DNA of 61,647 bases, taken from the IMG/VR virus record IMGVR_UViG_3300024520_000072, positions 1 to 61,647 of that record, one strand, 5' to 3'. Positions 1 through 61,647 of the stretch are shown here, piece by piece. Position 1 is the stretch's first letter. Every line of letters begins with the position of its first letter. The notes under the pieces were generated by a model. The model was given only the letters and a program-made list of their open reading frames with translations, made no database searches and was not told the origin of the DNA. The position numbers and the translations under genes were made by a program. This stretch comes from a virus.

Positions 1-133
1 CGGCACTTCCGGACAAGGCGGACGGCCTCCCCCAAGTTAGCTCCGACGATGGCGACGTCTCGCGGCGAGCGCCAGGGCGGGCAGACAGACGGCGAGGCTC
101 AGTAGCTCTCCGGGCTCGGGGAGTGGATGCACG
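1..133. repeat. Terminal direct repeat, left copy
   Basis: Positions 8-133 are identical to 61522-61647, and positions 1-7 match 61515-61521 with three mismatches. The repeat falls inside a coding region (the C-terminal part of the PEP-CTERM gene) rather than in a dedicated end sequence. It is best read as the overlap left when a circular or circularly permuted genome was assembled. A genuine short terminal repeat cannot be excluded from sequence alone. Confidence 0.9.
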
Positions 134-714
134 CGAACCTCCCGCGGGCCCACGGCGCTGGCCGTGGCCTGGACGGCGCAGTCTCCATATTGATCTAGGA
201 GGAACACCTCGACGTCCTCCTTGTAGAGTCCGACGGTCCACCCCTCGTCGGCGAGCGGATCGATCCTAAATGTCACGCGCGTCTCCGCGGTCCCGTTGAC
301 CGAGACCGTCCCGTCGTAGAGGTTCAGGAGATCACACTGGAGCACAGTGTCGCAGTGGGAGCAGCCCGCCGGGTAGGTGTATTCCTCGTATGTCGTGCAT
401 CCCGTCGGAGCTTCTGGCGCCTGACCGATTCCGTTGACCGCCTCCAGGGCCATCTGGAACGACGGGAAGGCGGCCGTAGCTGTGACCTGGCAGACGTCCT
501 CCACCCCAGCGAACTCGCCGACGTCTAGATAGAAGTCGACCGTCTCGCCTCGCCTCGGCCGGCCGTGTGCGTAGACGTAGCCGGACACCTCCTCGCACGA
601 TTCGATGGCGTCGTTGCATAGCGACAACGTGTAGGCCGCTCCCCACGCGGGGCCGGCGAGCAATAGCCCCGCAACGATCGCCGTCGCGAGGGTGGTCCAT
701 TTCGGTCCTTTCAT
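37..714 (-). CDS. PEP-CTERM-type secreted surface protein
   Basis: This 225-residue protein has an N-terminal signal peptide (about residues 1-25, ending AWGA). It ends in a classic PEP-CTERM tripartite tail: the motif PEP at residues 199-201, a hydrophobic segment to about residue 218, and the basic end ARRRHRRS. In bacteria such tails are recognised by an exosortase, which cleaves and sorts the protein at the cell surface. The mature part holds eight cysteines (33, 40, 75, 106, 118, 121, 127, 178), which suggests disulfides. The start follows AGGAGAACGAG. The gene spans the circular junction, since its 3' end recurs at the right end of the window, and it lies upstream of the gene at 61017-61457. 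No enzymatic motif is visible. Finding this tail in a phage is unusual. Confidence 0.85.
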   Translation of the reverse strand: MKGPKWTTLATAIVAGLLLAGPAWGAAYTLSLCNDAIESCEEVSGYVYAHGRPRRGETVDFYLDVGEFAGVEDVCQVTATAAFPSFQMALEAVNGIGQAPEAPTGCTTYEEYTYPAGCSHCDTVLQCDLLNLYDGTVSVNGTAETRVTFRIDPLADEGWTVGLYKEDVEVFLLDQYGDCAVQATASAVGPREVRVHPLPEPGELLSLAVCLPALALAARRRHRRS

Positions 715-727
715 CTCGTTCTCCTTT

Positions 728-961
728 TCAGTCGGGATTGATGCCCAGGAGCTTGACCTGAGCCTCTCCGAGCCCGTCGACGTGGACGGTCACAGTGTCA
801 TCCGGGGCGAGCGCGCCCTGGGTGCTCTCCAGGATCATCCCCAGGTGGTGCGTCGCGGCGAGGTCTGCCGCGTTCTCGGCCTCATGGGGGGACATCTCCT
901 CCGTCGGGACCTCGTCCTCCAGGCTCTCGACCTCGAACCAGACGGGGATCGATACTCTCAC
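728..961 (-). CDS. Small acidic hypothetical protein
   Basis: The 77-residue protein starts at a GTG that overlaps the stop of the upstream gene (GTGA), so translation is probably coupled. It is acidic, with clusters of Glu and Asp at residues 11-31, and ends KLLGINPD. I see no signal peptide, membrane segment or known motif. It sits between the PEP-CTERM gene and the 102-residue gene at 958-1266 in one likely operon. The function is unknown. Confidence 0.7.
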   Translation of the reverse strand: MRVSIPVWFEVESLEDEVPTEEMSPHEAENAADLAATHHLGMILESTQGALAPDDTVTVHVDGLGEAQVKLLGINPD

Positions 962-1266
962 GAGGCGATCCGCTGCGCCGTCTCGATGTTGCGGGCGGCC
1001 CGGTCCTCCAGGTCCTCGATCCAGGCCTGGGCCTCGAAGAGGATCTCGCGCATCGAGGCTCCGAAGCGCCAGACGCGGCGGCGGCCTGCCCGGATCCAGA
1101 GCCCCGGACTTGTGCCGGCGAAGTAGAGGATCAGAGAGTTCGCGTCGGCGGCGATCAGCGCGGTGCGGCCGACTGCGATGATCGCGAGCCCGTCTTCTGC
1201 GACGATCTCGACGGGGGAGGCCTGTCTCTCCGTGACGATCTCGACAGGGGCGACTTGCTTCTTCAT
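958..1266 (-). CDS. Hypothetical protein
   Basis: A 102-residue protein with an ATG preceded by the leader GGAGACGCCGCC, which recurs before other genes of this phage. The N-terminal 25 residues hold an imperfect repeat (VAPVEIVTE, ASPVEIVAE). The C-terminal half, with residues such as FEAQAWIEDLEDRAARNIE, looks helical. No family is recognised. It is the first gene of a short cluster with the two genes downstream and overlaps the next one by four bases. Confidence 0.75.
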   Translation of the reverse strand: MKKQVAPVEIVTERQASPVEIVAEDGLAIIAVGRTALIAADANSLILYFAGTSPGLWIRAGRRRVWRFGASMREILFEAQAWIEDLEDRAARNIETAQRIAS

Positions 1267-1292
1267 GGCGGCGTCTCCTTCGTGCGTAGTGA

Positions 1293-1321
1293 CTCTGCCA
1301 CGGATCCCGGACCCTTGTCCA
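1293..1321 (-). promoter_or_regulatory. Possible promoter for the 1266 gene
   Basis: On the minus strand TGGACA is followed after 17 bases by GCAGAG, ahead of the GGAGACGCCGCC leader. The stretch GATCCGTGGCA within it also occurs upstream of the gene at 4401-4664. The match to a sigma-70-like promoter is modest, and the call rests mainly on position and on the shared leader. Confidence 0.3.
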
Positions 1322-1358
1322 GGAAAATCGCAGGCAGAGAGGGGAGTTTAGCTCGGTC

Positions 1359-1853
1359 CTATGTCGCATCCTGTAGCCGGTCCAGGGCGTTGCTCGGGGT
1401 GTCTGCGGGTCGAGAATCCTCGGACCTTTCGTGGATGTCCACTCCGCCGATCTGGCCGATCCAGCCCTCCGGCGGGAGTGGCACACGGCCGAGCCCGAGA
1501 ATGGCCGGGAAGGTCTTCCCGATCTTCCGGATCGCGGCGGCGGTCGCCTCGCCGACGATCATCTCGGCCGGGCGGTGTTCGGCGTTCCTGGCCAGGATCG
1601 AGATCCCGTGCTCGATCGTGTGGATCAGGTCGATCACGTCGGCGGCGTCCGGCGTCCGGGTGGACTGGCTCTCCAGGAACGTCAGCTCAGCCAGGGCCTC
1701 GAAGTAGTGCTCGTCTCGGTGGGCGACCTCCAGGACTTCGAGCCGTGCTCTGGCGAGCCGTAGCTTCGCGCGCCGATGCTGGTCGGAGGTGCAGAGGGCT
1801 ATCTCCCGGTCGCTGGAGACGATCTCCCCGCAGATACAGGTCGGGGGGCTCAT
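1359..1853 (-). CDS. Hypothetical protein with N-terminal Cys residues
   Basis: A 164-residue protein starting at an ATG with AGGAG about 8 bases upstream. The N-terminus has CICG and a further Cys at about residue 21, followed by DQH, so a small metal site is possible but incomplete. The middle is helical and the C-terminal part contains FPAILGLGRVPLPPEGW. I do not recognise a family. It is the second gene after the DUF932 gene, separated from it by about 260 bases with no convincing gene. Confidence 0.7.
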   Translation of the reverse strand: MSPPTCICGEIVSSDREIALCTSDQHRRAKLRLARARLEVLEVAHRDEHYFEALAELTFLESQSTRTPDAADVIDLIHTIEHGISILARNAEHRPAEMIVGEATAAAIRKIGKTFPAILGLGRVPLPPEGWIGQIGGVDIHERSEDSRPADTPSNALDRLQDAT

Positions 1854-2113
1854 GTCTGGCGCTCCTTCTGGTAGGGCCGTGGAGGCCGGGGGTCTGTCCC
1901 GCAGTCGCCAGTGGATGCCGGGTCGGACTTACTCCTGCGGGTTCGTGCCGTGGCTCTGGCGACCTTACCCGCTCTGGTCGATGTGGCTCTGACTACTCCC
2001 CGACCCCTCCGATCACCTGGCCCTCTGGTTGGACGTGGAGGGGGAAGGCCTCCGGCCACTCAGCCGCCGGCCCCTCCCGGCCTGGGTCCTCCAGGCCGAG
2101 ATCCCCATGAGGT
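1854..2113 (-). other. Intergenic stretch, no convincing gene
   Basis: About 260 bases between the DUF932 gene and the next gene. A minus-strand frame (1850-2059) could start at GTG and ends overlapping the next ATG, but its product is dominated by Arg, Pro, Thr and Gly and looks non-coding. A second minus frame from about 2105 to 1993 (ending VIGGVGE) reads more like protein but has no usual start codon. I see no clear promoter or terminator. Confidence 0.4.
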
Positions 2114-3205
2114 CTAGCGCTTCACGCGCTCCTTCAGTCGCTTGTAGACCAGGGCCTTTCGCTCGGCGCCGGCTCCGACCCAGGAGGACTGGACGGCCTT
2201 CGCGGCCCGCTTGCCCTTCTCGATCTTGCCCTTGACGTGGTCCAGATCGAAGTGGTCGAAGTATTCCGTGAACGCCGCGACCGCGTCATAGAGGGAGTCG
2301 CCCTCGTTCCCGATCCCGCTCTGGAATCGGCCGGTCACGTTCGCGACCTTGTTCTCCATGATCGTCTTCGAGCGGTCCGTGGCCTCCTCGTAGAACTTCG
2401 CCGTCGCCTCTTCGATCTCTTCCGGCGTGCCGTCCAGGCCCAGGAAGATCGAGGTCGCGAAGTCGATGAACTCGCCCGTCGTGATCGCGGACTGGGCCAT
2501 CTCCTGGAGCATGGCTCGGCGCTCTCCGGCCTGGTTGTCGATCTCCCGGATCGCGACGGCGGCGAGTTCGAGGTTCGCCTGGATGTCGCCGCGGTGGGGG
2601 ATCCGGAAGACCAGATTCTGGCCCTCGGCTCGGGAGTCGGCGAAGCCGGCCGTGTTCGCGCAGACCACGGTCACGTCCGTCGCCATGAGGGAGATTCCGA
2701 TGTCCCCGGTGTGGCCCAGCATGGCGAGGAGGAACGCCCGGTGCTCGCTCTCGGCGCCGCTCCGTCGGGTCACGGTCCAGGACGTGGGCGTCTGAGCCAT
2801 GATCCAGACCCGCTTCCCACCTTCCAGGGAGCCGGCCGTGTGGTAGAGGAGCTGGCCGTCCGCCACGAGGCCGTCCAGGAACTCGAAGGCCTGGGCGTTC
2901 TGGAACTCCTCATAGGAGTCCGTGCATCGGCCCAGGACGGCGCCGTCGGTGGAGCGGATCAGGAAGCGCTCACCCACGGCCTCGCGCCAGATCGGGTTAC
3001 CGTCGACGTCCAGGGTGCTCCGGTCCTGGAAGGCGCTCTTCGTCTTCAGGGCCATCCAGTCCAGGCCGCTCACCTTCATCGCGACGTCTGACGAGACGGC
3101 GTTCTCGCCCAGGTCGATCCCGATCGCCTCTCCCTGGATGGAACTACCGTACCACCAGGGCTTCCTGGTTCCGGCGAAGATCATCTTCTCGACGTTGTGG
3201 CTCAT
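2114..3205 (-). CDS. DUF932 phage/plasmid-like protein
   Basis: A 363-residue protein of the DUF932 (TIGR03299) family, common in phages and plasmids and of unknown biochemical role. Supporting features are the opening MSHNVEKM, the tryptophan-containing segment around SGLDWMALKTK, and the conserved central part with TVVCANTAGFADS and FRIPHRGDI. The start was placed at the ATG preceded by GGAGAACGACCCCC rather than at an upstream in-frame codon. A strong copy of the recurrent promoter element lies 50-90 bases upstream, so this gene probably heads a transcript. Confidence 0.85.
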   Translation of the reverse strand: MSHNVEKMIFAGTRKPWWYGSSIQGEAIGIDLGENAVSSDVAMKVSGLDWMALKTKSAFQDRSTLDVDGNPIWREAVGERFLIRSTDGAVLGRCTDSYEEFQNAQAFEFLDGLVADGQLLYHTAGSLEGGKRVWIMAQTPTSWTVTRRSGAESEHRAFLLAMLGHTGDIGISLMATDVTVVCANTAGFADSRAEGQNLVFRIPHRGDIQANLELAAVAIREIDNQAGERRAMLQEMAQSAITTGEFIDFATSIFLGLDGTPEEIEEATAKFYEEATDRSKTIMENKVANVTGRFQSGIGNEGDSLYDAVAAFTEYFDHFDLDHVKGKIEKGKRAAKAVQSSWVGAGAERKALVYKRLKERVKR

Positions 3206-3253
3206 GGGGGTCGTTCTCCTATCGGGGGCGGGATGCCCCTCGCTGCTGGGGAT

Positions 3254-3293
3254 CGTATCGGCCGCCCGCTGGAGGGCTTGAGACTTTTCTTCG
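3254..3293 (-). promoter_or_regulatory. Recurrent early-type promoter element, copy 1
   Basis: The minus strand reads GAAGAAAAGTCTCAAG, then 17 bases, then GATACG. CTCAAG and GATACG are spaced exactly like -35 and -10 boxes. The same arrangement occurs at 5898-5946, 6963-6997 and 7410-7446, with weaker relatives at 5047-5081 and 13296-13330. Each lies just upstream of a minus-strand gene. It probably drives the DUF932 gene. Confidence 0.6.
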
Positions 3294-3333
3294 TCCTGGG
3301 GAGTGGCCCAGGGCATCTAGAAGGTGACGATCT

Positions 3334-3657
3334 TCAGTTCCAGGGCTTCTCCATGTAGTCCTCGCCGAAGAACTCGGCGGCGATCTCGCAGAGCGCCATC
3401 CCCCAGAACTGATTCGAGGGAGGCTCCCATGAGGCCTGCCAGCGCTTGTGGCACTCCCCGGCGATGTAGCGCCAGGAGCCATGGACCTCGCCCTCGCAGT
3501 CGATCCGTAGATGGCGGACCTCCTGGCAGCGGGCCGGCGTCATGACGTCGCGGAGGGCGAGGACCGCGTCCTGGTAGCCCTTTCTGGCGAGCCTCGCGAG
3601 AGCCTCTAGGTGCTCCGCGGTCTCGATCCGGACGAGGCCGGTCGTCTCCTCTCTCAT
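3334..3657 (-). CDS. Hypothetical protein
   Basis: A 107-residue protein starting MREETTG at an ATG that overlaps the upstream stop (ATGA). It contains three Cys and several His and Trp residues (CEGEVHGSWRYIAGEC), but there is no recognisable zinc motif. It is the last gene before the promoter of the DUF932 gene and belongs to a coupled run of genes from 4664 down. No family is recognised. Confidence 0.75.
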   Translation of the reverse strand: MREETTGLVRIETAEHLEALARLARKGYQDAVLALRDVMTPARCQEVRHLRIDCEGEVHGSWRYIAGECHKRWQASWEPPSNQFWGMALCEIAAEFFGEDYMEKPWN

Positions 3658-4025
3658 GATCCCAGATCCAGTAGCCGGCGATTGCGGACGAAGGCCGGGT
3701 TCCGGTATTGCCGGACCGTCGCCTCCAGGGCCTCGATGATCTCCTGGGCGTCCTGGGCAGACGTGGCCGTCCTGATCGCGTTCTCCTCCCGGTTCCACAT
3801 GAGGAAGAGCGCTCGGATGTCCTGGGCGGCGTGGAAGAGGATCGTCTCCCTCGTCTCATCCATGACCCAGGCCGTCTTCGCGGCGTCGGGGAACTGGGGC
3901 TCCACCTCGTCGAGGGGGACCCAGTAGCGGCCGTCCGATGTCTTGATCGCGGTCGTGAAGTGGCGAGAGGACGGGAAACGGGCGTGCAGCTTCCCGACCC
4001 CCGTGACGATGACCTCATCACTCAT
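3654..4025 (-). CDS. Hypothetical protein
   Basis: A 123-residue protein beginning MSDEVIVTGVG. The N-terminal half looks like a small beta-rich fold (HFTTAIKTSDGRYWVPLDEVEP) and the C-terminal half is helical. It overlaps its upstream neighbour by 8 bases and its downstream neighbour by 4, so it is translationally coupled to both. The function is unknown. Confidence 0.75.
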   Translation of the reverse strand: MSDEVIVTGVGKLHARFPSSRHFTTAIKTSDGRYWVPLDEVEPQFPDAAKTAWVMDETRETILFHAAQDIRALFLMWNREENAIRTATSAQDAQEIIEALEATVRQYRNPAFVRNRRLLDLGS

Positions 4026-4404
4026 AGGGTTCGGCCTCCCATTCGATCCTGTCGTCGAAGACCGACTTGCGCTCGACGATCCGGCCTCGGCGGACGTGGT
4101 CGCTGGGCGCCTTTGCTGATCGGGCCACCTCGGCGGTCGGATAGGACGTCTTACTGATCGGGGCCCCGAGCACGCTGAAGAGCCCGAAGCGATACTCCGG
4201 CGCGGGCTCCTCCTTCCCGATCAGGCGGTCCGCCCAGTCGTTCGCGAGGCTCTCCACCTGAGGGCTGGAGAACACGGGCTTCCGGTGCTGTCTCTCCTCG
4301 CCTTCGACGTGGTCCTCCAGGATCCTCTCGATCGTGCCGCTCGGGAGGTGCTCCCGGGTCAGGATGCAGAGGAAGATCAGGAGGCGCTCTCTGGGGGTTC
4401 TCAT
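4018..4404 (-). CDS. Hypothetical protein
   Basis: A 128-residue protein beginning MRTPRERLLIFLCIL. Its ATG overlaps the stop of the gene at 4401-4664. The N-terminal 35 residues look like a helical regulator or adaptor segment (REHLPSGTIERILEDHV) and the rest is mixed. No zinc site or membrane segment is obvious. The family and role are unknown. Confidence 0.75.
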   Translation of the reverse strand: MRTPRERLLIFLCILTREHLPSGTIERILEDHVEGEERQHRKPVFSSPQVESLANDWADRLIGKEEPAPEYRFGLFSVLGAPISKTSYPTAEVARSAKAPSDHVRRGRIVERKSVFDDRIEWEAEPYE

Positions 4405-4664
4405 GTCGGCTCGGGCTCCTCTGGGTCGTCGATCGTGTGGCCTCGCTCCATCCGGACGACTAGCTCCTTCAGGACCCGGACGACCTCGGACTCCTCGACG
4501 GAGGAGACGAAGCGGGCGAAGCCCGGGGGCTCTGGCGTGAAGACGACGAGGACGTAACTCGCGCCGGCCCGGCGGAAGATCGGGTCCATCCCGGCCTGTA
4601 GCTCGTTGCCGAGCTGGATCATCTTGGCGCGCTGGGCGCCGATCTCGTCGGGCTCGTTCCCCAT
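4401..4664 (-). CDS. Hypothetical protein
   Basis: An 87-residue protein starting MGNEPDEIG at an ATG preceded by GGAGACGCCGCC, the leader shared with the genes at 1266 and 56062. A hydrophobic strand (ASYVLVVFTP) follows a helical start, and the end is acidic (DDPEEPEPT). It heads the coupled run that continues to 3334. No family is recognised. Confidence 0.75.
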   Translation of the reverse strand: MGNEPDEIGAQRAKMIQLGNELQAGMDPIFRRAGASYVLVVFTPEPPGFARFVSSVEESEVVRVLKELVVRMERGHTIDDPEEPEPT

Positions 4665-4716
4665 GGCGGCGTCTCCTCCGCCCCATATTGCCACGGATCG
4701 GGGCGGAGGTGGTGGA

Positions 4717-4878
4717 CTATTTCGCCGCGCTCTCCATCTCCGCAAGATGTTCCCGAGCGGCCAGCGGGGCGTCGTTCAGGATCGCGTAGTCCTGGAGCGC
4801 CAGATGGCGGACGCCGGGCATGAGGTCCTCGATCACTCGGAGGAGGTCCTCGATCACCTTCTTCGTGTCGTGCTTCAT
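4717..4878 (-). CDS. Small helical hypothetical protein
   Basis: A 53-residue protein (MKHDTKKVIEDLLRVIEDL at its start) with an ATG preceded by GGAGAACGCG. The leader belongs to the same stereotyped set as those of other left-arm genes. It appears entirely helical. The larger open frame upstream of this start is Arg-rich and was not used. Confidence 0.65.
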   Translation of the reverse strand: MKHDTKKVIEDLLRVIEDLMPGVRHLALQDYAILNDAPLAAREHLAEMESAAK

Positions 4879-4901
4879 CGCGTTCTCCTTCCCGCGCTCC
4901 T

Positions 4902-5030
4902 CTAGAAGCGCTCGTCGTCGGTCGCCTCGAAGGCGCCGTCCGGGATGATCTCGTCGAGACCCAGCTCCTGGCACTCGGCGAGGAGCGCCGCCACTTCCGG
5001 GTCGATCTCTTCGAGGTTTCGGTCGGTCAT
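4902..5030 (-). CDS. Very small acidic protein, 42 residues
   Basis: The frame from ATG at 5030 to TAG at 4902 encodes MTDRNLEEIDPEVAALLAEC and then an acidic tail ending EATDDERF. GAGAGA lies just ahead of the start. Codon use resembles the neighbours, and the gene fills the space between the 53-residue gene and a promoter-like element. A helical segment followed by an acidic end suggests a small protein-binding factor, but that is inference. Confidence 0.55.
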   Translation of the reverse strand: MTDRNLEEIDPEVAALLAECQELGLDEIIPDGAFEATDDERF

Positions 5031-5046
5031 AGTTCTCTCTTCGGCG

Positions 5047-5081
5047 AGACGGCGACGGACCTGAGGCCCCGGGAGACTTTT
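5047..5081 (-). promoter_or_regulatory. Recurrent early-type promoter element, degenerate copy
   Basis: GAAGAAAAGTCTCCCG on the minus strand matches the upstream half of the recurrent element. Seventeen bases further comes CCGTCT, a poor -10. It lies just upstream of the 42-residue gene at 4902-5030. Confidence 0.4.
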
Positions 5082-5123
5082 CTTCGCCTCCTCGTGGACC
5101 TCAGGCCCTCCTCGCGAGAAAGT

Positions 5124-5417
5124 TCAGGCCGTCGAGGAGACGATCCGGCGGCACTCCGGGCAGAGGCCAGCGTCGTCGGCCGCCTTCTGGTTCTTCTTCG
5201 CCTTCACTTCGGCCAGAGTCCAATCCGCCAGAGTTATCTCCGCCCCACAGAGCGTCTCCGCCTTCCGCTCGCCCTTGTCCCGGTAGAACTTATTCCCGCG
5301 CCGGGCTCTGGGCTTCTGGCGGACGTGGCCCATCGTGGCGGCCAGCCCAGCGGCCTCCTCCGCCTTCCGCGCTGCGTCTGCGGCGACGAACTCCTCGACG
5401 GTCATCCGGGCAGCCAC
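5124..5417 (-). CDS. Small Cys-containing hypothetical protein
   Basis: A protein of 97 residues if the GTG at 5417 is used, or 93 if the ATG at 5405 is used. The GTG lies one base after the upstream stop, while AGGGTGG precedes the ATG, so the start is uncertain. The C-terminal half carries LCGAE and LCPECRR, a plausible partial zinc-binding set. The middle is strongly basic (KPRARRGNKFYRDKGERK), which would suit nucleic-acid contact. No family is recognised. Confidence 0.65.
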   Translation of the reverse strand: MAARMTVEEFVAADAARKAEEAAGLAATMGHVRQKPRARRGNKFYRDKGERKAETLCGAEITLADWTLAEVKAKKNQKAADDAGLCPECRRIVSSTA

Positions 5418-5418
5418 C

Positions 5419-5733
5419 CTAGAAGCCGAGGCGCTTGAGGTCGGCGTTCAGGCACCGACCCCGGACCTTGATCTCCGAGGAGACGTAGGACTTCTGGTTG
5501 ACGTCCCGCTTGATCTCGGGGCGCGTGAAGACGACTCCAGCGTTGATCGCACGAGCCAGACGCTCGGCCAGGTCGCGCTTCTGGCCCAGGACGAAGCCGA
5601 CGCCCTGGGGCCGGTCCAGGTTCAGAAGACTGTAGGCCGTCCAGCGCGTCTCGACCTGCCAGCCCGGCTTCATGCCGGCGGCGGCCTCGTCGGGCCTGGG
5701 GGTGTAACGGGTGACGGTCGCGTGAGCTTGCAT
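5419..5733 (-). CDS. Hypothetical protein
   Basis: A 104-residue protein starting MQAHATVTRYTPRPDE with AGGAG upstream. The pattern WTAYSLLNLDRPQGVGFVLG suggests a compact alpha-beta fold, and the C-terminal third is basic. It follows the small membrane protein at 5737-5871 closely. The function is unknown. Confidence 0.7.
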   Translation of the reverse strand: MQAHATVTRYTPRPDEAAAGMKPGWQVETRWTAYSLLNLDRPQGVGFVLGQKRDLAERLARAINAGVVFTRPEIKRDVNQKSYVSSEIKVRGRCLNADLKRLGF

Positions 5734-5736
5734 GGT

Positions 5737-5871
5737 CTACTCCTGGATCCGCTCGATCTGGTCAGAGCCGATCGAGTCAATTGAGGGGGACAGCTCCCAG
5801 CTTTCGAGCATCGGGACGGCCGCGCTCAGCAGGGCGACGACGATGGCGACGAAGATCAGCAGGTTTTTCAT
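5737..5871 (-). CDS. Small single-pass membrane protein, 44 residues
   Basis: ATG at 5871 to TAG at 5737 encodes a 44-residue protein. Residues 3-20 form one hydrophobic segment (NLLIFVAIVVALLSAAV), followed by a short polar tail. It could be a membrane-anchored peptide or an uncleaved signal. The start has the strong leader GAAGGAGAACGAG, the same as at 714 and 6932, and a recurrent promoter element ends about 25 bases upstream. Confidence 0.65.
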   Translation of the reverse strand: MKNLLIFVAIVVALLSAAVPMLESWELSPSIDSIGSDQIERIQE

Positions 5872-5897
5872 CTCGTTCTCCTTCAGGGCTCCCTACA

Positions 5898-5946
5898 CGT
5901 ATCGGCGAGCCTCGGAGGAGCTTGAGGGTTTCGGGGACTTTTCTTC
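5898..5946 (-). promoter_or_regulatory. Recurrent early-type promoter element, copy 2
   Basis: The minus strand shows GAAGAAAAGTC, then (after a 10-base insertion relative to copy 1) CTCAAG, exactly 17 bases, and GATACG. It lies directly upstream of the membrane-peptide gene at 5737-5871. Confidence 0.6.
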
Positions 5947-5962
5947 GGGGTGACGAACTTTG

Positions 5963-6388
5963 TCACTCCAGGAGCGGCTCCATCCTGCGGCCACGAGCGA
6001 GGGCCTCCAGGACGGCCTCCGGGAGGACCAGCTCTGAGTGGTCCATCGCGTCGAGGAGCCTGAGAGCCGCTGAGACGTCCGACTGGGTGCAGAGGTAGAA
6101 GGCCATGTGGCGGCAGTCGATCGCGTCCTGGCGAAGCTCGTCGACCCTGTCCTGGCCGATCCCGGCCTCCTTCGCCTCCCGGCCCTTCTGGAGGGCGGCC
6201 TGTTCCAGGAGGAGGGCGAACTCTCCGAGCTTCCTGGAGTGGGACTCCTCCACCTCGTCGGCCATCTCCTGGGCGCGGGCCAGGAAGTCCACCAGCGTCT
6301 CGTCTGGCCTGGGGTGGGCGACGACCGCGTTCCCGTTCAGGTCGTAGCCCAGGTGGATCGGCCGCGGGTTCTCGATCGGTCCGCTCAT
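5963..6388 (-). CDS. Helical hypothetical protein
   Basis: A 141-residue protein starting MSGPIENPRPIHLGYD, with its ATG overlapping the upstream stop (ATGA). After a short beta-like opening it is almost wholly helical and rich in Glu, Arg, Ala and Leu (LVDFLARAQEMADEVEESHS). A coiled coil is possible. No family is recognised. Confidence 0.75.
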   Translation of the reverse strand: MSGPIENPRPIHLGYDLNGNAVVAHPRPDETLVDFLARAQEMADEVEESHSRKLGEFALLLEQAALQKGREAKEAGIGQDRVDELRQDAIDCRHMAFYLCTQSDVSAALRLLDAMDHSELVLPEAVLEALARGRRMEPLLE

Positions 6389-6768
6389 GAGTCGCTCCCC
6401 TGGTTCGCGGCGCTCCACTCCTGCTGCTCCAGGTGGCCGGCGGCGAGAGACGCGGAGTAGGCCTGCCGATCGCACTCGTCGGACGCCTTGAAGTCGCCGG
6501 CCGATCGATGTCGGAGCGCGGAGGCGCGCAGCGCATCGCGGGCGGCGTGTAGGGCCTTGAGGGCTGGGCTCTCCTTCGGGCTCCCGCTCGCGATGTGGGC
6601 CGAGAATTCCGCCTCGTCCATGAGGGGCGTCCCTGCCCCACACGAGCCGCAGAGCGCGAAGCTCTCCCCGTCCACGTTGACCAGGAGGAACTCCTTCCCG
6701 TCCTGGATCAGGTCCGGACAGCGGTCGCAGCTCGTCCCGCTCAGCTTTCCGTAGCCGAAGATCATCAT
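6385..6768 (-). CDS. Small zinc-ribbon-like protein
   Basis: A 127-residue protein starting with two Met codons (6768 or 6765). Residues 14-43 contain CDRCPD and LCGSCGAG, a two-CxxC arrangement typical of a zinc ribbon. The rest is helical with many Ala, His and Ser residues. It overlaps both neighbours by a few bases. A nucleic-acid or protein-binding adaptor role is possible, but no specific family can be named. Confidence 0.75.
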   Translation of the reverse strand: MMIFGYGKLSGTSCDRCPDLIQDGKEFLLVNVDGESFALCGSCGAGTPLMDEAEFSAHIASGSPKESPALKALHAARDALRASALRHRSAGDFKASDECDRQAYSASLAAGHLEQQEWSAANQGSDS

Positions 6769-6932
6769 ACCGGGTCACCTTCCGCGTCCAGCTCGGTCCA
6801 GTAGAACGCGCCCTTCAGGCTGGGCTCTTCAGAGACGGCCATGTCGATCGCGTCCTCGGCCTCCTCCTGGGTCTCGTAGAGGTCCTGGAGTCTCTGGTCG
6901 CAGTAGACTGCAAACTGTCCGGCGATCTCCAT
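6765..6932 (-). CDS. Small acidic protein, 55 residues
   Basis: ATG at 6932 to TGA at 6765 encodes a 55-residue acidic, mostly helical protein (MEIAGQFAVYCDQRLQDLYE at its start). The start follows GAAGGAGAACGAG, and a strong promoter element lies 30-65 bases upstream. The stop overlaps the start of the zinc-ribbon gene. The role is unknown. Confidence 0.7.
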   Translation of the reverse strand: MEIAGQFAVYCDQRLQDLYETQEEAEDAIDMAVSEEPSLKGAFYWTELDAEGDPV

Positions 6933-6962
6933 CTCGTTCTCCTTCTCGTGGGTCCTGAGGCT

Positions 6963-6997
6963 CTTATCGGCGGGCCCTCGGCGGGCTTGAGGACTTT
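6963..6997 (-). promoter_or_regulatory. Recurrent early-type promoter element, copy 3
   Basis: The minus strand reads GAAAGTCCTCAAG, 17 bases, then GATAAG, the best -10-like copy in the set. It lies between the gene at 7002-7382 and the start of the gene at 6765-6932, which it should drive. Confidence 0.65.
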
Positions 6998-7001
6998 CTC
7001 C

Positions 7002-7382
7002 CTATCGCTCTCTCGCAGCGTTCAGCCGGACGACCGTCTCGGTGATCTTCCGGAAGTCCTCGATCGCCTCAGCCGTCCCGACGTTCCCGCACGCCTTCCA
7101 GAGGAGCCTGATCGCGCCGTAGGCGTCGGACGACGTGGCGTCGTACCGGAGCGCCTCGCCCTGCTCCTGGAGGTAGGAGCGGGCCTTGTCGCGCGCCACG
7201 ATCACGGCGTTCGAGAGCCCGGCTCCCTTGGCCGGCCGGCGCTCCGTGGTCCCGCCGTCCTCGCAGCCCGGGTGGACGCCCTTCTCGCCCTTCTTCCACA
7301 TGATCGGGGAGCCCTCCTCGATCTCCTCGCCGCAGACCAGACAGACAGAGTCGTATTTCGCCGTGATTCTCTTCCAGTTCAT
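7002..7382 (-). CDS. Zinc-finger hypothetical protein
   Basis: A 126-residue protein starting MNWKRITAKYDSVCLVCGEE. The N-terminal 45 residues form a Cys-x-x-Cys and His-x-x-Cys site (CLVCGEEI, then VHPGCED), as in PARP-like zinc fingers often seen in small phage proteins. The remainder is helical. The start has GAGGAGACGACG upstream and a promoter element lies at 7410-7446. It probably binds nucleic acid. Confidence 0.8.
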   Translation of the reverse strand: MNWKRITAKYDSVCLVCGEEIEEGSPIMWKKGEKGVHPGCEDGGTTERRPAKGAGLSNAVIVARDKARSYLQEQGEALRYDATSSDAYGAIRLLWKACGNVGTAEAIEDFRKITETVVRLNAARER

Positions 7383-7409
7383 CGTCGTCTCCTCGTGGGT
7401 GAGTTCCAC

Positions 7410-7446
7410 TCTACGTCCGGAGGGGTCGCGGTGTTGAGACTTTTCT
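7410..7446 (-). promoter_or_regulatory. Recurrent early-type promoter element, copy 4
   Basis: The minus strand reads TAGAAAAGTCTCAAC, 17 bases, then CGTAGA. It matches the AAAAGTCTCAAG half of the family well and its -10 less well. It sits 30-65 bases upstream of the zinc-finger gene. Confidence 0.5.
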
Positions 7447-7619
7447 AGGGATTTCTTACGCTCCACCCAGGGCCCGGTCCGCCCTCGTGTAGAGTGGCGG
7501 TCGGGCAGGTCGCCCACGGGAGGCCGAGCAACCCCTCCCGGAGAAGGTCGCCACGCGATCGGGTGGGCCGGGTTCCACCTCATTTCGACACAAAGGTCGG
7601 CCCGTGACCACCCCCACCC

Positions 7620-7880
7620 ATGACTGAAGCGAGCAGGAAGCGGCGGAGCCTCGCCCAATTCGTGAACGGCCTTCGGCGGCGCCCGGCAGAGCCCGCCGGG
7701 ATTCTTGAGATGGTCTCGTCCGATATCCGTCTCCCGGATCCGTGCCCTGGGTGCGGACACCCGATCGTGTGGGGCGAGATATCCCGGGTCGTCGGGCCTG
7801 GGCCCGCAATTCACAATCGATGCCCGACCGTAAGAAGCGGACGCCGACTGGAATCCCCCTGGAGTGGACCCGTCCGCTGA
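7620..7880 (+). CDS. Possible small zinc-finger protein
   Basis: A plus-strand frame of 86 codons starting MTEASRKRRSLAQFV. It contains CPGCGHPIVWGEIS and HNRC, the same Cys-x-x-Cys and His-x-x-Cys layout as the neighbouring zinc-finger gene on the other strand. The end is Arg, Ser and Pro-rich, and no good ribosome site precedes the ATG, so it may be a remnant or a chance frame. The 170 bases upstream hold no other gene. Confidence 0.4.
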   Translation: MTEASRKRRSLAQFVNGLRRRPAEPAGILEMVSSDIRLPDPCPGCGHPIVWGEISRVVGPGPAIHNRCPTVRSGRRLESPWSGPVR

Positions 7881-8146
7881 GAACGAACTGGAGCGCTCCA
7901 GACCCAGCGGAACGAACAGAGACGCCCTGAGAGCCCCTCTCCAGCGCCCGGACCCCTCGAAGCTATGGCCGGAGGGGGCACCCTGAGAAGTCTCGACCTG
8001 GGCGAAATTGCCTATAGATTCCATGTAGTGGGTCGCGTGGGGCTGGAATCTGCGCGGACGGCGGAAGAGTCCGCCCCGGACGGAGACGGTACTTGCCGGC
8101 GCGTGAGGGCGGACAGATGCAGCGGGGACGGAACACGACGGCCGGG
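7881..8146. other. Non-coding stretch with palindrome and hairpin
   Basis: No convincing gene. A perfect 14-base palindrome (CTGGAGCGCTCCAG) lies at 7888-7901 and could be an operator. A hairpin with 6-base stems GGCGGA/TCCGCC lies at 8060-8075, just beyond the 3' end of the minus-strand gene at 8147, and could help end that transcript, although no T run follows. Confidence 0.4.
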
Positions 8147-8572
8147 TCACCTCTTCTGGCGGACGGGGTAGAGCGTCTCGAACTGATCGACCCGCTCGCG
8201 CCGTCCTTCCTCTGGCTCTTCCGGGGCGGCCTCGGGCTCGACATATCGAGGGATCTCGTAGCCCCTACAGAACGATCTCGTCAATTGATGGTCCTCCCAC
8301 GAGATCAGGCAGTCGTGGCAGGAGAGGTCGGGGGAGAACTTGTGGCCCAGGGAGGGGACGACGATGACGGTCGCCCGAACGTATCGCCCACTCACCTCGG
8401 ACCCGAACTCCATCTCGTCGCCCGTGGTCACGACGTCGGCCAGCGCTTCCGCGCCAGCACACTCCGACGGCGTCACAGACGAGAGCCAGGGCTTGCCGAA
8501 GGAGTCGTTCGGAGAGGTGTCGTAGCCGGCCAGATGCTGGTAGTAGCTTCTGCGCCATCCAGCTCGTCTCAT
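8147..8572 (-). CDS. Hypothetical protein
   Basis: A 141-residue protein starting MRRAGWRRSYYQHLAGYD. Toward the middle, GHKFSPDLSCHDCLISWEDH supplies His and Cys residues that could hold a metal. The C-terminus is acidic and then basic. No strong ribosome site precedes the ATG, and an upstream GTG in frame is less likely. It is flanked by non-coding DNA on both sides and seems to be a single-gene unit. Confidence 0.6.
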   Translation of the reverse strand: MRRAGWRRSYYQHLAGYDTSPNDSFGKPWLSSVTPSECAGAEALADVVTTGDEMEFGSEVSGRYVRATVIVVPSLGHKFSPDLSCHDCLISWEDHQLTRSFCRGYEIPRYVEPEAAPEEPEEGRRERVDQFETLYPVRQKR

Positions 8573-9062
8573 TGATTCACGGACATGAGGGGGGGGTCCT
8601 TCGATGTCCCCGGACGGCTCCACGGCCGGCGGGCGCACTACTCCATTAGGATGCCGCTACAGGGCTTCGACGCCAGCGGCGGAGGGTGGGAAACGGTCGT
8701 CCTGGGTCCGAGCGCTCGGCCGTCGGCTCCGACCAGAACGTCCCACTCGTGTTCTCTCTCCGACGACGGCAGAGGTAACTCTAGGATGAACCCCCGGCCG
8801 TTCGGCTGTCAAGCTCGGCCTTGGGGGAATAGCGGAATCGGGTGATCCAGGATCGCGTCTCCTGAGATCGGCTGAGATCGGCTGAGATCGCCCAGAATCG
8901 GGGAATGACGGAATTTTGAGGCACCCCATCGTGGGCCGGCATGTCGACGCTATCTCGACCAGGCTCACTCGTTCATAGAAATGCGCCGAAATACTGCAAT
9001 AGCCCAGGGCCCCTCAAGCTCTGCGCCGGCCGCGCCGAGGAGGCCAGGGAGGAGGCGAGACG
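8573..9062. other. Poorly coding region with tandem repeats, origin or control region candidate
   Basis: About 490 bases between divergent genes. Frames on both strands give products rich in Arg, Ser, Pro and Gly with no sensible starts. At 8861-8890 the 10-base unit CTGAGATCG(G) occurs three times in tandem, followed by a comparatively AT-rich stretch (8901-9000). This is the longest gene-poor part of the genome. It may hold the replication origin or the promoters for both flanking genes, but neither is shown directly. Confidence 0.45.
8861..8890. repeat. Three tandem 10-base repeats
   Basis: Three consecutive copies of a 10-base unit, (C/G)CTGAGATCG, differing only at the first base. Short spaced repeats like these can be binding sites for an initiator or repressor. 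They lie in the largest non-coding region. Confidence 0.7.
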
Positions 9063-9299
9063 ATGGGATTGAAGCCGGCGGACATCCTGGAGCGCGCCCG
9101 AGCGCTGGACGCCGAGGGCTATGACGAGATCCCGCTCCACCTGCTACTCGGGGCGGCCTGGACTCATGACCCGGGCGCGCTGGAGCCCCTGAGGCCGCTC
9201 CTGAAGGACTATCTCATCCGGTGGACCGAGACCCCGGGCTTCCTGGAGATCGTCGACGCGGACACGGTAGAGCGCCGCAGGATCCCCAGAGACGGGTGA
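9063..9299 (+). CDS. Small hypothetical protein on the plus strand
   Basis: A 78-residue protein starting MGLKPADILERARALDAEG with a strong ribosome site (GGAGGAGG) upstream. It looks helical in the first half and contains PLLKDYLIRWTETPGFLEIV. It is an isolated plus-strand gene between minus-strand blocks and is followed at once by a hairpin. The function is unknown. Confidence 0.75.
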   Translation: MGLKPADILERARALDAEGYDEIPLHLLLGAAWTHDPGALEPLRPLLKDYLIRWTETPGFLEIVDADTVERRRIPRDG

Positions 9300-9349
9300 G
9301 CCCGGACTGGGTCGGGGCGTCGGCTGACACCCACGTTCAGTCCGGGCTC
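9298..9349. terminator. Hairpin between convergent genes
   Basis: GAGCCCGGACTG at 9298-9309 pairs perfectly with CAGTCCGGGCTC at 9338-9349 around a 28-base loop. It lies between the 3' ends of the plus-strand gene (9299) and the minus-strand gene (9404), where a bidirectional terminator is expected. There is no T run, so a structural or regulatory role is an alternative. Confidence 0.5.
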
Positions 9350-9403
9350 TCGGCACGGGGAGCACGCCGCCAAGCATGAAAGCCGCGCCGAACGCGCACA
9401 AGC

Positions 9404-9775
9404 CTACCCCATCTCCCCGGGATTGCGCCCCATCTCCCCGGTCGTGAGCCGTTCGACCTCTACGGCCAGGTCCACGGGGAGGCCCTTCGCGGCGTCGCGG
9501 AGGATGTAGGCGCGCAACGAGCCGTCGTAGACGGCCTGGACGAGGAGCGCGAGGTTCTCCGGATTGCGCCCGACGCGGCGCCAGAGGTTCGCCAGTCCGA
9601 CCCCGGTGATCTTCAGGAGCTGGAGTAGGGTCGCGACTCCCTCCGCGTCGGCCCCGCTGCTCTCGCAGTCCGTCAAGACGTCGATACAGTTCGCCGCCAG
9701 GTCGTCGTCGTCGATGACCGACGAGAACAGCTCCCCCCTGGCGACCATGGCGCGGTCGTAGCCGAGTCGGCTCAT
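9404..9775 (-). CDS. Hypothetical protein
   Basis: A 123-residue mostly helical protein beginning MSRLGYDRAMVARGELFSS, with a run of four Asp at residues 22-25. The ATG overlaps the stop of the upstream gene. It is the last gene of the minus-strand replication cluster and is followed by a hairpin. No family is recognised. Confidence 0.75.
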   Translation of the reverse strand: MSRLGYDRAMVARGELFSSVIDDDDLAANCIDVLTDCESSGADAEGVATLLQLLKITGVGLANLWRRVGRNPENLALLVQAVYDGSLRAYILRDAAKGLPVDLAVEVERLTTGEMGRNPGEMG

Positions 9776-10125
9776 TCCAGGCCGGCCCCGTCGTCCCAGT
9801 CCTTCGGGAGCCCGAGCGAGAGCTGGCCGTCGGTGTCGATGTGCATGTCCAGCTCGATCTTCTCGCGCGGCGTCCGGACCCTAGAACCCAAAGTCGCCGA
9901 GAAACGCCCTTGCTTCGCCTTCTTGATCTGGAGCGTCGGGCTCCAGCTCCCCTGGGCCGCCGAGGTCTGGACTCCCGCGTTCAGCTCCGGCAGGACCTCG
10001 ATCAGGTCCCTCTCCAGGATCGCCATCACGGCGGAGACGATCTTCTTCTGGCCCGCCGGTAGCTCCTTCCTGAGCTGGGCGAGATCCTTCGGTCCCTCTG
10101 CTGGTCTGATCGGTGCGACGCTCAT
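9772..10125 (-). CDS. Hypothetical protein of the replication cluster
   Basis: A 117-residue protein starting MSVAPIRPAEGPKDLAQLRK after GAAGGAGAACCAC. The N-terminal half is helical (KKIVSAVMAILERDLIEVLPEL). The C-terminal half looks beta-rich with an acidic end (GLPKDWDDGAGLE). Lying between RusA and a small gene, it may be a DNA-binding accessory, but no motif proves it. The resolvase frame upstream runs on through most of this gene in another frame. Confidence 0.75.
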   Translation of the reverse strand: MSVAPIRPAEGPKDLAQLRKELPAGQKKIVSAVMAILERDLIEVLPELNAGVQTSAAQGSWSPTLQIKKAKQGRFSATLGSRVRTPREKIELDMHIDTDGQLSLGLPKDWDDGAGLE

Positions 10126-10744
10126 GTGGTTCTCCTTCTCGCGAGGGTGCCCAGTCGATCCCACTGATCGACGACAGAGTCCCCTCGAACATCGTGACGA
10201 ACGGCGGCGTCGCGAGCGGCCGGACGAGGATCTCCATCCTGGGCGACTCGTCCTGGGCCCCGCGGACGGTCTCCACCACGGCGCGGGCCACCTGGGAGTC
10301 GTCGTGCCAGAGGATCCCGGTCGCGACGTCACAGATGGGCTTTCCGAGGTTGTCCCAGTCCCCGGAGCGGATCGAGGTCGACCAGTCCCGAGGCCGAGGC
10401 TCCCGCTTGCGGTGATGGCTCTTCGCCAGCTCGTGGATGCAGAGGATCCAGATCTCGACGGGCTCGCCCTTCGGCACGATCGGCTCGCCGCCCCATGAGG
10501 AGTTCCTGGACTCCAGGAGCGCGATCTCGGCGTGGGCTCGCCACTTCTTCATCTGCGGGTCCGGGTCGGCGTAGACGTGGGGCCGGAAGAGGGTCCTGAG
10601 CGCGTTGATGGTCTTCGCGGCGTGAGCCCTGGCGAGCAGGACCGGAGCCTTCGCGGTCGGCATAAGGCCCATCCGAGGACGAGCGCCGGGGGGCGGGTCT
10701 CCATCGATCCGGGCGTAGAGGTATCTCGGAGGCGGCGTCTCCAT
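9881..10744 (-). CDS. rusA: RusA-like Holliday junction resolvase
   Basis: RusA-type endonucleases cut four-way DNA junctions using a cluster of acidic residues. Here the core is at residues 129-149: GDWDNLGKPICDV with D129, D131 and D139, then LWHDDSQV with D148 and D149. A preceding basic stretch (SHHRKREPRPRDW) should contact DNA. The start is the ATG at 10744 (METPPPRY). The family is usually about 120-140 residues, and the sensible part here ends near residue 200. The frame stays open for a further 81 codons through the next gene, and that tail is Arg/Gly/Pro-rich. Either the protein has an overprinted tail or a stop was lost or mis-sequenced near 10123. Confidence 0.8.
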   Translation of the reverse strand: METPPPRYLYARIDGDPPPGARPRMGLMPTAKAPVLLARAHAAKTINALRTLFRPHVYADPDPQMKKWRAHAEIALLESRNSSWGGEPIVPKGEPVEIWILCIHELAKSHHRKREPRPRDWSTSIRSGDWDNLGKPICDVATGILWHDDSQVARAVVETVRGAQDESPRMEILVRPLATPPFVTMFEGTLSSISGIDWAPSREGEPHERRTDQTSRGTEGSRPAQEGATGGPEEDRLRRDGDPGEGPDRGPAGAERGSPDLGGPGELEPDAPDQEGEARAFLGDFGF

Positions 10745-10750
10745 CGGGGT

Positions 10751-10780
10751 AGAATGGACCCTCTCGGCGGGCGGCGTCAA
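10751..10780 (-). promoter_or_regulatory. Possible promoter of the resolvase gene
   Basis: The minus strand has TTGACG, then 18 bases, then CATTCT, just before the resolvase ATG at 10744. The -35 is good and the -10 is weak. It would start transcription at or very near the start codon, so a short or absent leader is implied. This makes the call tentative. Confidence 0.35.
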
Positions 10781-10781
10781 G

Positions 10782-12560
10782 CTAGAACTCGATCTCGTCC
10801 TGAGTCGATGGGGTGTCGGCCACGGAGTCCTGAGCCCTGGCGGCCGGCGTCCCGTCATAGATCCGGACGAGACGGCCCATCTCGTGGTCCAGGAGGAAGT
10901 CGCCCCACTCGCCGGTCCGGCCCCACCAGTTCTTCGTGAGGCGGATCTTCTTGATCGTCTCGTTGTCCGCGTCCTTCGTCATGGAGAGCGCCATGTCGCA
11001 GCGATGATCGAGGAAGCGGCCCTTCGCCCGGCCCTCCTTGTTCAGCTCCGAGAGCAGGAGGAACGCGAGATGGCCGTGAGAGAGCTTGCGGGTCCCGACG
11101 ACCCACTTCGTCACATGGCGGAGCGCGCTCATCCCGAAGGTATCGCCGCCCTTCCCGTCGTCCATGGCGTCGACGAAGCTCGACAGGGAGTCGAAGACGA
11201 CCAGGGTCGGCCGCGCCGTGACCGTCTCGGCGAGCATCGCCACGACGTCCTCGATCGTGACGCCGATCCCGACGTCGAGGTGGTGCCAGGTGTCCGGCAG
11301 GCGGACCCTCTTGGCCAGGCTGATCGCCTCGGTCCTCGTGCGCTGATCGCGCCAGAGGTTCTCGGGGATGTTGGCGGAGGCCACGGCGCGAGCGGCCCGG
11401 TCCCGGATCAGGTCCTCGTGCATCTCGGCGGAGAGGTAGAAGGCATCCCAGCCGGCCAGGGCGGCGTCGATCGCCGTGGAGATCGCGACGAAACTCTTCC
11501 CGGTCGAGGGCTCCCCGGAGATCGCGACGCACCCCCTCCAGTTCAGGTAGAACGGCGCCAGCGCGACCCCTGTCTTGTAGAGGGGCTGCCGCTCGTCGAT
11601 CTCCTGAGCGCGGGCCTCAGGGTCGTCTGAGACGAACGTCAGCGTCTGCTCTGGCCGCTCCAGCGCTCTCCGGAGCTGGTGACGCTTGAAGCGCTGCGGG
11701 TCGATCTCCAGGAGGTTCTCGGGCTCGGGCCAGACCTGGATGAGCTGGTCGACGGTCTTCCCGGCGGCCAGATGGTCCGCGGCGTCCTTCCCCTCGGCGG
11801 CCTCGACGATCGTGATCGAGGAGCCCTCTGGCAGGACGGCCGAGATGGAGTCGAACGTCGCGCGGGCGTGGGCTCGGCCTGGCTCGTCGCGGTCCTGGAT
11901 GACCCGGATCTCGCAGCGGTCGGCGTGGAGGAATGCGCGAGACAGCTCGTCCCGCCACTTCCCGGCGCCGCCCGTGTTACACGTCGCGACGCACCCGGCC
12001 GCGCGCAAGGCGTCCACGTCCTTCTCTCCCTCGCAGACGATCACGGAGTCCCCGGCCTGGAGAGCTGGGATCAGCTCCGGGATCTGGTAGAGGGTCGGGG
12101 TCGCGCCCTTCATGTTCCAGAGCCAGCCCCCCTTCCCGTCCGGGCGCCGCTGGCGGAAGGACTTCGGCTCGGTCCGGCAGACCTCGTATAGGAGAGCCCC
12201 GTTCAGGTCGAGGTAGCGATAGGTCGCGACGACCTTCGCGCGTTCCGTGTCGCCGATCTGGCGGATCTCGGCCGGCTTCTTCCGGGCCGCCGATCTGGCC
12301 TCGTGGGGCTTCCAGTCGTCGTTCGGGTCGCCCGGGGCGTGGGTCTCGCCGCAGGGGCACTCCCCGCGCGCCTTATGGCTCCAGGTCTGCGAGCCGTCGT
12401 GATACTTGCAGCGGGTCCCCTCGCCGAGACGAGAGCAGTGGAACCAGTCGCCGTCCGAGGAGAAGCCGATGCACCGGGTCCCCTGGCCGCGCTGCATCCC
12501 CTGGTGTCCGCCGCACGCCGCGCACGGCTCGCTCTGGGTGTAGCGGCGGATCGCCCTCAT
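10782..12560 (-). CDS. Primase-helicase (TOPRIM plus RecA-fold ATPase)
   Basis: A 592-residue replication protein of the general T7 gp4 layout. The N-terminal 70 residues carry Cys clusters (C13, C16, C30, C42, C51, C68, C70) as a zinc-binding primase domain. A TOPRIM domain follows, with CEGEKD (E177) and the D-x-D of QDRDEPG (D223, D225). A RecA-like helicase/ATPase comes next, with Walker A GEPSTGKS at 349-356 and Walker B TLVVFDS about 90 residues later. It ends DEIEF, an acidic tip with a terminal Phe like those of SSB proteins. It lies next to the resolvase in the minus-strand replication cluster. Confidence 0.88.
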   Translation of the reverse strand: MRAIRRYTQSEPCAACGGHQGMQRGQGTRCIGFSSDGDWFHCSRLGEGTRCKYHDGSQTWSHKARGECPCGETHAPGDPNDDWKPHEARSAARKKPAEIRQIGDTERAKVVATYRYLDLNGALLYEVCRTEPKSFRQRRPDGKGGWLWNMKGATPTLYQIPELIPALQAGDSVIVCEGEKDVDALRAAGCVATCNTGGAGKWRDELSRAFLHADRCEIRVIQDRDEPGRAHARATFDSISAVLPEGSSITIVEAAEGKDAADHLAAGKTVDQLIQVWPEPENLLEIDPQRFKRHQLRRALERPEQTLTFVSDDPEARAQEIDERQPLYKTGVALAPFYLNWRGCVAISGEPSTGKSFVAISTAIDAALAGWDAFYLSAEMHEDLIRDRAARAVASANIPENLWRDQRTRTEAISLAKRVRLPDTWHHLDVGIGVTIEDVVAMLAETVTARPTLVVFDSLSSFVDAMDDGKGGDTFGMSALRHVTKWVVGTRKLSHGHLAFLLLSELNKEGRAKGRFLDHRCDMALSMTKDADNETIKKIRLTKNWWGRTGEWGDFLLDHEMGRLVRIYDGTPAARAQDSVADTPSTQDEIEF

Positions 12561-12561
12561 C

Positions 12562-12759
12562 TTAAGACCCGGAGGCGGATCGGAGTCTGCGGAGTTCCGC
12601 TTCGAGGTCTGAGACTTTGGCGCGTAGATCAGCCAGCTCGTGGGCTGTGACGCTCCCGCAAAATGCCCCGGGCTCCCCGTGTGGTTCGTGCAGCGTCTCG
12701 TTCATCACGAATGGCTCATCCAGCGGCTTATATCGCCCGCAGCAGCATTGCTCAGGCAT
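12562..12759 (-). CDS. Small Cys-rich, coiled-coil protein
   Basis: A 65-residue protein starting MPEQCCCGRYKPLDEPFV. It has three consecutive Cys near the start and one more at residue 34, then a short leucine-repeat coiled coil (ELADLRAKVSDLEAELRRLR) at the C-terminus. I took the ATG at 12759, preceded by GGTGG. A GTG at 12768 adjoining the upstream stop is an alternative. It may be a small DNA-bound dimer, but that is inference. Confidence 0.65.
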   Translation of the reverse strand: MPEQCCCGRYKPLDEPFVMNETLHEPHGEPGAFCGSVTAHELADLRAKVSDLEAELRRLRSASGS

Positions 12760-12768
12760 TCCACCCAC

Positions 12769-13236
12769 TCACCTCTCACCGGAGGCCTGCAAGCGGATTA
12801 CCTGCCCACCCTCCGGCCGTATCAACTTGCCGCCCTCATCGGAGGAGGCCACGACGATCGCGGTCGCCCTGGCCTTCCGGTCGTAGAGGAGGGCCCACTC
12901 TCTCGGCTGTCTCAGCGCGGCGGCGGCCTCATCGTTGCCTCGCGCTGCTATCCGAGCCAGCCGCCCGCGTTCGACGGTCCGGATCCGGTTCTGGATCGTC
13001 TTGACCCAGCCCATCTTCTTCCCGCCCTCTCCTCCCCACCACTCCAGGACCTCCTCGATGTATTGGTCGAGCGTGGTGAAGCTCTCGAAGGCTCCTCGCG
13101 AGACCCAGGGGATGGTCTTCTCCGCCCAGCCGTGGATCTGGCGGATCTCCGGAGGGGAGAGGGTCTCGGGGGCGAAGGTTCTGCCGCGTGGCTTCGCGGC
13201 GGCGTCGTCGAATAGGTCCCCGGTCTTGTCGGGCAT
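12769..13236 (-). CDS. Hypothetical protein, first gene of the minus-strand replication operon
   Basis: A 155-residue protein starting MPDKTGDLFDDAAAKPRGR. Its leader (GAGGACGCCGCCACGAC before the ATG) is repeated in inverted orientation before the HNH gene on the other strand. The central part (YIEEVLEWWGGEGGKKMGWVK) and the basic helix after it would suit a DNA- or RNA-associated protein. It is the promoter-proximal gene of the block that encodes the primase-helicase. No family is recognised. Confidence 0.75.
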   Translation of the reverse strand: MPDKTGDLFDDAAAKPRGRTFAPETLSPPEIRQIHGWAEKTIPWVSRGAFESFTTLDQYIEEVLEWWGGEGGKKMGWVKTIQNRIRTVERGRLARIAARGNDEAAAALRQPREWALLYDRKARATAIVVASSDEGGKLIRPEGGQVIRLQASGER

Positions 13237-13295
13237 GTCGTGGCGGCGTCCTCTCTGCGGCGAGCTATTCCCGGCCCGCCGACCTGCTCCTTCGT

Positions 13296-13330
13296 GATAC
13301 CACAGACGGGCGACGGCGTGGGAGTTTTTT
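13296..13330 (-). promoter_or_regulatory. Leftward promoter, relative of the recurrent element
   Basis: The minus strand reads AAGAAAAAACTCCCA, 17 bases, then GGTATC. This is the same geometry as the recurrent early element, ahead of the replication block that begins at 13236. Its -35 lies only 7 bases from that of the rightward promoter. Confidence 0.5.
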
Positions 13331-13331
13331 C

Positions 13332-13360
13332 TTGACCCACGGCGACTATTCGTGCAGGAT
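13332..13360 (+). promoter_or_regulatory. Rightward promoter of the recombination block
   Basis: TTGACC at 13332-13337 and, after 17 bases, CAGGAT. The -35 is a near-consensus sigma-70 box and the -10 is weak. It lies back-to-back with the leftward promoter in the only intergenic space between the two blocks. Confidence 0.45.
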
Positions 13361-13390
13361 CACCTTCAACCACGAGGACGCCGCCACGAC

Positions 13391-13858
13391 ATGCTCGACT
13401 CGCGACAGCTAGGCCCTGCGCCCTTTCCGAGGCCGCCCACGAAGCTCTGCCGGGCGTGCAACGTCGAGAAGGACGAGTCCGAGTTCTATAGGAGAGTCGC
13501 GTCCAGGGACGGCCTCCAGTCCAGTTGCAAGCCCTGCGAGCGGGCCCGGCGTGTCATGTTCAACACAAGGTCCCCGGGCGTCCAGGCGGAGAGGCAGAGG
13601 GCCTACTACTGGAAGAACCACGAGGAAGTGAAGCGCCGGATGAGGGCCTACCATCGGTCCGACCCGCTGAGATACTCGGCCCACGGCGCCGTCAGCCGTG
13701 CCATCAAAACGGGGCTACTCACCAGACGGTCGTGCGAGATCTGCGGATCCCCGCGGACCGATGCCCATCACGACAGCTATGCACAAGAGGACTGGCTTGT
13801 CGTCCGCTGGCTCTGCCGGAGCCATCACATCGCCCACCACAGAAAGGGAAACCAATAA
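13391..13858 (+). CDS. HNH endonuclease-like zinc protein
   Basis: A 155-residue protein (168 if the GTG at 13352 were used; the ATG has the shared leader and is preferred). The N-terminal part has CRACNVEKDESEFY and a second pair SCKPC, the zinc-knuckle pattern of small phage HNH proteins. The C-terminal part has CEICGSPRTDAHHDSY and WLCRSHHIAHH, an HNH-type nuclease core. It is the first gene of the rightward recombination operon and overlaps the exonuclease start by one base. It may be a free-standing homing endonuclease or a recombination or packaging nuclease. Confidence 0.8.
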   Translation: MLDSRQLGPAPFPRPPTKLCRACNVEKDESEFYRRVASRDGLQSSCKPCERARRVMFNTRSPGVQAERQRAYYWKNHEEVKRRMRAYHRSDPLRYSAHGAVSRAIKTGLLTRRSCEICGSPRTDAHHDSYAQEDWLVVRWLCRSHHIAHHRKGNQ

Positions 13859-14799
13859 TGTCCGCCGCCGCCCCCGTTCTCGTCTGCGACTCCTCGAACC
13901 GACCCGCGTGGCTCGAATCCCGGAAGAAGGGGATCGGCTCCTCCGATTCCCCGTGCATCCTCCGCCTGGAGAAGGCCTGGGGGAACCCCTTCGTCGTCTC
14001 GTGTATCAAGCGAGGCCTGACGCTCCCGGACGACGCCCCCGACCAGGAATCCGAGTTGATGAAGTGGGGCCACTACGTCGAGGGCCCGCTCCTCCAGGCC
14101 TTCGAGGAGGAGACCGGCCACACCGCACAGCTCTCCGGCCTCATGTATCGCAGCGGGAACCCGGACACGCCCTACGCCATGACCACCCAGGACGGCGTCG
14201 TCCACGAGAAGGGTGGGAAGGTCGGCGGCGCCGAGTGCAAGCTGGCGATCTATACCTCGAAGGACTGGGAGCGATACGGGATCCCCGAGCACGTCGCTTG
14301 CCAGAACCTCCACACGATGGACGTCATGGACTGGGACTTCGTCTACACCCTGGCGCTCCTCGACGGCTATCGGTTCCGCTGGAAGAAGCAAGAGCGCGAC
14401 GACGAGATCCTGGGCGACATTATACGCCCCGCGGAGGCGGAGTTCTGGCGGCGCCTCCAGGACGGCGAGCAATTCGACGCCGGGGTGGGAGGTCGTCCTG
14501 GGATGTCGGCCGACTGGCTGAAGAGCCTCCACCCGAACGACAACGGAGAGACCGCCCTACTGAAAGGCGACCACTGGATGGACGTCATGGACCGCTGGCG
14601 ACTCGCAGCCGACGAGGAGAAGGCCGCGAAGGAGCGGAAGGAGAAGGCGAAGAACTCGCTCGTCCAGGAGGTCGGGGACGCCACCTTCGGGCGCCTCGAC
14701 GACGGGCGGCGGGTCTCGCTGAAGACTCAGACCAGGACCACGAAGCCGACCACGGCGACGAAGACCTCGACGTTCCGGGTCCTGAGGGAGACGGGGTGA
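13858..14799 (+). CDS. YqaJ/lambda-Exo-type 5'-3' exonuclease
   Basis: A 313-residue nuclease of the YqaJ family, the alkaline exonuclease partner of a RecT-type annealing protein. It resects duplex ends to single strands. The motif GIGSSD (residues 25-30) is followed by GHYVEGP (E75), TTQDGV (D112), and AECK (E126, K128), then ACQN (Q149). These are the usual metal-binding and catalytic residues. The start is the ATG overlapping the HNH stop (TAATG). RecT is encoded two genes downstream, which supports a Red-like pair. Confidence 0.88.
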   Translation: MSAAAPVLVCDSSNRPAWLESRKKGIGSSDSPCILRLEKAWGNPFVVSCIKRGLTLPDDAPDQESELMKWGHYVEGPLLQAFEEETGHTAQLSGLMYRSGNPDTPYAMTTQDGVVHEKGGKVGGAECKLAIYTSKDWERYGIPEHVACQNLHTMDVMDWDFVYTLALLDGYRFRWKKQERDDEILGDIIRPAEAEFWRRLQDGEQFDAGVGGRPGMSADWLKSLHPNDNGETALLKGDHWMDVMDRWRLAADEEKAAKERKEKAKNSLVQEVGDATFGRLDDGRRVSLKTQTRTTKPTTATKTSTFRVLRETG

Positions 14800-15383
14800 T
14801 GGGCTTTCAGACGATCCCGGAGAGGCGAGCGGAACTCCTCAAGCTCGTGATGGAGGTCTCTCTCGAACGGCGTGAGGTGACGCTCGCCAGTGGCCGGAAG
14901 AGTCACTTCTACCTGGACTTGCGCCAGACCATGATGCGACCACTCGGCGTCAAGCTGGTCGGTGATCTGATCCTCGATAGGCTCCTGGGAGGCCTGGGGG
15001 TGGACGCAATCGGCGGCATGGCGGTCGGCGCGGTCCCGGTAGTGTCGGCGGTGCTGTCCTCTGCGGCGCATTGGAACCAGGCCGAATGGCTGGTTGGGTT
15101 CTTCGTCCGTAAGGAGAAGAAGAAACACGGCCTCGGCCTTCAGATAGAGGGCGCCTTCCAGGAGGGTCAAGCCGTCGCGCTACTGGAGGACACGACCACC
15201 ACGGGCGGCTCGACGCTCGACGCCCTCGATATCGTGGAGGCCGCGGGAGGGAGGGTGGCGCGCGTGATCTGCATCGTGGACCGCGGCGAGGGTGCGGCCG
15301 CGGCCTTCGCGAGGCGAGGCGTCACGCTTGAATCGCTTTTCGATCGCGCCGACATCGACGAAGCGCTGAACCGGGAGGGGTGA
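14799..15383 (+). CDS. pyrE: Orotate phosphoribosyltransferase
   Basis: The enzyme joins orotate to PRPP to make OMP, the fifth step of pyrimidine synthesis. All the family marks are present in 194 residues. These are SGRKSHFYLDLR at 31-42, the mobile catalytic loop RKEKKKHG at 104-111, and the PRPP-binding loop LLEDTTTTGGST at 128-139, with two acidic residues before the Thr-rich turn. Length is normal for a bacterial OPRT. It starts at an ATG overlapping the exonuclease stop (TGATG) and its own stop overlaps the next ATG, so it is embedded in the recombination operon. It is an auxiliary metabolic gene, probably active. Confidence 0.88.
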   Translation: MGFQTIPERRAELLKLVMEVSLERREVTLASGRKSHFYLDLRQTMMRPLGVKLVGDLILDRLLGGLGVDAIGGMAVGAVPVVSAVLSSAAHWNQAEWLVGFFVRKEKKKHGLGLQIEGAFQEGQAVALLEDTTTTGGSTLDALDIVEAAGGRVARVICIVDRGEGAAAAFARRGVTLESLFDRADIDEALNREG

Positions 15384-15886
15384 TGCCCATAGAGAACGGG
15401 ATGAGCGTCGTCTTCACTCACGACGAAGTGATCCACGCCCACAGCGAGATCCACGACGCCGCGGGCCGTCTCTTCGGATGGAATAACGACCAGCCCGAGG
15501 CCCTCAGGATGGCGAAGAGGATCGCCGGCTGTGCGCGGATCCTGGTGATCGGGATCGAGGAACGCCAGGGGGCGAGCGACCTGGACCCTCGGAAGAAAGA
15601 GGATCGATGTCTCGCAATCGCCCGGCAACTCTTCGCTGCGGCGGGCCACCTGAGGGCCGCGATGGACTGCATCCCGGACATTAGGCCGGACGTTCGGGAG
15701 GATATTGACAGCGCGAGGGCCAAGCTCCACGCGGCGGCGTGCCGGAGGCTGGACGACGCGCTGAAGTCCGAGTTGAACCATGCGGAGATTACATGGATCG
15801 GCGTCGCGGTCCGCCGCAGGATCTCGGACGAGGGGCGTCAGATCGTCACCTCTTCCGCCCCGAGGCCACCCACAGAGAACGAATAG
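15383..15886 (+). CDS. Helical hypothetical protein
   Basis: A 167-residue protein starting MPIENGMSVVFTHDEVIHAH. It appears mostly helical with many His, Arg and Asp residues. It sits between PyrE and RecT, with an overlapping start. Small proteins in this position of Red-like operons are often accessory factors, but nothing in the sequence establishes a role. Confidence 0.75.
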   Translation: MPIENGMSVVFTHDEVIHAHSEIHDAAGRLFGWNNDQPEALRMAKRIAGCARILVIGIEERQGASDLDPRKKEDRCLAIARQLFAAAGHLRAAMDCIPDIRPDVREDIDSARAKLHAAACRRLDDALKSELNHAEITWIGVAVRRRISDEGRQIVTSSAPRPPTENE

Positions 15887-15897
15887 GAGACGCCGCC

Positions 15898-16887
15898 GTG
15901 CCCGAGCTACAAGACGACCAGGACCGCCAGAGGGAGGCCAAGTCGAACACGGCCACCCTGGAGGACTTCCTCCAGAGCGACTCGTTCGCCGACCACCTCC
16001 GGCAGATCCTCCCGGACCACCTCAGCTCCGACCGGTTCTCGACGATCGCCCTCCGGCAGACGCGGGCCATCCCGGAGCTTCAATACTGCGACCTCTCCAC
16101 GGTCGCGGCGTCCGTGATGGAGGCCGCCGGCCTCGGGCTGGAGATCGGGATAAACGGGGAATGCTGGGTCATCCCGCGACAGATCAAGCGGAAGGTCAGC
16201 GGGGAATGGACGAAGGTCTGGGAGGCGGGCCTACAGGTCGGCTACCTCGGCCACCTCGCCCTCGCCTGGCGCTCCTCGCAGGTCGCCGGCCTTACCGTGG
16301 ACGTCGTGATCGACGGGGACCGGTTCGAGTTCGAGAAGGGGACCTCTGGATTCCTTCGCCATCGTCAGCGCGAAGGCCGCATAGTCTCGGAGGCGACCGT
16401 CACCCACGCCTACACGGTCGTCCAGACGGTCTACGGCGGCACGGTCTGGGACGTCATCGACAAGGTGGAGATCGAGCGGATCCGGAACTCGGGGCCGAGT
16501 TCAAACTCTCCGGCCTGGCGCGACTGGTATGACCAAATGGCCCAGGGGAAGGTGATGAAGCGGGCCCTGAAGTTCTGCCCGAAGAGTCCCGAGCTGGCGC
16601 GGGCGATCTCCCTGGACGATCAGATGGACGGAGGCGTCCGCCAGACCTTCACCCAGTCGCTCCCGGCCATCCCAGCCAGCGTCACGTCCTCGACGGTCAG
16701 CGACACGGAAGAGGCCCTTCGCCGGTCGGCGGCGACTCAGAAGGAGGGCGGGCGCGCTCCCGAAGAACCTCCGCCGGCCGGCGATGAGGTCCCGCCGATG
16801 GAGGAGGACCAGCGAGAGCCCGTTCCGGTCACAGAGCAAGCTCAGCGCGAAGAGGGGAAGGCGACAGTCGGGGACTACGGGTTCTAG
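15898..16887 (+). CDS. recT: RecT-type single-strand annealing protein
   Basis: A 329-residue protein of the RecT family, which coats single-stranded DNA and anneals complementary strands. The N-terminal half has AASVMEAAGLGLEIG, GECWVIPRQ and GLQVGYLGHLALAWRSSQV, the characteristic RecT core. Further on, MAQGKVMKRALKFCPKSP matches the conserved C-terminal basic part. It starts at GTG with the leader GGAGACGCCGCC. The last 70 residues are acidic and unstructured and end GDYGF, an acidic, aromatic tip like SSB tails. It pairs with the exonuclease at 13858. Confidence 0.9.
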   Translation: MPELQDDQDRQREAKSNTATLEDFLQSDSFADHLRQILPDHLSSDRFSTIALRQTRAIPELQYCDLSTVAASVMEAAGLGLEIGINGECWVIPRQIKRKVSGEWTKVWEAGLQVGYLGHLALAWRSSQVAGLTVDVVIDGDRFEFEKGTSGFLRHRQREGRIVSEATVTHAYTVVQTVYGGTVWDVIDKVEIERIRNSGPSSNSPAWRDWYDQMAQGKVMKRALKFCPKSPELARAISLDDQMDGGVRQTFTQSLPAIPASVTSSTVSDTEEALRRSAATQKEGGRAPEEPPPAGDEVPPMEEDQREPVPVTEQAQREEGKATVGDYGF

Positions 16888-17307
16888 ATGGGCGACGTCG
16901 ACCTCTCCCGCTACGTCCTGGACTTCGGGAAGAAGCACAGAGGCGAGCGGATCCAGCGCATCCCGGCCTCCTACCTCCTCTGGATGGTCCGGGACCACTG
17001 CGGGCCCTACGCCGTCGCCCAGGCCGAGCTGGACCGGCGCGGGATCAAGCTCCTCGACATTGAGATCAGCGGCCACGCGATCGACGCGGCCTCGCTGAGG
17101 ATCCGGAAGACCTGGCACGAGAACCGGGAGAAGGCGGAGGGGCTCCATGGATGGCTCTGTCGCGCCGCCCTCGATGCTCGCGCTCTCGGCGAGAAGGTGG
17201 ACGAGGACTGCCTGGCATGGCTCGGCGTGAAGTGGGTCTTCGCCTCCGATCGAGGGGAGTGGCCCCTGCTGAAGACCGTCGTCCCGCTACGGGAGAAGGA
17301 GGGCTAG
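16888..17307 (+). CDS. DUF3820-like protein
   Basis: A 139-residue protein whose first 50 residues (LDFGKKHRGERIQRIPASYLLWMV) fit the DUF3820 pattern of small phage and bacterial proteins, roughly FGKYKG then IPxSYLxWL. The rest is helical with several Trp. The ATG abuts the RecT stop. The family's function is not established. Its frequent place in replication or recombination operons suggests a DNA-linked role. Confidence 0.75.
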   Translation: MGDVDLSRYVLDFGKKHRGERIQRIPASYLLWMVRDHCGPYAVAQAELDRRGIKLLDIEISGHAIDAASLRIRKTWHENREKAEGLHGWLCRAALDARALGEKVDEDCLAWLGVKWVFASDRGEWPLLKTVVPLREKEG

Positions 17308-17757
17308 ATGGACTGGAAGGAGGCGACGGACCTCGGGCAGGAGGCGGCCGAGCTGATCGGCAAGCTCCAGAAGGTCTTCGATGACCTCTCGCAGGCCGGG
17401 TATATCGTGGGGCCCCCGTCGTGGCGACAGATCGAGCAGAGCTTCGTCGTGAAAGGCCACGAGAGGGCCCTGACCCTGATCGAGCTGGAGGATCGCCTGA
17501 CGCTCGCGTCGGTCATCGAGCCGAGACCGATCGATGGCCCGCCTGAGAAGGTGAAGTCCTCCGAGCCGTGGTTCGACGTCGATACCGGGCTGCCGCTGGC
17601 CGCCGATGGACACGGCGAGGTCCCGAGATGGGTCGCGAACATAGACGCCCAGACCTGCCCTAATTGCCGGGAACGCGACGGGGAGGCCTGGGATCCACAT
17701 CAATTGCCACACTGCCAGAACGAGGTGTGCCGGTGCGTCGTGGGTCGGCCGGGATGA
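17308..17757 (+). CDS. Hypothetical protein with C-terminal Cys motif
   Basis: A 149-residue protein starting MDWKEATDLGQEAAELIGKL, with a helical first third. The C-terminal 35 residues carry TCPNCRERDG and HCQNEVCRCVV, a zinc-ribbon-like set. It abuts the previous gene and overlaps the next by ATGA. The role is unknown. Confidence 0.75.
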   Translation: MDWKEATDLGQEAAELIGKLQKVFDDLSQAGYIVGPPSWRQIEQSFVVKGHERALTLIELEDRLTLASVIEPRPIDGPPEKVKSSEPWFDVDTGLPLAADGHGEVPRWVANIDAQTCPNCRERDGEAWDPHQLPHCQNEVCRCVVGRPG

Positions 17758-18062
17758 CCCGACGAGACCCCACCTTCGGGCCGGACTACGATGTCGACCT
17801 CGATGGCCCTCGGGTCAGGCGGCAGATGGACGTCATCCGGGAGTTAATGCTGAGCAGGTGGAGGAGCGGCGCCCCCTGGCTGACTCTGTCCGAGATCGAG
17901 CGCGCGACCGGATACCCTCAGAACAGCATCTCGGCCCAGCTCCGCCACCTCAGGAAGGCGCGGTTCGGGTCTTACGACGTCACGAAGCGACGACGAGGAG
18001 AGCCGAAGGCTGGGCTCTGGGAGTATCGCGTCCGGCCGGAATTCACCCTCACGGGAGACTGA
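17754..18062 (+). CDS. Winged-helix DNA-binding protein
   Basis: A 102-residue protein. Residues 45-95 form a winged helix: WLTLSEIERATGYPQNSISA (helices 1-3) followed by a basic wing (RHLRKARFGSYDVTKRRRG) and the strand LWEYRV. This type recurs in small phage regulators or origin-binding proteins. It starts at an ATG overlapping the upstream stop. It may regulate the rightward operon. Confidence 0.75.
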   Translation: MTRRDPTFGPDYDVDLDGPRVRRQMDVIRELMLSRWRSGAPWLTLSEIERATGYPQNSISAQLRHLRKARFGSYDVTKRRRGEPKAGLWEYRVRPEFTLTGD

Positions 18063-18123
18063 GAACGTCACCTTCTCCCCACCCTGGCCACTCACCACGA
18101 CCACTACAGAGGAGCGCCACTCG

Positions 18124-20109
18124 ATGCTGAAGCTCGTCCTGAAGGACTTCATGTGCCACAAGAGCCTCGTCCTGGAGTTCACGGAGCCCGTCGGGTTCAT
18201 CGTCGGGGCGAACGGGGTCGGGAAGACCGCGATCCGGGACGCGCTGGAAATGGTCTACCTCGGAACCGGCAAGATCCGCGGGATCTCGACGAAGAAGGCG
18301 CTCGGCGAGCTGTCGGTCCGGGAGGGTGCGAAGTCCTGCTCCGTGACGGTCGAGACGGAGAAGCTCAGGATCGAGCGGACGATGAAGCGGGACGGCTCCC
18401 AGGAGTTCTGGATGACCCAGGGCGTGGAGACGGCGAGCGGCATCGAGTTCGGTGAGCCCAGGCAGGTCCCGCCCCGCCGCGACGGGAAGAGCCAGGTCGG
18501 AGGGATCGCGGACGACGCCCTCCGTGTGGTCCTGGAGCCGACCGAGTTCTTCCGCCTCGATGAGGCGCGACGCCGAGAGCTGGTCCTCAAGGCGACCTCG
18601 CAGAAGGCCACGCTGGCAGAGATCGTCCAGGCGCTCCACGACTGCCTGGAGCCCGAGGGCGAGGAGGACAAGAAGGCGATCCAGGACGCCGCCGAGTTCG
18701 TCGTCGAGTTCGGGATGAGGCCGGCGGAGACCCACGCGGCGGAGGTCCGCGCTCGGGCGAAGCGAGACCTGAAGGACGTCACCCCGGAGAGGCCCACCCA
18801 CGCGGAGGGCCTGGCTCCGGAGCTGTGCGAGGTGATCGAGGCTCGCACCCTTGAGGAGCTGGAGACCCGCCTGGAGGAGGTCCGCACGCTCCACACCCAG
18901 GCCGTCGCGAGGGAGGCCAGCTCGACCGGGGTCATCGAGGGCCAGCTCCAGGAGGCTCAGGCCGCCCAGGCAGCGGCGGAGGCCGTGGAATACGAGCCCG
19001 CGGACAAGGGGGCGAAGAAGGGGCTCGTCGAGGCGACGAAGAGGGTCGCGGCCGCCACGGGTCAGGTGGAGAGCATCCGGAAGAGCCTGGACACGGCCCG
19101 GCAGGTCTTCGAGGAGACCGAGGTGGCCGTGTCCGAGATCGATTACGAGACCTTTGTGAAGCCGAAGGCCTGCCCCGCCGTCCCGTTCCCGTTTCAGTGT
19201 ACCGTGAAGAAGGGGAGCTTCCGGGCGGCGATCGAGGCCGGGAACGGTCAGGCCGACGATCCTGGCGCTCTCGGGACCGCCAAGAAGGCCGCCGACGAGC
19301 TAAAGGTGAAGCTCGACGCCGCCGTCCAGGCCCTGGAAGCCGTCCAGGCCCAGCTCGCCACGGCGACGGAGCGCGCCGAGACAGAGCGCGACCGCACGAC
19401 ACGAGACGACGCGAAGGCCGAGGCGATCAACAGGACCCGAGCGCGGGCCCAGGAACTCGAAGGCCAGCTCCTGGAGGCGCAGACGATGGAGTCCGGCATA
19501 GTGGGGGAGACCGCCCCGGCCCTGGAGGAGCGCGTCGAGCGCGGCCGTGAGATGGTCGAAGCGAAGCGGGCCTGGGACATCCAGGAGGATCTCTACCGGA
19601 ACCAGACGACGAGGAAGACCGAGCTGGAGATGACGATCGCGCGCTGGGACGAGATCGCGAAGGCCCTCAAGCCTGACGGCATCGAGACGATGCTCGGAGG
19701 AGGGGCGAAGGAGGAGTTCCTGGAGCTTCTCGATTCCGCTGAGGGTCTGGCCGGGTCGATCGAGCTGACGCCGGACTTCGACATCGTGGTCCACAGAGGC
19801 GTCGATGTGAACCGTCACCCCCTCCAGCTCTCCACCTCTCAGAGGCTCGCGGTCGGGATCGCGATCCAGCACGCCTTCGCGACGCTCCTCCAGTTCCCGA
19901 TCCTCTGCTGCGATGCGATCGATACCTTCGACCAGGGCCTGAAGTCGGCGTGGGCCGAGTTCGCCAACAGGGTCGAGGACCGTTACGACGGAGCGATCCT
20001 CGGGATCTCGACGACGAGCGTGGCGACGCCCGCCGCGCCGCCGCCTGGGTTCGAGAGCTACCACCTGCACGACGGGACCGCGACCCACCTCATCACAGCG
20101 GAGGAGTAG
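18124..20109 (+). CDS. SMC/Rad50-like ATPase
   Basis: A 661-residue coiled-coil ATPase. The N-terminus has Walker A GANGVGKT and a short globular part. A long coiled coil (about residues 230-490) is broken by CPAVPFPFQC, which resembles a hook region. The C-terminal head has the signature LSTSQRLAVG and then PILCCDAIDTFDQG as Walker B and D-loop. The glutamate normally after the Walker B Asp is Ala, as in some phage RecF/Rad50-like proteins, so ATP hydrolysis may be slow or use the next Asp. It probably works with Exo and RecT in DNA end processing. GGAG precedes the ATG. Confidence 0.82.
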   Translation: MLKLVLKDFMCHKSLVLEFTEPVGFIVGANGVGKTAIRDALEMVYLGTGKIRGISTKKALGELSVREGAKSCSVTVETEKLRIERTMKRDGSQEFWMTQGVETASGIEFGEPRQVPPRRDGKSQVGGIADDALRVVLEPTEFFRLDEARRRELVLKATSQKATLAEIVQALHDCLEPEGEEDKKAIQDAAEFVVEFGMRPAETHAAEVRARAKRDLKDVTPERPTHAEGLAPELCEVIEARTLEELETRLEEVRTLHTQAVAREASSTGVIEGQLQEAQAAQAAAEAVEYEPADKGAKKGLVEATKRVAAATGQVESIRKSLDTARQVFEETEVAVSEIDYETFVKPKACPAVPFPFQCTVKKGSFRAAIEAGNGQADDPGALGTAKKAADELKVKLDAAVQALEAVQAQLATATERAETERDRTTRDDAKAEAINRTRARAQELEGQLLEAQTMESGIVGETAPALEERVERGREMVEAKRAWDIQEDLYRNQTTRKTELEMTIARWDEIAKALKPDGIETMLGGGAKEEFLELLDSAEGLAGSIELTPDFDIVVHRGVDVNRHPLQLSTSQRLAVGIAIQHAFATLLQFPILCCDAIDTFDQGLKSAWAEFANRVEDRYDGAILGISTTSVATPAAPPPGFESYHLHDGTATHLITAEE

Positions 20110-20112
20110 GCT

Positions 20113-20343
20113 ATGACGCAGACCAGAATCGACTGGTATGATTTGAGCCAGGTCGCCGGGACAGTCCTGGCCGTCTTCGGCCTGGGCGCGATCATCGCTG
20201 CCGGCGTCTGGCTGAAGTACGCGAGCCCGCGGAGCGACTACCAGCGCCTGAACGCCCTGGAGCAGAAGGTCCAGGCCCTGTCGATCCGCGTGGACGCGCG
20301 GCATTGCCCCGAGGTCGAGGAGGATAGCTCTCATGCACCTTAG
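20113..20343 (+). CDS. Small membrane protein with helical tail
   Basis: A 76-residue protein with one membrane segment (AGTVLAVFGLGAIIAAGVW, about residues 15-33) and a short coiled coil after it. It overlaps the start of the next gene by 11 bases. Two successive small single-pass proteins suggest a membrane complex, role unknown. Confidence 0.7.
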   Translation: MTQTRIDWYDLSQVAGTVLAVFGLGAIIAAGVWLKYASPRSDYQRLNALEQKVQALSIRVDARHCPEVEEDSSHAP

Positions 20344-20548
20344 GGACTCCATGGGGATCCGTGCAGAGTGGATCCTGACCTTCGCGATCGTGATGGTCGT
20401 CATCCACGCGGTATTCAACACGCTCTCGATCAGGCGAGACGCCGAGAGGATCAGCACGCTCGAAACCAGGGTCCAGGAGCTGGAAGCGAACCAGGAGACT
20501 CTAATCGGGGCTTTAGATAAGGTCGTCCTCATCCTGGAGGATAGATAG
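20333..20548 (+). CDS. Small membrane-anchored coiled-coil protein
   Basis: A 71-residue protein with a membrane segment at about residues 13-29 (ILTFAIVMVVIHAVF) and a heptad coiled coil (DAERISTLETRVQELEANQE) behind it. The layout resembles that of the upstream gene, so the two may be partners. A spanin or holin-accessory role is conceivable, but they lie far from the lysis genes. Confidence 0.7.
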   Translation: MHLRDSMGIRAEWILTFAIVMVVIHAVFNTLSIRRDAERISTLETRVQELEANQETLIGALDKVVLILEDR

Positions 20549-20550
20549 CC

Positions 20551-20886
20551 GTGATCCTCACTCTGGACGCCGACGGCCGCTACATCCAGGGGCCCGACTG
20601 CGGAAAGGTCGCGATGTTGCTCGACGCTGGGGCGAAGCGGAGGGTCCCGCCCAGGAGGTTCCCGCCCCGCGCTGGTCGGCAGTATGTAGCCGTTGAGATT
20701 CAGGGCACCCACGACGCCGCTCTCTGGGTCCAGGACGACGTGGACTTCAAGCGCTGCAAGCGAGACGACGACCGATTTATCGTCTGGCTGGAGATGGAGA
20801 CCGAGCCCCTGGTGAGCGCTGGGCGTCTGCCACCAGACCAGAAGGTGAGCAACTACGAGGACCGGGCCTTCCCGGGGATGTGGTGA
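20551..20886 (+). CDS. Hypothetical protein
   Basis: A 111-residue protein starting at GTG two bases after the upstream stop. It reads as a beta-rich, basic protein (GAKRRVPPRRFPPRAGRQYV), followed by alternating Trp, Asp and Val residues. No family is recognised. Its stop overlaps the next start (TGATG). Confidence 0.7.
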   Translation: MILTLDADGRYIQGPDCGKVAMLLDAGAKRRVPPRRFPPRAGRQYVAVEIQGTHDAALWVQDDVDFKRCKRDDDRFIVWLEMETEPLVSAGRLPPDQKVSNYEDRAFPGMW

Positions 20887-20996
20887 TGTGGTGGCTCGGA
20901 TGCGTCCGGAGATGGTTGAGGGAGATCACCTCGGAGCCCACCTACTGCGATGGCTGCAAGCGCTTTTCCAGGGGCTTCATCTGTCCCTACTGCTAG
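20886..20996 (+). CDS. Very small zinc-knuckle protein, 36 residues
   Basis: ATG at 20886 to TAG at 20996 encodes a 36-residue protein. It starts MWWLGCVRRWLREI and ends with CDGCKRFSRGFICPYC, a complete two-CxxC zinc ribbon. The start overlaps the upstream stop, and the next gene has a good ribosome site. It would be missed by length cut-offs. It may bind nucleic acid or a polymerase. Confidence 0.65.
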   Translation: MWWLGCVRRWLREITSEPTYCDGCKRFSRGFICPYC

Positions 20997-21002
20997 GAGA
21001 TC

Positions 21003-21191
21003 ATGCCGAAAAGGCCGCACGCTACGGGGCATCGTTTCGGCCCCGACCTCGTCTGCCTCTGTGGCGTCGAATGGGAGTCCCACCAGACCGCACAGACCGA
21101 GTGTCCGCTGGCCAGGACCGAACCCGACGCCTCGCCGGATGAGCCGGGAGACGTGGAGTCCGAGGAAGAGACGCCAGGATCAGGTGCCTGA
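21003..21191 (+). CDS. Small Cys-containing protein, last gene of the rightward operon
   Basis: A 62-residue protein starting MPKRPHATGHRFGPDLVCLC with AGGAG upstream. It has C18, C20 and C34 with nearby His residues as possible metal ligands, then a long acidic tail (DEPGDVESEEETPG). It converges with the minus-strand late genes, with four bases between stops. Confidence 0.65.
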   Translation: MPKRPHATGHRFGPDLVCLCGVEWESHQTAQTECPLARTEPDASPDEPGDVESEEETPGSGA

Positions 21192-21193
21192 TC
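21178..21193. terminator. Short palindrome at convergent operon ends
   Basis: GATCAGGTGCCTGATC is a 7-base inverted repeat with a two-base centre, located at the convergence of the rightward and late operons. It is too tight and short for a standard terminator. It is recorded because no better terminator is visible here. Confidence 0.25.
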
Positions 21194-21195
21194 TC

Positions 21196-21693
21196 CTAGA
21201 GGTCGATCCAGAGAAGCTCGATCCCGGCGTCCGTCGGCGTCGCGCCCTGGTTCTCCCACTGGACGAGGTAGTCCCCGGCGGCGAGGATCCAGCCGTAGGT
21301 CTCCAGCTCCAGAGGGTCGAGGGCGTTGTAACGATGTCCGGCGTTCGAGAAGAACTTCGCGAGCTTCGTCCCGTCGGCCACGACGGTCGGGGTGTGGAAC
21401 ACGATGGCGGACGAGGTGATCGAGTCGACCCGGTTCCGGGCCACGACCGTTAGAGGCGTCCCGTCGGCCACGGGATCGTCCGGGGTGGGGCCGTCGTAGA
21501 GGGCGCCGTAGAAGTCCCCGTCCCCGGAGAAGGCGAAACCGAGGAGGATCCCGGCGCCCGCTGCCACTCGGACCAGAAGCTCGATCTGTGCCGGCGAGGC
21601 GCCGACGGCCTCGTCCTCGTGGGTGACGGAGAAGACGCGGCCAGCATCGAGGGCGGCGGCGTAGCTGTATTTCGAGAAGGCGCTAGCAGGCAT
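21196..21693 (-). CDS. Structural or accessory virion protein, paralog B
   Basis: A 165-residue beta-rich protein, clearly a paralog of its upstream neighbour (21705-22205). Both share the alternation LLVRVAAGA, a middle segment like VVARNRV, FFSN followed by GQR or GHR, GWIL and GDYL, and the ending IxWIDL. The content looks like a small jelly-roll or fibre domain. It is the last gene of the late operon, after the lysis genes. No enzymatic motif is visible. Confidence 0.75.
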   Translation of the reverse strand: MPASAFSKYSYAAALDAGRVFSVTHEDEAVGASPAQIELLVRVAAGAGILLGFAFSGDGDFYGALYDGPTPDDPVADGTPLTVVARNRVDSITSSAIVFHTPTVVADGTKLAKFFSNAGHRYNALDPLELETYGWILAAGDYLVQWENQGATPTDAGIELLWIDL

Positions 21694-21704
21694 GGCCCAC
21701 CCTC

Positions 21705-22205
21705 CTAGAGGTCGATCCAGATCATCTCGATCGTCGCGTCCGTGACGCCGGCCGAGTGGTTATCGAACTGGAGGAGGTAGTCGCCGGGGTCCAGGATCCA
21801 GCCCCGCTTCTCGATGTCCAGGCCGTCGACCCCGTTGACCCGCTGGCCGTTGTTCGAGAAGAACCTCCGGAGCTTCGTCCCGTCGTCCGAGACCGTCGGG
21901 CCGTCGAAGGCGAGCGTCGTCGAGGTGTTCGTGGAGATGCGGTTCCGGTTCAGGACAGCAATAGCCGCGCCGTCCGCGCCCGTCGTCGGGTCGGCGTAGA
22001 AGCCCGCCCAGCAGTCCGCCCCGCCGCTGATCGCGAAGGCGAACCGGATCGCCGCCCCGGCCGCCACACGGAGGAGGACCTCCTGCTGGCCCGGCCCGCC
22101 GTTCTCGGCCGGGACGTCGTCGACGTCGAGAGTGGCGGAGAAGGCCTGGCCATCCCGGATCGCCGTTGCGTAGCTGAAGGGGTCGATGATTGACTGGCCG
22201 CTCAT
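21705..22205 (-). CDS. Structural or accessory virion protein, paralog A
   Basis: A 166-residue beta-rich protein starting MSGQSIIDPFSYATAIRDGQ, paralogous along its whole length to 21196-21693. The two genes are separated by 11 bases, so a tandem duplication is likely. The last codons are nearly identical in DNA as well. A decoration or fibre role is inferred from composition only. Confidence 0.75.
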   Translation of the reverse strand: MSGQSIIDPFSYATAIRDGQAFSATLDVDDVPAENGGPGQQEVLLRVAAGAAIRFAFAISGGADCWAGFYADPTTGADGAAIAVLNRNRISTNTSTTLAFDGPTVSDDGTKLRRFFSNNGQRVNGVDGLDIEKRGWILDPGDYLLQFDNHSAGVTDATIEMIWIDL

Positions 22206-22247
22206 GGCTGCCTCCTCTGCTGGCGCGAAGGTATCGGAGGGCGCGAC

Positions 22248-22484
22248 CTATCGCCCGCCCCGTAGCGCCTCGATGTACGCCGAGTAGGACATGCACTCCC
22301 AGCCGAACTCGGCCAGCGGCGTCCCGTCCTCTCGGGCGGCCTGTTCCTCAGTCGCCTCGTCCATGATCGGCGGCCTCTGTAGCACTCCGAAGCTCGGCGG
22401 CGCGGGCTTCGCGCATCCGACGAGCGCGAGCGCGGCGACCGACGAGAGTCTTAGGAGGGTGGTCCAGGTGGATCTTCGCTGCAT
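22248..22484 (-). CDS. Outer-membrane spanin-like lipoprotein (Rz1-like)
   Basis: A 78-residue protein with a lipoprotein signal: a basic start, a hydrophobic core and a lipobox LVGC with Cys at residue 24, followed by a Pro-rich stretch (KPAPPSFG). The start lies inside the upstream gene in a different frame (overlap 22348-22484), the nested arrangement known for Rz/Rz1 spanins. Together the pair would fuse inner and outer membranes at lysis. The position after the endolysin supports this. Confidence 0.65.
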   Translation of the reverse strand: MQRRSTWTTLLRLSSVAALALVGCAKPAPPSFGVLQRPPIMDEATEEQAAREDGTPLAEFGWECMSYSAYIEALRGGR

Positions 22485-22623
22485 CGTTGGCCTCTTGGTT
22501 CGCTTCGAGCGTGTCGGTCCGGTGCTCTGCGACGGCCTGGGCGCTCTTCGCCCTGACGAGCCTCCGGATCAAGAGACCCACCAGGGCGAAGAGTCCGCCG
22601 AGTGCTGCGAGTAGGGCTTTCAC
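22348..22623 (-). CDS. Inner-membrane spanin-like protein (Rz-like)
   Basis: A 91-residue protein starting at GTG (overlapping the upstream stop). Residues 3-19 form one membrane segment (ALLAALGGLFALVGLLI) and the rest is a charged helical tail (RTDTLEANQEANDAAKIHL). The Rz1-like gene is nested in its 3' half. It is short for an i-spanin but fits by topology and context. Confidence 0.6.
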   Translation of the reverse strand: MKALLAALGGLFALVGLLIRRLVRAKSAQAVAEHRTDTLEANQEANDAAKIHLDHPPKTLVGRRARARRMREARAAELRSATEAADHGRGD

Positions 22624-22961
22624 TCGGGCGGCGCGGGCGGAGGAGTATCTCCGGCCGCACACATGGGGCCGAGCAGGTCGCCGACCTTCGGGATCAGACA
22701 GATCCCGCCCAGGATGTTGATCGTCGCGTTGCCGCACGCCACGACGCCGCCCCCGTAGCCCACCTCGAAGTCGACGAAGTCGGCGGCATTGAGCCCGATC
22801 GCGGGAGGCCACGCAAAGCGGACCACCTTGGCGTCCAGCGCGGTATCGAAGGAACAGTCCGCGGCGTAGGCTGGGCTGGCGGCCAGCACGAGCCCGCCGA
22901 GCACGAGTAGCAGGACAGCGCCCCTGACGATCGTCCCTCTGAGAGCCTCTGAGAGCTTCAT
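22620..22961 (-). CDS. Secreted protein of the lysis region
   Basis: A 113-residue protein with a clear signal peptide (residues 1-34, ending AYAA) and a mature part of about 80 residues with four Cys (CSFDT, ACGN, GICL, MCAAG) and many Gly. It ends in a Pro-rich tail. It is coupled to both neighbours by overlaps. Periplasmic, possibly disulfide-bonded. The function is unknown. Confidence 0.7.
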   Translation of the reverse strand: MKLSEALRGTIVRGAVLLLVLGGLVLAASPAYAADCSFDTALDAKVVRFAWPPAIGLNAADFVDFEVGYGGGVVACGNATINILGGICLIPKVGDLLGPMCAAGDTPPPAPPE

Positions 22962-23260
22962 GGATTCCCCCTCCTCTGGCAGTCCTGGACGTCGCGCTCC
23001 AGGTCTGCGATCACGAGAGCCAGATGGCTCACGACTGAAGCCGGGATTCTATCATCCCGGGCCGCCTCTGCCTCCAGGGCTCGGAATGTGCGGTCCTCCA
23101 GGTCGTCGGAGACGGCCTCCCTGGCGCGTCCCATCGCGGCCAGGAAGGTCGCCTCCTCCCCCCGGTACTCTCCCCCCAGAAAGGCGCCGAGAGGGACTGC
23201 CAGGGCCAGCGCGATCTTCAGGACCAGGCGGACCCACTCGGGCGCCGGCCCGAGGCTCAC
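22958..23260 (-). CDS. Membrane-anchored coiled-coil protein of the lysis cassette
   Basis: A 100-residue protein starting at a GTG that overlaps the endolysin stop (GTGA). One membrane segment (residues 11-28, VLKIALALAVPLGAFLGG) is followed by a long charged helix. It could be a second i-spanin-like protein or a pinholin-type membrane factor. The nested pair downstream is the better spanin candidate. Confidence 0.65.
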   Translation of the reverse strand: MSLGPAPEWVRLVLKIALALAVPLGAFLGGEYRGEEATFLAAMGRAREAVSDDLEDRTFRALEAEAARDDRIPASVVSHLALVIADLERDVQDCQRRGNP

Positions 23261-23655
23261 GGATCGAGTTCCGCATGGATGTGGACGTTCCACTCCTTCC
23301 CGTGACACGAGACGTCATAGTTCACGCCCTGGCGCGCGAGCAGGTCGACCCTCATCCTGGCGGCCCAGGCCTCGCCGATCGTCCGGCGATCCTCCAGGAC
23401 GTCCGTCGTCCCCCAGAGCGAGATGTCGAAGGCGTTGTTCCGCTCGTGGGCGTCCAGGGTGTCCCGGATCTTCCGCCAGCCCTCCGAGACTATGACCTCC
23501 GTCATACCGTGAGGGGCGGTCCGGAGCGCGGACTGGACGATGCACCAGACCTCGGGGCGTGTATTGCCCTCGGTCAGAATGCAGCCCCGGCGAGCCTTCT
23601 CGGAGCTGTCCTTCCAGTCGGCCTTTATGATGAGCCGCGGGCCCTTGTAGCCCAT
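23257..23655 (-). CDS. Endolysin, M15-type peptidase
   Basis: A 132-residue zinc peptidase of the M15 (VanY/L-Ala-D-Glu peptidase) type, which cuts the peptide part of the cell wall. The zinc site is made by DAHERNNAFDIS (H70, D77) and the C-terminal NVHIHAELD (H125 and H127), the usual His/Asp/His set. Length is typical of single-domain phage endolysins. It has no signal peptide, so it depends on a holin. The candidate holin lies immediately upstream. Confidence 0.8.
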   Translation of the reverse strand: MGYKGPRLIIKADWKDSSEKARRGCILTEGNTRPEVWCIVQSALRTAPHGMTEVIVSEGWRKIRDTLDAHERNNAFDISLWGTTDVLEDRRTIGEAWAARMRVDLLARQGVNYDVSCHGKEWNVHIHAELDP

Positions 23656-23658
23656 CTC

Positions 23659-24087
23659 TCAGTGTCCTCCGGGTGGCTGCGAGACCGTCCCGAGCCACTC
23701 CCAGACGCGCTGCAAGATGGCCCAGAGCCCGACCGCTCCTGCCGCGCTCGCTCCGCCGACGACGGCCGTCTGACTTGGGGTCGCCCCATGAGCGCTCCCG
23801 GCGATCTCCATCTTCTCGTGGGCCGCGAGGTCGTCCCGGACGCCGTCGATCTTGTGGTGCGTCCCGTCCAGCCGGTCGTCCACGACATCGAAGCGGCGGT
23901 TCGTCTCGGTCTCCTGGGCGGCCTGCCTCTCGTGGCCTTGCGTGAGCCCACGGGCTACCTCGATCCGGAGCGCGCTCGTAGCCTCAGCGCTGCCTCGGAT
24001 CATCTTCTTCGCTTCATCCAGGGACTCCCCGAAGTGGCTCATCGTTGACTCGATCTTGCCGAGTGTCCGCTCGATCTCCTCGCTCAT
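23659..24087 (-). CDS. Holin-like coiled-coil membrane protein
   Basis: A 142-residue protein. Residues 1-100 are helical (coiled-coil-like, ending RFDVVDDRLDGTHHKIDGVR). A Gly/Ala-rich hydrophobic segment (VVGGASAAGAVGLWAIL) near residues 113-130 is the only membrane span. The layout resembles XhlA/hemolysin-type holin partners. The start overlaps the stop of the PEP-CTERM gene by ATGA and is preceded by GGAGAACCGG. It sits directly ahead of the endolysin. Confidence 0.6.
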   Translation of the reverse strand: MSEEIERTLGKIESTMSHFGESLDEAKKMIRGSAEATSALRIEVARGLTQGHERQAAQETETNRRFDVVDDRLDGTHHKIDGVRDDLAAHEKMEIAGSAHGATPSQTAVVGGASAAGAVGLWAILQRVWEWLGTVSQPPGGH

Positions 24088-24614
24088 CCGGTTCTCCGTC
24101 GTCGTCTCAGGTGGAGGATCGTCAGTAGCAATAGGCCGGCAGATAGTAGCCGGCCCTGGGCGGGCTCGGGGACGTGGATCAGTGGAGGGGGTGGGTTGAG
24201 GCAGTTGCCGATCAGGATCGGAGCACTCCACGAGGAGCGATCTCGATGGAGAGGTCCCCCGTCGTGTTTGTGGGGAGGGTCCAGGGTAGCGGCCTGGACT
24301 CGGGAACACCCGGGAGCGTCGAGGAGCGTCGCCTCGGCGTAGACCTCGTCCGTGGAGTAGCCGTGGCGCGCGGCGCGGTCCATCTCGTCCTGGGTGAGTC
24401 CGGACAGCGCCTTCGACGGCGCCCACTGGAACCAGTCCCAGTTCTGAGGCGAGGAGCGGAGGGCCAGATCGCGAGCGGCGCCGTTCGGTAGGGAGGCCTT
24501 GAGGGGGTCTGCCCAGAGGACCCGGCTCGCACCCTGCCAGGGATCGGCGAACGCGATCCGGGCGGCGGCGAGCGTCACCAGGAACACGAAGCCGCCCACT
24601 GAGATCCGTTGCAT
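24084..24614 (-). CDS. Second PEP-CTERM-type secreted protein
   Basis: A 176-residue protein with an N-terminal signal peptide (to about residue 23, AFA-DP). It ends in a PEP-CTERM tail: VPEP at 148-151, a hydrophobic segment (LLSAGLLLLTILHL), and then a run of Arg. The mature part is Trp-rich near the start, with QNWDWFQWAP and GLTQDEMDRAARHGYSTDEV, and two Cys. No catalytic motif is seen. It lies at the head of the lysis cassette, right after the receptor-binding protein gene. The host exosortase would be needed for sorting. Confidence 0.8.
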   Translation of the reverse strand: MQRISVGGFVFLVTLAAARIAFADPWQGASRVLWADPLKASLPNGAARDLALRSSPQNWDWFQWAPSKALSGLTQDEMDRAARHGYSTDEVYAEATLLDAPGCSRVQAATLDPPHKHDGGPLHRDRSSWSAPILIGNCLNPPPPLIHVPEPAQGRLLSAGLLLLTILHLRRRRRTG

Positions 24615-24631
24615 GACGTCCGCCAGACCTC

Positions 24632-26308
24632 CTACCAGACCTTCACGATCGACATATTGCCGAAGACGTCCCTCGTCCCGGTCGAGTCCTGGTAGGCCAC
24701 GCCACGCACGATCTGTCCGACGGCCAGCTCGATCCCGAGAGTGACGTGGACGATGGTATCCGAGTTCGTTGTGGGGTGAGGGTCGTTCTGGCCGAGCCCC
24801 CCGGACTCGATCGTCCCGTCGATACTGATCGCGATAGCGCGGTTGACCCCGCCGTTCGGCGTCCCGGTTCCTGAGTCTTCGTCGAAGAGGACGTTCAGCC
24901 CGATTTCGTACCAGCCAGCGCCGCCCGCTGGCACGGTGAAGCGGTCCGGGTTGGCCCCGCCGACGTCGATCATCCCGCCGATATCGGTGACCTCGGTCTC
25001 CCAGTCGATGTCTGTCGCGGTGTCGTGCGCGATATTGAAGCCCGTCGTCACAGTGGCCCGCGCTCTCGCCTGAGTCGCAGAGCTGACGAGCTGGGTCGCG
25101 CCGATCTCCACAGCGTCGATCTCGTTGGTCACGAGCGAGAGCTGGTCGACTCCAGGGGATCTCATCCCAGAGGTCGGGTCGGTCTGGAAGGAATAGACCG
25201 GGTTTGTCTCCGTCCCGTCCGCCGCTCGGAGCTGTTCTGGCTGCGCCGCCCCGCCGTGGGCACGGACCACATGGACGCCGCCTGCCGTGAGGGCGACCTC
25301 GTCAGCCGCTGGCCAGTAGACCCCGGTATTCGGGTCTCCGATGGGAGCGATCGATGGGAGCGGGGCGGTCCCGGCCGGGAAGAGGATCCTCAGGCTCGAC
25401 GGCTCCAGGCCCGCCAGGATCTCGTCAAGCTGTTCGAGCCGATCGTGGAGCCCGTCGAAGTCCGAGAAGAGGAAGTGGCCGCCCGTGACCTTGATCCCTG
25501 TACTCGGTCCCTCGTCGGCGAACGACCCCCCGGTGACCGTCATCACGAGCGCCGAGAGGCCCGTGAGCGTATAGGGCCCATCGTTCAGCTCTGAGTCGTC
25601 GACCTGGATGTCCTGGCCGTTCACGAAGCCGTCGGCCGTCCAGTCGCCCACGGTCCTCTCCAGCGTGTCGGAGCCGTTGCCGTCGATGAACTCGATCGAG
25701 TCGGTCCCGTCGAACCACGGGGTCGTCCCGCGCCGGACTCGGCTCCGCTCGTAGTCGTCGCCGTCCCAGAAGACGGGAGCGAGCCGGGTCGGGTTCGAGA
25801 GCACCGAGCCCGAGTCGATGTCGAAGTGCCAGAGGTCGACGATCGACGGGAGCACAGAGGCCGTGTCCACGAGTGTCGGGATGCCCTGGGTGTTGACGTT
25901 GAGGAAGCGCTCCAGCGTGTCCCCGCCTCCAGCGTAGGTCGCCGTCAGGACGGCCGCCGTCGCCGGGGCGACTCGGACGCCTTGGACCAGCGCGGACCCT
26001 GTCGCGACGTCGATCCGGTTGTCGTTCGGGGCGTCCTGGATGGTCGGGAAGTAGGAGTGAACCCCGATCAAGCCGCCATTGACGTGGATCGTGTATCGAT
26101 CGTATTGGAGCAGGTCGAGTGGGAGGACGGATCCGGGCCCCTGGATGTTGTTGATCTCCAGGGTGTGGAGGTTCACGGTATTGAAGAGCGTCAGGAGCGT
26201 CGCGTCGAGGTCGTCTCCGTAGGTGTAGTAGCTCGCCGAGGTCACGGCGCCCTGGCCCGACGCGAAGGCGACGTAGTAGTTGTTTCCGATGACCATCGTC
26301 TGAGCCAT
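24632..26308 (-). CDS. Tail fibre or receptor-binding protein
   Basis: A 558-residue beta-rich structural protein. The middle (about residues 210-280) has a module with TLERTVGDWTADGFVNGQDI and NDGPYTLTGLSALVMTV, which recurs in the protein at 26321-27055. A short helical link (LHDRLEQLDEILAGLEPSS) follows. The last 150 residues look like a C1q/TNF-type jelly-roll (WYEIGLNVLFDEDSGTG, ending SIVKVW), a common receptor-binding tip. It is the last tail gene before lysis, the usual place for a tail fibre. Confidence 0.7.
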   Translation of the reverse strand: MAQTMVIGNNYYVAFASGQGAVTSASYYTYGDDLDATLLTLFNTVNLHTLEINNIQGPGSVLPLDLLQYDRYTIHVNGGLIGVHSYFPTIQDAPNDNRIDVATGSALVQGVRVAPATAAVLTATYAGGGDTLERFLNVNTQGIPTLVDTASVLPSIVDLWHFDIDSGSVLSNPTRLAPVFWDGDDYERSRVRRGTTPWFDGTDSIEFIDGNGSDTLERTVGDWTADGFVNGQDIQVDDSELNDGPYTLTGLSALVMTVTGGSFADEGPSTGIKVTGGHFLFSDFDGLHDRLEQLDEILAGLEPSSLRILFPAGTAPLPSIAPIGDPNTGVYWPAADEVALTAGGVHVVRAHGGAAQPEQLRAADGTETNPVYSFQTDPTSGMRSPGVDQLSLVTNEIDAVEIGATQLVSSATQARARATVTTGFNIAHDTATDIDWETEVTDIGGMIDVGGANPDRFTVPAGGAGWYEIGLNVLFDEDSGTGTPNGGVNRAIAISIDGTIESGGLGQNDPHPTTNSDTIVHVTLGIELAVGQIVRGVAYQDSTGTRDVFGNMSIVKVW

Positions 26309-26320
26309 GGCGCTCTCCTC

Positions 26321-27055
26321 CTAGACGAGATTCCCGTCCTGATCGACGGTCGAGACTTCCGGGAAGCCGGGATAGTCGCCTCCGTTGTTCCACAGCGCAG
26401 CCCCGACGACTCCGATCCCGATGGTCCCGCCGTCGGTGACGACCTCATCGATAAAGGGATCCCCGGAGAACTCCAGGACCAGGGGCCCTACGGCGGCGAC
26501 GTCGATGGGGGAGCCGTCGTCCTTGTCGTTGTCCATGGTTCGCTGGATCGTGACGGCATCGCCCACCTCGAAGCCGTCGTCCTCCCAGCTCCCGACGAGC
26601 CGCGTGATCGTGTCGTTCCCGCCCGTGTTCGCGAACGTCACCTGGGAATTCCCCTTCATGGCCTTCGGGCCCTTGTAGAACTCGAAGGGCTCCTGGCGGA
26701 AGGTGAAGCCCACCTCGACGTCGAGCCCGACCTGGAGCTTCGTCCCGACGTTGTAGGTCTTCGTGGTCGTGATGGCGTTGCGCACTCCTCCAGGGCCGAT
26801 GACCTGCCAGCGCCCTCCGGCGAGCCGGAGCTGGACCGTCCGTCCGCGCTGGGCGTAGGTCATACTCCCACCAGCGCTCTTGACCGGGATGTTCTTCATG
26901 GGCCGGCCCGAGCCGAACTCGATGTCCGTCACCCACGTCCCGGCCGTGTTCGCAGGGCTCATGGACAACATCCGGAGGTCGCCGATTACGGTCACGATCC
27001 GGATGGGGTCGCGCGCTGAAATCTCCCGTTTTATGAGAGCTTGCTCCTGGGTCAT
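26321..27055 (-). CDS. Tail-tip structural protein
   Basis: A 244-residue protein starting MTQEQALIKREISARDPIRI. The first half is beta-rich and basic. The second half carries the module TITRLVGSWEDDGFEVGDAV and PIDVAAVGPLVLEF, also found in the fibre protein downstream. It lies between the large tail-tip protein and the fibre. No enzymatic motif is visible. Confidence 0.7.
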   Translation of the reverse strand: MTQEQALIKREISARDPIRIVTVIGDLRMLSMSPANTAGTWVTDIEFGSGRPMKNIPVKSAGGSMTYAQRGRTVQLRLAGGRWQVIGPGGVRNAITTTKTYNVGTKLQVGLDVEVGFTFRQEPFEFYKGPKAMKGNSQVTFANTGGNDTITRLVGSWEDDGFEVGDAVTIQRTMDNDKDDGSPIDVAAVGPLVLEFSGDPFIDEVVTDGGTIGIGVVGAALWNNGGDYPGFPEVSTVDQDGNLV

Positions 27056-27056
27056 A

Positions 27057-28943
27057 TCAGACGACCTCGATCCCGCTCGTGATCTCCAGAGCCTGGATCG
27101 TAGCGTTGACCGTCTTCGCGTCCCGCTTCAGTGTCCGCGACATCTGGCGGATCAAGTAGATCCGGTCGTCGTCGGTGGAGGAGAAGGAATCGGCCGGCTC
27201 CAGGGCGAGGTCGTGGAACATGGCGATCGTCCGGGGATGGAGCGTCGCCTGTTGCATGAAGAGAACCTCGCGAGCCAGGACGATTGCAGTCGCGTCGTCG
27301 TCGATGAGGTGGTTAACCACCTCGATCCGGCTCTCCGAGAATTCCAGGGCCTCGTCGGTCCGCGCGATCTGCTTGATCTCCTGGAAGACATACTCGAAGG
27401 GGTCGGCGTGGATGTCGTAGACGCCGCGCCCGAGCGAGTTCATGATCCACAGGCCCAGGACCAGCGCGAAGGCCTGGATGATCCGGCCGATGGAGATCGT
27501 CACGAAGAGCGCCGCCCCGTCCGGGATCGCCGCGAAGACGACGTGGATTATGAGAAGGATCACGGCCAGCCAGGGCGCGAAGCCCGTGTCCACTGTTATC
27601 AGCATACCGACATAGCCCTCGGCCAGGTCGTTCGGAGCTACGATCCCGGTCGCGCGTTCTCCTCCGCCGAGAGCCTTGAAGCCGCCGTTCACGGAGGTCT
27701 TTACGACGAGCTTCGGGTTGTCGGCGAGCTGGGTCCGGTCGTCAGAGAAGAGCGCCTCGATCCGCTCGTTATCGGCGAAGAAGCCGGTCGTCAGATTGAC
27801 CTGAGCGACGACCTGCCGAGGCTGGGTGATCTTGCTCTGATTGAAGTCCAGGCCCTTGATACAGACCGAGTCCGCGGCGATCACGTCCGAGAGAGGCCAC
27901 TCCACGGAGATCCGCGTCCGCTGGTCCGAGTAGAAGCGGTCGATGTTCCCGCCCAGGATGGACAGATGCTGGCCGAGCTTGCCCTCCCCGGTGAAGCGAG
28001 GGATGAAGCCGTCGGCGAACATGACGCGCGCCAGCAGGACGATCGGAGACTCCCCCGAGAGCGTCATCGTCGTGTGGCGGAGGACGCGGGTCTCGCCCCA
28101 TCCGGAGAACTCGATCTCCGCCGGGGCCAGCCCCATCTCGCTCTGGGCGAGCGTGTCCCCGATCGCCCGATAGGTCTCGCCGTCGGTGAATTCCCGGCTC
28201 GTGCGCTCGTAGCCCAGGAAGTCCGCCTCCCTGGAGGTCGCCTTGAACTGTCGCTGGCTCTTGCCTGCCGGCCCGAGCGCCCTGGAGCGGATCCAGCTCG
28301 GCTGCCCCCGGATGATCATCGTCAGGGTGTTCGGCCAGAGGTCGGGGTCGACCTGTTCGTCCCCCTCGTAGACCCTGAGGACGTTGCCCTTCCGGAAGTA
28401 GCGGGCGTCGAGGTCCTGGGAGTAGTCCGCCTCGTAGTCCTCGCCGTCGATGGGCTCGGGCGCGATAAACTGGATCCCCTCGGTCGTCCAGTCGTAGTCT
28501 GTGCCCTCCGTGAGGGCGACCCCGTTCTTCCGGACCTCGCGGGTCACGTTGGGGTCGTGGATGCTGACCGGCCGGTTCGAGACCTCCTCCAGCTCGCCCC
28601 CGGTGTCGCCCGTGACGTCGATCTCCTCGCCGGTCGTGGTCGCCGTGAGGAGGCTCAGCGGGTTGAATATGCCCGTCGGGTCCTCAAGCGTGACCGTCGC
28701 CGATCCCGCGGAGATCCCGCCCGTCGTGTAGTCGCCAGAGACCTCTTGGATGTCGATCTGGGCCGCGAAGTCCGTGAAATCCTTTGGGCCCACGATCAGC
28801 TCCAGGGCCGTCTCCGTGACGATGTCTCCGATCGTGTTCGCCAGACTGCTCCGGAGGTCATAGAGGTCCACGCGGAAGGCCGGCGCGCGGCGCTCCGTCT
28901 CGCCGAGAGAGATCGCCTCCAGGAGCGGAGGGAGCGAGCGCAC
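27057..28943 (-). CDS. Large tail-tip or hub protein with membrane-like segment
   Basis: A 628-residue protein. The N-terminal 100 residues have the pattern SATVTLEDPTGIFNPLS, frequent in siphophage tail-tip and hub proteins. A short module (VREVRKNGVALTEG-type followed by IQFIAPEPIDGEDYEADY) resembles one in the protein at 30723. Around residues 445-500 there is a strongly hydrophobic stretch (WLAVILLIIHVVFAAIP, then IGRIIQAFALVLGLWIM), which could insert in the host membrane during DNA entry. The C-terminus is mixed. Confidence 0.65.
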   Translation of the reverse strand: MRSLPPLLEAISLGETERRAPAFRVDLYDLRSSLANTIGDIVTETALELIVGPKDFTDFAAQIDIQEVSGDYTTGGISAGSATVTLEDPTGIFNPLSLLTATTTGEEIDVTGDTGGELEEVSNRPVSIHDPNVTREVRKNGVALTEGTDYDWTTEGIQFIAPEPIDGEDYEADYSQDLDARYFRKGNVLRVYEGDEQVDPDLWPNTLTMIIRGQPSWIRSRALGPAGKSQRQFKATSREADFLGYERTSREFTDGETYRAIGDTLAQSEMGLAPAEIEFSGWGETRVLRHTTMTLSGESPIVLLARVMFADGFIPRFTGEGKLGQHLSILGGNIDRFYSDQRTRISVEWPLSDVIAADSVCIKGLDFNQSKITQPRQVVAQVNLTTGFFADNERIEALFSDDRTQLADNPKLVVKTSVNGGFKALGGGERATGIVAPNDLAEGYVGMLITVDTGFAPWLAVILLIIHVVFAAIPDGAALFVTISIGRIIQAFALVLGLWIMNSLGRGVYDIHADPFEYVFQEIKQIARTDEALEFSESRIEVVNHLIDDDATAIVLAREVLFMQQATLHPRTIAMFHDLALEPADSFSSTDDDRIYLIRQMSRTLKRDAKTVNATIQALEITSGIEVV

Positions 28944-29569
28944 TACGTCACCTCGGAGACGATGTGGAAGGTCAGGACGACGTTCTCGTCCACGTAGCCG
29001 GTGGGGTCGACGTCCCAGCCCGTGAAGGCGTTATCGATCGGGTCGCTCGGACCCCGGATCTCCTTCATGTCGAGCGCCTTCCCGGTCGACCCGCCGCCCA
29101 CCTGGAGCTTGTAGAATTCTACATTGTAGGACTTCTCGGAGAGGTCTCGCGGCGCCCAGACGATGTAAGTCTGGGCCGATGGGACCAGCGCCGGAGGGTT
29201 GACCAGATAGTTGATGAAGAGCCGGAGGAGATAGCTCGGCATCGAGGCGACCGACTCCTTCGCCCCCTTCCAGGTCAGATGACAGTCCATGTCGTCGAGC
29301 TGACCCTCGAAGCGGGTCACGAGCGTCGTCCCGAGGGTCCTCTTCGTGCTCGCCAGGGGGACCGGGATCACCTCGTCCAGGAAGTTCGAGACCGAGTCGG
29401 GGTTCACGGAGAACACGATCGGCGGGAAGCTCGCGCTGAGAGGATGCGTCAAGGTCTGAGAGGCGCCCAGCTCCCCGGCGCCGCCCACATCCAGCAGGGG
29501 AGCAGAGGCAGCGGCCGCAGCCGGGGCGCCCAGGGCGATCTCGAAGTCGGTGGAGACTGTGATGGTCAT
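28943..29569 (-). CDS. Tail structural protein
   Basis: A 208-residue protein starting MTITVSTDFEIALGAPAAAA. After an Ala-rich opening it reads as a beta-rich tail protein (TLVTRFEGQLDDMDCHLTWK, then AQTYIVWAPRDLSEKSYNVE). The start overlaps the next gene by one base. It lies within the tail-tip block. No family is recognised. Confidence 0.65.
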   Translation of the reverse strand: MTITVSTDFEIALGAPAAAAASAPLLDVGGAGELGASQTLTHPLSASFPPIVFSVNPDSVSNFLDEVIPVPLASTKRTLGTTLVTRFEGQLDDMDCHLTWKGAKESVASMPSYLLRLFINYLVNPPALVPSAQTYIVWAPRDLSEKSYNVEFYKLQVGGGSTGKALDMKEIRGPSDPIDNAFTGWDVDPTGYVDENVVLTFHIVSEVT

Positions 29570-29571
29570 CG

Positions 29572-30726
29572 TTAGAAGACCTCCAGAGAGAAGTCGATGT
29601 CCTTCCCGACGTCGCCGTCCAGGATGGAGGAGGTGTAGACGCGCTGCGTCACCACGCCGTCGTCGCTTGTCTCCTCCTGGTTCTGTGGGTGGAGCGTGCC
29701 CTCGGCCGTGTCGAGCGTGATGGCCGGGGTGTAGTTCGGGACTGGGAGCCCCGTGACGCTGTCGCGGACGATGACCCTGACCCGTGAGCCCCCGAGGCGC
29801 CGGTTCTTCCGGTCCGGGCCCATGACGATCTCCAGGTCCGGGCCGTCGATGTCGACGATGACCATGAAGCTAGCGCCCCGTTCCGGCTCCGATGCGGTGC
29901 CCTCGGCGTGAACCTGCCAGACGCACGTCTGCGGCCTCGGGATCGTTGCGTTGTCCCTGAAGCGGAGCCTCATCCAGAGCGCCCGGTGGGTGAGCCCTGG
30001 GAGCGCGGTAGTGTCGCCCCTGCGAGGCGTCATTAGCTCGGCCTGGTTCGCTGGGCTCCGCCTCCAGGTCTGAGGACCGCCTTCGTCTCCGGTGCCGACC
30101 ATCGCGCCGGCCGTCGTTTCGATGTCTGGCTCGACGCGCTCGTTCGCGATGCCCGGGATCTCGATCGCGGCGGCGTCCAGCTCGGCCATCGTGGAGCACG
30201 CGATCTCCAGGATCAGAGGGCCGGGCTGGTGGTCCGTGATCCAGACGTTGTAGGGCCCGTTCGTCGTCCCGTTGCCCAGCGCGTGGATGAACATGAGCCG
30301 GTATCTGGGCTCTCGGGAGACGGACGTCAGCGCGTCCCAGGCGTCGAAGACGGAGTTCGGGGTGTAGAGTCGGTAGACCCGCCCGACGACCGAGACGATC
30401 GGGAGAGGGCCGTCCAGGGTGAACTCTCCGGTCACCGTGTCGAAGCCGATCACCTCGACGGCGAAATTCACCTCGTCAGTCGCGGCCACGAAGGCGTCCT
30501 CTCCGAAGAAGATGATCCAGGAGCCCGTGTAGTCGGTGGAGGTGGGCAACAGACCCGCGTCCGTGAAGTGATACAGGTCGCCCGCGTCCGTGATCGATCC
30601 GTCCAGCTCGTCGATCGTGGTGGAGGACCTGAAGCCCCCGAGCATCGCGTTCGGATCCGTCTGCGGGTCGCCGACCCCAGAGGCGACCGCCCGCTTCATC
30701 TCGCACTCGAAATTGCGCCGGCTCAT
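29572..30726 (-). CDS. Tail structural protein with C-terminal Ig-like part
   Basis: A 384-residue protein beginning MSRRNFECEMKRAVASGVGD. The main body is beta-rich. The last 90 residues (RVIVRDSVTGLPVPNYTPAI, then GVVTQRVYTSSILDGDVG) look like an Ig-like fold of the Big-type, often found on phage surfaces. The start overlaps the upstream stop by four bases. Confidence 0.65.
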   Translation of the reverse strand: MSRRNFECEMKRAVASGVGDPQTDPNAMLGGFRSSTTIDELDGSITDAGDLYHFTDAGLLPTSTDYTGSWIIFFGEDAFVAATDEVNFAVEVIGFDTVTGEFTLDGPLPIVSVVGRVYRLYTPNSVFDAWDALTSVSREPRYRLMFIHALGNGTTNGPYNVWITDHQPGPLILEIACSTMAELDAAAIEIPGIANERVEPDIETTAGAMVGTGDEGGPQTWRRSPANQAELMTPRRGDTTALPGLTHRALWMRLRFRDNATIPRPQTCVWQVHAEGTASEPERGASFMVIVDIDGPDLEIVMGPDRKNRRLGGSRVRVIVRDSVTGLPVPNYTPAITLDTAEGTLHPQNQEETSDDGVVTQRVYTSSILDGDVGKDIDFSLEVF

Positions 30727-32327
30727 CCGTCCGCCTGGGCCGTGACCCGGTCGCGCGTCTCGGCCAGATCGTCGTCGTCCGCGTACCGGACTCGGGCCTG
30801 ACCGAGCCCCTCCGCGTCGGTGATCGAGGTCGCGGCCAGGAGCGTCCCGTGGGCCGGCGTGACCGGGTCGTCGGTGTGGGGGTAGTCGACCGTGTAGACC
30901 TCGGTCCCGTCGACCGGATAGGGCACGTTGAACTCTACCTGGGTCGTCGAGAAGTCGAAGTCGACGCCCTCCTCCAGCTCGATCCCGTCCTCGTAGACCT
31001 TCTTCGGGTAGTCGATCGTCAGGTTGATCGGGCCGTTCGCGAGCGTGAAGTCATCCCCAGGCGACGACCCCGTAACGTCGATCACCTCGCCCTCCGTGCT
31101 GGTCGCCTCGATGCTCCAGTTGATGACCTGACCGCCGATCAGCTCGCCCAGGTCGCCGCGTGCGTCCGTGTCGAGCAGATTGACCCGGCCCGTCGAGGGG
31201 CGCGCGAGCCATCCAGGCGGCCGGAGCTGCGCCACCTCGGCCGCCATGCTCCACTCCAGGATCGAGTGACATCCGGCCCGCGCGTTGCCGTTCGCATCCG
31301 TCACGCTCGACCAGAGGACCAGCCGCTCGCGGGACGAGTCGAAGAGCGGCGTCTCGTAGTTCACGGGCGTCGTCGCTCCGACGCGATAGTTCGCGGGAGT
31401 AGCCGGGAGGACCGTCGTCCCTGACCCGAGCACAGAGGCGATGCAGCGCGACGAGACGCCGAGCCGGCCGTGGACACGGATGGGGCTCCCGCTCGCGCCC
31501 GTCGGATTCCAGTCGTAGAAGAGGACGTAGTAGCGGAGTTCTGGCGCCGACGGCTGGATGGAGCGAAGACACTGATAGAGTCTCCCCTTCGGCGTGGCGT
31601 GTTGTGAGTCGGCGTCCGGGATGAACTGGATGTAGTCGACGACCATGTCCGCCTCGCCGTAGAGCGGCCCGGCCTGGAACGTAGCCGGGGAGGAGTTGTA
31701 GCTGCACGGGATGTCCTGCTCGATCGTTCCGAAGCCGGTCGAGAGGTCCACGAGAACCATGACCTGCTCGTAGGAGCCCAGGTCAGAGTGGACGCATTCG
31801 GCCCGGCTGAGGAGCATGTAGCCCCACTCGGGGAAGAAGATCGCGTTCGGCGTATTGCTCGACGCCTCCAGCTCCCAGAAGCCCTCCTGGCCAGTGGTCG
31901 GGCTCGTCCGCGGGCCGTCGAAATCGAGGGCCGGGAAGGGGTCGTCATCGATCTCGATCGTCGGGTCGGAGTAGTTCAGCTCGTTGAAGTGGGTCGAGCT
32001 GTCGTGGGAGAAGAGCCTCTGGGTCCCGGTGATCGGCTCGAAGTCGCCGACGAGCTGAGGTTGGATGCCCCCCACGTCCCAGGTCCCGATGTGGCTCCCG
32101 GTCGAGTCGATCAGCTCGGGGTCGAATCGGACCACTCGCCAGTCCGGGCCGCCGTCCGCCTCGTCCCACTGGCAGGAGAAGGCGGCGAAGCGGTCGAGAT
32201 AGGCGCGAGCGGGGCGGAAGGTGCCCGTGTTCGCGAACTCGATGCCGTTGGCGAGCGCCGGGACCTGGAAGTTCCCCAGCTCCAGGTAGGCATACATATC
32301 CCGATTCGAGAGGAGCTTCAGACTCAC
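30723..32327 (-). CDS. Large tail protein with C-terminal Ig-like part
   Basis: A 534-residue protein starting at GTG (VSLKLLSNRDMYAYLELGN), five bases after the upstream stop and with GAGG upstream. The body is beta-rich with many Trp and Tyr and probably builds the distal tail. Near the C-terminus the module VYEDGIELEEGVDFDFSTT and VPYPVDGTEVYTVDY resembles one in the hub protein. An Ig-like ending follows. It is the first large gene after the tape measure region. Confidence 0.65.
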   Translation of the reverse strand: MSLKLLSNRDMYAYLELGNFQVPALANGIEFANTGTFRPARAYLDRFAAFSCQWDEADGGPDWRVVRFDPELIDSTGSHIGTWDVGGIQPQLVGDFEPITGTQRLFSHDSSTHFNELNYSDPTIEIDDDPFPALDFDGPRTSPTTGQEGFWELEASSNTPNAIFFPEWGYMLLSRAECVHSDLGSYEQVMVLVDLSTGFGTIEQDIPCSYNSSPATFQAGPLYGEADMVVDYIQFIPDADSQHATPKGRLYQCLRSIQPSAPELRYYVLFYDWNPTGASGSPIRVHGRLGVSSRCIASVLGSGTTVLPATPANYRVGATTPVNYETPLFDSSRERLVLWSSVTDANGNARAGCHSILEWSMAAEVAQLRPPGWLARPSTGRVNLLDTDARGDLGELIGGQVINWSIEATSTEGEVIDVTGSSPGDDFTLANGPINLTIDYPKKVYEDGIELEEGVDFDFSTTQVEFNVPYPVDGTEVYTVDYPHTDDPVTPAHGTLLAATSITDAEGLGQARVRYADDDDLAETRDRVTAQADG

Positions 32328-32332
32328 GGTCG

Positions 32333-32761
32333 CTAGGCCTCCTTCGGCGGTTCTCCAGTGGAGCCGCCCATCGAGCGCGCGAGGTCCTGGACGTTGACCC
32401 CTCCCATGTTCGGCATCGTCCCCAGGATCCCGGACATCCTGGTCATAGCAAGGTCCACGGCCTCCGCCGCCTGTCCCTTGGCCCCGTCCGCCATGTCGGA
32501 GACTTTCCTCATGTGGCCCTCTGTCGCCCTGGTGGCCGCCAGGATGTCGCAAAGGACCTGGGCCTGGACGAAGAGCAGCATGACGACAGGAGAGGGATCC
32601 TGGGCCGCCTCCAGGAGCGTCAGCTTCCGGTGGACGCCCGCCTCCAGGTCGAATAGCTCGACTAGCTCGGGATTGATGACCACGCCGCGCTGAGGCATCT
32701 CAGATCGGACGGACTGGGGGAGCGCGATAGGGGCAGACGGATCGCGGGAGCTGGCGGACAT
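32333..32761 (-). CDS. Hypothetical tail-region protein
   Basis: A 142-residue helical protein starting MSASSRDPSAPIALPQSVRS. It contains LTLLEAAQDPSPVVMLLFVQ and a Met-rich C-terminal part. It lies immediately downstream of the tape measure gene. The role is unknown. A tail-assembly or adaptor protein is plausible from position only. Confidence 0.65.
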   Translation of the reverse strand: MSASSRDPSAPIALPQSVRSEMPQRGVVINPELVELFDLEAGVHRKLTLLEAAQDPSPVVMLLFVQAQVLCDILAATRATEGHMRKVSDMADGAKGQAAEAVDLAMTRMSGILGTMPNMGGVNVQDLARSMGGSTGEPPKEA

Positions 32762-32770
32762 GGGGGTCTC

Positions 32771-34885
32771 CTATGCGAGAAGGGCTGAACTCTGCGAGAG
32801 GGTCTCGGCTGCACTCTCGCCGACCGAGCCTCCGGCCGCCACTCCGCCAGAGATCGAGCGGATCGCGTCCAGGATGAGGGCCTGGAATTCGTTGTTGACG
32901 TCGAGCTTCCCCTCCGTCCCGACCAGGGCGGCCTCCAGGGTCTGTCCGACCTGGAAAATGGGGAGCGAGCTGTCCCCGGCGATGACGCCGCGCTGAGCCT
33001 CCGCCTGGGTGGCGTTCGCGGCCGAGCGGACCAGGGAGTTCGTCACGTCCGCCTCCGTGTCCCGGAGCGCGCCAGGGAGGATCGACATAGCGGCCCCCAG
33101 GCCGGCCGTCCAGCCCCTCCCGAGACTTTTCCCGAGTTCTCCACCCAGGAGCCCGTCCTTCCCGAGGATCCCCTTCTCGCCGCCCAGAAGTTCCTTGAAT
33201 TGCTTCCCGAGGGTATTCATGACGTCGTCCATGGAGTCCTTCAGGAGCTGCCCGGCCGTGTCCGCGAGTAGCTCCATCATGTCGAAGCCCTCGCCCGTGA
33301 TGGCGGCACGGAGCCCGCCTCCGATCGCGTCCTCCAGGCTGTCGCTCAGGGTCTCGCCGAGCTTCCTGGCCGTCGCGTTCGTCTTCGCGTCCGCCTTCTC
33401 CTGGGCCTCCGTCTGCGCCTTCTGGACGAGGAGGATCTCCTCCTGGATCTTCTTGACGCCGTCGAGGGCGGCCTCCACGTTGCCGGCGGCCTGGGCCGTC
33501 GCGATCAGCTCGTTCGCCTGCTGGCCGAGGAGGAAGATCTCGGCCTCGTATTTGTCCTTTCGTCGCAGCGCCGAGAGATTGATCTTCTCGTTCAGCTCCA
33601 GGAGCTTCTCGGCCGCCTTCGCCTGGGCCTCGATCGCCTCGCGACTCTCGCCCACTGGTAGGTCGACCTTCGTGTCCACTTTCGGAGCGGCGGATCCGAT
33701 GGCGCCGCCAGCGATGACCCCGGCCGCGCGCTGTTTGATGCTGTCGAGGGTGGACTCGAACTTCGCCGCCTCTTCCTCCCCGAGACGGAACTCGTCAGCG
33801 AGGCCGCCGACCGTCACCTGGAGGGCAGAGAGTTCCGCCCGAGCTTCGCCGATGCGTCCGGTGAGATTTTCGACCAGCGGCTGGTCGCCTCTGCCCTCGG
33901 CGGCCCTCCGCATACTCTCCAAGCGCTCGACGTGGCCCCTCGCCCTGCTCAGCTCCTCCTCGCCGATGATCCCCTGGAAGACAGTCCCCACTCCCCGGAG
34001 CTTGTTCAGGACTCGGAGCGCCTCTACGGCCGCCAGGGTGAGGAGGCCGAATAGCTGGATCGCGACGTTCAGCCCGTCGCGAGCGAAGTCCGTGATCGCG
34101 TCCTCGTTCTCCTCGATGATCTTCTGGAGATCGCCCAGGAAGGGGAGCAGGACATCCCGTAGGGAGTTGATGACCGGGCCGCGGAAGGCGTCGCCGAGGG
34201 CCTTCGAGACGTTCGTCGTAGCGTCGCCCACGTTCGAGAGAGCGCCGCCGAGCGTCTTCGAGAGGTCTTCGGCGGCCTTCCCGAAGGTCCCTCCGGCCCC
34301 GAAGGTCTGCGCGAAGGCGACCTCCAGCTCCGCCATCGAGAGCTTCGTGGCGTCCGGGATCCCGGCGATCGACTCGATCAGAGCCTTGACGCCGCGCTCG
34401 CGGAAGAGATCCGCCGAGGCGATACCAGCCGCCAGAGAGCGCTGGAGGTTACCTGCCGCGTCCTGGAACGAGAGCCCGGTCACGGCCGCCAGGTTCGCGG
34501 CCGTCTCGGTCAGCTCCTCCAGGCGCTCTCGGTTCCCGAGCGCGGCCGAGGCCAGTGTCGACGCTCCCTCGACGATCTCGGAGACCGCGAACGGCGTCTT
34601 CGAGGCGAGCTTCGTGAAGGTTTCGAGGGCCTTGTTCGCCTCCCGCTGGTCCCCCAGGAGCCCGGCCAGCCGAACGCCATACTGCTCGAAGGCGGCGGAG
34701 GTATCGATCGCGGCCTTCGCGACACCCAGGAATCCCCGGATCCCGGCCAGGATCCCGAGCGCTGCGACGAGGCCGAGGATCTTCTTCCGCACGGAGCCCG
34801 AGGTCTTCCCGACTCGCTTGATCGACGACGAGGTGGCCTTCCCGCCCTTCTCTGTGATGACGATTTCGACGATCTCTCGCGCCAT
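32771..34885 (-). CDS. Tail tape measure protein
   Basis: A 704-residue helical protein that sets tail length. It has an N-terminal hydrophobic segment (ILGLVAALGILAGIRGFLG), the typical FEQYGVRLAGLLGD and FAVSEIVEGASTLASAALGN tape-measure core, and long coiled coils in the second half. By the usual rule of about 0.15 nm per residue it predicts a tail near 100 nm. It sits downstream of the tail chaperones G/GT, as expected, with two small genes between. Confidence 0.85.
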   Translation of the reverse strand: MAREIVEIVITEKGGKATSSSIKRVGKTSGSVRKKILGLVAALGILAGIRGFLGVAKAAIDTSAAFEQYGVRLAGLLGDQREANKALETFTKLASKTPFAVSEIVEGASTLASAALGNRERLEELTETAANLAAVTGLSFQDAAGNLQRSLAAGIASADLFRERGVKALIESIAGIPDATKLSMAELEVAFAQTFGAGGTFGKAAEDLSKTLGGALSNVGDATTNVSKALGDAFRGPVINSLRDVLLPFLGDLQKIIEENEDAITDFARDGLNVAIQLFGLLTLAAVEALRVLNKLRGVGTVFQGIIGEEELSRARGHVERLESMRRAAEGRGDQPLVENLTGRIGEARAELSALQVTVGGLADEFRLGEEEAAKFESTLDSIKQRAAGVIAGGAIGSAAPKVDTKVDLPVGESREAIEAQAKAAEKLLELNEKINLSALRRKDKYEAEIFLLGQQANELIATAQAAGNVEAALDGVKKIQEEILLVQKAQTEAQEKADAKTNATARKLGETLSDSLEDAIGGGLRAAITGEGFDMMELLADTAGQLLKDSMDDVMNTLGKQFKELLGGEKGILGKDGLLGGELGKSLGRGWTAGLGAAMSILPGALRDTEADVTNSLVRSAANATQAEAQRGVIAGDSSLPIFQVGQTLEAALVGTEGKLDVNNEFQALILDAIRSISGGVAAGGSVGESAAETLSQSSALLA

Positions 34886-35314
34886 CTAGGCCCCCACGGC
34901 CGTCAGGGCTTTACGCTGCGCGAAGGCTCTCTCCCGCCCCGCCCTGGTCGCCTTCGCGACGAAGTTCTTCGGGGCCTTGGGGGAGGATCCGTTGTTCAGC
35001 GCTGCGATGTAGTCGATGTTGTTCCGGATGTAGGCGACGTCCCCGACCCGGTAGCGGGAGGCGACAGTCGCGATCCTGGCGGCCGTGGCGGTCCTGCTGG
35101 GATCTAGGAAGGCGACCGGGGAGGTGACCGGGACGTTCAGCGAGGGGCGCCAATTTGCCACAGCGAAGCCGGTGAGGACGGGGGTCGTCGCGGTCAGCTC
35201 ATCGCCGATCGACTCGATCACGTCGGCCACCAGGGCCTCGACGTTCTCCGTGAGCGCGCTCGCGATCTTATTGAGGCGGCGCTCCAGCGTCCGGATGTCC
35301 CTGCTCGCCGCCAT
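34886..35314 (-). CDS. HK97 gp10-like minor tail or neck protein
   Basis: A 142-residue protein with the HK97-gp10-like pattern: a helical start (RTLERRLNKIASALTENVEA), TPVLTGFAVANWRPSLN, then YIRNNIDYIAALNNGSSPKA and a basic tail. Proteins of this type join head and tail or adapt the tail tube. Its place between the chaperones and the tape measure is unusual, since it more often lies upstream of the tail tube gene. It overlaps its upstream neighbour by 47 bases. Confidence 0.75.
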   Translation of the reverse strand: MAASRDIRTLERRLNKIASALTENVEALVADVIESIGDELTATTPVLTGFAVANWRPSLNVPVTSPVAFLDPSRTATAARIATVASRYRVGDVAYIRNNIDYIAALNNGSSPKAPKNFVAKATRAGRERAFAQRKALTAVGA

Positions 35315-35678
35315 CCTCAGCCCCCCCAGGCGCGTCCGGCTCTTCCCAGTTCTTCCGATGATCGAGGTAGTCTCGGAGCTTCTTGAAGTGGACCGGGTGC
35401 TCGATCAGCCACGCTGTCCAGTCCTGGCGCGAGAACTCCGCGAAGCCCTCGGTCGGGCTGGAGAGGATGACGCCTTCAGCGTAGACCATCGCGTAGAGGC
35501 GGACCGCCCCCTTCTCCGACATCTTCCCGCAGTCGATGGCGAGCCGGTGTGGCTCCAGGAAGGCGCTCGCTCCAGCGCGATAGACGGCGTTCACGTCCGG
35601 GAACGGAGGGGCACAGTCGAGGGAGATGTCCGGAGGGCAGTCCGGGATCGCGAAGGTGACCCTCATCTTCCGGCGCAC
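35268..35678 (-). CDS. Hypothetical tail-region protein
   Basis: A 136-residue protein with a GTG start (overlapping the GT stop) or an ATG at 35666. The core (NVAVY-like NAVYRAGASAFLEPHRLAID) is followed by a helical part (DWTAWLIEHPVHFKKLRDYL) and a disordered acidic, Gly/Pro-rich end. Position suggests a tail-assembly factor. No family is recognised. Confidence 0.65.
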   Translation of the reverse strand: MRRKMRVTFAIPDCPPDISLDCAPPFPDVNAVYRAGASAFLEPHRLAIDCGKMSEKGAVRLYAMVYAEGVILSSPTEGFAEFSRQDWTAWLIEHPVHFKKLRDYLDHRKNWEEPDAPGGAEDGGEQGHPDAGAPPQ

Positions 35679-36531
35679 TATGCCATCTCCCCGGACGCGA
35701 CCGCGGCGCGGACGCGATGCTGGAGGACCCCGATATCGTGGCCCTGGAGCTGAGTCCGGCCGGACGAGTCCTCTCTCTCTGTGGCCTGAGGACGGAGGGA
35801 CTGCGAGAAGTGGCGGAGGGCGCCGGACTTCGCCCCTCCGAGGGCGTCCAGGATCGCAGCGTGGACCCCGTAGGCTTCCACGACAGACTCCTCTCCGAGG
35901 GCGCGGCGCTCGATCAGCAGGTTCGTCGTGAACTCCAGGTAGGTCAACTCGCGCCGTAGCTTCCGTGGGGTCGTCCCCCAGCGTCGCGACAGGAAGGCCA
36001 GCCCCTCCTCCTTCAGGCTGGCGATGAACTCGGGACGGAACTCCCGTTCGAGGGCCTCTGGTCGGGGTCGCTCTGGGGCGTAGTGTCCGAGCTTCGGTCG
36101 GCGCCTCGTCTCAGGAGCAGGATCGGCCCGAGGAGGGCCATCCCTTTTCCCACCATTCCCCCTCCGTCCGCACGCATGATCGAGGTCAGCCAGACGGCCT
36201 GGGCGATGGCGTATATGTCGTCACCCCAGAGGTCCTTCCAGACGATCCCCATGTCGCGAAGCTCGTCCCGAACGCTCCGCTCGCAGATGACGGAGACCTC
36301 CCGGTGGAAGTTCAGGAGGAGCGCCCCGAGCGAGAAGGTCGTGGCCTTCTCGTTGCTCTCGTTCCACTCCAGCCAGCGGTCCACGAGAGCCGCGACGAGA
36401 GGCATCGTCTCGTCCTGAGTCTCCATGGTCCACGGCCGGACCGTGAGAGATCGAGCCCCTCCCATGATCGGAATCGGACCTGGCAAGAGCGCGACCTTCG
36501 GCGGCGTGGTGCTCCCCTCTGCGGCTTCCAT
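35678..36531 (-). CDS. Tail assembly chaperone GT, product of a -1 frameshift
   Basis: A 284-residue fusion made when ribosomes on the G frame slip back one base at GGGAAAA (36151-36145). The first 129 codons are those of G. The new frame runs from 36145 to a TAG at 35678 with no stop, coding for PETRRRPKLGHYAPERPRPE and then RPEFIASLKEEGLAFLSRRW. The T part has no good start of its own (the first is a TTG at 35947), although 66 codons before it read as protein. Its position between tail tube and tape measure matches G/GT of lambda-like phages, which guide tape measure folding. Confidence 0.8.
36013..36531 (-). CDS. Tail assembly chaperone G
   Basis: The unshifted product of 172 residues, starting MEAAEGSTTPPKVALLPGPI with GGAGGCACG upstream. 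The core is helical (LVAALVDRWLEWNESNEKAT, then FSLGALLLNFHREVSVICER). After the slippery codons the remainder reads LRRGADRSSDTTPQSDPDQ and looks disordered, as expected for the abundant short form. It immediately follows the tail tube gene. Confidence 0.8.
   Translation of the reverse strand: MEAAEGSTTPPKVALLPGPIPIMGGARSLTVRPWTMETQDETMPLVAALVDRWLEWNESNEKATTFSLGALLLNFHREVSVICERSVRDELRDMGIVWKDLWGDDIYAIAQAVWLTSIMRADGGGMVGKGMALLGPILLLRRGADRSSDTTPQSDPDQRPSNGSSVPSSSPA
36145..36151 (-). promoter_or_regulatory. Programmed -1 frameshift slippery heptamer
   Basis: On the minus strand the heptamer is G GGA AAA in the G frame (GTG GGA AAA GGG), fitting the X XXY YYZ rule and almost identical to the GGGAAAG site of lambda G-T. 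Frame arithmetic agrees: GGA starts at 36150 in the G frame, and the base 36145 begins a codon of the T frame. Confidence 0.85.
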
Positions 36532-36541
36532 CGTGCCTCCG

Positions 36542-37681
36542 TTATGCGCCTGCCTCGGTCTCGCTCGCGAGCTGGATCGTCCCGTAGCGGTCCGTTCCGC
36601 CTCCGTCGAGGATGTTGAGGACGATTGTCCCGACCCCGAAGTCATCCGAGCCGAAGGTCAGCGCGTTGTCGTCGATCCGGATTGAGGCGTAGGGGACCGT
36701 CCAGATCATATTGATCCCGACATCCGTGAGGTGCTTGATCGTCGCCATGCCCTCGAAGACGCCGCCGCCCTGGGTGAAGGGCTTCATCGTCGTGTGGGCC
36801 TTCCGGTTGTACTCGTATGCGAGGGAGACCGGCTGGCCTGCCCGCAGCGCTGAGGTCGCATCCGGAGAGGCGAAGGTGTCGAGATTCGGGAAGCGGATCC
36901 GGCCGAGCAGAGGGTCGAGAAGCATGTCCGGGTCTGCCGCGTCGTAGTCCTCGACGAAGGCGTGGGTCGGGGTGTAGGTGACGTTGAGTTGATTCCCGAC
37001 CGGCATGACCTGGGTCATGTCCAGCTCGCCCGAGGCCGCGATGACCCCGTCGTTCACGCCCAGCTCCGTCGCGCCGGCCGAGGTCGTGTCCACGATCGAG
37101 AAGGTCCGGACCAGAACGCCCGTCGCCGTAACGGTCTCGGTCGCCGCCGTGACGTCTCCGAACAGGAGGACCTTATAGGCGAGCTGGTAGTCGCCCGGCG
37201 TGTCGCCCGTCCCGTCTCCCACGATGACCTCGGTGATCTCCTGAGAGGTCAGGGTCAGGTTCGCGTCCGTGTCGTCGACGTCCCCATTGACCAGAGGGAC
37301 GAAGGTCCGCGCGGCGTCGGTCCCGACCGGGATCGTGATCTGTTCGGCGGCCACGGCGGAGGCGGCGTCTGCGACGACGTCCGTCAGGCTCGCAGCCCCG
37401 AAGATGTACTGGGCGACGTCCTTCCTGAAGTTGAAGGTCGAGAGATTGAAGCTCGGCTCCAGCGACGAGAGAAGCTCTCGGTTGACGGAGATCGTCCCAG
37501 GAGAGCCGTCGGGCAGCGTGAGGAGATTGACCTCCTTCGCCATCTCCTGGCCAGAGAGGATTCCGACGTCGACCGGAGTCCCGAGGACGCCATCGACTCG
37601 GGGCGTGAACTCGACCTTCGAGAACCCGAGGAGCAGATTGTCCCGGCTGAAGGTGTCCGGCGATCGGGCTTCCATCGGCAT
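36542..37681 (-). CDS. Major tail tube protein
   Basis: A 379-residue protein starting MPMEARSPDTFSRDNLLLGF, with GAGGGGGAA upstream. The N-terminal part (EFTPRVDGVLGTPVDVGILS, then TISVNRELLSSLEPSFNLST) fits siphophage tail tube proteins. The middle and C-terminal parts add beta-rich insertions. It lies between the tail terminator gene and the G/GT chaperones, the standard place. Confidence 0.75.
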   Translation of the reverse strand: MPMEARSPDTFSRDNLLLGFSKVEFTPRVDGVLGTPVDVGILSGQEMAKEVNLLTLPDGSPGTISVNRELLSSLEPSFNLSTFNFRKDVAQYIFGAASLTDVVADAASAVAAEQITIPVGTDAARTFVPLVNGDVDDTDANLTLTSQEITEVIVGDGTGDTPGDYQLAYKVLLFGDVTAATETVTATGVLVRTFSIVDTTSAGATELGVNDGVIAASGELDMTQVMPVGNQLNVTYTPTHAFVEDYDAADPDMLLDPLLGRIRFPNLDTFASPDATSALRAGQPVSLAYEYNRKAHTTMKPFTQGGGVFEGMATIKHLTDVGINMIWTVPYASIRIDDNALTFGSDDFGVGTIVLNILDGGGTDRYGTIQLASETEAGA

Positions 37682-37706
37682 ATTGTGTTCCCCCTCTGGA
37701 CTGCCC

Positions 37707-38144
37707 TCAGGTTACCACTGAGGCGCGGTCCGTAAAGTAGTTCCAAGTGGCTCCGAGCGTGATCTGGTGCCAGGCCCCATCGTGGCCCTGGTCTGCTGGT
37801 GTTCCGATGCTGTCGAAGTAGACGGTCGCGAGCTTGTAGGCCTCCATGAAGTGGGAGGCCGCGTCCAGCAGGGCGTAGCCGGCGTCGAGGCCCTGGCGGA
37901 GTCGGACGTGAGCCGTGAAGACGATCGGCCCGGTCCTGAAGAAGTTGTTCGGCTCGACGGAGTGGGAGTGGCGACTCTCGAAGCCGCCCCCGAGCCCCCA
38001 CTCGATGAAGGCGTCCTCGTCCGTCGGGACCTTGTCGCGGTCGAAGTCCCGGTTCGGAGAGGCGATCTGGCTCCGGCTCGCCCAGAAGGTGTCGAAGCCG
38101 GTCATGATCTCGTCCTGCATCGCTGTCGTCGAGACGTCGCTCAT
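37707..38144 (-). CDS. Tail terminator-like protein
   Basis: A 145-residue protein starting MSDVSTTAMQDEIMTGFDTF. The pattern, a short helix followed by beta strands with FIEWGLGGGFESRHSHSVEP and an aromatic end, fits small tail terminator or completion proteins that cap the tail tube. Position just before the tail tube supports it. It overlaps the upstream stop by ATGA. Confidence 0.65.
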   Translation of the reverse strand: MSDVSTTAMQDEIMTGFDTFWASRSQIASPNRDFDRDKVPTDEDAFIEWGLGGGFESRHSHSVEPNNFFRTGPIVFTAHVRLRQGLDAGYALLDAASHFMEAYKLATVYFDSIGTPADQGHDGAWHQITLGATWNYFTDRASVVT

Positions 38145-38554
38145 AGCTGGACCACCACGAAATACATGAGGAGGGTCCCGCCTGGCTGGACCGGGGTGAC
38201 CGAGATGACCGTGTAGGCCCTCCCGGTGCTATCGACGAGCTGCCACTCCGGCCCCATCTCCTCTGGGACGATCTCCGTCCCGAAGGACGTCACAGTGGGC
38301 GGGACCGTGATGGCCCAGCGTCCCAGGCGGCGCTCGATCGTCGAGAGGGCGGCCGTCGCCTTGTCGAGCGCGATCTGGACGCCAGCGGCCGAGAACGATT
38401 GAGCGGCCGTCTTCGCGGTCGGGCCCTGGTCCTGCTCCCAGGACTTCGCGGCCGCCCGGGACTGTCTGGTGAGAGTGATCGTGGTCCCGAACTGAGGGAT
38501 CAGGACATCCGGGACGGCGGCCTTTAGGGCGGCGTAGTCGAAGCTCGCCGACAT
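38141..38554 (-). CDS. Head-tail connector (stopper-like) protein
   Basis: A 137-residue protein starting MSASFDYAALKAAVPDVLIP. The beta-rich pattern with GTTITLTRQS, EEMGPEWQLVDSTGRAYTVI and TPVQPGGTLL resembles head-closure or stopper proteins of siphophages. It lies between connector and tail terminator genes. The function is inferred from pattern and order. Confidence 0.6.
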   Translation of the reverse strand: MSASFDYAALKAAVPDVLIPQFGTTITLTRQSRAAAKSWEQDQGPTAKTAAQSFSAAGVQIALDKATAALSTIERRLGRWAITVPPTVTSFGTEIVPEEMGPEWQLVDSTGRAYTVISVTPVQPGGTLLMYFVVVQL

Positions 38555-38557
38555 GGG

Positions 38558-39055
38558 TCACTCTCCGCCAGCGTCGGGAGTGCCCTCGCCCTCGCTGGTC
38601 GCCTCGTCCTGGGCGGCGCGTTCCTCGCGGATCGACTCCAGGACGTGGAGGAGCTTCTCCTTCCCCCTGGCCTTGTAGGAGCCCTCGCCGTCGGAGATCG
38701 TGTACCAGCCGCCCACGGGACCAGAGACGGAGACGCCCAGCGGAAGCTCGCTCTCATCGTCCTCGGTCGTTGCCGGATCGGTCTTCTCGGGCGCGGGCTC
38801 CACCTGGCCCGTACCGACGTCGGGATCCTCGAAGCCGTGTAGCTCGATCTGGTGAGCCTCCCAGAAGCGCCGGAGCTTCGTGGGGCCCATCTGCTCGATG
38901 ATCTCGGGCGGGACCTCGTCGCCAGGCTCGAACTGTAGCTCCTGAGTCCAGGCGGTCCTCTTGCGGAAGACCATGCGGGCGTCCCTGTCGAACCGCTGTT
39001 TCCAGTGGCGAAGGACCCGGACTCGTCGGGGAGGCTGGCTGGCTTCCGCTGTCAT
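38558..39055 (-). CDS. Hypothetical head-region protein
   Basis: A 165-residue protein starting MTAEASQPPRRVRVLRHWKQ with AGGAGG upstream. The first half is basic and Trp-rich, with QFEPGDEVPPEIIEQMGPTK and FWEAHQIELHGF. The second half is acidic and disordered. It lies between the paralog pair and the stopper. No family can be named. A head-completion role is possible from position. Confidence 0.65.
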   Translation of the reverse strand: MTAEASQPPRRVRVLRHWKQRFDRDARMVFRKRTAWTQELQFEPGDEVPPEIIEQMGPTKLRRFWEAHQIELHGFEDPDVGTGQVEPAPEKTDPATTEDDESELPLGVSVSGPVGGWYTISDGEGSYKARGKEKLLHVLESIREERAAQDEATSEGEGTPDAGGE

Positions 39056-39074
39056 CCTGCTCGACCTCCTGGGG

Positions 39075-39512
39075 TCAATCGGCCACGAAGGAGAAGACGA
39101 AGGAGCCGACGCGCGAGGTGTCGGCGGCGGCCGTGAAGTCGACGGTCGCCCGTTCGTTCGTGGTGTCGCCCGAGATGAGCCCGACGTCCCCGTTCGCGTC
39201 GACATAGGCCCCATGGACTTCAGTCGCGGCGGCCACGTTCGCGATAGCGTGCCCGGTCGGGAAGTCGATCCCGAACTCGGTCGCGGCGGCCAGGGTCGGG
39301 TCGACCGTCACGCGACCCGAGACGATCACGACGTCGTCGATCCGCTTGAAGTGGCAGACCCCGACGATCACGGAGGTACAGTTCGTCACGGCGGTCATCG
39401 CGAGCGCCTCTGCCCCTCCGACGTCCTTCGCTACCGAGGCGGCGTCCTGGGCGTCGTCGATCGCGGTCTGATAGATCAGATGTCTCGCGGGGCTGATATT
39501 GTGGATCGCCAT
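39075..39512 (-). CDS. Virion protein, paralog of the next gene (copy 2)
   Basis: A 145-residue protein starting MAIHNISPARHLIYQTAIDD, a full-length paralog of 39532-39972. Both have DAQDAAS, AKDVGG, VGVCHF followed by RIDD or RVDD, FPTGH, ANVAAATEVHG, GDVG, NERA, FTAAAD and end FxFSxVAD. The last segments are also similar in DNA. It lies just after the major capsid gene, which suggests a head decoration or fibre protein. Confidence 0.75.
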   Translation of the reverse strand: MAIHNISPARHLIYQTAIDDAQDAASVAKDVGGAEALAMTAVTNCTSVIVGVCHFKRIDDVVIVSGRVTVDPTLAAATEFGIDFPTGHAIANVAAATEVHGAYVDANGDVGLISGDTTNERATVDFTAAADTSRVGSFVFSFVAD

Positions 39513-39531
39513 GTGGGCCTGCCTCCCTGAC

Positions 39532-39972
39532 TCAGTCGGCCACGTAGGAGAACGTGAAGTATCCGACGCGCGACGCATCGGCCGCCGCCGTGAAGATGCA
39601 CTCCGCCCGCTCGTTCGATGCGTCGCCGTCGATGACCCCGACGTCCCCGGCTGCGTCCACGTAGGTCCCGTGGACCTCTGTGGCCGCCGCGACGTTCGCG
39701 ATCCCGTGGCCAGTGGGGAAGGCGATCCCGAAGGTCGTCGCCCCAGCCCCCGATGTGTCGACCGTTGCCGCCCCGGAGACAGTCACGGTATCGTCAACGC
39801 GCTGAAAGTGGCAGACGCCGACGATCGTGATCGTGTCGATGTTCCCGACGTCCGTCAGGGCGAGAGCTTCACTACCCCCGACATCCTTCGCGGCGGACGC
39901 TGCGTCCTGGGCGGCGTCGATGGCGTCCTGGGCGGCCCTGTGCTTCGCCGGGTTGAGATTGTGGAGCGCCAT
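39532..39972 (-). CDS. Virion protein, paralog of the previous gene (copy 1)
   Basis: A 146-residue protein starting MALHNLNPAKHRAAQDAIDA, paralogous to 39075-39512. The short N-terminal helical region followed by a beta-rich domain fits a small decoration protein. It is the first gene downstream of the major capsid gene and has a hairpin-like sequence upstream. No known family is certain. Confidence 0.75.
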   Translation of the reverse strand: MALHNLNPAKHRAAQDAIDAAQDAASAAKDVGGSEALALTDVGNIDTITIVGVCHFQRVDDTVTVSGAATVDTSGAGATTFGIAFPTGHGIANVAAATEVHGTYVDAAGDVGVIDGDASNERAECIFTAAADASRVGYFTFSYVAD

Positions 39973-39998
39973 GTGGTCGTCCTCCTCTGCGCCTGCCA

Positions 39999-40028
39999 GG
40001 GCGAGAGAGATTGGGCGTCTCTCCCGCC
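39999..40028. terminator. Hairpin downstream of the capsid gene
   Basis: GAGAGA at 40005-40010 pairs with TCTCTC at 40018-40023 around 7 bases, with outer GC pairs (GGGCG/CGCCC) nearby. It lies between the capsid gene stop and the paralog pair. It may attenuate or process the late transcript so that capsid mRNA is more abundant. It is weak and has no T run. Confidence 0.3.
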
Positions 40029-40053
40029 CGTCGGGCTGAGTGGCTTGTGGGTG

Positions 40054-41085
40054 CTACTGGACGATTGCTCCGAAGAAGTAGCCGAGGTCTGCCGAGACCA
40101 GCTTGAGGTCGTCACATGACTCGATCTCGACCCGGTCCGCCTTCTTGAGCGGGACGCGCTGCCGAAGGATCCGACTCCCGTCATCCGTCGCGCCGAGGTG
40201 ACCCGTCCAGGAGAACGTGTAGCCGGCGGCCGGCGTCATCCGACCCGGGACAGGCGGGCTATAGCTGAGGAGCGCGTTATTCGACGCGATGAAGGTGTGG
40301 ACGTTCGTCGCCCCCTTCTCGGCCGTGTTCTTGATCGCGTCCATGACGTGGATCTGATTCACCTCGAAGAGCGCGGCCAGCGCCTCCCGGTTCACGAGTG
40401 CCGTCGAGACGGTCTGCCCTCGATCGATCCGGCCCACGATGTCGGGGTGGTCGAGAAGGATGTCGTAGACCGTCCGGGCCAGGGTGAGCTGATTCGGCCG
40501 GAACCCGGTGATCGACTGGACGTAGCGCTTGCCCTGCCGGATGTCCTCAATCGGCGTCGAGGCCGCCAGGTTCCAGTACAGCTTGTCGTTATTCCCGGCG
40601 CTCGTCGGGTCGAAGGACCCAGCGGCCGTCGCGGTCGTGGCGCCGTCGACGTCGAAGGTCCAGGTATCGCCAGGAGCGCCGGCCGTGAAGTAGTCCGTCA
40701 CCCACCGGATCTCGCGGTTGATGAGGTGCTTCAGCGTGACGTAGCGCGTCGCCTCGCTGTCCTGGTCGAGCGGGTCGTCCTGGTTGTCCCGGACCTCGTC
40801 CGCGATGTCCTTGTGGAAGGCCCTGAGATTGCAGAAGTAGGTGGCCTGGTCGATCTCGTAGCCACCCCCAGCCGACTCGGTCGCCGGACCCCGGAGCTGC
40901 ATCTCGTCACGGTTGAAATCGCCGTGATCGTAGGTGAAGTAGATGTTCGAGCGCTTGTCGCTCGGGATGAGCGGGAAGACCTTCCCCGCGACGAAGCTGT
41001 CGTCCTCCTGGATGAAAGCGCTGGAGACGGCCCCGAGCGGCGTGTTGACGTGGACGTCGGATCGCGACGGCTCGATGAACGGCAT
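40054..41085 (-). CDS. Major capsid protein
   Basis: A 343-residue protein starting MPFIEPSRSDVHVNTPLGAV. The pattern (AGKVFPLIPSDKRSNIYFTY with RDEMQLRGPATESAGGGYEI, later FRPNQLTLARTVYDILLDHPDI) fits HK97-fold coat proteins of the Mu-like/E-like type, and the order after protease, scaffold and cement genes is correct. It has a good start and its neighbours are head genes. The length is normal. Confidence 0.82.
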   Translation of the reverse strand: MPFIEPSRSDVHVNTPLGAVSSAFIQEDDSFVAGKVFPLIPSDKRSNIYFTYDHGDFNRDEMQLRGPATESAGGGYEIDQATYFCNLRAFHKDIADEVRDNQDDPLDQDSEATRYVTLKHLINREIRWVTDYFTAGAPGDTWTFDVDGATTATAAGSFDPTSAGNNDKLYWNLAASTPIEDIRQGKRYVQSITGFRPNQLTLARTVYDILLDHPDIVGRIDRGQTVSTALVNREALAALFEVNQIHVMDAIKNTAEKGATNVHTFIASNNALLSYSPPVPGRMTPAAGYTFSWTGHLGATDDGSRILRQRVPLKKADRVEIESCDDLKLVSADLGYFFGAIVQ

Positions 41086-41185
41086 GATTGATTCCCCCCA
41101 AAATGATGATTTGGCTGTGATCGGGCTCGCCGGTCAGGCGACCTCGTCCTCCGTCGGCCTACTGGCCGCTTTCACCTCATTGACT
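41086..41185. other. Intergenic stretch before the capsid gene
   Basis: About 100 bases upstream of the capsid start. The stretch nearest the start is AT-richer than its surroundings (CAAAATGATGATTTGG at 41099-41114), and a short GC stem (CGGCC/GGCCG) lies near 41156-41168. It could act as a separate promoter or as an mRNA processing site ahead of the most expressed gene, but I see no clear promoter boxes. Confidence 0.3.
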
Positions 41186-41569
41186 CTATGCGCTGTCGCT
41201 GTTGACGGTCCTAACGCTCATGACGATCGGAACGATGTCTCCCGAGATTCCGCCCACCAGAAGGGGACCGACGACCAGATCGCCTCCGATGACCGACGCG
41301 GTGTCGCCGACGCCATCCGTTCCGGCTGAGACCATCAGCCCGCCGGAGATCGTCGCGCCCAGCTCGATTAGACCGACCGAGCCGTCGAAGATGGCGATCG
41401 GAAACTCCCCACCAGACGCCACGGACTCGGCAGCGATTCCCGACGCCAGATCGGTCGGGTCGTCAGTCTTGTCCCACGTCTGGTCGGACTGGGGATCGAC
41501 GAACCGATAGATCACGATCGCCTCACCTGCGAGGCCCGTGATGTTCTCCGTCGCTTCCGAATACGCCAT
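41186..41569 (-). CDS. Capsid cement-like protein, paralog 2 (DUF2190-like)
   Basis: A 127-residue protein starting MAYSEATENITGLAGEAIVI. It fits DUF2190-like capsid cement proteins: GEAIVIYRFVDP, a beta-rich body, and conserved VGLIELGATISGGLMVSAGT. Proteins of this type decorate and stabilise the head. It is a full-length paralog of 41647-42027 (shared QSDQTWD, FPIAxF, GLIELGATI, VGPLLVGG, RTVN). Confidence 0.75.
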   Translation of the reverse strand: MAYSEATENITGLAGEAIVIYRFVDPQSDQTWDKTDDPTDLASGIAAESVASGGEFPIAIFDGSVGLIELGATISGGLMVSAGTDGVGDTASVIGGDLVVGPLLVGGISGDIVPIVMSVRTVNSDSA

Positions 41570-41646
41570 GCCTGGTCTCCCTCTCGGGCAAGTTGCAAAT
41601 CTGGTCGTTCGCGGCCTGGTCGCGCTCCGCCCTTATCTCACGGACT

Positions 41647-42027
41647 CTACGTATCCTCGTTCACGGTCCTGGCGATCATCATAATCGGGACGATCTCTCC
41701 CGAGTCTCCGCCGACCAGGAGAGGGCCGACAAGCAACTCACCCCCCGAGGTCGAGGCGGCCGCCGCTACCCCGTTCGTTCCGGCGGAGACCATGACCGCA
41801 GCCGCGATCGTCGCGCCAAGCTCGATCAGACCGATTGCCCCGTTGAACGTGGCGATCGGGAATTCCACACCGGAGGCCACGGCCTCGGCGGAGATGCCTC
41901 CGACCAGATCGGCCGGGACGTCGGCCATGTCCCACGTCTGGTCGGACTGAGGGTTGACGAAGCGATAGATCGCCATCGTCTCGCCGGCGACGCCCGTGAT
42001 GTTCTTGGTCCCTACGGAATACGCCAT
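41647..42027 (-). CDS. Capsid cement-like protein, paralog 1 (DUF2190-like)
   Basis: A 126-residue protein starting MAYSVGTKNITGVAGETMAI, paralogous to 41186-41569. The duplication includes the leader: both genes are preceded by a ribosome site within GGGAGACCAG and by a related stretch with GCAACTCG/GCAACTTG and CGAACGACCA. Two cement variants on one head are implied if both are expressed. Confidence 0.75.
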   Translation of the reverse strand: MAYSVGTKNITGVAGETMAIYRFVNPQSDQTWDMADVPADLVGGISAEAVASGVEFPIATFNGAIGLIELGATIAAAVMVSAGTNGVAAAASTSGGELLVGPLLVGGDSGEIVPIMMIARTVNEDT

Positions 42028-42109
42028 GGTCTGGTCTCCCTCTGATCTTCACCCTCTCGGGGCGAGTTGCGAGCTGTGGTCGTTCGCGGTCTCCGTTGCC
42101 TGCCGCGTT

Positions 42110-43267
42110 CTACTGTTTGACGCTCTCCGCGTAGAGGCGCCGGCCTTCGGGCGTCTGGATGACCTTCGCCATCGCGACGTCCTCGCTGACGTTGTTCTCC
42201 CTGGCGTGCGCCTTCGAGAGCTTGTCCAGGTCCGCCTCCGGAGATCCCTCGACGGACTCGGCGGGCAGGCCGCCATGAGCGTCGAAGGCCTTGGAGATGG
42301 CCGTGTTCCCTGCCGTGACCTGCGCCATCGCAGCGTCCCTGGCCGGGCCTTCCGGGATCGTCTCGATCGCCTTCAGGAGCTGGACCGTCTCGGCCTCGGT
42401 CCCGGGCAGGGCGTTCAGGCCGCGGGCCGCCTTCGACAGGCGCTCCCCGGCCACCTCGTCCTCGGCCTTCTCCGCCCGGGCGCGGTCCTCGTCGCTCCGC
42501 TTCGCCAGCGTCAGCATGAGGTCGCCGTCGGACTTCCGGACCTTCACGAGGCCGTCGGTCGACGTGTAGACGACCGGGTCGGCCGCGTCCTTCGCCTTCT
42601 GGATCCGGTCCAGCTCGGCGTCGCGCTCGGTGCTGGACTTGGCCGCGAAGGCGGGCTTCGTGGAATCGTCGAGGGTGTCGAAGTGGGCCTTCTGGGTCGG
42701 CGTGAGCCCGCCGAGGATCGTCTGAAGGTCGGCGCGCGCTTCGGCCTTCTCTGCCCGCGCTTCGGCCTTCTCCAGTCGAGTCTCCAGGGCCTTGAGAGTC
42801 TTGTCGTCGGGCATCTCGGTCTCCTTCCGGACGGGGGTCCTCCCCGTCGTGGGGTGAGCTTTGTTCATCGCGGCGACCAGGGCGGTCGTCACGTCGGTCG
42901 CGTTGACCGTGTGGGTGTGGCTCAGGTTCTCGCCGATCTCGATCGTCCCGGCGGCGGCCAGGATCCAGGGATGGTCGTGGTGAGAGCCGTCCTCGGGATC
43001 GTTATCCCGCTGGAGGGTCGTCTCGCCGGCCGCCCCGTGGAGCCAGAGGATGTGGGTGTGGCCGTTCTCGGCGGAGGTCAGGATCCCTGGCGTGTCGCCC
43101 TTCCAGAGACGGCCGTCGGAGTCCTTCTCGATCTTCTCGCCGTCCTCCGGGTCGTGGCGCTTCATGAGGAGCGCGGTCGCGCCCTCCTGAGTCGGGACCG
43201 GGCAGCCTGCCAGGAAGTCGATCTGGATCTCGTCGAGGACCGTATAGGTCTGCTCTCGCTTCTTCAT
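42110..43267 (-). CDS. Scaffold-like protein with His-rich N-terminal domain
   Basis: A 385-residue protein starting MKKREQTYTVLDEIQIDFLA. The first 150 residues hold a His-rich region (GHTHILWLHG, GSHHDHPW, LSHTHT), typical of phage proteins fused to a scaffold. The C-terminal 230 residues are a charged coiled-coil scaffold (RLEKAEARAEKAEARADLQ, then TQKAHFDTLD). The overlap with the protease gene by ATGA supports a protease-scaffold pair that is removed during head maturation. Confidence 0.75.
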   Translation of the reverse strand: MKKREQTYTVLDEIQIDFLAGCPVPTQEGATALLMKRHDPEDGEKIEKDSDGRLWKGDTPGILTSAENGHTHILWLHGAAGETTLQRDNDPEDGSHHDHPWILAAAGTIEIGENLSHTHTVNATDVTTALVAAMNKAHPTTGRTPVRKETEMPDDKTLKALETRLEKAEARAEKAEARADLQTILGGLTPTQKAHFDTLDDSTKPAFAAKSSTERDAELDRIQKAKDAADPVVYTSTDGLVKVRKSDGDLMLTLAKRSDEDRARAEKAEDEVAGERLSKAARGLNALPGTEAETVQLLKAIETIPEGPARDAAMAQVTAGNTAISKAFDAHGGLPAESVEGSPEADLDKLSKAHARENNVSEDVAMAKVIQTPEGRRLYAESVKQ

Positions 43268-43680
43268 GCCGCGACCCTCTCGTCGTGAGAGGCGCGGACC
43301 CATCCGCCGATTGAAAACCCTTTGTATTCGCCGGAGACGTACTTCGCGAGGAGGTCGGGCTCGGGGGCGGCGGCGATCATCCAGCCGGTCCGCTCGCAGG
43401 TGATCCCGTAAGCCTTCGCGATCTCAGTCGTGAGGGGAAAGTGGAAGCGAACGACGCCGGCCTGGACCTCGTCGTGGCAGTCGTCCATGGCGCCGGAGTT
43501 GATCGAGAAGTCCAGGGCGCCCTTCAGCATGACCGATTCGGGGATATGCTCGTTCTGGCGGTCGACGTAGGGAGCGCCTGATTCGGTACAGACGACGCCC
43601 CAGCCGAAGACTAGACCGAGGTCGGCGTCGACCTTGGCTAGCTTGCACTCGACCCGGAACTTCGTCCCCTCGTCGGGCAT
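43264..43680 (-). CDS. Prohead protease, XkdF-like
   Basis: A 138-residue protein of the XkdF/S78-type group. It has FGWGVVCTESGAPYVDRQNE (the D-x-x-x-D start), a conserved His (DCHDEVQAGVVRF), and the end YVSGEYKGFSIGGW, a hallmark of XkdF-like proteases. These enzymes cleave scaffold and coat proteins during head maturation. It lies directly upstream of the scaffold gene. Confidence 0.8.
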   Translation of the reverse strand: MPDEGTKFRVECKLAKVDADLGLVFGWGVVCTESGAPYVDRQNEHIPESVMLKGALDFSINSGAMDDCHDEVQAGVVRFHFPLTTEIAKAYGITCERTGWMIAAAPEPDLLAKYVSGEYKGFSIGGWVRASHDERVAA

Positions 43681-43762
43681 CGTCCTGGAGCCCCCCAGCT
43701 CCTGGCGGCGTGCAGCTCAGAGAATACAGATCGGATTGAGTCGCGCCACACCCCGAGACGAA

Positions 43763-44824
43763 TCAGGCGGCCTCGACGAACCTGGGCGGAGTCGGGAGGG
43801 GCTGGACGGCGCGGCGGTTCCTGGCGGCGCGCTTCAGCTTGCGGGCCACGACACAGCGACAGTTGACCGTGTCCGAGGCCGGGCCGAGCGGGTCTCCAGG
43901 GAAGCGGAGGTGGTTCCCGTTCCCGGAGATGAAGGGCTCGCCCAGGGGCCTCTTCTGGCCCTCCATGGCGGCGTGAGAGGGCCGGCGCTTCTCGTCCGGG
44001 GCGGTCCTCCAGGTCGACTCGACGTCCTGGGGCTGGACGGCGCCGCTCTCGACGGCCTGGAACCACATCTCGCGCTCTCCGGCGTGGATCGCCGCGACCG
44101 TCTCCGTCCTGGCGATCACGTTCGCGCGAAATTGGACGTAGCGCGCCTGGTAGCGGTCGACCATGCGATCGATCTGAGCCGGCGTCAGGATCCGGTCCCC
44201 CCTCGCCACGGCCCGGAGCGTCGAGTCGAAGCGCCGGTCCCGGAGCTGACGACGCATCGCCTGGTTTATCGCCCCGGCCGTCCCCTGTTCGAGCTGGCGG
44301 CGGAAGTTCACGACATGGCCGGCCTGTTTCCGGGTGAGCCCGATCGACCCCTTCAGAGCGCGGGCCTGCTCGATCGGGGCCAGGCCGCGGTCGAAGGCGT
44401 CCCGGAGTAGGACCTGAGTCGCGGCCCTCTGGTCTCTGGTGAAGTCCGCCACGAGCCGGAGGCGCTCGCGCTGGAGCGTCTCGATTGACCTGGCGTTCAG
44501 GGAGCTGAAGTCGAAGAGGGTGTCCACCTGATCTCGCAGGACGGCGGCCGCGCTGAGCCCGACTGAGGCGTAGACCTGCTCCAGGGAGGACGCGAAGCCC
44601 TCGGCGACGCCCTCCGTCACCACTAGGGCCTCATTGACCCGGCCGGCCTCCAGGAGGACGCCGATCTCCTCCAGGGTCGCCAGGTCCTTCGAGGCATTGA
44701 TGAGCCGCAACCAGCGGCGGCGCATCGCGGGCTCCAGGCGGTCGATGAGGGCGGCGATGTCCGTGAGCTGGAGCAGGGCGGCGTCTGTCGCCGTGACCGA
44801 GACCGGAAGAGCGCCGAAGCTCAC
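43763..44824 (-). CDS. Head morphogenesis protein, Mu F-like
   Basis: A 353-residue protein. The last 150 residues fit the Mu F/SPP1 gp7-like domain: VIARTETVAAIHAGEREMWF, STWRTAPDEKRRPSHAAMEG, and LRFPGDPLGPASDTVNCRCV. The rest is helical. It helps assemble the portal and head. The order after the portal and DnaT-like gene fits. Confidence 0.85.
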   Translation of the reverse strand: MSFGALPVSVTATDAALLQLTDIAALIDRLEPAMRRRWLRLINASKDLATLEEIGVLLEAGRVNEALVVTEGVAEGFASSLEQVYASVGLSAAAVLRDQVDTLFDFSSLNARSIETLQRERLRLVADFTRDQRAATQVLLRDAFDRGLAPIEQARALKGSIGLTRKQAGHVVNFRRQLEQGTAGAINQAMRRQLRDRRFDSTLRAVARGDRILTPAQIDRMVDRYQARYVQFRANVIARTETVAAIHAGEREMWFQAVESGAVQPQDVESTWRTAPDEKRRPSHAAMEGQKRPLGEPFISGNGNHLRFPGDPLGPASDTVNCRCVVARKLKRAARNRRAVQPLPTPPRFVEAA

Positions 44825-45453
44825 GGGAGCCCGCCGTCGCTATAGCCGAAGTCGTCCGCGTCGTCCGCGAAGGCCGAGACGGCGTCGGTCCCGGAGGTGA
44901 ACGAGAGGACGAGCCCGGAGCGGCCGGCCAGGAACTGTCCGATCAGGTCCATCACGATCCCGGGGTAGGGGTTCGAGCTGCCGAGCGTCGGGGTGAAGTA
45001 TTGAGTCTCCGACGAGACCGTGAGGGCCCCCTCCACGCGCTGGGTGGACTTCTCGACCTTCACGTTCGAGCCCGTCGGATCGGCCGTCTGGACCGTGGCG
45101 TCGTTCAGGAGCGCGAGGGCTAGCTCGAAGTTCCCATCGATCACGTCCTGGGGGATCGAGGCGGAGTCGATCGCGACTCCGTTCTTGTCCGTGAGCCCCG
45201 TCCTCCCCCACTCCAGGGGCTGAGTCCCGGCCGGCTGGCTCACCGGGTCGCTCTTGTCGATCGGGAGCGTGGGGTCCCCCAGCCAGCTCTCGCGCTCGAA
45301 GACGCGGGACGCCGTGACGAGGAGCTGATTCCGGACCGAGGAGTCCGCCGCCAGCCAGGGCGCTCCATGGGAGGCCGCCTTGAAATACTCGTCCGCGGCG
45401 GCCTTGTCCTCGTAGACCGGATGGAACGTGGCGCCGATCTTGATGTTCGGCAT
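44821..45453 (-). CDS. DnaT-like head-tail adaptor
   Basis: A 210-residue protein with the opening DKAAADEYFKAASHGAPWLA and the helical pattern around NQLLVTASRVFERESWLGDP, found in the DnaT-like/head-tail adaptor family. Despite its name the family is a connector in phages. The C-terminus is Ser/Asp-rich. It overlaps the head morphogenesis start by four bases. Confidence 0.65.
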   Translation of the reverse strand: MPNIKIGATFHPVYEDKAAADEYFKAASHGAPWLAADSSVRNQLLVTASRVFERESWLGDPTLPIDKSDPVSQPAGTQPLEWGRTGLTDKNGVAIDSASIPQDVIDGNFELALALLNDATVQTADPTGSNVKVEKSTQRVEGALTVSSETQYFTPTLGSSNPYPGIVMDLIGQFLAGRSGLVLSFTSGTDAVSAFADDADDFGYSDGGLP

Positions 45454-45462
45454 GGCGGCCCC

Positions 45463-47520
45463 CTACGTCTGGGTGATGTCTGGGAGGATCGTGTACTTCC
45501 CTTTGATGATCGTCCGGGTCTCCGGGACGTCGTCGATCTGCTCGACGTCGAAGAAATACTCCCCGGGGTCCTGGGTGTGGTTCACGATCGTCGGGCTGAA
45601 GGTGACGATCCCGGTCGTCGGAGCCGAGAAGTCTCCGTCTAGCTGGAAGAGGTTGGAGAGCGCGTCCGATGGCTCCTCGCTCGGGTCCACGGTCAGGGTG
45701 AACGAGTCGTAGTTCGTGAGGTCCAGCGCCGCGCCGTCCTCGTCCGTGAGAGCGAAGGAGAAGGACTTTGAGTCGCGCTTCGTCACCTCAATGTCGACCT
45801 CGACCGGGCTAATATCGAGCGTCTCTGCCACAGTGTCCTCCGTCGCCGGCCCACCTTCGGAGGGGGTCGGTAGTGGAACGGTCATAGTAGCGGCCGGGAC
45901 CGCAGTGGTCAGGGCGGCGTCCTGGACGGAGACCGTGGCCTCCGTGTCGGCAGTAGCGGCGGCGATCTCCGTGGAGACGATGGCGGCGGCGATCTCCGTG
46001 GAGCGCTCCGGGGTGGTGAGGGTCGCCGCGGGGACGGCCACGGCCTCCGGAGTGGTCCCCGGCCCGACCGTGAGGAGCGGGATCGAGGGCTGAGCGGCCT
46101 CCTGGGTGGCCTCTATGACGATCGTGCGGACCGCGTCGGCGAGCTGGGCGGTCGTCGTCACGTTGGCCAGGGCGGCCTCGACGATGGCCGTGGCGACCGG
46201 CAGGGTCATCGTAGGATCCGATACCTCCACGAGGTAGGCGACCAGATCCACGACCGCGTCCTCGACGGTCAGGGCGGCGTCGATCGTGAAGCTGAAATCG
46301 AACGAGGCGGCCAGCTCAAAGGCGTACCGGACGACGAGGACCGGCCCGTAGTAGTCGGTTCCGTCGACGTCCTGGGGCGTGGCGTGCTCGGCGGAGCGCC
46401 ACTGCCGGTCCTGGCCGGAGGTCGGAGGGTCGGGATCCTGGACCACCACGCCAGGCAGGAACGAGAAAGAGAGGACGTCGTTCCCGGCCCGAGCGTCGAG
46501 ACCGTCCTGGACCCAGGACGTGAAGTTCGTCAGTGTGACGTCGGGCGAGAGCAGCGTGTCGCCGAGACTGTACTGATCGCCAGCGACGAACTCGGGGAAG
46601 ACGAAGCCCTCGGAGGCAGAGCCAGCGGCGTCCCGGTCGCCGTTTCCGATCTTCTGCTCGACGCCGTGGATGTAGGACGGGCTCCCGAACGCCTGGATGG
46701 ATGGGCCGAACGACAGGCCGTTCTCTGCGCCGCCGTTTAGGATCGTGTCCATCCCGAAGAAGACCTCGCCCGCCGTGGTGTCGCTGAAGGACACCTCCAC
46801 GATCCGGACGTCGCCCGGCGCCGCAGCGATGGGAGCGGGTAGGACGAACTCAAACTCGACGACTGTGAATGGAAACACGCTCGGGAGATCGAGGACGTCT
46901 CGGTCGTTGGATGTGGCGAGGAGCGTGCCCTTCTTGTAGCTGCCAGACGCGCCGGTCGCCTCGTAGACCTTCGCAACGCACGTCCCAGTCGGAGCCGGGA
47001 CCGCCAGCCGCCGCATGAACATCGAGACGGTCTCAAGCTGCCCGTTGCCTCCCGTGTCTAGGACGAGGACCTGACCGACGGAGTCGCTTCCGTAGAACCC
47101 CTCGTGGACGTTGTGCTCGAAGGGGACCGTCGCAGTCGTGATCCCGAGCTGAGTCGAGGCCGTGTCACGGGCGCGACAGTTGTATTGGGCTTGCTGGTGG
47201 ATCGTCTCCGTCGTGCTGTCGACGTTGGGCGTCGTGCCGTCTTTGTAGCGCCAGATCCTGGAATCGAAGACGTCCGCGCTATTCGCGTCCGCCGTCAGAT
47301 AGATCCCGGCGGCCACAACGACGGCCCCGAGCGGGACCGCGGAGACGTCGAATTGAATGTTCGAGCCGATATCGAGCGCGATCTTCGCCGAGTCCTTCCC
47401 GACCCAGTCATAGGTCGAGCCGTAGACGGTCGAGTTCGTCGTCTGCGCGGCCGTGAAACGGACCTCGCTGGTCTGGACTGAGTTGATCGCCGACGACCTG
47501 ACGCAATAGGCAGTCGGCAT
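45463..47520 (-). CDS. Large head or neck fibre protein with BppU-like C-terminus
   Basis: A 685-residue protein. The first 370 residues are beta-rich with many Thr, Ser and Gly, as in fibres. A low-complexity part (residues 440-560) repeats Ala/Thr/Glu/Val (AAAIVSTEIAAATADTEATV). The last 110 residues (DIEVTKRDSKSFSFALTDED, then YDSFTLTVDP) match the N-terminal domain of BppU-type baseplate proteins. It lies among head genes, so a head fibre or neck whisker is more likely than a baseplate. Confidence 0.65.
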   Translation of the reverse strand: MPTAYCVRSSAINSVQTSEVRFTAAQTTNSTVYGSTYDWVGKDSAKIALDIGSNIQFDVSAVPLGAVVVAAGIYLTADANSADVFDSRIWRYKDGTTPNVDSTTETIHQQAQYNCRARDTASTQLGITTATVPFEHNVHEGFYGSDSVGQVLVLDTGGNGQLETVSMFMRRLAVPAPTGTCVAKVYEATGASGSYKKGTLLATSNDRDVLDLPSVFPFTVVEFEFVLPAPIAAAPGDVRIVEVSFSDTTAGEVFFGMDTILNGGAENGLSFGPSIQAFGSPSYIHGVEQKIGNGDRDAAGSASEGFVFPEFVAGDQYSLGDTLLSPDVTLTNFTSWVQDGLDARAGNDVLSFSFLPGVVVQDPDPPTSGQDRQWRSAEHATPQDVDGTDYYGPVLVVRYAFELAASFDFSFTIDAALTVEDAVVDLVAYLVEVSDPTMTLPVATAIVEAALANVTTTAQLADAVRTIVIEATQEAAQPSIPLLTVGPGTTPEAVAVPAATLTTPERSTEIAAAIVSTEIAAATADTEATVSVQDAALTTAVPAATMTVPLPTPSEGGPATEDTVAETLDISPVEVDIEVTKRDSKSFSFALTDEDGAALDLTNYDSFTLTVDPSEEPSDALSNLFQLDGDFSAPTTGIVTFSPTIVNHTQDPGEYFFDVEQIDDVPETRTIIKGKYTILPDITQT

Positions 47521-47522
47521 CG

Positions 47523-48146
47523 CTAGCGCCCGTCTGCGAAGCCCACGGGAGCCACACGTCTCTCGATGCTCTCCATGTATTCGGTGGGGCCATACTTGGG
47601 GTGGGGTCTGAAGTGGGTCTTGAAGACGAGGCCCCGCGCCTCGATCAGCTCGCGGAATCCTGGCACTTCAATGAGTCCCCACTGGTGGGTCGGGTCTTCG
47701 CCGGCCCTCTGGTCCGGGAAGGTCCACTTCCGGATCCGAGTCTTCCCGCCTCCTCTCATCTCAAGCGGGACGCTCAGGAGGTAGCTTCCGATCTCCGCCA
47801 CCTTCTTGACGTAGTTCGGATCCTTGACGTGGAGCAGACACGGCGCCATCTGGACGTTCACGTCCCAGAGTCCGGGCTTCAGCGAGCGCGTCTGGAAGCC
47901 GATCAGAGACCAGGAGCCGTAGAACTTCCCGTCGCGCCTGAGAGCGAAGACGTTGATCGCGTTCTGGGGCTCGGGCTTACTGTCGGCGCGGCACGTCTTT
48001 AGCCTCTCGCCACGGCCCCGCTGGATTATCATGGCGTTCTCCCAGCGCTCCTCCCAGGCGTGGACCCTCTCTGCCAGCCTCCGGTCGCCGCCAACATCCA
48101 CCAGCGCCCAGGGACCGAAGCGGATCGTCTCGAATCGTGCGGCCAT
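47523..48146 (-). CDS. Hypothetical protein
   Basis: A 207-residue protein starting MAARFETIRFGPWALVDVGG. Patterns such as NAINVFALRRDGKFYGSWSL and GLIEVPGFRELIEARGLVFK give an alpha-beta look, as in small acyltransferase-like folds, but no catalytic motif is certain. It lies between two putative fibre genes. The function is unknown. Confidence 0.65.
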   Translation of the reverse strand: MAARFETIRFGPWALVDVGGDRRLAERVHAWEERWENAMIIQRGRGERLKTCRADSKPEPQNAINVFALRRDGKFYGSWSLIGFQTRSLKPGLWDVNVQMAPCLLHVKDPNYVKKVAEIGSYLLSVPLEMRGGGKTRIRKWTFPDQRAGEDPTHQWGLIEVPGFRELIEARGLVFKTHFRPHPKYGPTEYMESIERRVAPVGFADGR

Positions 48147-48157
48147 GGGGGGGCCTC

Positions 48158-48571
48158 CTATGCCCAGTTCATGTCGAGGGCTTGAATCGGGAATAGCGCC
48201 TGTTGTCCGCTCGTGATGTCGGCGGAGTCATCTAGGGCCGTGCGGCCAAAGTAGGGCGTCGAGTCCGTGAGGTGGCCGATCAGAGCGATCCACCCGACGT
48301 CCCCCCAGTCAGCCGTCGCCACACCGAAATCGATCACGACGTTATTGGACCGTGAGACGGGAGGGGACGTGCCCAGGGTCACATACAGCATATTGTCAGT
48401 AAGAAGCTGTCGCTCGTAGCTGCCTCCGGACACCTCGACCCCGCCCAGTGACGTGTAGCCTGGGTCCGACAAGAACAAGCCAGCGTAGAGCGCCGCCGGG
48501 GCCGTGTAATCAATTGCGTCGACTAGATGTCGAGACAGCGCGTACCCGTAGATCCTGGACGCATCCGACAT
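48158..48571 (-). CDS. Phage fibre-type structural protein
   Basis: A 137-residue protein starting MSDASRIYGYALSRHLVDAI. The sequence has the pattern PAALYAGLFLSDPGYTSLGG, VEVSGGSYERQLL, FGVATADWGDVGWIALI and SADITSGQQALFPIQALDM, which recurs in short phage head or tail fibre proteins. A good ribosome site (GGAGGCG) precedes it. It follows the portal gene. Confidence 0.7.
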   Translation of the reverse strand: MSDASRIYGYALSRHLVDAIDYTAPAALYAGLFLSDPGYTSLGGVEVSGGSYERQLLTDNMLYVTLGTSPPVSRSNNVVIDFGVATADWGDVGWIALIGHLTDSTPYFGRTALDDSADITSGQQALFPIQALDMNWA

Positions 48572-48580
48572 CGGCGCCTC

Positions 48581-49987
48581 CTACTCGTCGGGCTCTGGTT
48601 CTGGCGGCGGTTCCGGAGGCAGTAGGTCGTCCAGCTCGTCCTCGCCGCCACCTCGTCCTGAGGCGTCCACCTCGTCCTCCTCTGGAGCGTCCGGGAGCCC
48701 CATGAGGGAGCGGACCACGTTGATCGCCGGATCGTCCGGGCCGAGTGGGGCGCCGGCCGTCGCGAGGTCTCCCAGGGCCGCCGTGAGTTGTTCGACATCG
48801 CGGAATTGCATCTCCTCCGGGGTGAGCGTCGGCCACAGATCTCGGGCGATCCCGTTGAGAGTGCAGATCGTCTCCACGAGGTCGGTCTGGTATGCCTGGG
48901 CCAGCTCGGTCAGCGCGGAGTCGATCACGACGGCGAGCTGGTGAGACTTGTCCCTGGCCAGCGCGAGGGAACCGACGTTCGCCCCTCCCAGGAGGATCCC
49001 CTCGGTCCCGAAGAGCCTGGCGATCTCTCTCTGGAGCCGCTCGACCGCGGCCGCAATCGCCTGGAGGCTCATGGATCCGCTTCCCGTCAGTAGCTCGACG
49101 TCCCACAGAGGGACGCCGCTCGGCGCTTTGGTCTCGCCCTGGTCGCGGTAGGTCGCGGAGTCGAGCATGACCCCGGTCTCCACTGAACGGATGTGCTGAG
49201 TCACGAAGTCCGTCAGAGGCTGGAGGATCGCGACCCGCTCGGCCTCCGTGATCTTCTTGATCCGCTTCATCTCGTCGAGGACGCCGTAGGGCGCTCGCGC
49301 CTTCGGGACACCCTGGAGGTCGGTCTCGAAGCCGACCGTCTCCAGTTGCTGGTAGCGCTGGAGGCGTGTCGCGGTCTCCGTGAGCTGCCGCGCGATGCCC
49401 AGGCCCTCTGGAGAGTCCGAGAGGGAGTCGTCGACCACGTAGGCGATCTTGGTCCTCGGCAGGTAGGCGAGCTTCTGGGTCGCCGGCATGAGCTGGACGA
49501 CGCCCACGACATGACCGGAGTCGTCGGTGTCCCAGCGCTCGATCGTGTGGGCCGGCCTGGCCTCGACATCGAGGAGGCCGATCTTCCCGTCGTCCCGCTT
49601 CTTCGCCGTCCACTCCTGGATCCCGAAGCCCCAATAGCGATACATGAGCCCGCGGCGGACGACCTGAGCCCAGGGCGTCCTCATGTCGCGGAGGACGTCG
49701 TCGACGAACTCGGCGGTCTCCACGGCGGCGGGCGTCTCGTCAGCGGCCTCCAGCGTCCACTTCGCCGACTGTCCGAGGTTCAGGTAGTAGCGGACCGAGG
49801 CCGCCACGACGTCGACGTTCACGAGATGGTCGGAGAAGGTCTTCCAGCGCGCGGTCCCTTGGACCTTGGCGTTCGTCTCATTGCGCTCGATGAAGCCCGA
49901 GAGGACGACGGTCCCGGAGGATCCGACTGTCTCGGTCGGACGGACCCGGCGGCGTAGCCGGCCGAGCCCGAAGAGTCCGTTCGCCAT
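48581..49987 (-). CDS. Portal protein, DUF935 (Mu gp29-like)
   Basis: A 468-residue portal protein. It has KTFSDHLVNVDVVAASVRYY, WGFGIQEW, EARPAHTIERWD and SDSPEGLGIARQLTE, the order of conserved segments in DUF935 portals. The C-terminal 60 residues are acidic and disordered. Portal subunits form the dodecameric channel through which DNA enters the head. It abuts the terminase gene. Confidence 0.88.
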   Translation of the reverse strand: MANGLFGLGRLRRRVRPTETVGSSGTVVLSGFIERNETNAKVQGTARWKTFSDHLVNVDVVAASVRYYLNLGQSAKWTLEAADETPAAVETAEFVDDVLRDMRTPWAQVVRRGLMYRYWGFGIQEWTAKKRDDGKIGLLDVEARPAHTIERWDTDDSGHVVGVVQLMPATQKLAYLPRTKIAYVVDDSLSDSPEGLGIARQLTETATRLQRYQQLETVGFETDLQGVPKARAPYGVLDEMKRIKKITEAERVAILQPLTDFVTQHIRSVETGVMLDSATYRDQGETKAPSGVPLWDVELLTGSGSMSLQAIAAAVERLQREIARLFGTEGILLGGANVGSLALARDKSHQLAVVIDSALTELAQAYQTDLVETICTLNGIARDLWPTLTPEEMQFRDVEQLTAALGDLATAGAPLGPDDPAINVVRSLMGLPDAPEEDEVDASGRGGGEDELDDLLPPEPPPEPEPDE

Positions 49988-49990
49988 GCG

Positions 49991-52618
49991 TCACCCCCCT
50001 CGGATGATCTGCGGCGCCGAGGGCACCACGTCCTGGCCTTCGATTAGGATGGCGCGAGCATAGGCCCTAGAGGCAGCGTCGACGAGGTCCTTGAAGTCGG
50101 ATCTAGGGAAGCGAGTCGCCTCGGCGATGAAGGTGGCCGTCCAGGGGCCGCGGACGAGGTAGAGGTTCCCGTTCTCGGACTGAGCGGCGAGCGTCCTCGC
50201 GCGGGCCTCCTTCGAGCCCGTCTCCGTCGACGAGTGGACCTCGTAGCCCTGGAGCTTCCCGGCCAGGTAACTCTTCTGGCTCTTCCCGGCCTGTCCTGGG
50301 TCCTGGGGGAAGTCGATCACGACGCCATAGCCGTCGATCTCGGCCGTGTCCTCCATCCAGGTCTCGACCTTCCCTGGCGTCCCCTTCATCCGGTCGGCGT
50401 CGGAGATGTAGACGTTCCCGTCCAGGACGGCGATCTTCGTGTTCGCCGAGTAGGCGCTCGATGCGTCCTCGGAGGCCGCGAGGTCGTACCCCCGGCAGAA
50501 GGCCAGGCCGGGCGGGAGTTCGGAGAACTCGATGAGCTGGAAGTCCTTCTTCTGGAACATGCCGCCGCCGCGAGGCGTGGGGCTCTGGTCGAGCTGGCTG
50601 GACTCGGCGTAGCTCCCGCCGAAGGCTCGGAGAGGGGCCTTTAGCTTCTTCTCGACGGCCTGGCGACTGAAGCGCTCGGGCGCGAGGAGCTGATCCTTCC
50701 GCTTCCTCCAGTCCTGGCTCGTGAGGAGGCGGACCGGGCCGACCTTCTCCGCTCCGTCCGGGATCGGGGTCTTCGCGTCGAGCCACGTCGGGATCGGGAG
50801 GTCCTGGGTGTGGACGAGGCGGACCCGGCGCCTCGGGACGCCCTTCCTGGGGACGGTCGTGAAGCAACGACGGCCCGGGGTGAACTCCATCGGGAGGCAA
50901 TTCCCAGAGATCGAGACGCGGCCATTCCTGCGGACGACGAGAGCGGTCGACGGAACCGAGACGCAATGGACCTCCCCGTCGTAGTCGCGCCTCGTGGTGT
51001 GGCGCTTCCCGATCTTCGACCATGATTTTCGCGGCCTCCCCGGCTTCTTCGATCGACGGAGAGTTAGGAAGTGCATCGGCTCGCCGTGCTGGGCCCTCGT
51101 GACGGCCGAGGAGGCCCATCCGACCTTCAAGGCCGCCTCCTGGAGATCGTCGATCATGCCACGGGATCGAGACGAGATGGATGGCCTGTCGCCCCGGATC
51201 CCTCCTCGGTGGCCGTCTCCGTCGATGTACGCCTCCAGGAACGCCCAGAGATTCTCTGGCCCCATTTCCAGGAGCGCCCGGGGTGCCATCTTCGTCCAGG
51301 ATGATCCGAGAGGGCGGAGCGACCGAGCCAGGGCCTTCGATCCGATCGTGAAGTAGGCGCGGCGGCCGTCGGGGCGCTCGTTGTATCTGAACGGGAACGG
51401 GGACCGCTCCAGGATCTCGCGAATCCGTTCGGCCTTCGGCCCGATGTTCTGGGCGATCGAGGTGTAGCCGCCGGAGACCGAGGCGTTCCCCTCCGAGAGG
51501 TACCACCCCAGGAACTCCGCATAGGTCCGCGGGTCCCAGATCCGGCCCCCGAGTCGGACCGGCTTGTCGACTCCCTCCCATGATCCGAGGGCCTGGGGAA
51601 GGTAGAAGTCCTGGGGGAGATCCTCGGCGCTCCGGACCCTCCAAGTCCCAGGGCCGTCATTCGAGTCGGCGTAGACCATCCGGTGATCCGGAGTCACCAC
51701 GAGATCCGCCGTCATGGACGAATACTCAATAACCGGCCCCTGGTATCGCTTTCGGAGATGTCCCGTAGGCCGCTCCCATCGTCCCGCCAGAGTCACAGGA
51801 TCGACCCCCATCACCAGAGCGCTCCTCGGGAGATCCCGGAAGAGAGTCCAGCCGGCCGGCGTGAGGACCTCCGTCCGATCGTCATAACAGAGCCACTCGT
51901 AGCCCAGCTCCTCCCGGAGGATCAGGCCGGAGACGTCGGACTCGTGGGTCCTCTGCTGGATCACGACGATCGCGCTCTTGTCGATGTCGTTCAGCCTGGT
52001 CGGCAGGACCTCGGAGAACCAGAACAGGATGTCGTCCCGGATGACGTCGCTCTCGACCGTCTTCACGTTGTTCGGGTCGTCGACGATGAGGAAGTCCCCG
52101 CGCTCCCCCATCCCGACGCCGCCGACCGAGGTGGCGAGCTTGAAGCCGTGGTGGTTCGTGTGGTAGAGCGAGTCCGCGAAGGAGACGAGCTTGAAGCGGT
52201 CCCCCCAGTTCCGCCGATAGATCGGGGACTGGAGGAGGATCTTCGCCTTCCTGGAGTCGCGCCTGGTGAGGGCCTGGGCGTAGCTGAAGCCGACGAAGCG
52301 CTTGTCCGGCATGTCCCGGGGACCCCAGACCCAGGTCGGGAAGAAGACGTCCGAGAGGAGGCTCTTCGAGAAGCCCGGCGGGACGTTCATGAGGAGCCGG
52401 GGGATGTGGCCGGCCGCGACGGCCTCCAGGTGGTCGCAGATCGCGTCCCAGGACCGGCCCCGGACGAGGGGCTGGCGCGGCTCCAGGGTCTTCCACATGA
52501 GCGAGCCGTAGTCGGAGAGACTGTTCTCGGCCTTCAGGCGCTCGGCCTCGCAGAGGAAGCCCTGGGGATCCTCCCGGACGGCCTCCAGGAGTTCGGGGTC
52601 GAGCGCGGGCGCGGCCAC
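49991..52618 (-). CDS. terL: Terminase large subunit interrupted by an intein
   Basis: An 875-residue frame: 545 residues of terminase and 330 of intein. The ATPase has LLMNVPPGFSKSLLSD (Walker A-like) and GDFLIVDDPNNVK (Walker B), then VVIQQRTHESDVSGL. The nuclease follows the intein, with FCRGYDLAASEDASSAYS and DGYGVVIDFPQDPGQAG as metal sites. The intein occupies residues 244-573 and must splice to rejoin YEWL with CLPMEF. The start is a GTG immediately after the DUF5681 stop. Terminase packages DNA into proheads. Confidence 0.9.
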   Translation of the reverse strand: MAAPALDPELLEAVREDPQGFLCEAERLKAENSLSDYGSLMWKTLEPRQPLVRGRSWDAICDHLEAVAAGHIPRLLMNVPPGFSKSLLSDVFFPTWVWGPRDMPDKRFVGFSYAQALTRRDSRKAKILLQSPIYRRNWGDRFKLVSFADSLYHTNHHGFKLATSVGGVGMGERGDFLIVDDPNNVKTVESDVIRDDILFWFSEVLPTRLNDIDKSAIVVIQQRTHESDVSGLILREELGYEWLCYDDRTEVLTPAGWTLFRDLPRSALVMGVDPVTLAGRWERPTGHLRKRYQGPVIEYSSMTADLVVTPDHRMVYADSNDGPGTWRVRSAEDLPQDFYLPQALGSWEGVDKPVRLGGRIWDPRTYAEFLGWYLSEGNASVSGGYTSIAQNIGPKAERIREILERSPFPFRYNERPDGRRAYFTIGSKALARSLRPLGSSWTKMAPRALLEMGPENLWAFLEAYIDGDGHRGGIRGDRPSISSRSRGMIDDLQEAALKVGWASSAVTRAQHGEPMHFLTLRRSKKPGRPRKSWSKIGKRHTTRRDYDGEVHCVSVPSTALVVRRNGRVSISGNCLPMEFTPGRRCFTTVPRKGVPRRRVRLVHTQDLPIPTWLDAKTPIPDGAEKVGPVRLLTSQDWRKRKDQLLAPERFSRQAVEKKLKAPLRAFGGSYAESSQLDQSPTPRGGGMFQKKDFQLIEFSELPPGLAFCRGYDLAASEDASSAYSANTKIAVLDGNVYISDADRMKGTPGKVETWMEDTAEIDGYGVVIDFPQDPGQAGKSQKSYLAGKLQGYEVHSSTETGSKEARARTLAAQSENGNLYLVRGPWTATFIAEATRFPRSDFKDLVDAASRAYARAILIEGQDVVPSAPQIIRGG
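50900..51889 (-). mobile_element. LAGLIDADG intein in the terminase
   Basis: The 330-residue insertion begins with Cys (CYDDRTEVLTPAGW, block A). It contains VVTPDHRMV (block B with TxxH), FLGWYLSEGN and FLEAYIDGDG (the two LAGLIDADG helices with the catalytic acidic residues), and YDGEVHCVSVPS (block F), and ends RVSISGN before an extein Cys. The usual His before the terminal Asn is Gly. Splice sites fall at C244 and N573/C574. The endonuclease residues look intact, so the element may still home. Confidence 0.9.
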
Positions 52619-53155
52619 CTAGTGGACCTTCTCGTCGTCCCTGGCCGGCGCGTCCGACATCTCGGAGACGGCCCCCATCTGGCCCAGGGCGAGGGCGAGA
52701 GCTTCGAGCCCCTTGGCGTCCATCTTCTGGACGGCGGCCCTGGCCGTGTGGTTCACCTCGACGGCGCCCGTCACCTCTAGGGCCGTGGGCTTCACCCAGA
52801 GCCGGGACGTCAGGATCTCCATGAGCTGGGGATCGTGGTCCGCCCGAAGCGACCCGGAGAGGATCTTCCGACAGAGAGCCTCCATCTTCGGCATGACCCG
52901 GCCGTCCGTGGTGCGGGCCTCTTCGGCGAGGATCCGCTCCATGGTCGTCTTCATCGAGTGGGCGCCCTTCTTCCGGCCGCCCGGGTTCCCGCTCTGTCCG
53001 GGCTTGAACTGGGCGGCCAGGAACTCGGGGGAGAAGTCCTGCTCTGGCGCCAGGATCTCGTCGGGCTCCAGGACCTCGCCCTGGGAGCGCGTCTTCCGGG
53101 CGCCCTTCTTCCTGGAGGCCTTCGCCTTGAGTCTCTTCCGGTTCGTCTTCGTCAT
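52619..53155 (-). CDS. DUF5681 protein, candidate small terminase
   Basis: A 178-residue protein with a basic start (MTKTNRKRLKAKASRKKGAR) and the family motif FKPGQSGNPGGRKKGAHS around residues 50-67. The rest is helical (ERILAEEARTTDGRVMPKME). DUF5681 proteins lie next to large terminases in many phages and are thought to serve as the DNA-recognising small subunit. It abuts terL. Confidence 0.75.
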   Translation of the reverse strand: MTKTNRKRLKAKASRKKGARKTRSQGEVLEPDEILAPEQDFSPEFLAAQFKPGQSGNPGGRKKGAHSMKTTMERILAEEARTTDGRVMPKMEALCRKILSGSLRADHDPQLMEILTSRLWVKPTALEVTGAVEVNHTARAAVQKMDAKGLEALALALGQMGAVSEMSDAPARDDEKVH

Positions 53156-53206
53156 GAGCCGAGGATCCCTAGCCCGGCCCCCTGCTCTGAGGGCTCGGGG
53201 TGTAGG

Positions 53207-54172
53207 TTAGCGGGGACGGCACTCGAAGCCCGTGAAGCTCGCCTTCGGGGCCTTCCGGACCCGGAAGAAGCGGTCCAGGATGGCCTTCCACTCTGCGGGG
53301 CTCTTCGCTGTCCTGCCTCCTACGGCGGCGGTCCCTGAGAGCTTCGGGTCGGAGAGGACGGCGACGAGCGCGATCGCCTTCGGCTCCAGGAGGCGGGCGA
53401 TCAGGGCCAGGATGAGGTCGATCAGGTGGTCGGAGGGCTGGACGTTCAGGACGTAGTTCGACATGACGACGTCCCACGACTCCAGGAGCGGAGCGGGGTC
53501 CGGGGCGTAGAAGGCGTCGTAGCGGGAGAACTCGTGGACGTCCTGGCCGGCGCCGAAGTCCAGGACGCGGCCCTTCTCCAGGTGGCCGAGGGCCTTCCAG
53601 TGGGCGAGGGGGGCGGAGCCCCGGACGAGGGAGGTCGCGGCGCCGTAGTCCTCCGGGCGGCGGTTCACGGTCCGCGGCGTATCTGCCAGCTCGATCGCCT
53701 CCATGTCCTCCAGGATGAGGTCGTCGTCATCCACGAGGTCGTCCATCTCGGACTCAGAGAGGCCCGTGAGGGTGAGGTCCCCGTCTCCGTCCTCGATCTC
53801 CACCACGAGGGCCTGGAGCTTGCGTTCGTCCCAGTCTCCGCCGATCCGATTGAGGGCGACGTTCAGGAGGCGCTCGTTCACCTCGTCGAGGTCGACCGTC
53901 ACGTAGGGGAAGGCCTCCAGGCGTTCCGCCATAGCGGCCCGGAGTCTCATGTGGCCGCCGACGATCCTCCTGGTCCGGAGATTGATGACGACCGGCTCGA
54001 CGGTCCCCCAGCGGCGGATCGAGCGGCGGAGGTTCCGGAACTCGCGGCGGTCCCAGGTCCTGGGGTTGTAGTGGGCGCCCATCTGGACGCCGATCTGGAC
54101 TGGCAGGGTGGGGTAGCTTGTCCGGGTGTCGACGAGGGCGAAGCCCTCAGGAGAGGCGGGCGGCGTGGTCAT
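53207..54172 (-). CDS. ParB-like nuclease domain fused to a methyltransferase-like domain
   Basis: A 321-residue protein. Residues 30-110 are ParB N-terminal-like: NPRTWDRREFRNLRRSIRRW, PVVINLRTRRIVGGHMRLRA. After an acidic linker (DDDDLILEDMEAIELAD), residues 200-310 look like a class I methyltransferase with GRVLDFGAGQDVHEFSRY and DVVMSNYVLNVQP. Such ParB-methyltransferase fusions are known in phages and may act in DNA modification or anti-restriction. The start ATG lies at the end of a 265-base intergenic region. Confidence 0.8.
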   Translation of the reverse strand: MTTPPASPEGFALVDTRTSYPTLPVQIGVQMGAHYNPRTWDRREFRNLRRSIRRWGTVEPVVINLRTRRIVGGHMRLRAAMAERLEAFPYVTVDLDEVNERLLNVALNRIGGDWDERKLQALVVEIEDGDGDLTLTGLSESEMDDLVDDDDLILEDMEAIELADTPRTVNRRPEDYGAATSLVRGSAPLAHWKALGHLEKGRVLDFGAGQDVHEFSRYDAFYAPDPAPLLESWDVVMSNYVLNVQPSDHLIDLILALIARLLEPKAIALVAVLSDPKLSGTAAVGGRTAKSPAEWKAILDRFFRVRKAPKASFTGFECRPR

Positions 54173-54437
54173 GGCCCGAGAGTGGCCCAGGAGGCCCTGG
54201 GCGTCCACCTGGGAGGGCCCATATACCAGCGGGCCGGGTGTTTTGCGGTCCTGAGGAGGAGCTGAGGGGCACGGGACGAAAGGTCTATATACCTGGATGC
54301 GCGGGGGTCAGGCCAGGGGTGACCCGTTGATAACTCCGACCAGGACCATGCACCCCGATCGATGCCATAAGCTCCGCGCCGCGCGCACGCTCGGCTACCG
54401 GGTGCCATACCAACCAGTCCCCGCGCATCCATTGAAC
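54173..54437. other. Intergenic stretch before the late operon, promoter candidate
   Basis: No convincing gene. A minus frame (54169-54432) overlaps the next start by ATGA, but its product is Arg, Trp and Pro-rich. The palindrome TATATA at 54286-54291 stands out in this GC-rich genome and could be a -10 box on the minus strand, with no good -35. Since the late operon starts here, a late promoter is expected. Confidence 0.35.
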
Positions 54438-54851
54438 TCAGTCCGGGCTCTCCTCCCCCAGCCGCCCGACGAGCCAGTCCGACATCCTCTCGCTCTCTTC
54501 CCGGATCTGCGCCTGGAGCGCTTCGGCTCCGCTCAGGTCCATCGCCTCTTCTGCCACGATGACCCGGAGAACGTCATTGATACGCATGGCGACGCCGAAG
54601 CGCTGGAGCTTGGCGAAGGCCAGCGCGGCCTCGTGGAGCTTCCGTAGGGCCTGGACCTCGGGCGATTCCACTGTTCCCATCTGCTCCTCCGTTTCCGGCT
54701 CCCAGCCGGGGTAGGCGTTCGCGCTCGTACTCATATCGATACAGGATCGGCACGCGGGGGAATCGAAGGGCGTGATCGCGAAGGAGAGGGTCCCGTGCTC
54801 CGTGTGCTTACAGGTCGTGCAATTCTGCCCGCCGTTCAGGGTGTCCGTCAT
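54438..54851 (-). CDS. Small zinc-binding hypothetical protein
   Basis: A 137-residue protein starting MTDTLNGGQNCTTCKHTEHG. The first 40 residues have NCTTCKH and ACRSCID, a likely zinc ribbon. The rest is helical. It overlaps the stop of the small membrane gene upstream. The role is unknown. It is the last gene before the late operon's leader. Confidence 0.7.
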   Translation of the reverse strand: MTDTLNGGQNCTTCKHTEHGTLSFAITPFDSPACRSCIDMSTSANAYPGWEPETEEQMGTVESPEVQALRKLHEAALAFAKLQRFGVAMRINDVLRVIVAEEAMDLSGAEALQAQIREESERMSDWLVGRLGEESPD

Positions 54852-55012
54852 GGCGCCAGGACCTCGGCGATCCGCTCCAGGGCGATCCTGGTGAGCTTCA
54901 GCTCGTCGATAGCCGCTCCGAGCTTGATCGCGACCGCGATGGCGGCCGCAGCGACGACGATCGCGACCACGATGGACCAGGAGAACATCCCGCGGAGTTC
55001 CGCATTCGTCAC
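54848..55012 (-). CDS. Small membrane protein, 54 residues
   Basis: A GTG start that overlaps the upstream stop (GTGA) gives a 54-residue protein. One membrane segment (WSIVVAIVVAAAAIAVAIKL, about residues 11-30) is followed by a short amphipathic helix. The stop overlaps the next ATG. It is coupled to both neighbours. The function is unknown. Confidence 0.65.
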   Translation of the reverse strand: MTNAELRGMFSWSIVVAIVVAAAAIAVAIKLGAAIDELKLTRIALERIAEVLAP

Positions 55013-55515
55013 GACGTTCCGTCCTCGTTCAGGCTCTCGATCCAGGCGTTCGTCTCCTCGATCCACTCGTGGGCCTCGGGGGTGGAGGCCGCGATGTTCT
55101 GGGCCATGAGGAGGAGCGCTCGGGCGATCCTGGGCTGGCCGGCGGAGTGCCAGAGCTTCACGGCCTCGAAGACGAGGTGGAGGGCGGCGATCTCGGCGGG
55201 CTTCATGATATGGGCGACGATCCGGAGGCCCGGGGAGTCGATCCTCGCGGCGGCCGGTCCGTTGATCACCCCGTGGATGGCCTTGACGTCGATCCCGGTG
55301 TCCCCTGCATCGGGGTCGGCCGAGAAAATCAGGTGGTCCTCGTGGACCCAGGTAGCGAAGACCTGGCCCGTGTCCTCGACCACGATCCAGCGCTCGAAGG
55401 GGCCGTCCAGGACGTGGCCGTCCTCGTCGCGCATATCTGAAGCGCCGGTCCTCCCCCAGCGGAGAACGCCGTGGACGTCCAGGTAGTGGATCAGGACTCG
55501 GTCTCGGCTCTTCAT
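55009..55515 (-). CDS. Hypothetical protein
   Basis: A 168-residue protein starting MKSRDRVLIHYLDVHGVLRW. The first 75 residues are beta-rich (HLIFSADPDAGDTG) and the second half is helical (EIAALHLVFEAVKLWHSAGQ). No family is recognised. It is coupled to its neighbours by overlaps. Confidence 0.7.
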   Translation of the reverse strand: MKSRDRVLIHYLDVHGVLRWGRTGASDMRDEDGHVLDGPFERWIVVEDTGQVFATWVHEDHLIFSADPDAGDTGIDVKAIHGVINGPAAARIDSPGLRIVAHIMKPAEIAALHLVFEAVKLWHSAGQPRIARALLLMAQNIAASTPEAHEWIEETNAWIESLNEDGTS

Positions 55516-55823
55516 CGTGCCCTCTCCTTCTCGATCTCCAGGCGCTCGTAATCCGAGGCCTCGTAGTGGTGATCCAGGGGGGCGATGAAGACGATCCCCG
55601 GCTCCGCCAGGGCCACCTCCAGCTCCACAGCGTTCTCGGTGTCGCCGAAGTTCCAGAGGCGCCGAGGCGTCTCCCCGACCAGTCGAGCGGCGGCGGCCCC
55701 GCTGGTGGCGGCGGCGATCATGCGGACCTGGGAGTGGTGGGGGGCGTGTCTCGTGGCGATCCTTCTGGACTGAGGCGAGCCGGCGGACTCGATCCAGCCG
55801 TAGACCTTCAGCGTCTTTTTCAT
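55512..55823 (-). CDS. Hypothetical protein
   Basis: A 103-residue protein starting MKKTLKVYGWIESAGSPQSR. It alternates strands and helices with many His and Arg residues (THAPHHSQVR-like) and has an Ala-rich middle. The start overlaps the upstream stop and its own stop overlaps the next ATG. The role is unknown. Confidence 0.7.
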   Translation of the reverse strand: MKKTLKVYGWIESAGSPQSRRIATRHAPHHSQVRMIAAATSGAAAARLVGETPRRLWNFGDTENAVELEVALAEPGIVFIAPLDHHYEASDYERLEIEKERAR

Positions 55824-56062
55824 CGCGTCGGTTCCATCCCAGCGACAGCCCTCAGAGCGTGCCCGACCAGATTGCTCCCGAGGGTGGACCGGATCGCGTC
55901 GGCGATGTGGTCGATCTCTGCATCGTTCGACACGGGGATTTCCGTCGCGATCGAGCGGAGCGCTTCTGCGATTCCGAGCTGGCTGGTGGAGTGCTCGCGG
56001 ATCGCGTCCGCGATGTCGCTCAGGCCCTCGTGGATCTTGCGTGCAGCGTCTATCTCGTTCAT
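55820..56062 (-). CDS. Small helical protein with the GGAGACGCCGCC leader
   Basis: An 80-residue wholly helical protein starting MNEIDAARKIHEGLSDIADA. The segment DIADAIREHSTSQ near the N-terminus is echoed by HIADAIRSTLGSN in the second half, so an internal repeat is likely. Its leader (GGAGACGCCGCC) is shared with genes at 1266 and 4664. It heads the coupled run down to 54438. The upstream gap (56063-56242) holds no gene. Confidence 0.7.
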   Translation of the reverse strand: MNEIDAARKIHEGLSDIADAIREHSTSQLGIAEALRSIATEIPVSNDAEIDHIADAIRSTLGSNLVGHALRAVAGMEPTR

Positions 56063-56242
56063 GGCGGCGTCTCCTTTGCGGTGAGTGGCCTGGTCGGGTC
56101 CGGAGGTGTCACTCGTCCCTCAATCTCTCTCGACGTCGCGAGAGGAGGGGATCGGTATATCCAAGAAGACCCGATCCCCATCCCGACGCAGTATCAGACG
56201 TCGGAACTCTCGGCGCCGAGACAATCCCGACGCTCCGATCCT

Positions 56243-57220
56243 CTACACCTCGACGCCGAAGAGATCAGACTGGCCAGGATCTCGCTCGACTCTCTGCTCC
56301 ATGGCCGCCGTCACATTGCGAATCGCCTGATCGTAGTAGGTCTTCTTCAGCTCGATCCCCACTCCGCGGCGGTTCTGATCCACAGCCCCGTAGACCTCGG
56401 AGCCTACGCCCATGAACGGAGTGAGGACCGTCTCCCCGGGATTGCTCCACAGAATCACGCATCGCTCGATCACGTCGAGCTGGAGCGGGTGAATGTGCCG
56501 CTCGTCGTCCTCTTCTCTCGATTGCTTGAATGGAAGGACGCGCGCGACGCGGACATCATCCCAGAATGCCGAGGCGTACTGCCTCCAGATCCAGTGCGAG
56601 TAGCGGTTCTCGGTCTGATTGCCTTTCCATCCCCGGTATCGGATCAGATCGGTAGGGATGAGGCGCTCTCCAGCATACTCCGTCAGTCCGTTCGGGTGAG
56701 CGATCGGGACCGGGTTGTCTCCTGGCTTGCGGAACACGAGAAGGAAGTCCGCACTCGCCACGCTGCATCTCGACGAGTCGACGACGATGGTCTTGTGGGC
56801 GAGGTTCTTCGCCATCGTGCGATTCCGGACCGCGAGAGGCTCTTTCCAGATGCAGTAGCGAGCCACGTACTTGAAGCCCGCATCGATATGTGCCCGGATG
56901 ACATCCCCGGAGAAGTCGACGAGGTGATCCCTTCCTGTGTTCCCGGATCGGATGTCTGTCGTGTGGACGCACGTCACGCGGCCTGGCATCGTCAGCCGAT
57001 GCAGCTCGCTCAGCACGTAGCCATAATGCTCGAAGAATTCATCGTAGCCGCGACAGTTCGACAGATCGCGCTCGCTCGACGAGTAGCTATATAGCCCCGC
57101 GAAAGGCGGCGAGTAGACGGACAGGTGGACGCTGCCATCGGGCCAGGTCGGCATGACCTCGCAGCAGTCGCCATGGTAGAGCGCGTAGTCGTCTGTGATT
57201 TCTTGGCTCGCTACAGCCAT
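56243..57220 (-). CDS. DNA methyltransferase (beta-class, SPPF type)
   Basis: A 325-residue site-specific DNA modification enzyme. The catalytic motif YSPPF (residues 36-40) and the S-adenosylmethionine motif TPFMGVGSEVYGAV near residue 275 are in the beta-class order. SPPY/F is common among N4-cytosine enzymes, while N6-adenine enzymes usually have DPPY, so cytosine N4 is more likely. It overlaps the helicase gene by 10 bases, which suggests joint action. Confidence 0.82.
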   Translation of the reverse strand: MAVASQEITDDYALYHGDCCEVMPTWPDGSVHLSVYSPPFAGLYSYSSSERDLSNCRGYDEFFEHYGYVLSELHRLTMPGRVTCVHTTDIRSGNTGRDHLVDFSGDVIRAHIDAGFKYVARYCIWKEPLAVRNRTMAKNLAHKTIVVDSSRCSVASADFLLVFRKPGDNPVPIAHPNGLTEYAGERLIPTDLIRYRGWKGNQTENRYSHWIWRQYASAFWDDVRVARVLPFKQSREEDDERHIHPLQLDVIERCVILWSNPGETVLTPFMGVGSEVYGAVDQNRRGVGIELKKTYYDQAIRNVTAAMEQRVERDPGQSDLFGVEV

Positions 57221-58575
57221 GGGGGGGCCTCTGCTTTCGATGTGAAGGGGTTGGGCTGAACGAGCGCGTCTGCGTCATTCATGAAGCCGATCAGATTCGA
57301 CAGCATCTCGTCCGCTGCGGTTGCTTTGCGCTGGAGATTCGCCAGGACTCTCCGCTCTCCGTCCGAGCTTATGCAGTCGACGACGACCTCCTGGGTCTGC
57401 CCGAAACGCCAGCAGCGACGGACACCCTGATAATACTGCTCGAAGGAGTGAGAAGGGAAGAAAGTCATGTGATGGCAGTGCTGCCAGTTCATCCCCCAGG
57501 CCCCGATGACCGGCTTCGTCACCAGGACTCGCGCCTCCCCGGATGAGAAGGCCAGGAACTTCTCCTCCTTCTCGTCGTCCGGGTCCTTCCCGCTCACCTG
57601 GATAGCGTCCGGGATGAGTCGCGTGATTCGATCGCCTTCCTCGTTCAGGTGACACCAGCAGATCGCCGCCTCGCCGGTATCCGTGACAAGCTCGGCCACC
57701 TTCTCGCACCGCTCCTTGATCGTGCGCCGCCGTTCTTCGCGTTGCTCTTGTAACCCGACCGCTGGCGTCGCAAACAGCATCCCCTCCTTGAGGGTTCGCG
57801 CTTCGATGACGTGCGCGCGCTGGACCAGCTCGGGAAGGATGAACTCGCCATCCTCGAACCCTGCATCGGAGGGTCGTCGCATCGCTCGCGCCCAAGAGCA
57901 GACCCATCGCCAGAAGGGAGTCTCGGCATGACCCTTGAATCTCCACTGAGCCCCGCCGGACCATAGGCGATTGGGGTTCGCGCTGTTCTGGTCATTCTTG
58001 AAGAACCGCGACAGCATGTCCATGTAGCCCAGCTCGCCGATTGCCTCGCTGCTGGTCCCCAGCTCGACATAGTCATTCGGAGCGGCGGTCGCTGTGCAGA
58101 GAAGCCGGTAGGGTCGTGTCCTCATGAACTCGGTGATCGCCGCTCTCGTCACCCCGTCGAATGCCTTCAGGATCGAGGATTCATCGCACACCACGCCCTC
58201 GACGTCGTTGGGATCGAAGTGATGGAGCCTCTCGTAGTTCGCGATGTTGATCCCTGGCTTGATCGTGCCATCCAGTGAGCGATGAGCCTCAACTCCGAAC
58301 TTCTCCGCCTCTCTGATTGTCTGGGCTGCGACGGCGAGCGGAGTCAAGATGAGGACTGATCCGTTCGTGTGGCGCACGACATTCTCGGCCCATACGAGCT
58401 GGATTGGAGTCTTGCCGAGACCACAGTCAGCGAAGATCGCGGACCTCCCTTTCAGGGTCGCCCATTCGACTAGCATCTCCTGGAAGTCGAAGAGGAAGTC
58501 CGGCATCCAGGACGGCTCGAAACCTGAGTAGCGGGTGTCCTGAGATTTGCCGGCTAAGAATTCCCCGTACTCCAT
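57211..58575 (-). CDS. SNF2/DEAD-type helicase
   Basis: A 454-residue superfamily 2 helicase starting MEYGEFLAGKSQDTRYSGFE. Motif I is FADCGLGKT (about 48-56) and motif II is CDESS. Motif III is LLCTATAAPND, and motif VI is QYYQGVRRCWRFGQT. These fit SNF2-type ATPases, which move on double-stranded DNA. Its stop overlaps the start of the methyltransferase downstream. In phages such a pair may modify or protect DNA or aid replication. Confidence 0.82.
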   Translation of the reverse strand: MEYGEFLAGKSQDTRYSGFEPSWMPDFLFDFQEMLVEWATLKGRSAIFADCGLGKTPIQLVWAENVVRHTNGSVLILTPLAVAAQTIREAEKFGVEAHRSLDGTIKPGINIANYERLHHFDPNDVEGVVCDESSILKAFDGVTRAAITEFMRTRPYRLLCTATAAPNDYVELGTSSEAIGELGYMDMLSRFFKNDQNSANPNRLWSGGAQWRFKGHAETPFWRWVCSWARAMRRPSDAGFEDGEFILPELVQRAHVIEARTLKEGMLFATPAVGLQEQREERRRTIKERCEKVAELVTDTGEAAICWCHLNEEGDRITRLIPDAIQVSGKDPDDEKEEKFLAFSSGEARVLVTKPVIGAWGMNWQHCHHMTFFPSHSFEQYYQGVRRCWRFGQTQEVVVDCISSDGERRVLANLQRKATAADEMLSNLIGFMNDADALVQPNPFTSKAEAPPWL

Positions 58576-58637
58576 GGGTCGGCGGTCTCCTCTGGGTGTC
58601 GTGGTGGGTGGCCCGGGATCTGGCGGAGGTGTCAGAA

Positions 58638-58907
58638 TCAGATTTGCTTTCGGCGTAGCTTGGAGAAAAGAGCCCGCAGCCTCGGCCGCCAGACGTGGAC
58701 GTCCCGCTCGCAGGAGAGCCACACTGGGGGCTGGTTCTCCCCCTGGACGTGGAGCCACACTCGGCCGAAGAGGAGCGCTGAGAGCCTCTCACGGGGGCTC
58801 ATGGTCCAGAGCGAGACGAGCTGGAAGCCGTCGTTCTGGGTGTGGAGATCGGCGCCGCCCGAGAGGGTCCAGACCTGATTCGTCTCGGGGAAGGTGGAGG
58901 GCTTCAT
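58638..58907 (-). CDS. Small Trp-rich hypothetical protein
   Basis: An 89-residue protein starting MKPSTFPETNQVWTLSGGAD, with a basic, Trp-rich C-terminal half (FGRVWLHVQGENQPPVWLSC). The start overlaps the upstream stop by four bases. It may be a small nucleic-acid-binding protein, but no motif supports a function. Confidence 0.65.
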   Translation of the reverse strand: MKPSTFPETNQVWTLSGGADLHTQNDGFQLVSLWTMSPRERLSALLFGRVWLHVQGENQPPVWLSCERDVHVWRPRLRALFSKLRRKQI

Positions 58908-59275
58908 GTGGCCGACCCCAGCACGAGGGGCCGACAATCGCACCCGGACACCCAGGGCGCGTGGATCGCGCGGCATCTCGGGCACTCCCAGCCGAGACCA
59001 GCGGCCGGCAGGGGCTGGAAGTGGATCGCGCACGGGAAGCCATTCGTCCACTTCTGGCATTGCGGGCACCAGTAGCCGATGCCTTGGGGCTCGGGCGGAG
59101 CGGGAACCGTGGTGGACGGGATGACGACATTCGAGGCCGGGTAGGTCGTGGAGGGCTGGAGGGAGGCCAGGGATGTCAGGACAGAGTCGACCTCCTCCTG
59201 GGCCCGTTGGCCTGTCATGAGGAAGTCGGAGAACGGCATGAAGTCCGCCATCGCGCTCTGGTTCGGATCGGGCAT
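58904..59275 (-). CDS. Zinc-ribbon hypothetical protein
   Basis: A 123-residue protein. The N-terminal half is helical and low in Cys. The C-terminal half has two zinc-ribbon halves, WCPQCQKWTNGFPC and WECPRCRAIHAPWVSGCDC, with eight Cys/His ligands in reach. It is coupled by overlap to the gene downstream. A nucleic-acid adaptor is plausible. Confidence 0.7.
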   Translation of the reverse strand: MPDPNQSAMADFMPFSDFLMTGQRAQEEVDSVLTSLASLQPSTTYPASNVVIPSTTVPAPPEPQGIGYWCPQCQKWTNGFPCAIHFQPLPAAGLGWECPRCRAIHAPWVSGCDCRPLVLGSAT

Positions 59276-59278
59276 GGG

Positions 59279-59785
59279 TCAGTCCTCCTCGCAGGAACAA
59301 GCGTCCCCGCAGATTTCCATTCCGAGATCGTGGTAGGGGCAGAGATACTCCTCCAGGGTCCCGCGACGGTAGGCCCGGCGGAGCGTCGTCAGGTGGCGCT
59401 TCTCCTCGATCTCCTCCCGGATCGCCTCGCCGCTCTTCACGGTCGGATAGCGTCCCTCGCGTCGCCGCCTCAGGACGGCCCGGCCGACCTTGGACTTCCT
59501 CCAGTTCGCCTCGCGTCGTTCGCGCTCGCGCTCGGAGATCTTCTCGGCGTAGGCGCGATTCCTGGAGCGGCTCTCCCAGTGTCCGGTGCGGGCCTTCCTG
59601 GGTGCTCGCCTCCAGGAGGCCCCGTCCCAGTAGGTGGAGGCCCCGGAGAGCCCTTTGCGGCGGTCTCGGATGCCAGATCGGAGCTGGGCGCGATACCGGG
59701 CCACGCGGTCCATCGAATTGCTCGCGAAGGTCTTCGCGAGACTCGCGATCCGCTTCTGGAGGCCGATCCGTTCCTTCAGTGTCAT
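59279..59785 (-). CDS. Basic hypothetical protein
   Basis: A 168-residue strongly basic protein starting MTLKERIGLQKRIASLAKTF. The middle has many Arg (RSRNRAYAEKISERERERRE) and the end has Cys (CPYHDLGMEICGDACSCEED). It may bind DNA or RNA, but no fold is recognised. The start overlaps the upstream stop by four bases. Confidence 0.7.
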   Translation of the reverse strand: MTLKERIGLQKRIASLAKTFASNSMDRVARYRAQLRSGIRDRRKGLSGASTYWDGASWRRAPRKARTGHWESRSRNRAYAEKISERERERREANWRKSKVGRAVLRRRREGRYPTVKSGEAIREEIEEKRHLTTLRRAYRRGTLEEYLCPYHDLGMEICGDACSCEED

Positions 59786-60156
59786 CCCTGGGGCTCCCCT
59801 TGTCTGGCCAGCTCTGCGCCGACGGCCACGGCCTCGACCTGGGCGTGGACCCAGGACTCCAGGGCGGCGACTCTCGTCTTCAAGCGACCGTTCTCGGCAT
59901 TGACCCTGCGACGATCGGCCATGATATGCGTCAGATCCTCGGCTGAGACCTTGGCGACTGTGACAGACACGAGCCCAGCGCGGACGCTCTCCAGGTAGAC
60001 TCCAGTCCCGGCGTGGACGCCGTCCCCGAGGTCGAAGCGGAGCTTCTTCGCGGCCTCCTCGCAGACACGATCGGACTCCTCGGCCCACCTCCTCGACAGG
60101 GGCACGTCCCCACTCTCGATCTCGAACGTGATGAGCTGGACGACCCGGGTCTTCAC
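59782..60156 (-). CDS. Hypothetical protein
   Basis: A 124-residue protein starting at a GTG that overlaps the upstream stop (GTGA). It is mixed alpha-beta (VVQLITFEIESGDVPLSR), then helical with a possible coiled coil (VNAENGRLKTRVAALESWVH). An earlier in-frame ATG (60192) lies inside the upstream gene and is less likely. No family is recognised. Confidence 0.7.
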   Translation of the reverse strand: MKTRVVQLITFEIESGDVPLSRRWAEESDRVCEEAAKKLRFDLGDGVHAGTGVYLESVRAGLVSVTVAKVSAEDLTHIMADRRRVNAENGRLKTRVAALESWVHAQVEAVAVGAELARQGEPQG

Positions 60157-60602
60157 GATGCCGCCTTCTGGACGTTCTTCGCGACGAGACACGGCCCGGG
60201 GTGGTAGGCCCAGAGCCCGCAGACGCCTGCTGCATCGAGTGGGGAGGCCGGCCTGACCTCCCGACAGCAGACCAGTAGCTCGCGCTGCGCGGCCTTATGC
60301 GCGGCGGCGGCGAGTTGCTCCGCGTTGCATCGACTGTACCGCTGGGGGAGCGGCGGCGGGCCTGGATCCCTCACCGATCCCTCCAGCCAGCCGACACCAC
60401 AATCGAGTTCGTTGGCGAGCCTGAAGAGCCGATGTCGGCGCGGATAGACGTCGCCCTTCTCGTAGGCCAGGATGGACCTCGTCGCGGTGCCGACCGCCTT
60501 GGCCAGAGCCTTCTGGGTGAGATGGCGCGCTCTCCGGACGGCGGACAAGCGCTGGCCGAACGCTACTCGCCTCCCTGGCGCGACTGTTCTGGTGTCGGTC
60601 AT
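60153..60602 (-). CDS. XRE-family transcriptional regulator
   Basis: A 149-residue protein. Residues 15-73 form the helix-turn-helix of the XRE/Cro-CI family: FGQRLSAVRRARHLTQKALA, KAVGTATRSILAYEKGDVYP, and LFRLANELDCGVGWLEG. The C-terminal half has Cys pairs (VCCREV, VCGLWAYHPGPCL) that may hold a metal. No CI-like autoproteolytic domain is seen. It may repress neighbouring early genes. The start overlaps the upstream stop. Confidence 0.8.
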   Translation of the reverse strand: MTDTRTVAPGRRVAFGQRLSAVRRARHLTQKALAKAVGTATRSILAYEKGDVYPRRHRLFRLANELDCGVGWLEGSVRDPGPPPLPQRYSRCNAEQLAAAAHKAAQRELLVCCREVRPASPLDAAGVCGLWAYHPGPCLVAKNVQKAAS

Positions 60603-60859
60603 CCTGGTCTCCTGGTGAATTGCTCGGCGTCCGGGCACGTCTCGAAGTGGGAGACGTAGAGGACGGGCGCCGTCGTGTCTCGCGGGGTGGCCACGAGTTC
60701 AGGGTCTCCCACGAGCTGGGGCTGGAGCCTGTAGACGGTCCGGACTGGCTGGACCGGGATCGTCTTCCCGCTCTTGCGGTTCTTGGCGAAGAGGATCCGG
60801 GCCCGGCAGGACCGGCAGGCCTGCCACTCCAGGCCGCTCTCTTTATGGCGCTCGGTCAC
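60599..60859 (-). CDS. Small zinc-finger-like protein
   Basis: An 86-residue protein with a GTG start preceded by AGGAGG. The N-terminal part has ACRSCRARILFAKNRKSGKT, a Cys pair in a basic loop. The C-terminal part has HFETC as further possible ligands. It is coupled to the XRE gene by overlap, so the two may be regulated together. The role is unknown. Confidence 0.7.
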   Translation of the reverse strand: MTERHKESGLEWQACRSCRARILFAKNRKSGKTIPVQPVRTVYRLQPQLVGDPELVATPRDTTAPVLYVSHFETCPDAEQFTRRPG

Positions 60860-61020
60860 TTCGGGACCTCCTGGTGGATCGGGGTCTCCAGCTCCAGGTA
60901 GCAGGACGAGCGAGGGTCGGAGATGCTGGTGAGGATCAGGATCACGATCACGAAGGCGATCACGCCACCCGGGAACCCTCGGTCGAACCGGCCTCTCGTG
61001 TCTATGACGATCTCCCTCAT
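60856..61020 (-). CDS. Small membrane protein, 54 residues
   Basis: ATG at 61020 to TGA at 60856 encodes a 54-residue protein. One membrane segment lies at about residues 18-33 (GGVIAFVIVILILTSI) and the tail is polar. It starts MREIVIDTRGRFDRG. The start overlaps the upstream stop and its own stop overlaps the next GTG. Such peptides in phages may act at the host membrane. No homology is recognised. Confidence 0.65.
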   Translation of the reverse strand: MREIVIDTRGRFDRGFPGGVIAFVIVILILTSISDPRSSCYLELETPIHQEVPK

Positions 61021-61457
61021 CGCGGTCGGTAGCTCGGGAGTCTAGAAGATGGGGCGGCCAGGGCAGGGGGACGATCGGGGCGGAGGAGGGCCAGGCGCAT
61101 CGCTTCGCGCGCCCTCAGGTCCCGGAAGGCCTCGCTGTCGATCCCGTCATACCACGCCCGCCCGCCATGGGCGAAGGCATCCAGGGCCATCTCGTGGGAT
61201 ATCCGCTCCTGGATCTCCCGGATGTTCCTCATGACCTCCTCGGCTGGTAGAGGGGCCTCGTCGAACTCGGGGACCGTGAAGGTCGACGCCTGGATGGACC
61301 GGAACGAGATGTCCTGGGCCTCGCCGCGCTCGTGGTGGTCGCGTGGCCAGGCGAACTCCTGGGGGACCGGCGTGGTGGGCGAGAGAACGCATCGACAGTT
61401 CGAGAGGACAAGGTCCGCCAGATCGGCCAGGGAGAGCCCGCTGAAGTCGATCGCCAT
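61017..61457 (-). CDS. Hypothetical protein downstream of the PEP-CTERM gene
   Basis: A 146-residue protein starting MAIDFSGLSLADLADLVLSN. After an N-terminal part with two Cys it is mostly helical and ends in a Pro/Ser/Arg-rich tail. The ATG has AGGAGAGAACG upstream. On the circular map it is the next gene after the PEP-CTERM protein (37-714), about 93 bases away. The role is unknown. Confidence 0.7.
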   Translation of the reverse strand: MAIDFSGLSLADLADLVLSNCRCVLSPTTPVPQEFAWPRDHHERGEAQDISFRSIQASTFTVPEFDEAPLPAEEVMRNIREIQERISHEMALDAFAHGGRAWYDGIDSEAFRDLRAREAMRLALLRPDRPPALAAPSSRLPSYRPR

Positions 61458-61514
61458 CGTTCTCTCCTGGTGGAGCTGGGTGTGGAGGCCGCCCGGACGT
61501 TCTGTCTCCTCGCC

Positions 61515-61647
61515 CGGTCCCTCCGGACAAGGCGGACGGCCTCCCCCAAGTTAGCTCCGACGATGGCGACGTCTCGCGGCGAGCGCCAGGGCGGGCAGAC
61601 AGACGGCGAGGCTCAGTAGCTCTCCGGGCTCGGGGAGTGGATGCACG
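61515..61647. repeat. Terminal direct repeat, right copy
   Basis: It repeats positions 1-133, with identity over 126 bases and three mismatches in the outer seven. It allows the genome to be closed at about 61.5 kb. Confidence 0.9.
61551..61647 (-). CDS. Duplicate 3' end of the PEP-CTERM gene (partial)
   Basis: This is the second copy of the last 97 bases of the gene at 37-714, present because of the terminal repeat. It encodes the hydrophobic and Arg-rich end of the PEP-CTERM tail and stops at 61551. It is part of the same gene on a circular map, not a separate gene. Confidence 0.85.
   Translation of the reverse strand, partial: VHPLPEPGELLSLAVCLPALALAARRRHRRS

Follow-up and report, generated by a model that had tools for sequence, protein, structure and literature searches.

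Results

A predicted secreted protein with a PEP-CTERM-type tail at the contig edge

The window analysed here is the whole of IMG/VR virus record IMGVR_UViG_3300024520_000072 (61,647 nt). On its minus strand, at 37..714 (ATG at 714, stop codon at 37-39), lies the gene for a predicted secreted, Cys-rich protein of 225 residues with a PEP-CTERM-type C-terminus, here called protein A. Inspection and hydropathy place a signal peptide at residues 1-25 (640..714, minus strand), with an n-region (MKGPKW), a hydrophobic core (TTLATAIVAGLLLAG) and a cleavage-like PAWG/AA; by hydropathy and the -3/-1 rule the N-terminus, MKGPKWTTLATAIVAGLLLAGPAWG/AAYT, is a signal peptide of the Sec type. The mature part contains eight Cys residues (33, 40, 75, 106, 118, 121, 127 and 179). 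The C-terminus, HPLPEPGELLSLAVCLPALALAARRRHRRS, has LPEP at 198-201 as part of LPEPGE, the PEP motif itself being residues 199-201 (112..120, minus strand). There follow 15 hydrophobic residues (204-218; 61..105, minus strand), as found by hydropathy, and an Arg-rich end read from the sequence, RRRHRRS (219-225; 40..60, minus strand). Hydropathy gave only two hydrophobic segments in A, one per terminus, and no other transmembrane segment. All the elements that an earlier note had listed for 37-714 (signal peptide, Cys-rich mature part, PEP, hydrophobic span and Arg-rich end) were therefore read in A, on the minus strand. Single-sequence AlphaFold2 gave a low-confidence model with a helix at 201-224; at a pLDDT of 39, this model is useless for fold searches.

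A very probably closes a phage operon, because the stop codon of the gene upstream, a strong Shine-Dalgarno sequence and the start codon of A all fall within 19 nt (TGAAAAGGAGAACGAGATG). The upstream gene (728..964, minus strand) is small, ends 13 nt before A and likely shares a transcription unit with it. The Shine-Dalgarno sequence (AAGGAG; 721..726, minus strand) lies at the end of this gene, 6 nt before the ATG. The gene order leading into A is a DUF932 gene (2114-3316), 1359-1853, 958-1266, 728-964 and A, and the codon use of A is in line with that of other phage genes. The DUF932-type protein (2114-3316, minus strand) has relatives, 54-58% identical, in five viral contigs, and no homologue of A was found in the neighbourhoods of these relatives. 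Homologues of A were likewise absent from INPHARED, from plasmids and, by pattern scan, from GTDB genomes. Candidate relatives in viral contigs (L001-L003) were rejected as chance matches: their common part with A was only HPLPEPGE, within a large unrelated helicase-like protein.

A second protein of this kind in the late region

Translation of the late region revealed a second predicted secreted protein with a PEP-CTERM-type C-terminus, protein B (176 residues, HVPEPAQGRLLSAGLLLLTILHLRRRRRTG; 24084..24614, minus strand). Its signal peptide, assigned by inspection and hydropathy, covers residues 1-23 (MQRISVGGFVFLVTLAAARIAFA; 24546..24614, minus strand), its PEP motif residues 149-151 (24162..24170, minus strand), and its hydrophobic segment (156-169, from sequence and hydropathy) runs into a RRRRRTG end (24087..24149, minus strand). 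B follows the final gene of the tail/structural operon (24632..26308, minus strand) at a distance of 17 bp; that gene has weak PHROG matches to virion structural and tail fiber proteins. B also stands just before a region that by inspection looks lysis-like (22248..24090, minus strand). This region encodes a coiled-coil/TM protein, a peptidase-like endolysin (23257-23655), a short TM protein and a short protein with a lipobox (LVGC; 22248-22484) that resembles an outer-membrane spanin; none of these genes at 22248-24090 had a significant family match.

The only relative of B that was found is an identical gene in IMGVR_UViG_3300024518_003916. This contig (45,816 bp) is 99.8-100% identical to window positions 7598-53413; it spans B and stops short of A.

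The contig is a phage

The terminase large subunit (49991-52618, minus strand), portal (48581-49987), major capsid (40054-41085) and tail genes, including the tape measure (32771-34885), mark the contig as a genuine phage. It also carries RecE/RecT-like and primase/helicase genes. The capsid protein is 60% identical to those of Roseobacter phages RDJL Phi 1/2 and 47% identical to those of Pseudomonas phages KPP23/RSP; more distantly, it matches Rhizobium, Vibrio, Klebsiella and Arthrobacter phages. The capsid relatives are mostly from phages of Gram-negative bacteria, yet Arthrobacter and Brevibacillus phages are also among them; the gene at 22248-22484 is, by inspection, spanin-like with a lipobox. 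A search of GTDB with the capsid protein found no host. No integrase or resolvase was found on the contig in a search with positive controls, which makes a virulent life style likely and a role of A and B in the lytic cycle likelier.

Three further features of the contig are recorded here. Some 330 extra residues with a LAGLIDADG domain are inserted in the terminase large subunit; a relative (L030/G008) lacks this insertion, which is probably an intein with a homing endonuclease. The structural region contains three adjacent pairs of paralogous genes (21196-22205, 39075-39972 and 41186-42027; proteins ~48%, 64-69% and 68% identical, respectively), which suggests that virion surface genes have repeatedly been duplicated in tandem. 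Finally, a stretch with DNA methyltransferase and helicase genes (56243-58758, minus strand) has a GC content of 0.61, compared to 0.66, and is possibly a recent acquisition.

PEP-CTERM model matches to A and B depend on the PEP motif

PEP-CTERM proteins have a near-invariant Pro-Glu-Pro near the C-terminus, a hydrophobic helix of ~14 residues and ~5 basic residues, together with a signal peptide at the N-terminus and no further transmembrane segments (Haft 2006, PMC1569441). Their hosts have EpsH/exosortase in the genome, an outer membrane and exopolysaccharide genes (PMC1569441). The sequence features of that description are present in A (PEP at 199-201 of 225 residues, helix 204-218, RRRHRR end, signal peptide) and in B (PEP at 149-151 of 176 residues, helix 156-169, RRRRR end, signal peptide). 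As whole proteins, neither passed a curated PEP-CTERM cut-off. TIGR02595 gave A 8.5 bits for the whole protein and 15.1 bits for its last 38 residues, short of the cut-off of 16; NF038129 matched with an E-value of 4.4e-4 and several further PEP-CTERM families matched weakly, while Pfam, PF07589 included, gave no match to A. For B, PF07589 gave 15.5 bits (E 0.019), under its cut-off of 20.7, and TIGR02595 gave 12.2 bits for the whole protein and 17.1 bits for the tail (cut-off 16). These matches depended on the motif. Changing PEP to GAG in A, or reversing its tail, abolished every PEP-CTERM model match, and replacing PEP in B removed its PEP-CTERM matches and left only a weak MYXO-CTERM score. 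We therefore describe A as PEP-CTERM-like: its sequence features are those of the class, but the curated score is not reached. A model search of this kind had been proposed in the earlier note as a check on A, and it came out half as anticipated, with matches to several models and scores below the curated cut-offs.

In a search of 3,707 ORF ends with a profile built solely from 14 non-redundant PEP-CTERM tails of other phages, A ranked first with 15.3 bits (E 0.0017), ahead of the runner-up at 7.7 bits. With the same profile B reached only 5.0 bits (E 2.8, high bias), so the case for B rests on the Pfam and NCBIfam models and on its architecture. A 29-residue consensus tail found nothing in INPHARED, a result made uninformative by low-complexity masking, and a second consensus, closer to A, gave no confirmed match. 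The mature parts of both proteins matched nothing and hence do not indicate a function.

Could the tails belong to a C-terminal sorting system other than exosortase, such as LPXTG/sortase, MYXO-CTERM/myxosortase or another? The LPEPG of A resembles LPXTG but lacks its Thr, and A matched neither the LPXTG model (TIGR01167) nor the MYXO-CTERM models at E<=10; TIGR01167 did not match B at E<=10 either. The tail of B does have a weak MYXO-CTERM score (15.7 bits, or 13.0 bits without PEP; cut-off 20). However, the definition of MYXO-CTERM includes a motif Cys (PMC11980579), no such Cys precedes the helix here, and a helix straight after PEP is the PEP-CTERM layout (PMC1569441). We consider a different sorting system very improbable.

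The architecture is rare by chance

An architecture rule (PEP, 14 hydrophobic residues, at least 3 K/R and a signal peptide) selected two of the 598 ORFs in the window, A and B, compared to none in 29 other viral loci with 2,958 ORFs in all. When 11 control tripeptides were put in place of PEP, about 39,000 tests gave two tail matches, neither of them with a signal peptide. The sole background tail match was the end of an ORF in L005 (12478-12870, plus strand; YLPEPYFGSGIAIAVALLLSVNPLKRVYRQQKRMSTQEI), which may or may not be a gene and also has no signal peptide. Several control genomes gave weak PF07589 matches (E<=1), and weak Pfam scores alone were therefore not trusted.

PEP-CTERM proteins recur in other phages

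The earlier note had also proposed a search of phage databases for similar tails, and such tails are indeed there. Scanned with a generic, self-written PEP-CTERM consensus, IMG/VR yielded 23 records, and a variant consensus added one more, giving at least 24 other phage records with PEP-CTERM proteins. The PF07589 cut-off was passed in all 23 records tested (31 matches overall, two in each of 8 records); one protein, in L051, was below the TIGR02595 cut-off (12.9 bits) and above that of PF07589 (31 bits). Thirty ORFs in these loci passed the tail rule, and 28 of them passed the signal peptide rule as well. Grouped without their tails, the 24 proteins fell into nine unrelated families, with A and B in none of them.

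The neighbours of these genes include terminase, head morphogenesis and capsid genes (L032), portal, capsid and amidase genes (L035), terminase (L033, L034, L045 and L047), tail fibre and baseplate genes (L041), primase, helicase or polymerase genes (L033, L034, L042, L048 and L051), and also lysis genes. Such phage hallmark neighbours identify them as phage genes rather than host flanks. Eight of the phage records (G021, G022, G028, G029, G035, G036, G038 and G040) have two PEP-CTERM genes each; in most of them the pair lies within some 1 kb and resembles a small cassette. L032 (IMGVR_UViG_3300024518_005273) is an unrelated phage contig whose PEP-CTERM gene lies just upstream of the capsid gene; it comes from metagenome 3300024518, as does the identical copy of the window phage, which hints at PEP-CTERM biology in that community.

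These loci bear on whether A and B are simply passive cargo, that is, newly captured bacterial PEP-CTERM genes that do nothing for the phage, or, in the case of A, a piece of host DNA misassembled onto the contig. The stop codon of A is 36 bp from the contig end, the single overlapping contig (3300024518_003916) does not cover it, and A has no relatives among 18 related phage records. The codon scores per residue of A and B are both below those of most phage genes. Against this, the operon of A includes a small phage gene, A has a tight ribosome-binding site, B lies inside the late region and is also present in the second contig, and nine families recur within phage gene blocks. Capture or misassembly could account for A alone, but not for B or the other phages, and as a general explanation it seems improbable to us.

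A search for exosortase (PF09721) found none in 24 records, the window included, while the control search found one in Methanocaldococcus; sorting would therefore need the machinery of the host. The same absence, together with the sub-threshold model scores of A and B and the position of B beside lysis-like genes, would also suit proteins that are periplasmic and tail-anchored in the inner membrane. In such proteins the PEP would be incidental, no exosortase would take part, and they would act inside the envelope, for example as a Sie-like block of injection or in lysis timing. This account is harder to square with the PEP dependence of the model matches, with two such proteins in one phage, and with the control motifs, which at the place of PEP never came with a signal peptide. 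We regard it as unlikely, though the strongest of the alternatives.

Discussion

The data above support the central claim of the earlier note, that this phage encodes a PEP-CTERM protein, through the architecture of A, its PEP-dependent matches, the second protein B and the 24 other phage records; formal membership of A by curated cut-offs did not hold. The functions that the note had suggested for it, a block of superinfection, a change of the envelope or a part in attachment, are conjectural. On balance, we think that A and B are probably secreted proteins sorted by a host exosortase that alter the surface of the infected cell.

Both proteins are like bacterial exosortase (EpsH) substrates in their signal peptide, Pro-Glu-Pro, helix of 14-15 residues, Arg-rich end and little homology in the mature part. 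They differ in being phage-encoded, in scoring under the curated cut-offs and in having no exosortase beside them. In addition, bacterial PEP-CTERM genes mostly stand alone (PMC1569441), whereas A is in an operon with phage genes. The PEP-CTERM proteins of other IMG/VR phages (L031-L053, L061) share the architecture and the setting inside phage gene blocks, but have unrelated mature parts and canonical VPEP tails above the cut-off, and belong to other phage lineages.

Llp (T5) and Cor (T1, N15 and phi80) are small envelope proteins of phages that act in superinfection exclusion by blocking adsorption of the same phage. The gene for Llp follows that for pb5 in T5 (PMC9586334), and the Cor locus follows the tail fibre gene (PMC13164509). 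B similarly comes directly after a tail gene (17 bp), while A is placed elsewhere. Llp and Cor, however, are lipoproteins: they carry a lipobox, and their receptor is known. In contrast, A and B have an ordinary signal peptide, whose cleavage site lacks a Cys, and a predicted sorting signal at the C-terminus. A further parallel is SasX, a prophage-encoded LPXTG surface protein (phi-SPbeta-like; listed in PMC6048232), which is also phage-borne and anchored by a host sorting enzyme, as predicted for A and B. SasX depends on a Gram-positive sortase and lysogenic conversion, whereas the phage described here has a Gram-negative-type signal and no integrase.

How might A and B work? Both would be exported by the host Sec system, and the C-terminal helix would then hold them in the inner membrane with the Arg-rich end in the cytoplasm. 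The host's own exosortase would cut at or near PEP, and the proteins would be moved to the outer surface or the exopolysaccharide layer during lytic infection. Sorting by a host exosortase is, in our view, fairly probable, whereas for a role at the surface the chances look about even. The likeliest benefit of an altered surface would be superinfection exclusion or receptor masking, the latter keeping progeny from being wasted on debris and on cells that are already infected. Small envelope proteins for superinfection exclusion are a feature of many lytic phages. By analogy with these, and as B follows a tail gene, we favour this role among the possible ones, while rating it as rather doubtful in itself. 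In Zoogloea, floc formation requires PEP-CTERM proteins, and loss of their regulators sets exopolysaccharide free as soluble material (PMC9012009); a PEP-CTERM protein from a phage could therefore mask receptors or loosen the matrix.

The component parts of this picture are already known, and a search of 5.39 million open papers found no earlier description of phage-encoded PEP-CTERM proteins. Within that literature the use of PEP-CTERM by phages appears new, although a generic PEP-CTERM annotation may well exist in some phage record.

What do these findings mean for phages and their hosts? The same C-terminal label on at least nine unrelated families of phage proteins suggests that phages repeatedly borrow a host surface-display route. 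More tentatively, and at somewhat less than even odds in our judgement, phages of exosortase-bearing bacteria may form a recurrent class with fast-changing PEP-CTERM effectors, often two per genome. These would take over the exosortase of the host and use it to cover or remodel the infected-cell surface and exopolysaccharide, with exclusion of other phages or altered biofilm release among the possible benefits. Beyond biofilm and floc formation, little is known of what the exosortase/PEP-CTERM system does, and if these proposals are true, phage genes would supply small, testable exosortase substrates. A PEP-CTERM gene on a phage contig would also have a practical use, as a hint of an exosortase-bearing host. 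Phage-borne LPXTG surface proteins would then have an equivalent in Gram-negative bacteria, and superinfection exclusion a possible new route. If phages do repeatedly encode exosortase substrates, the PEP-CTERM surface layer would be a battleground between phage and host.
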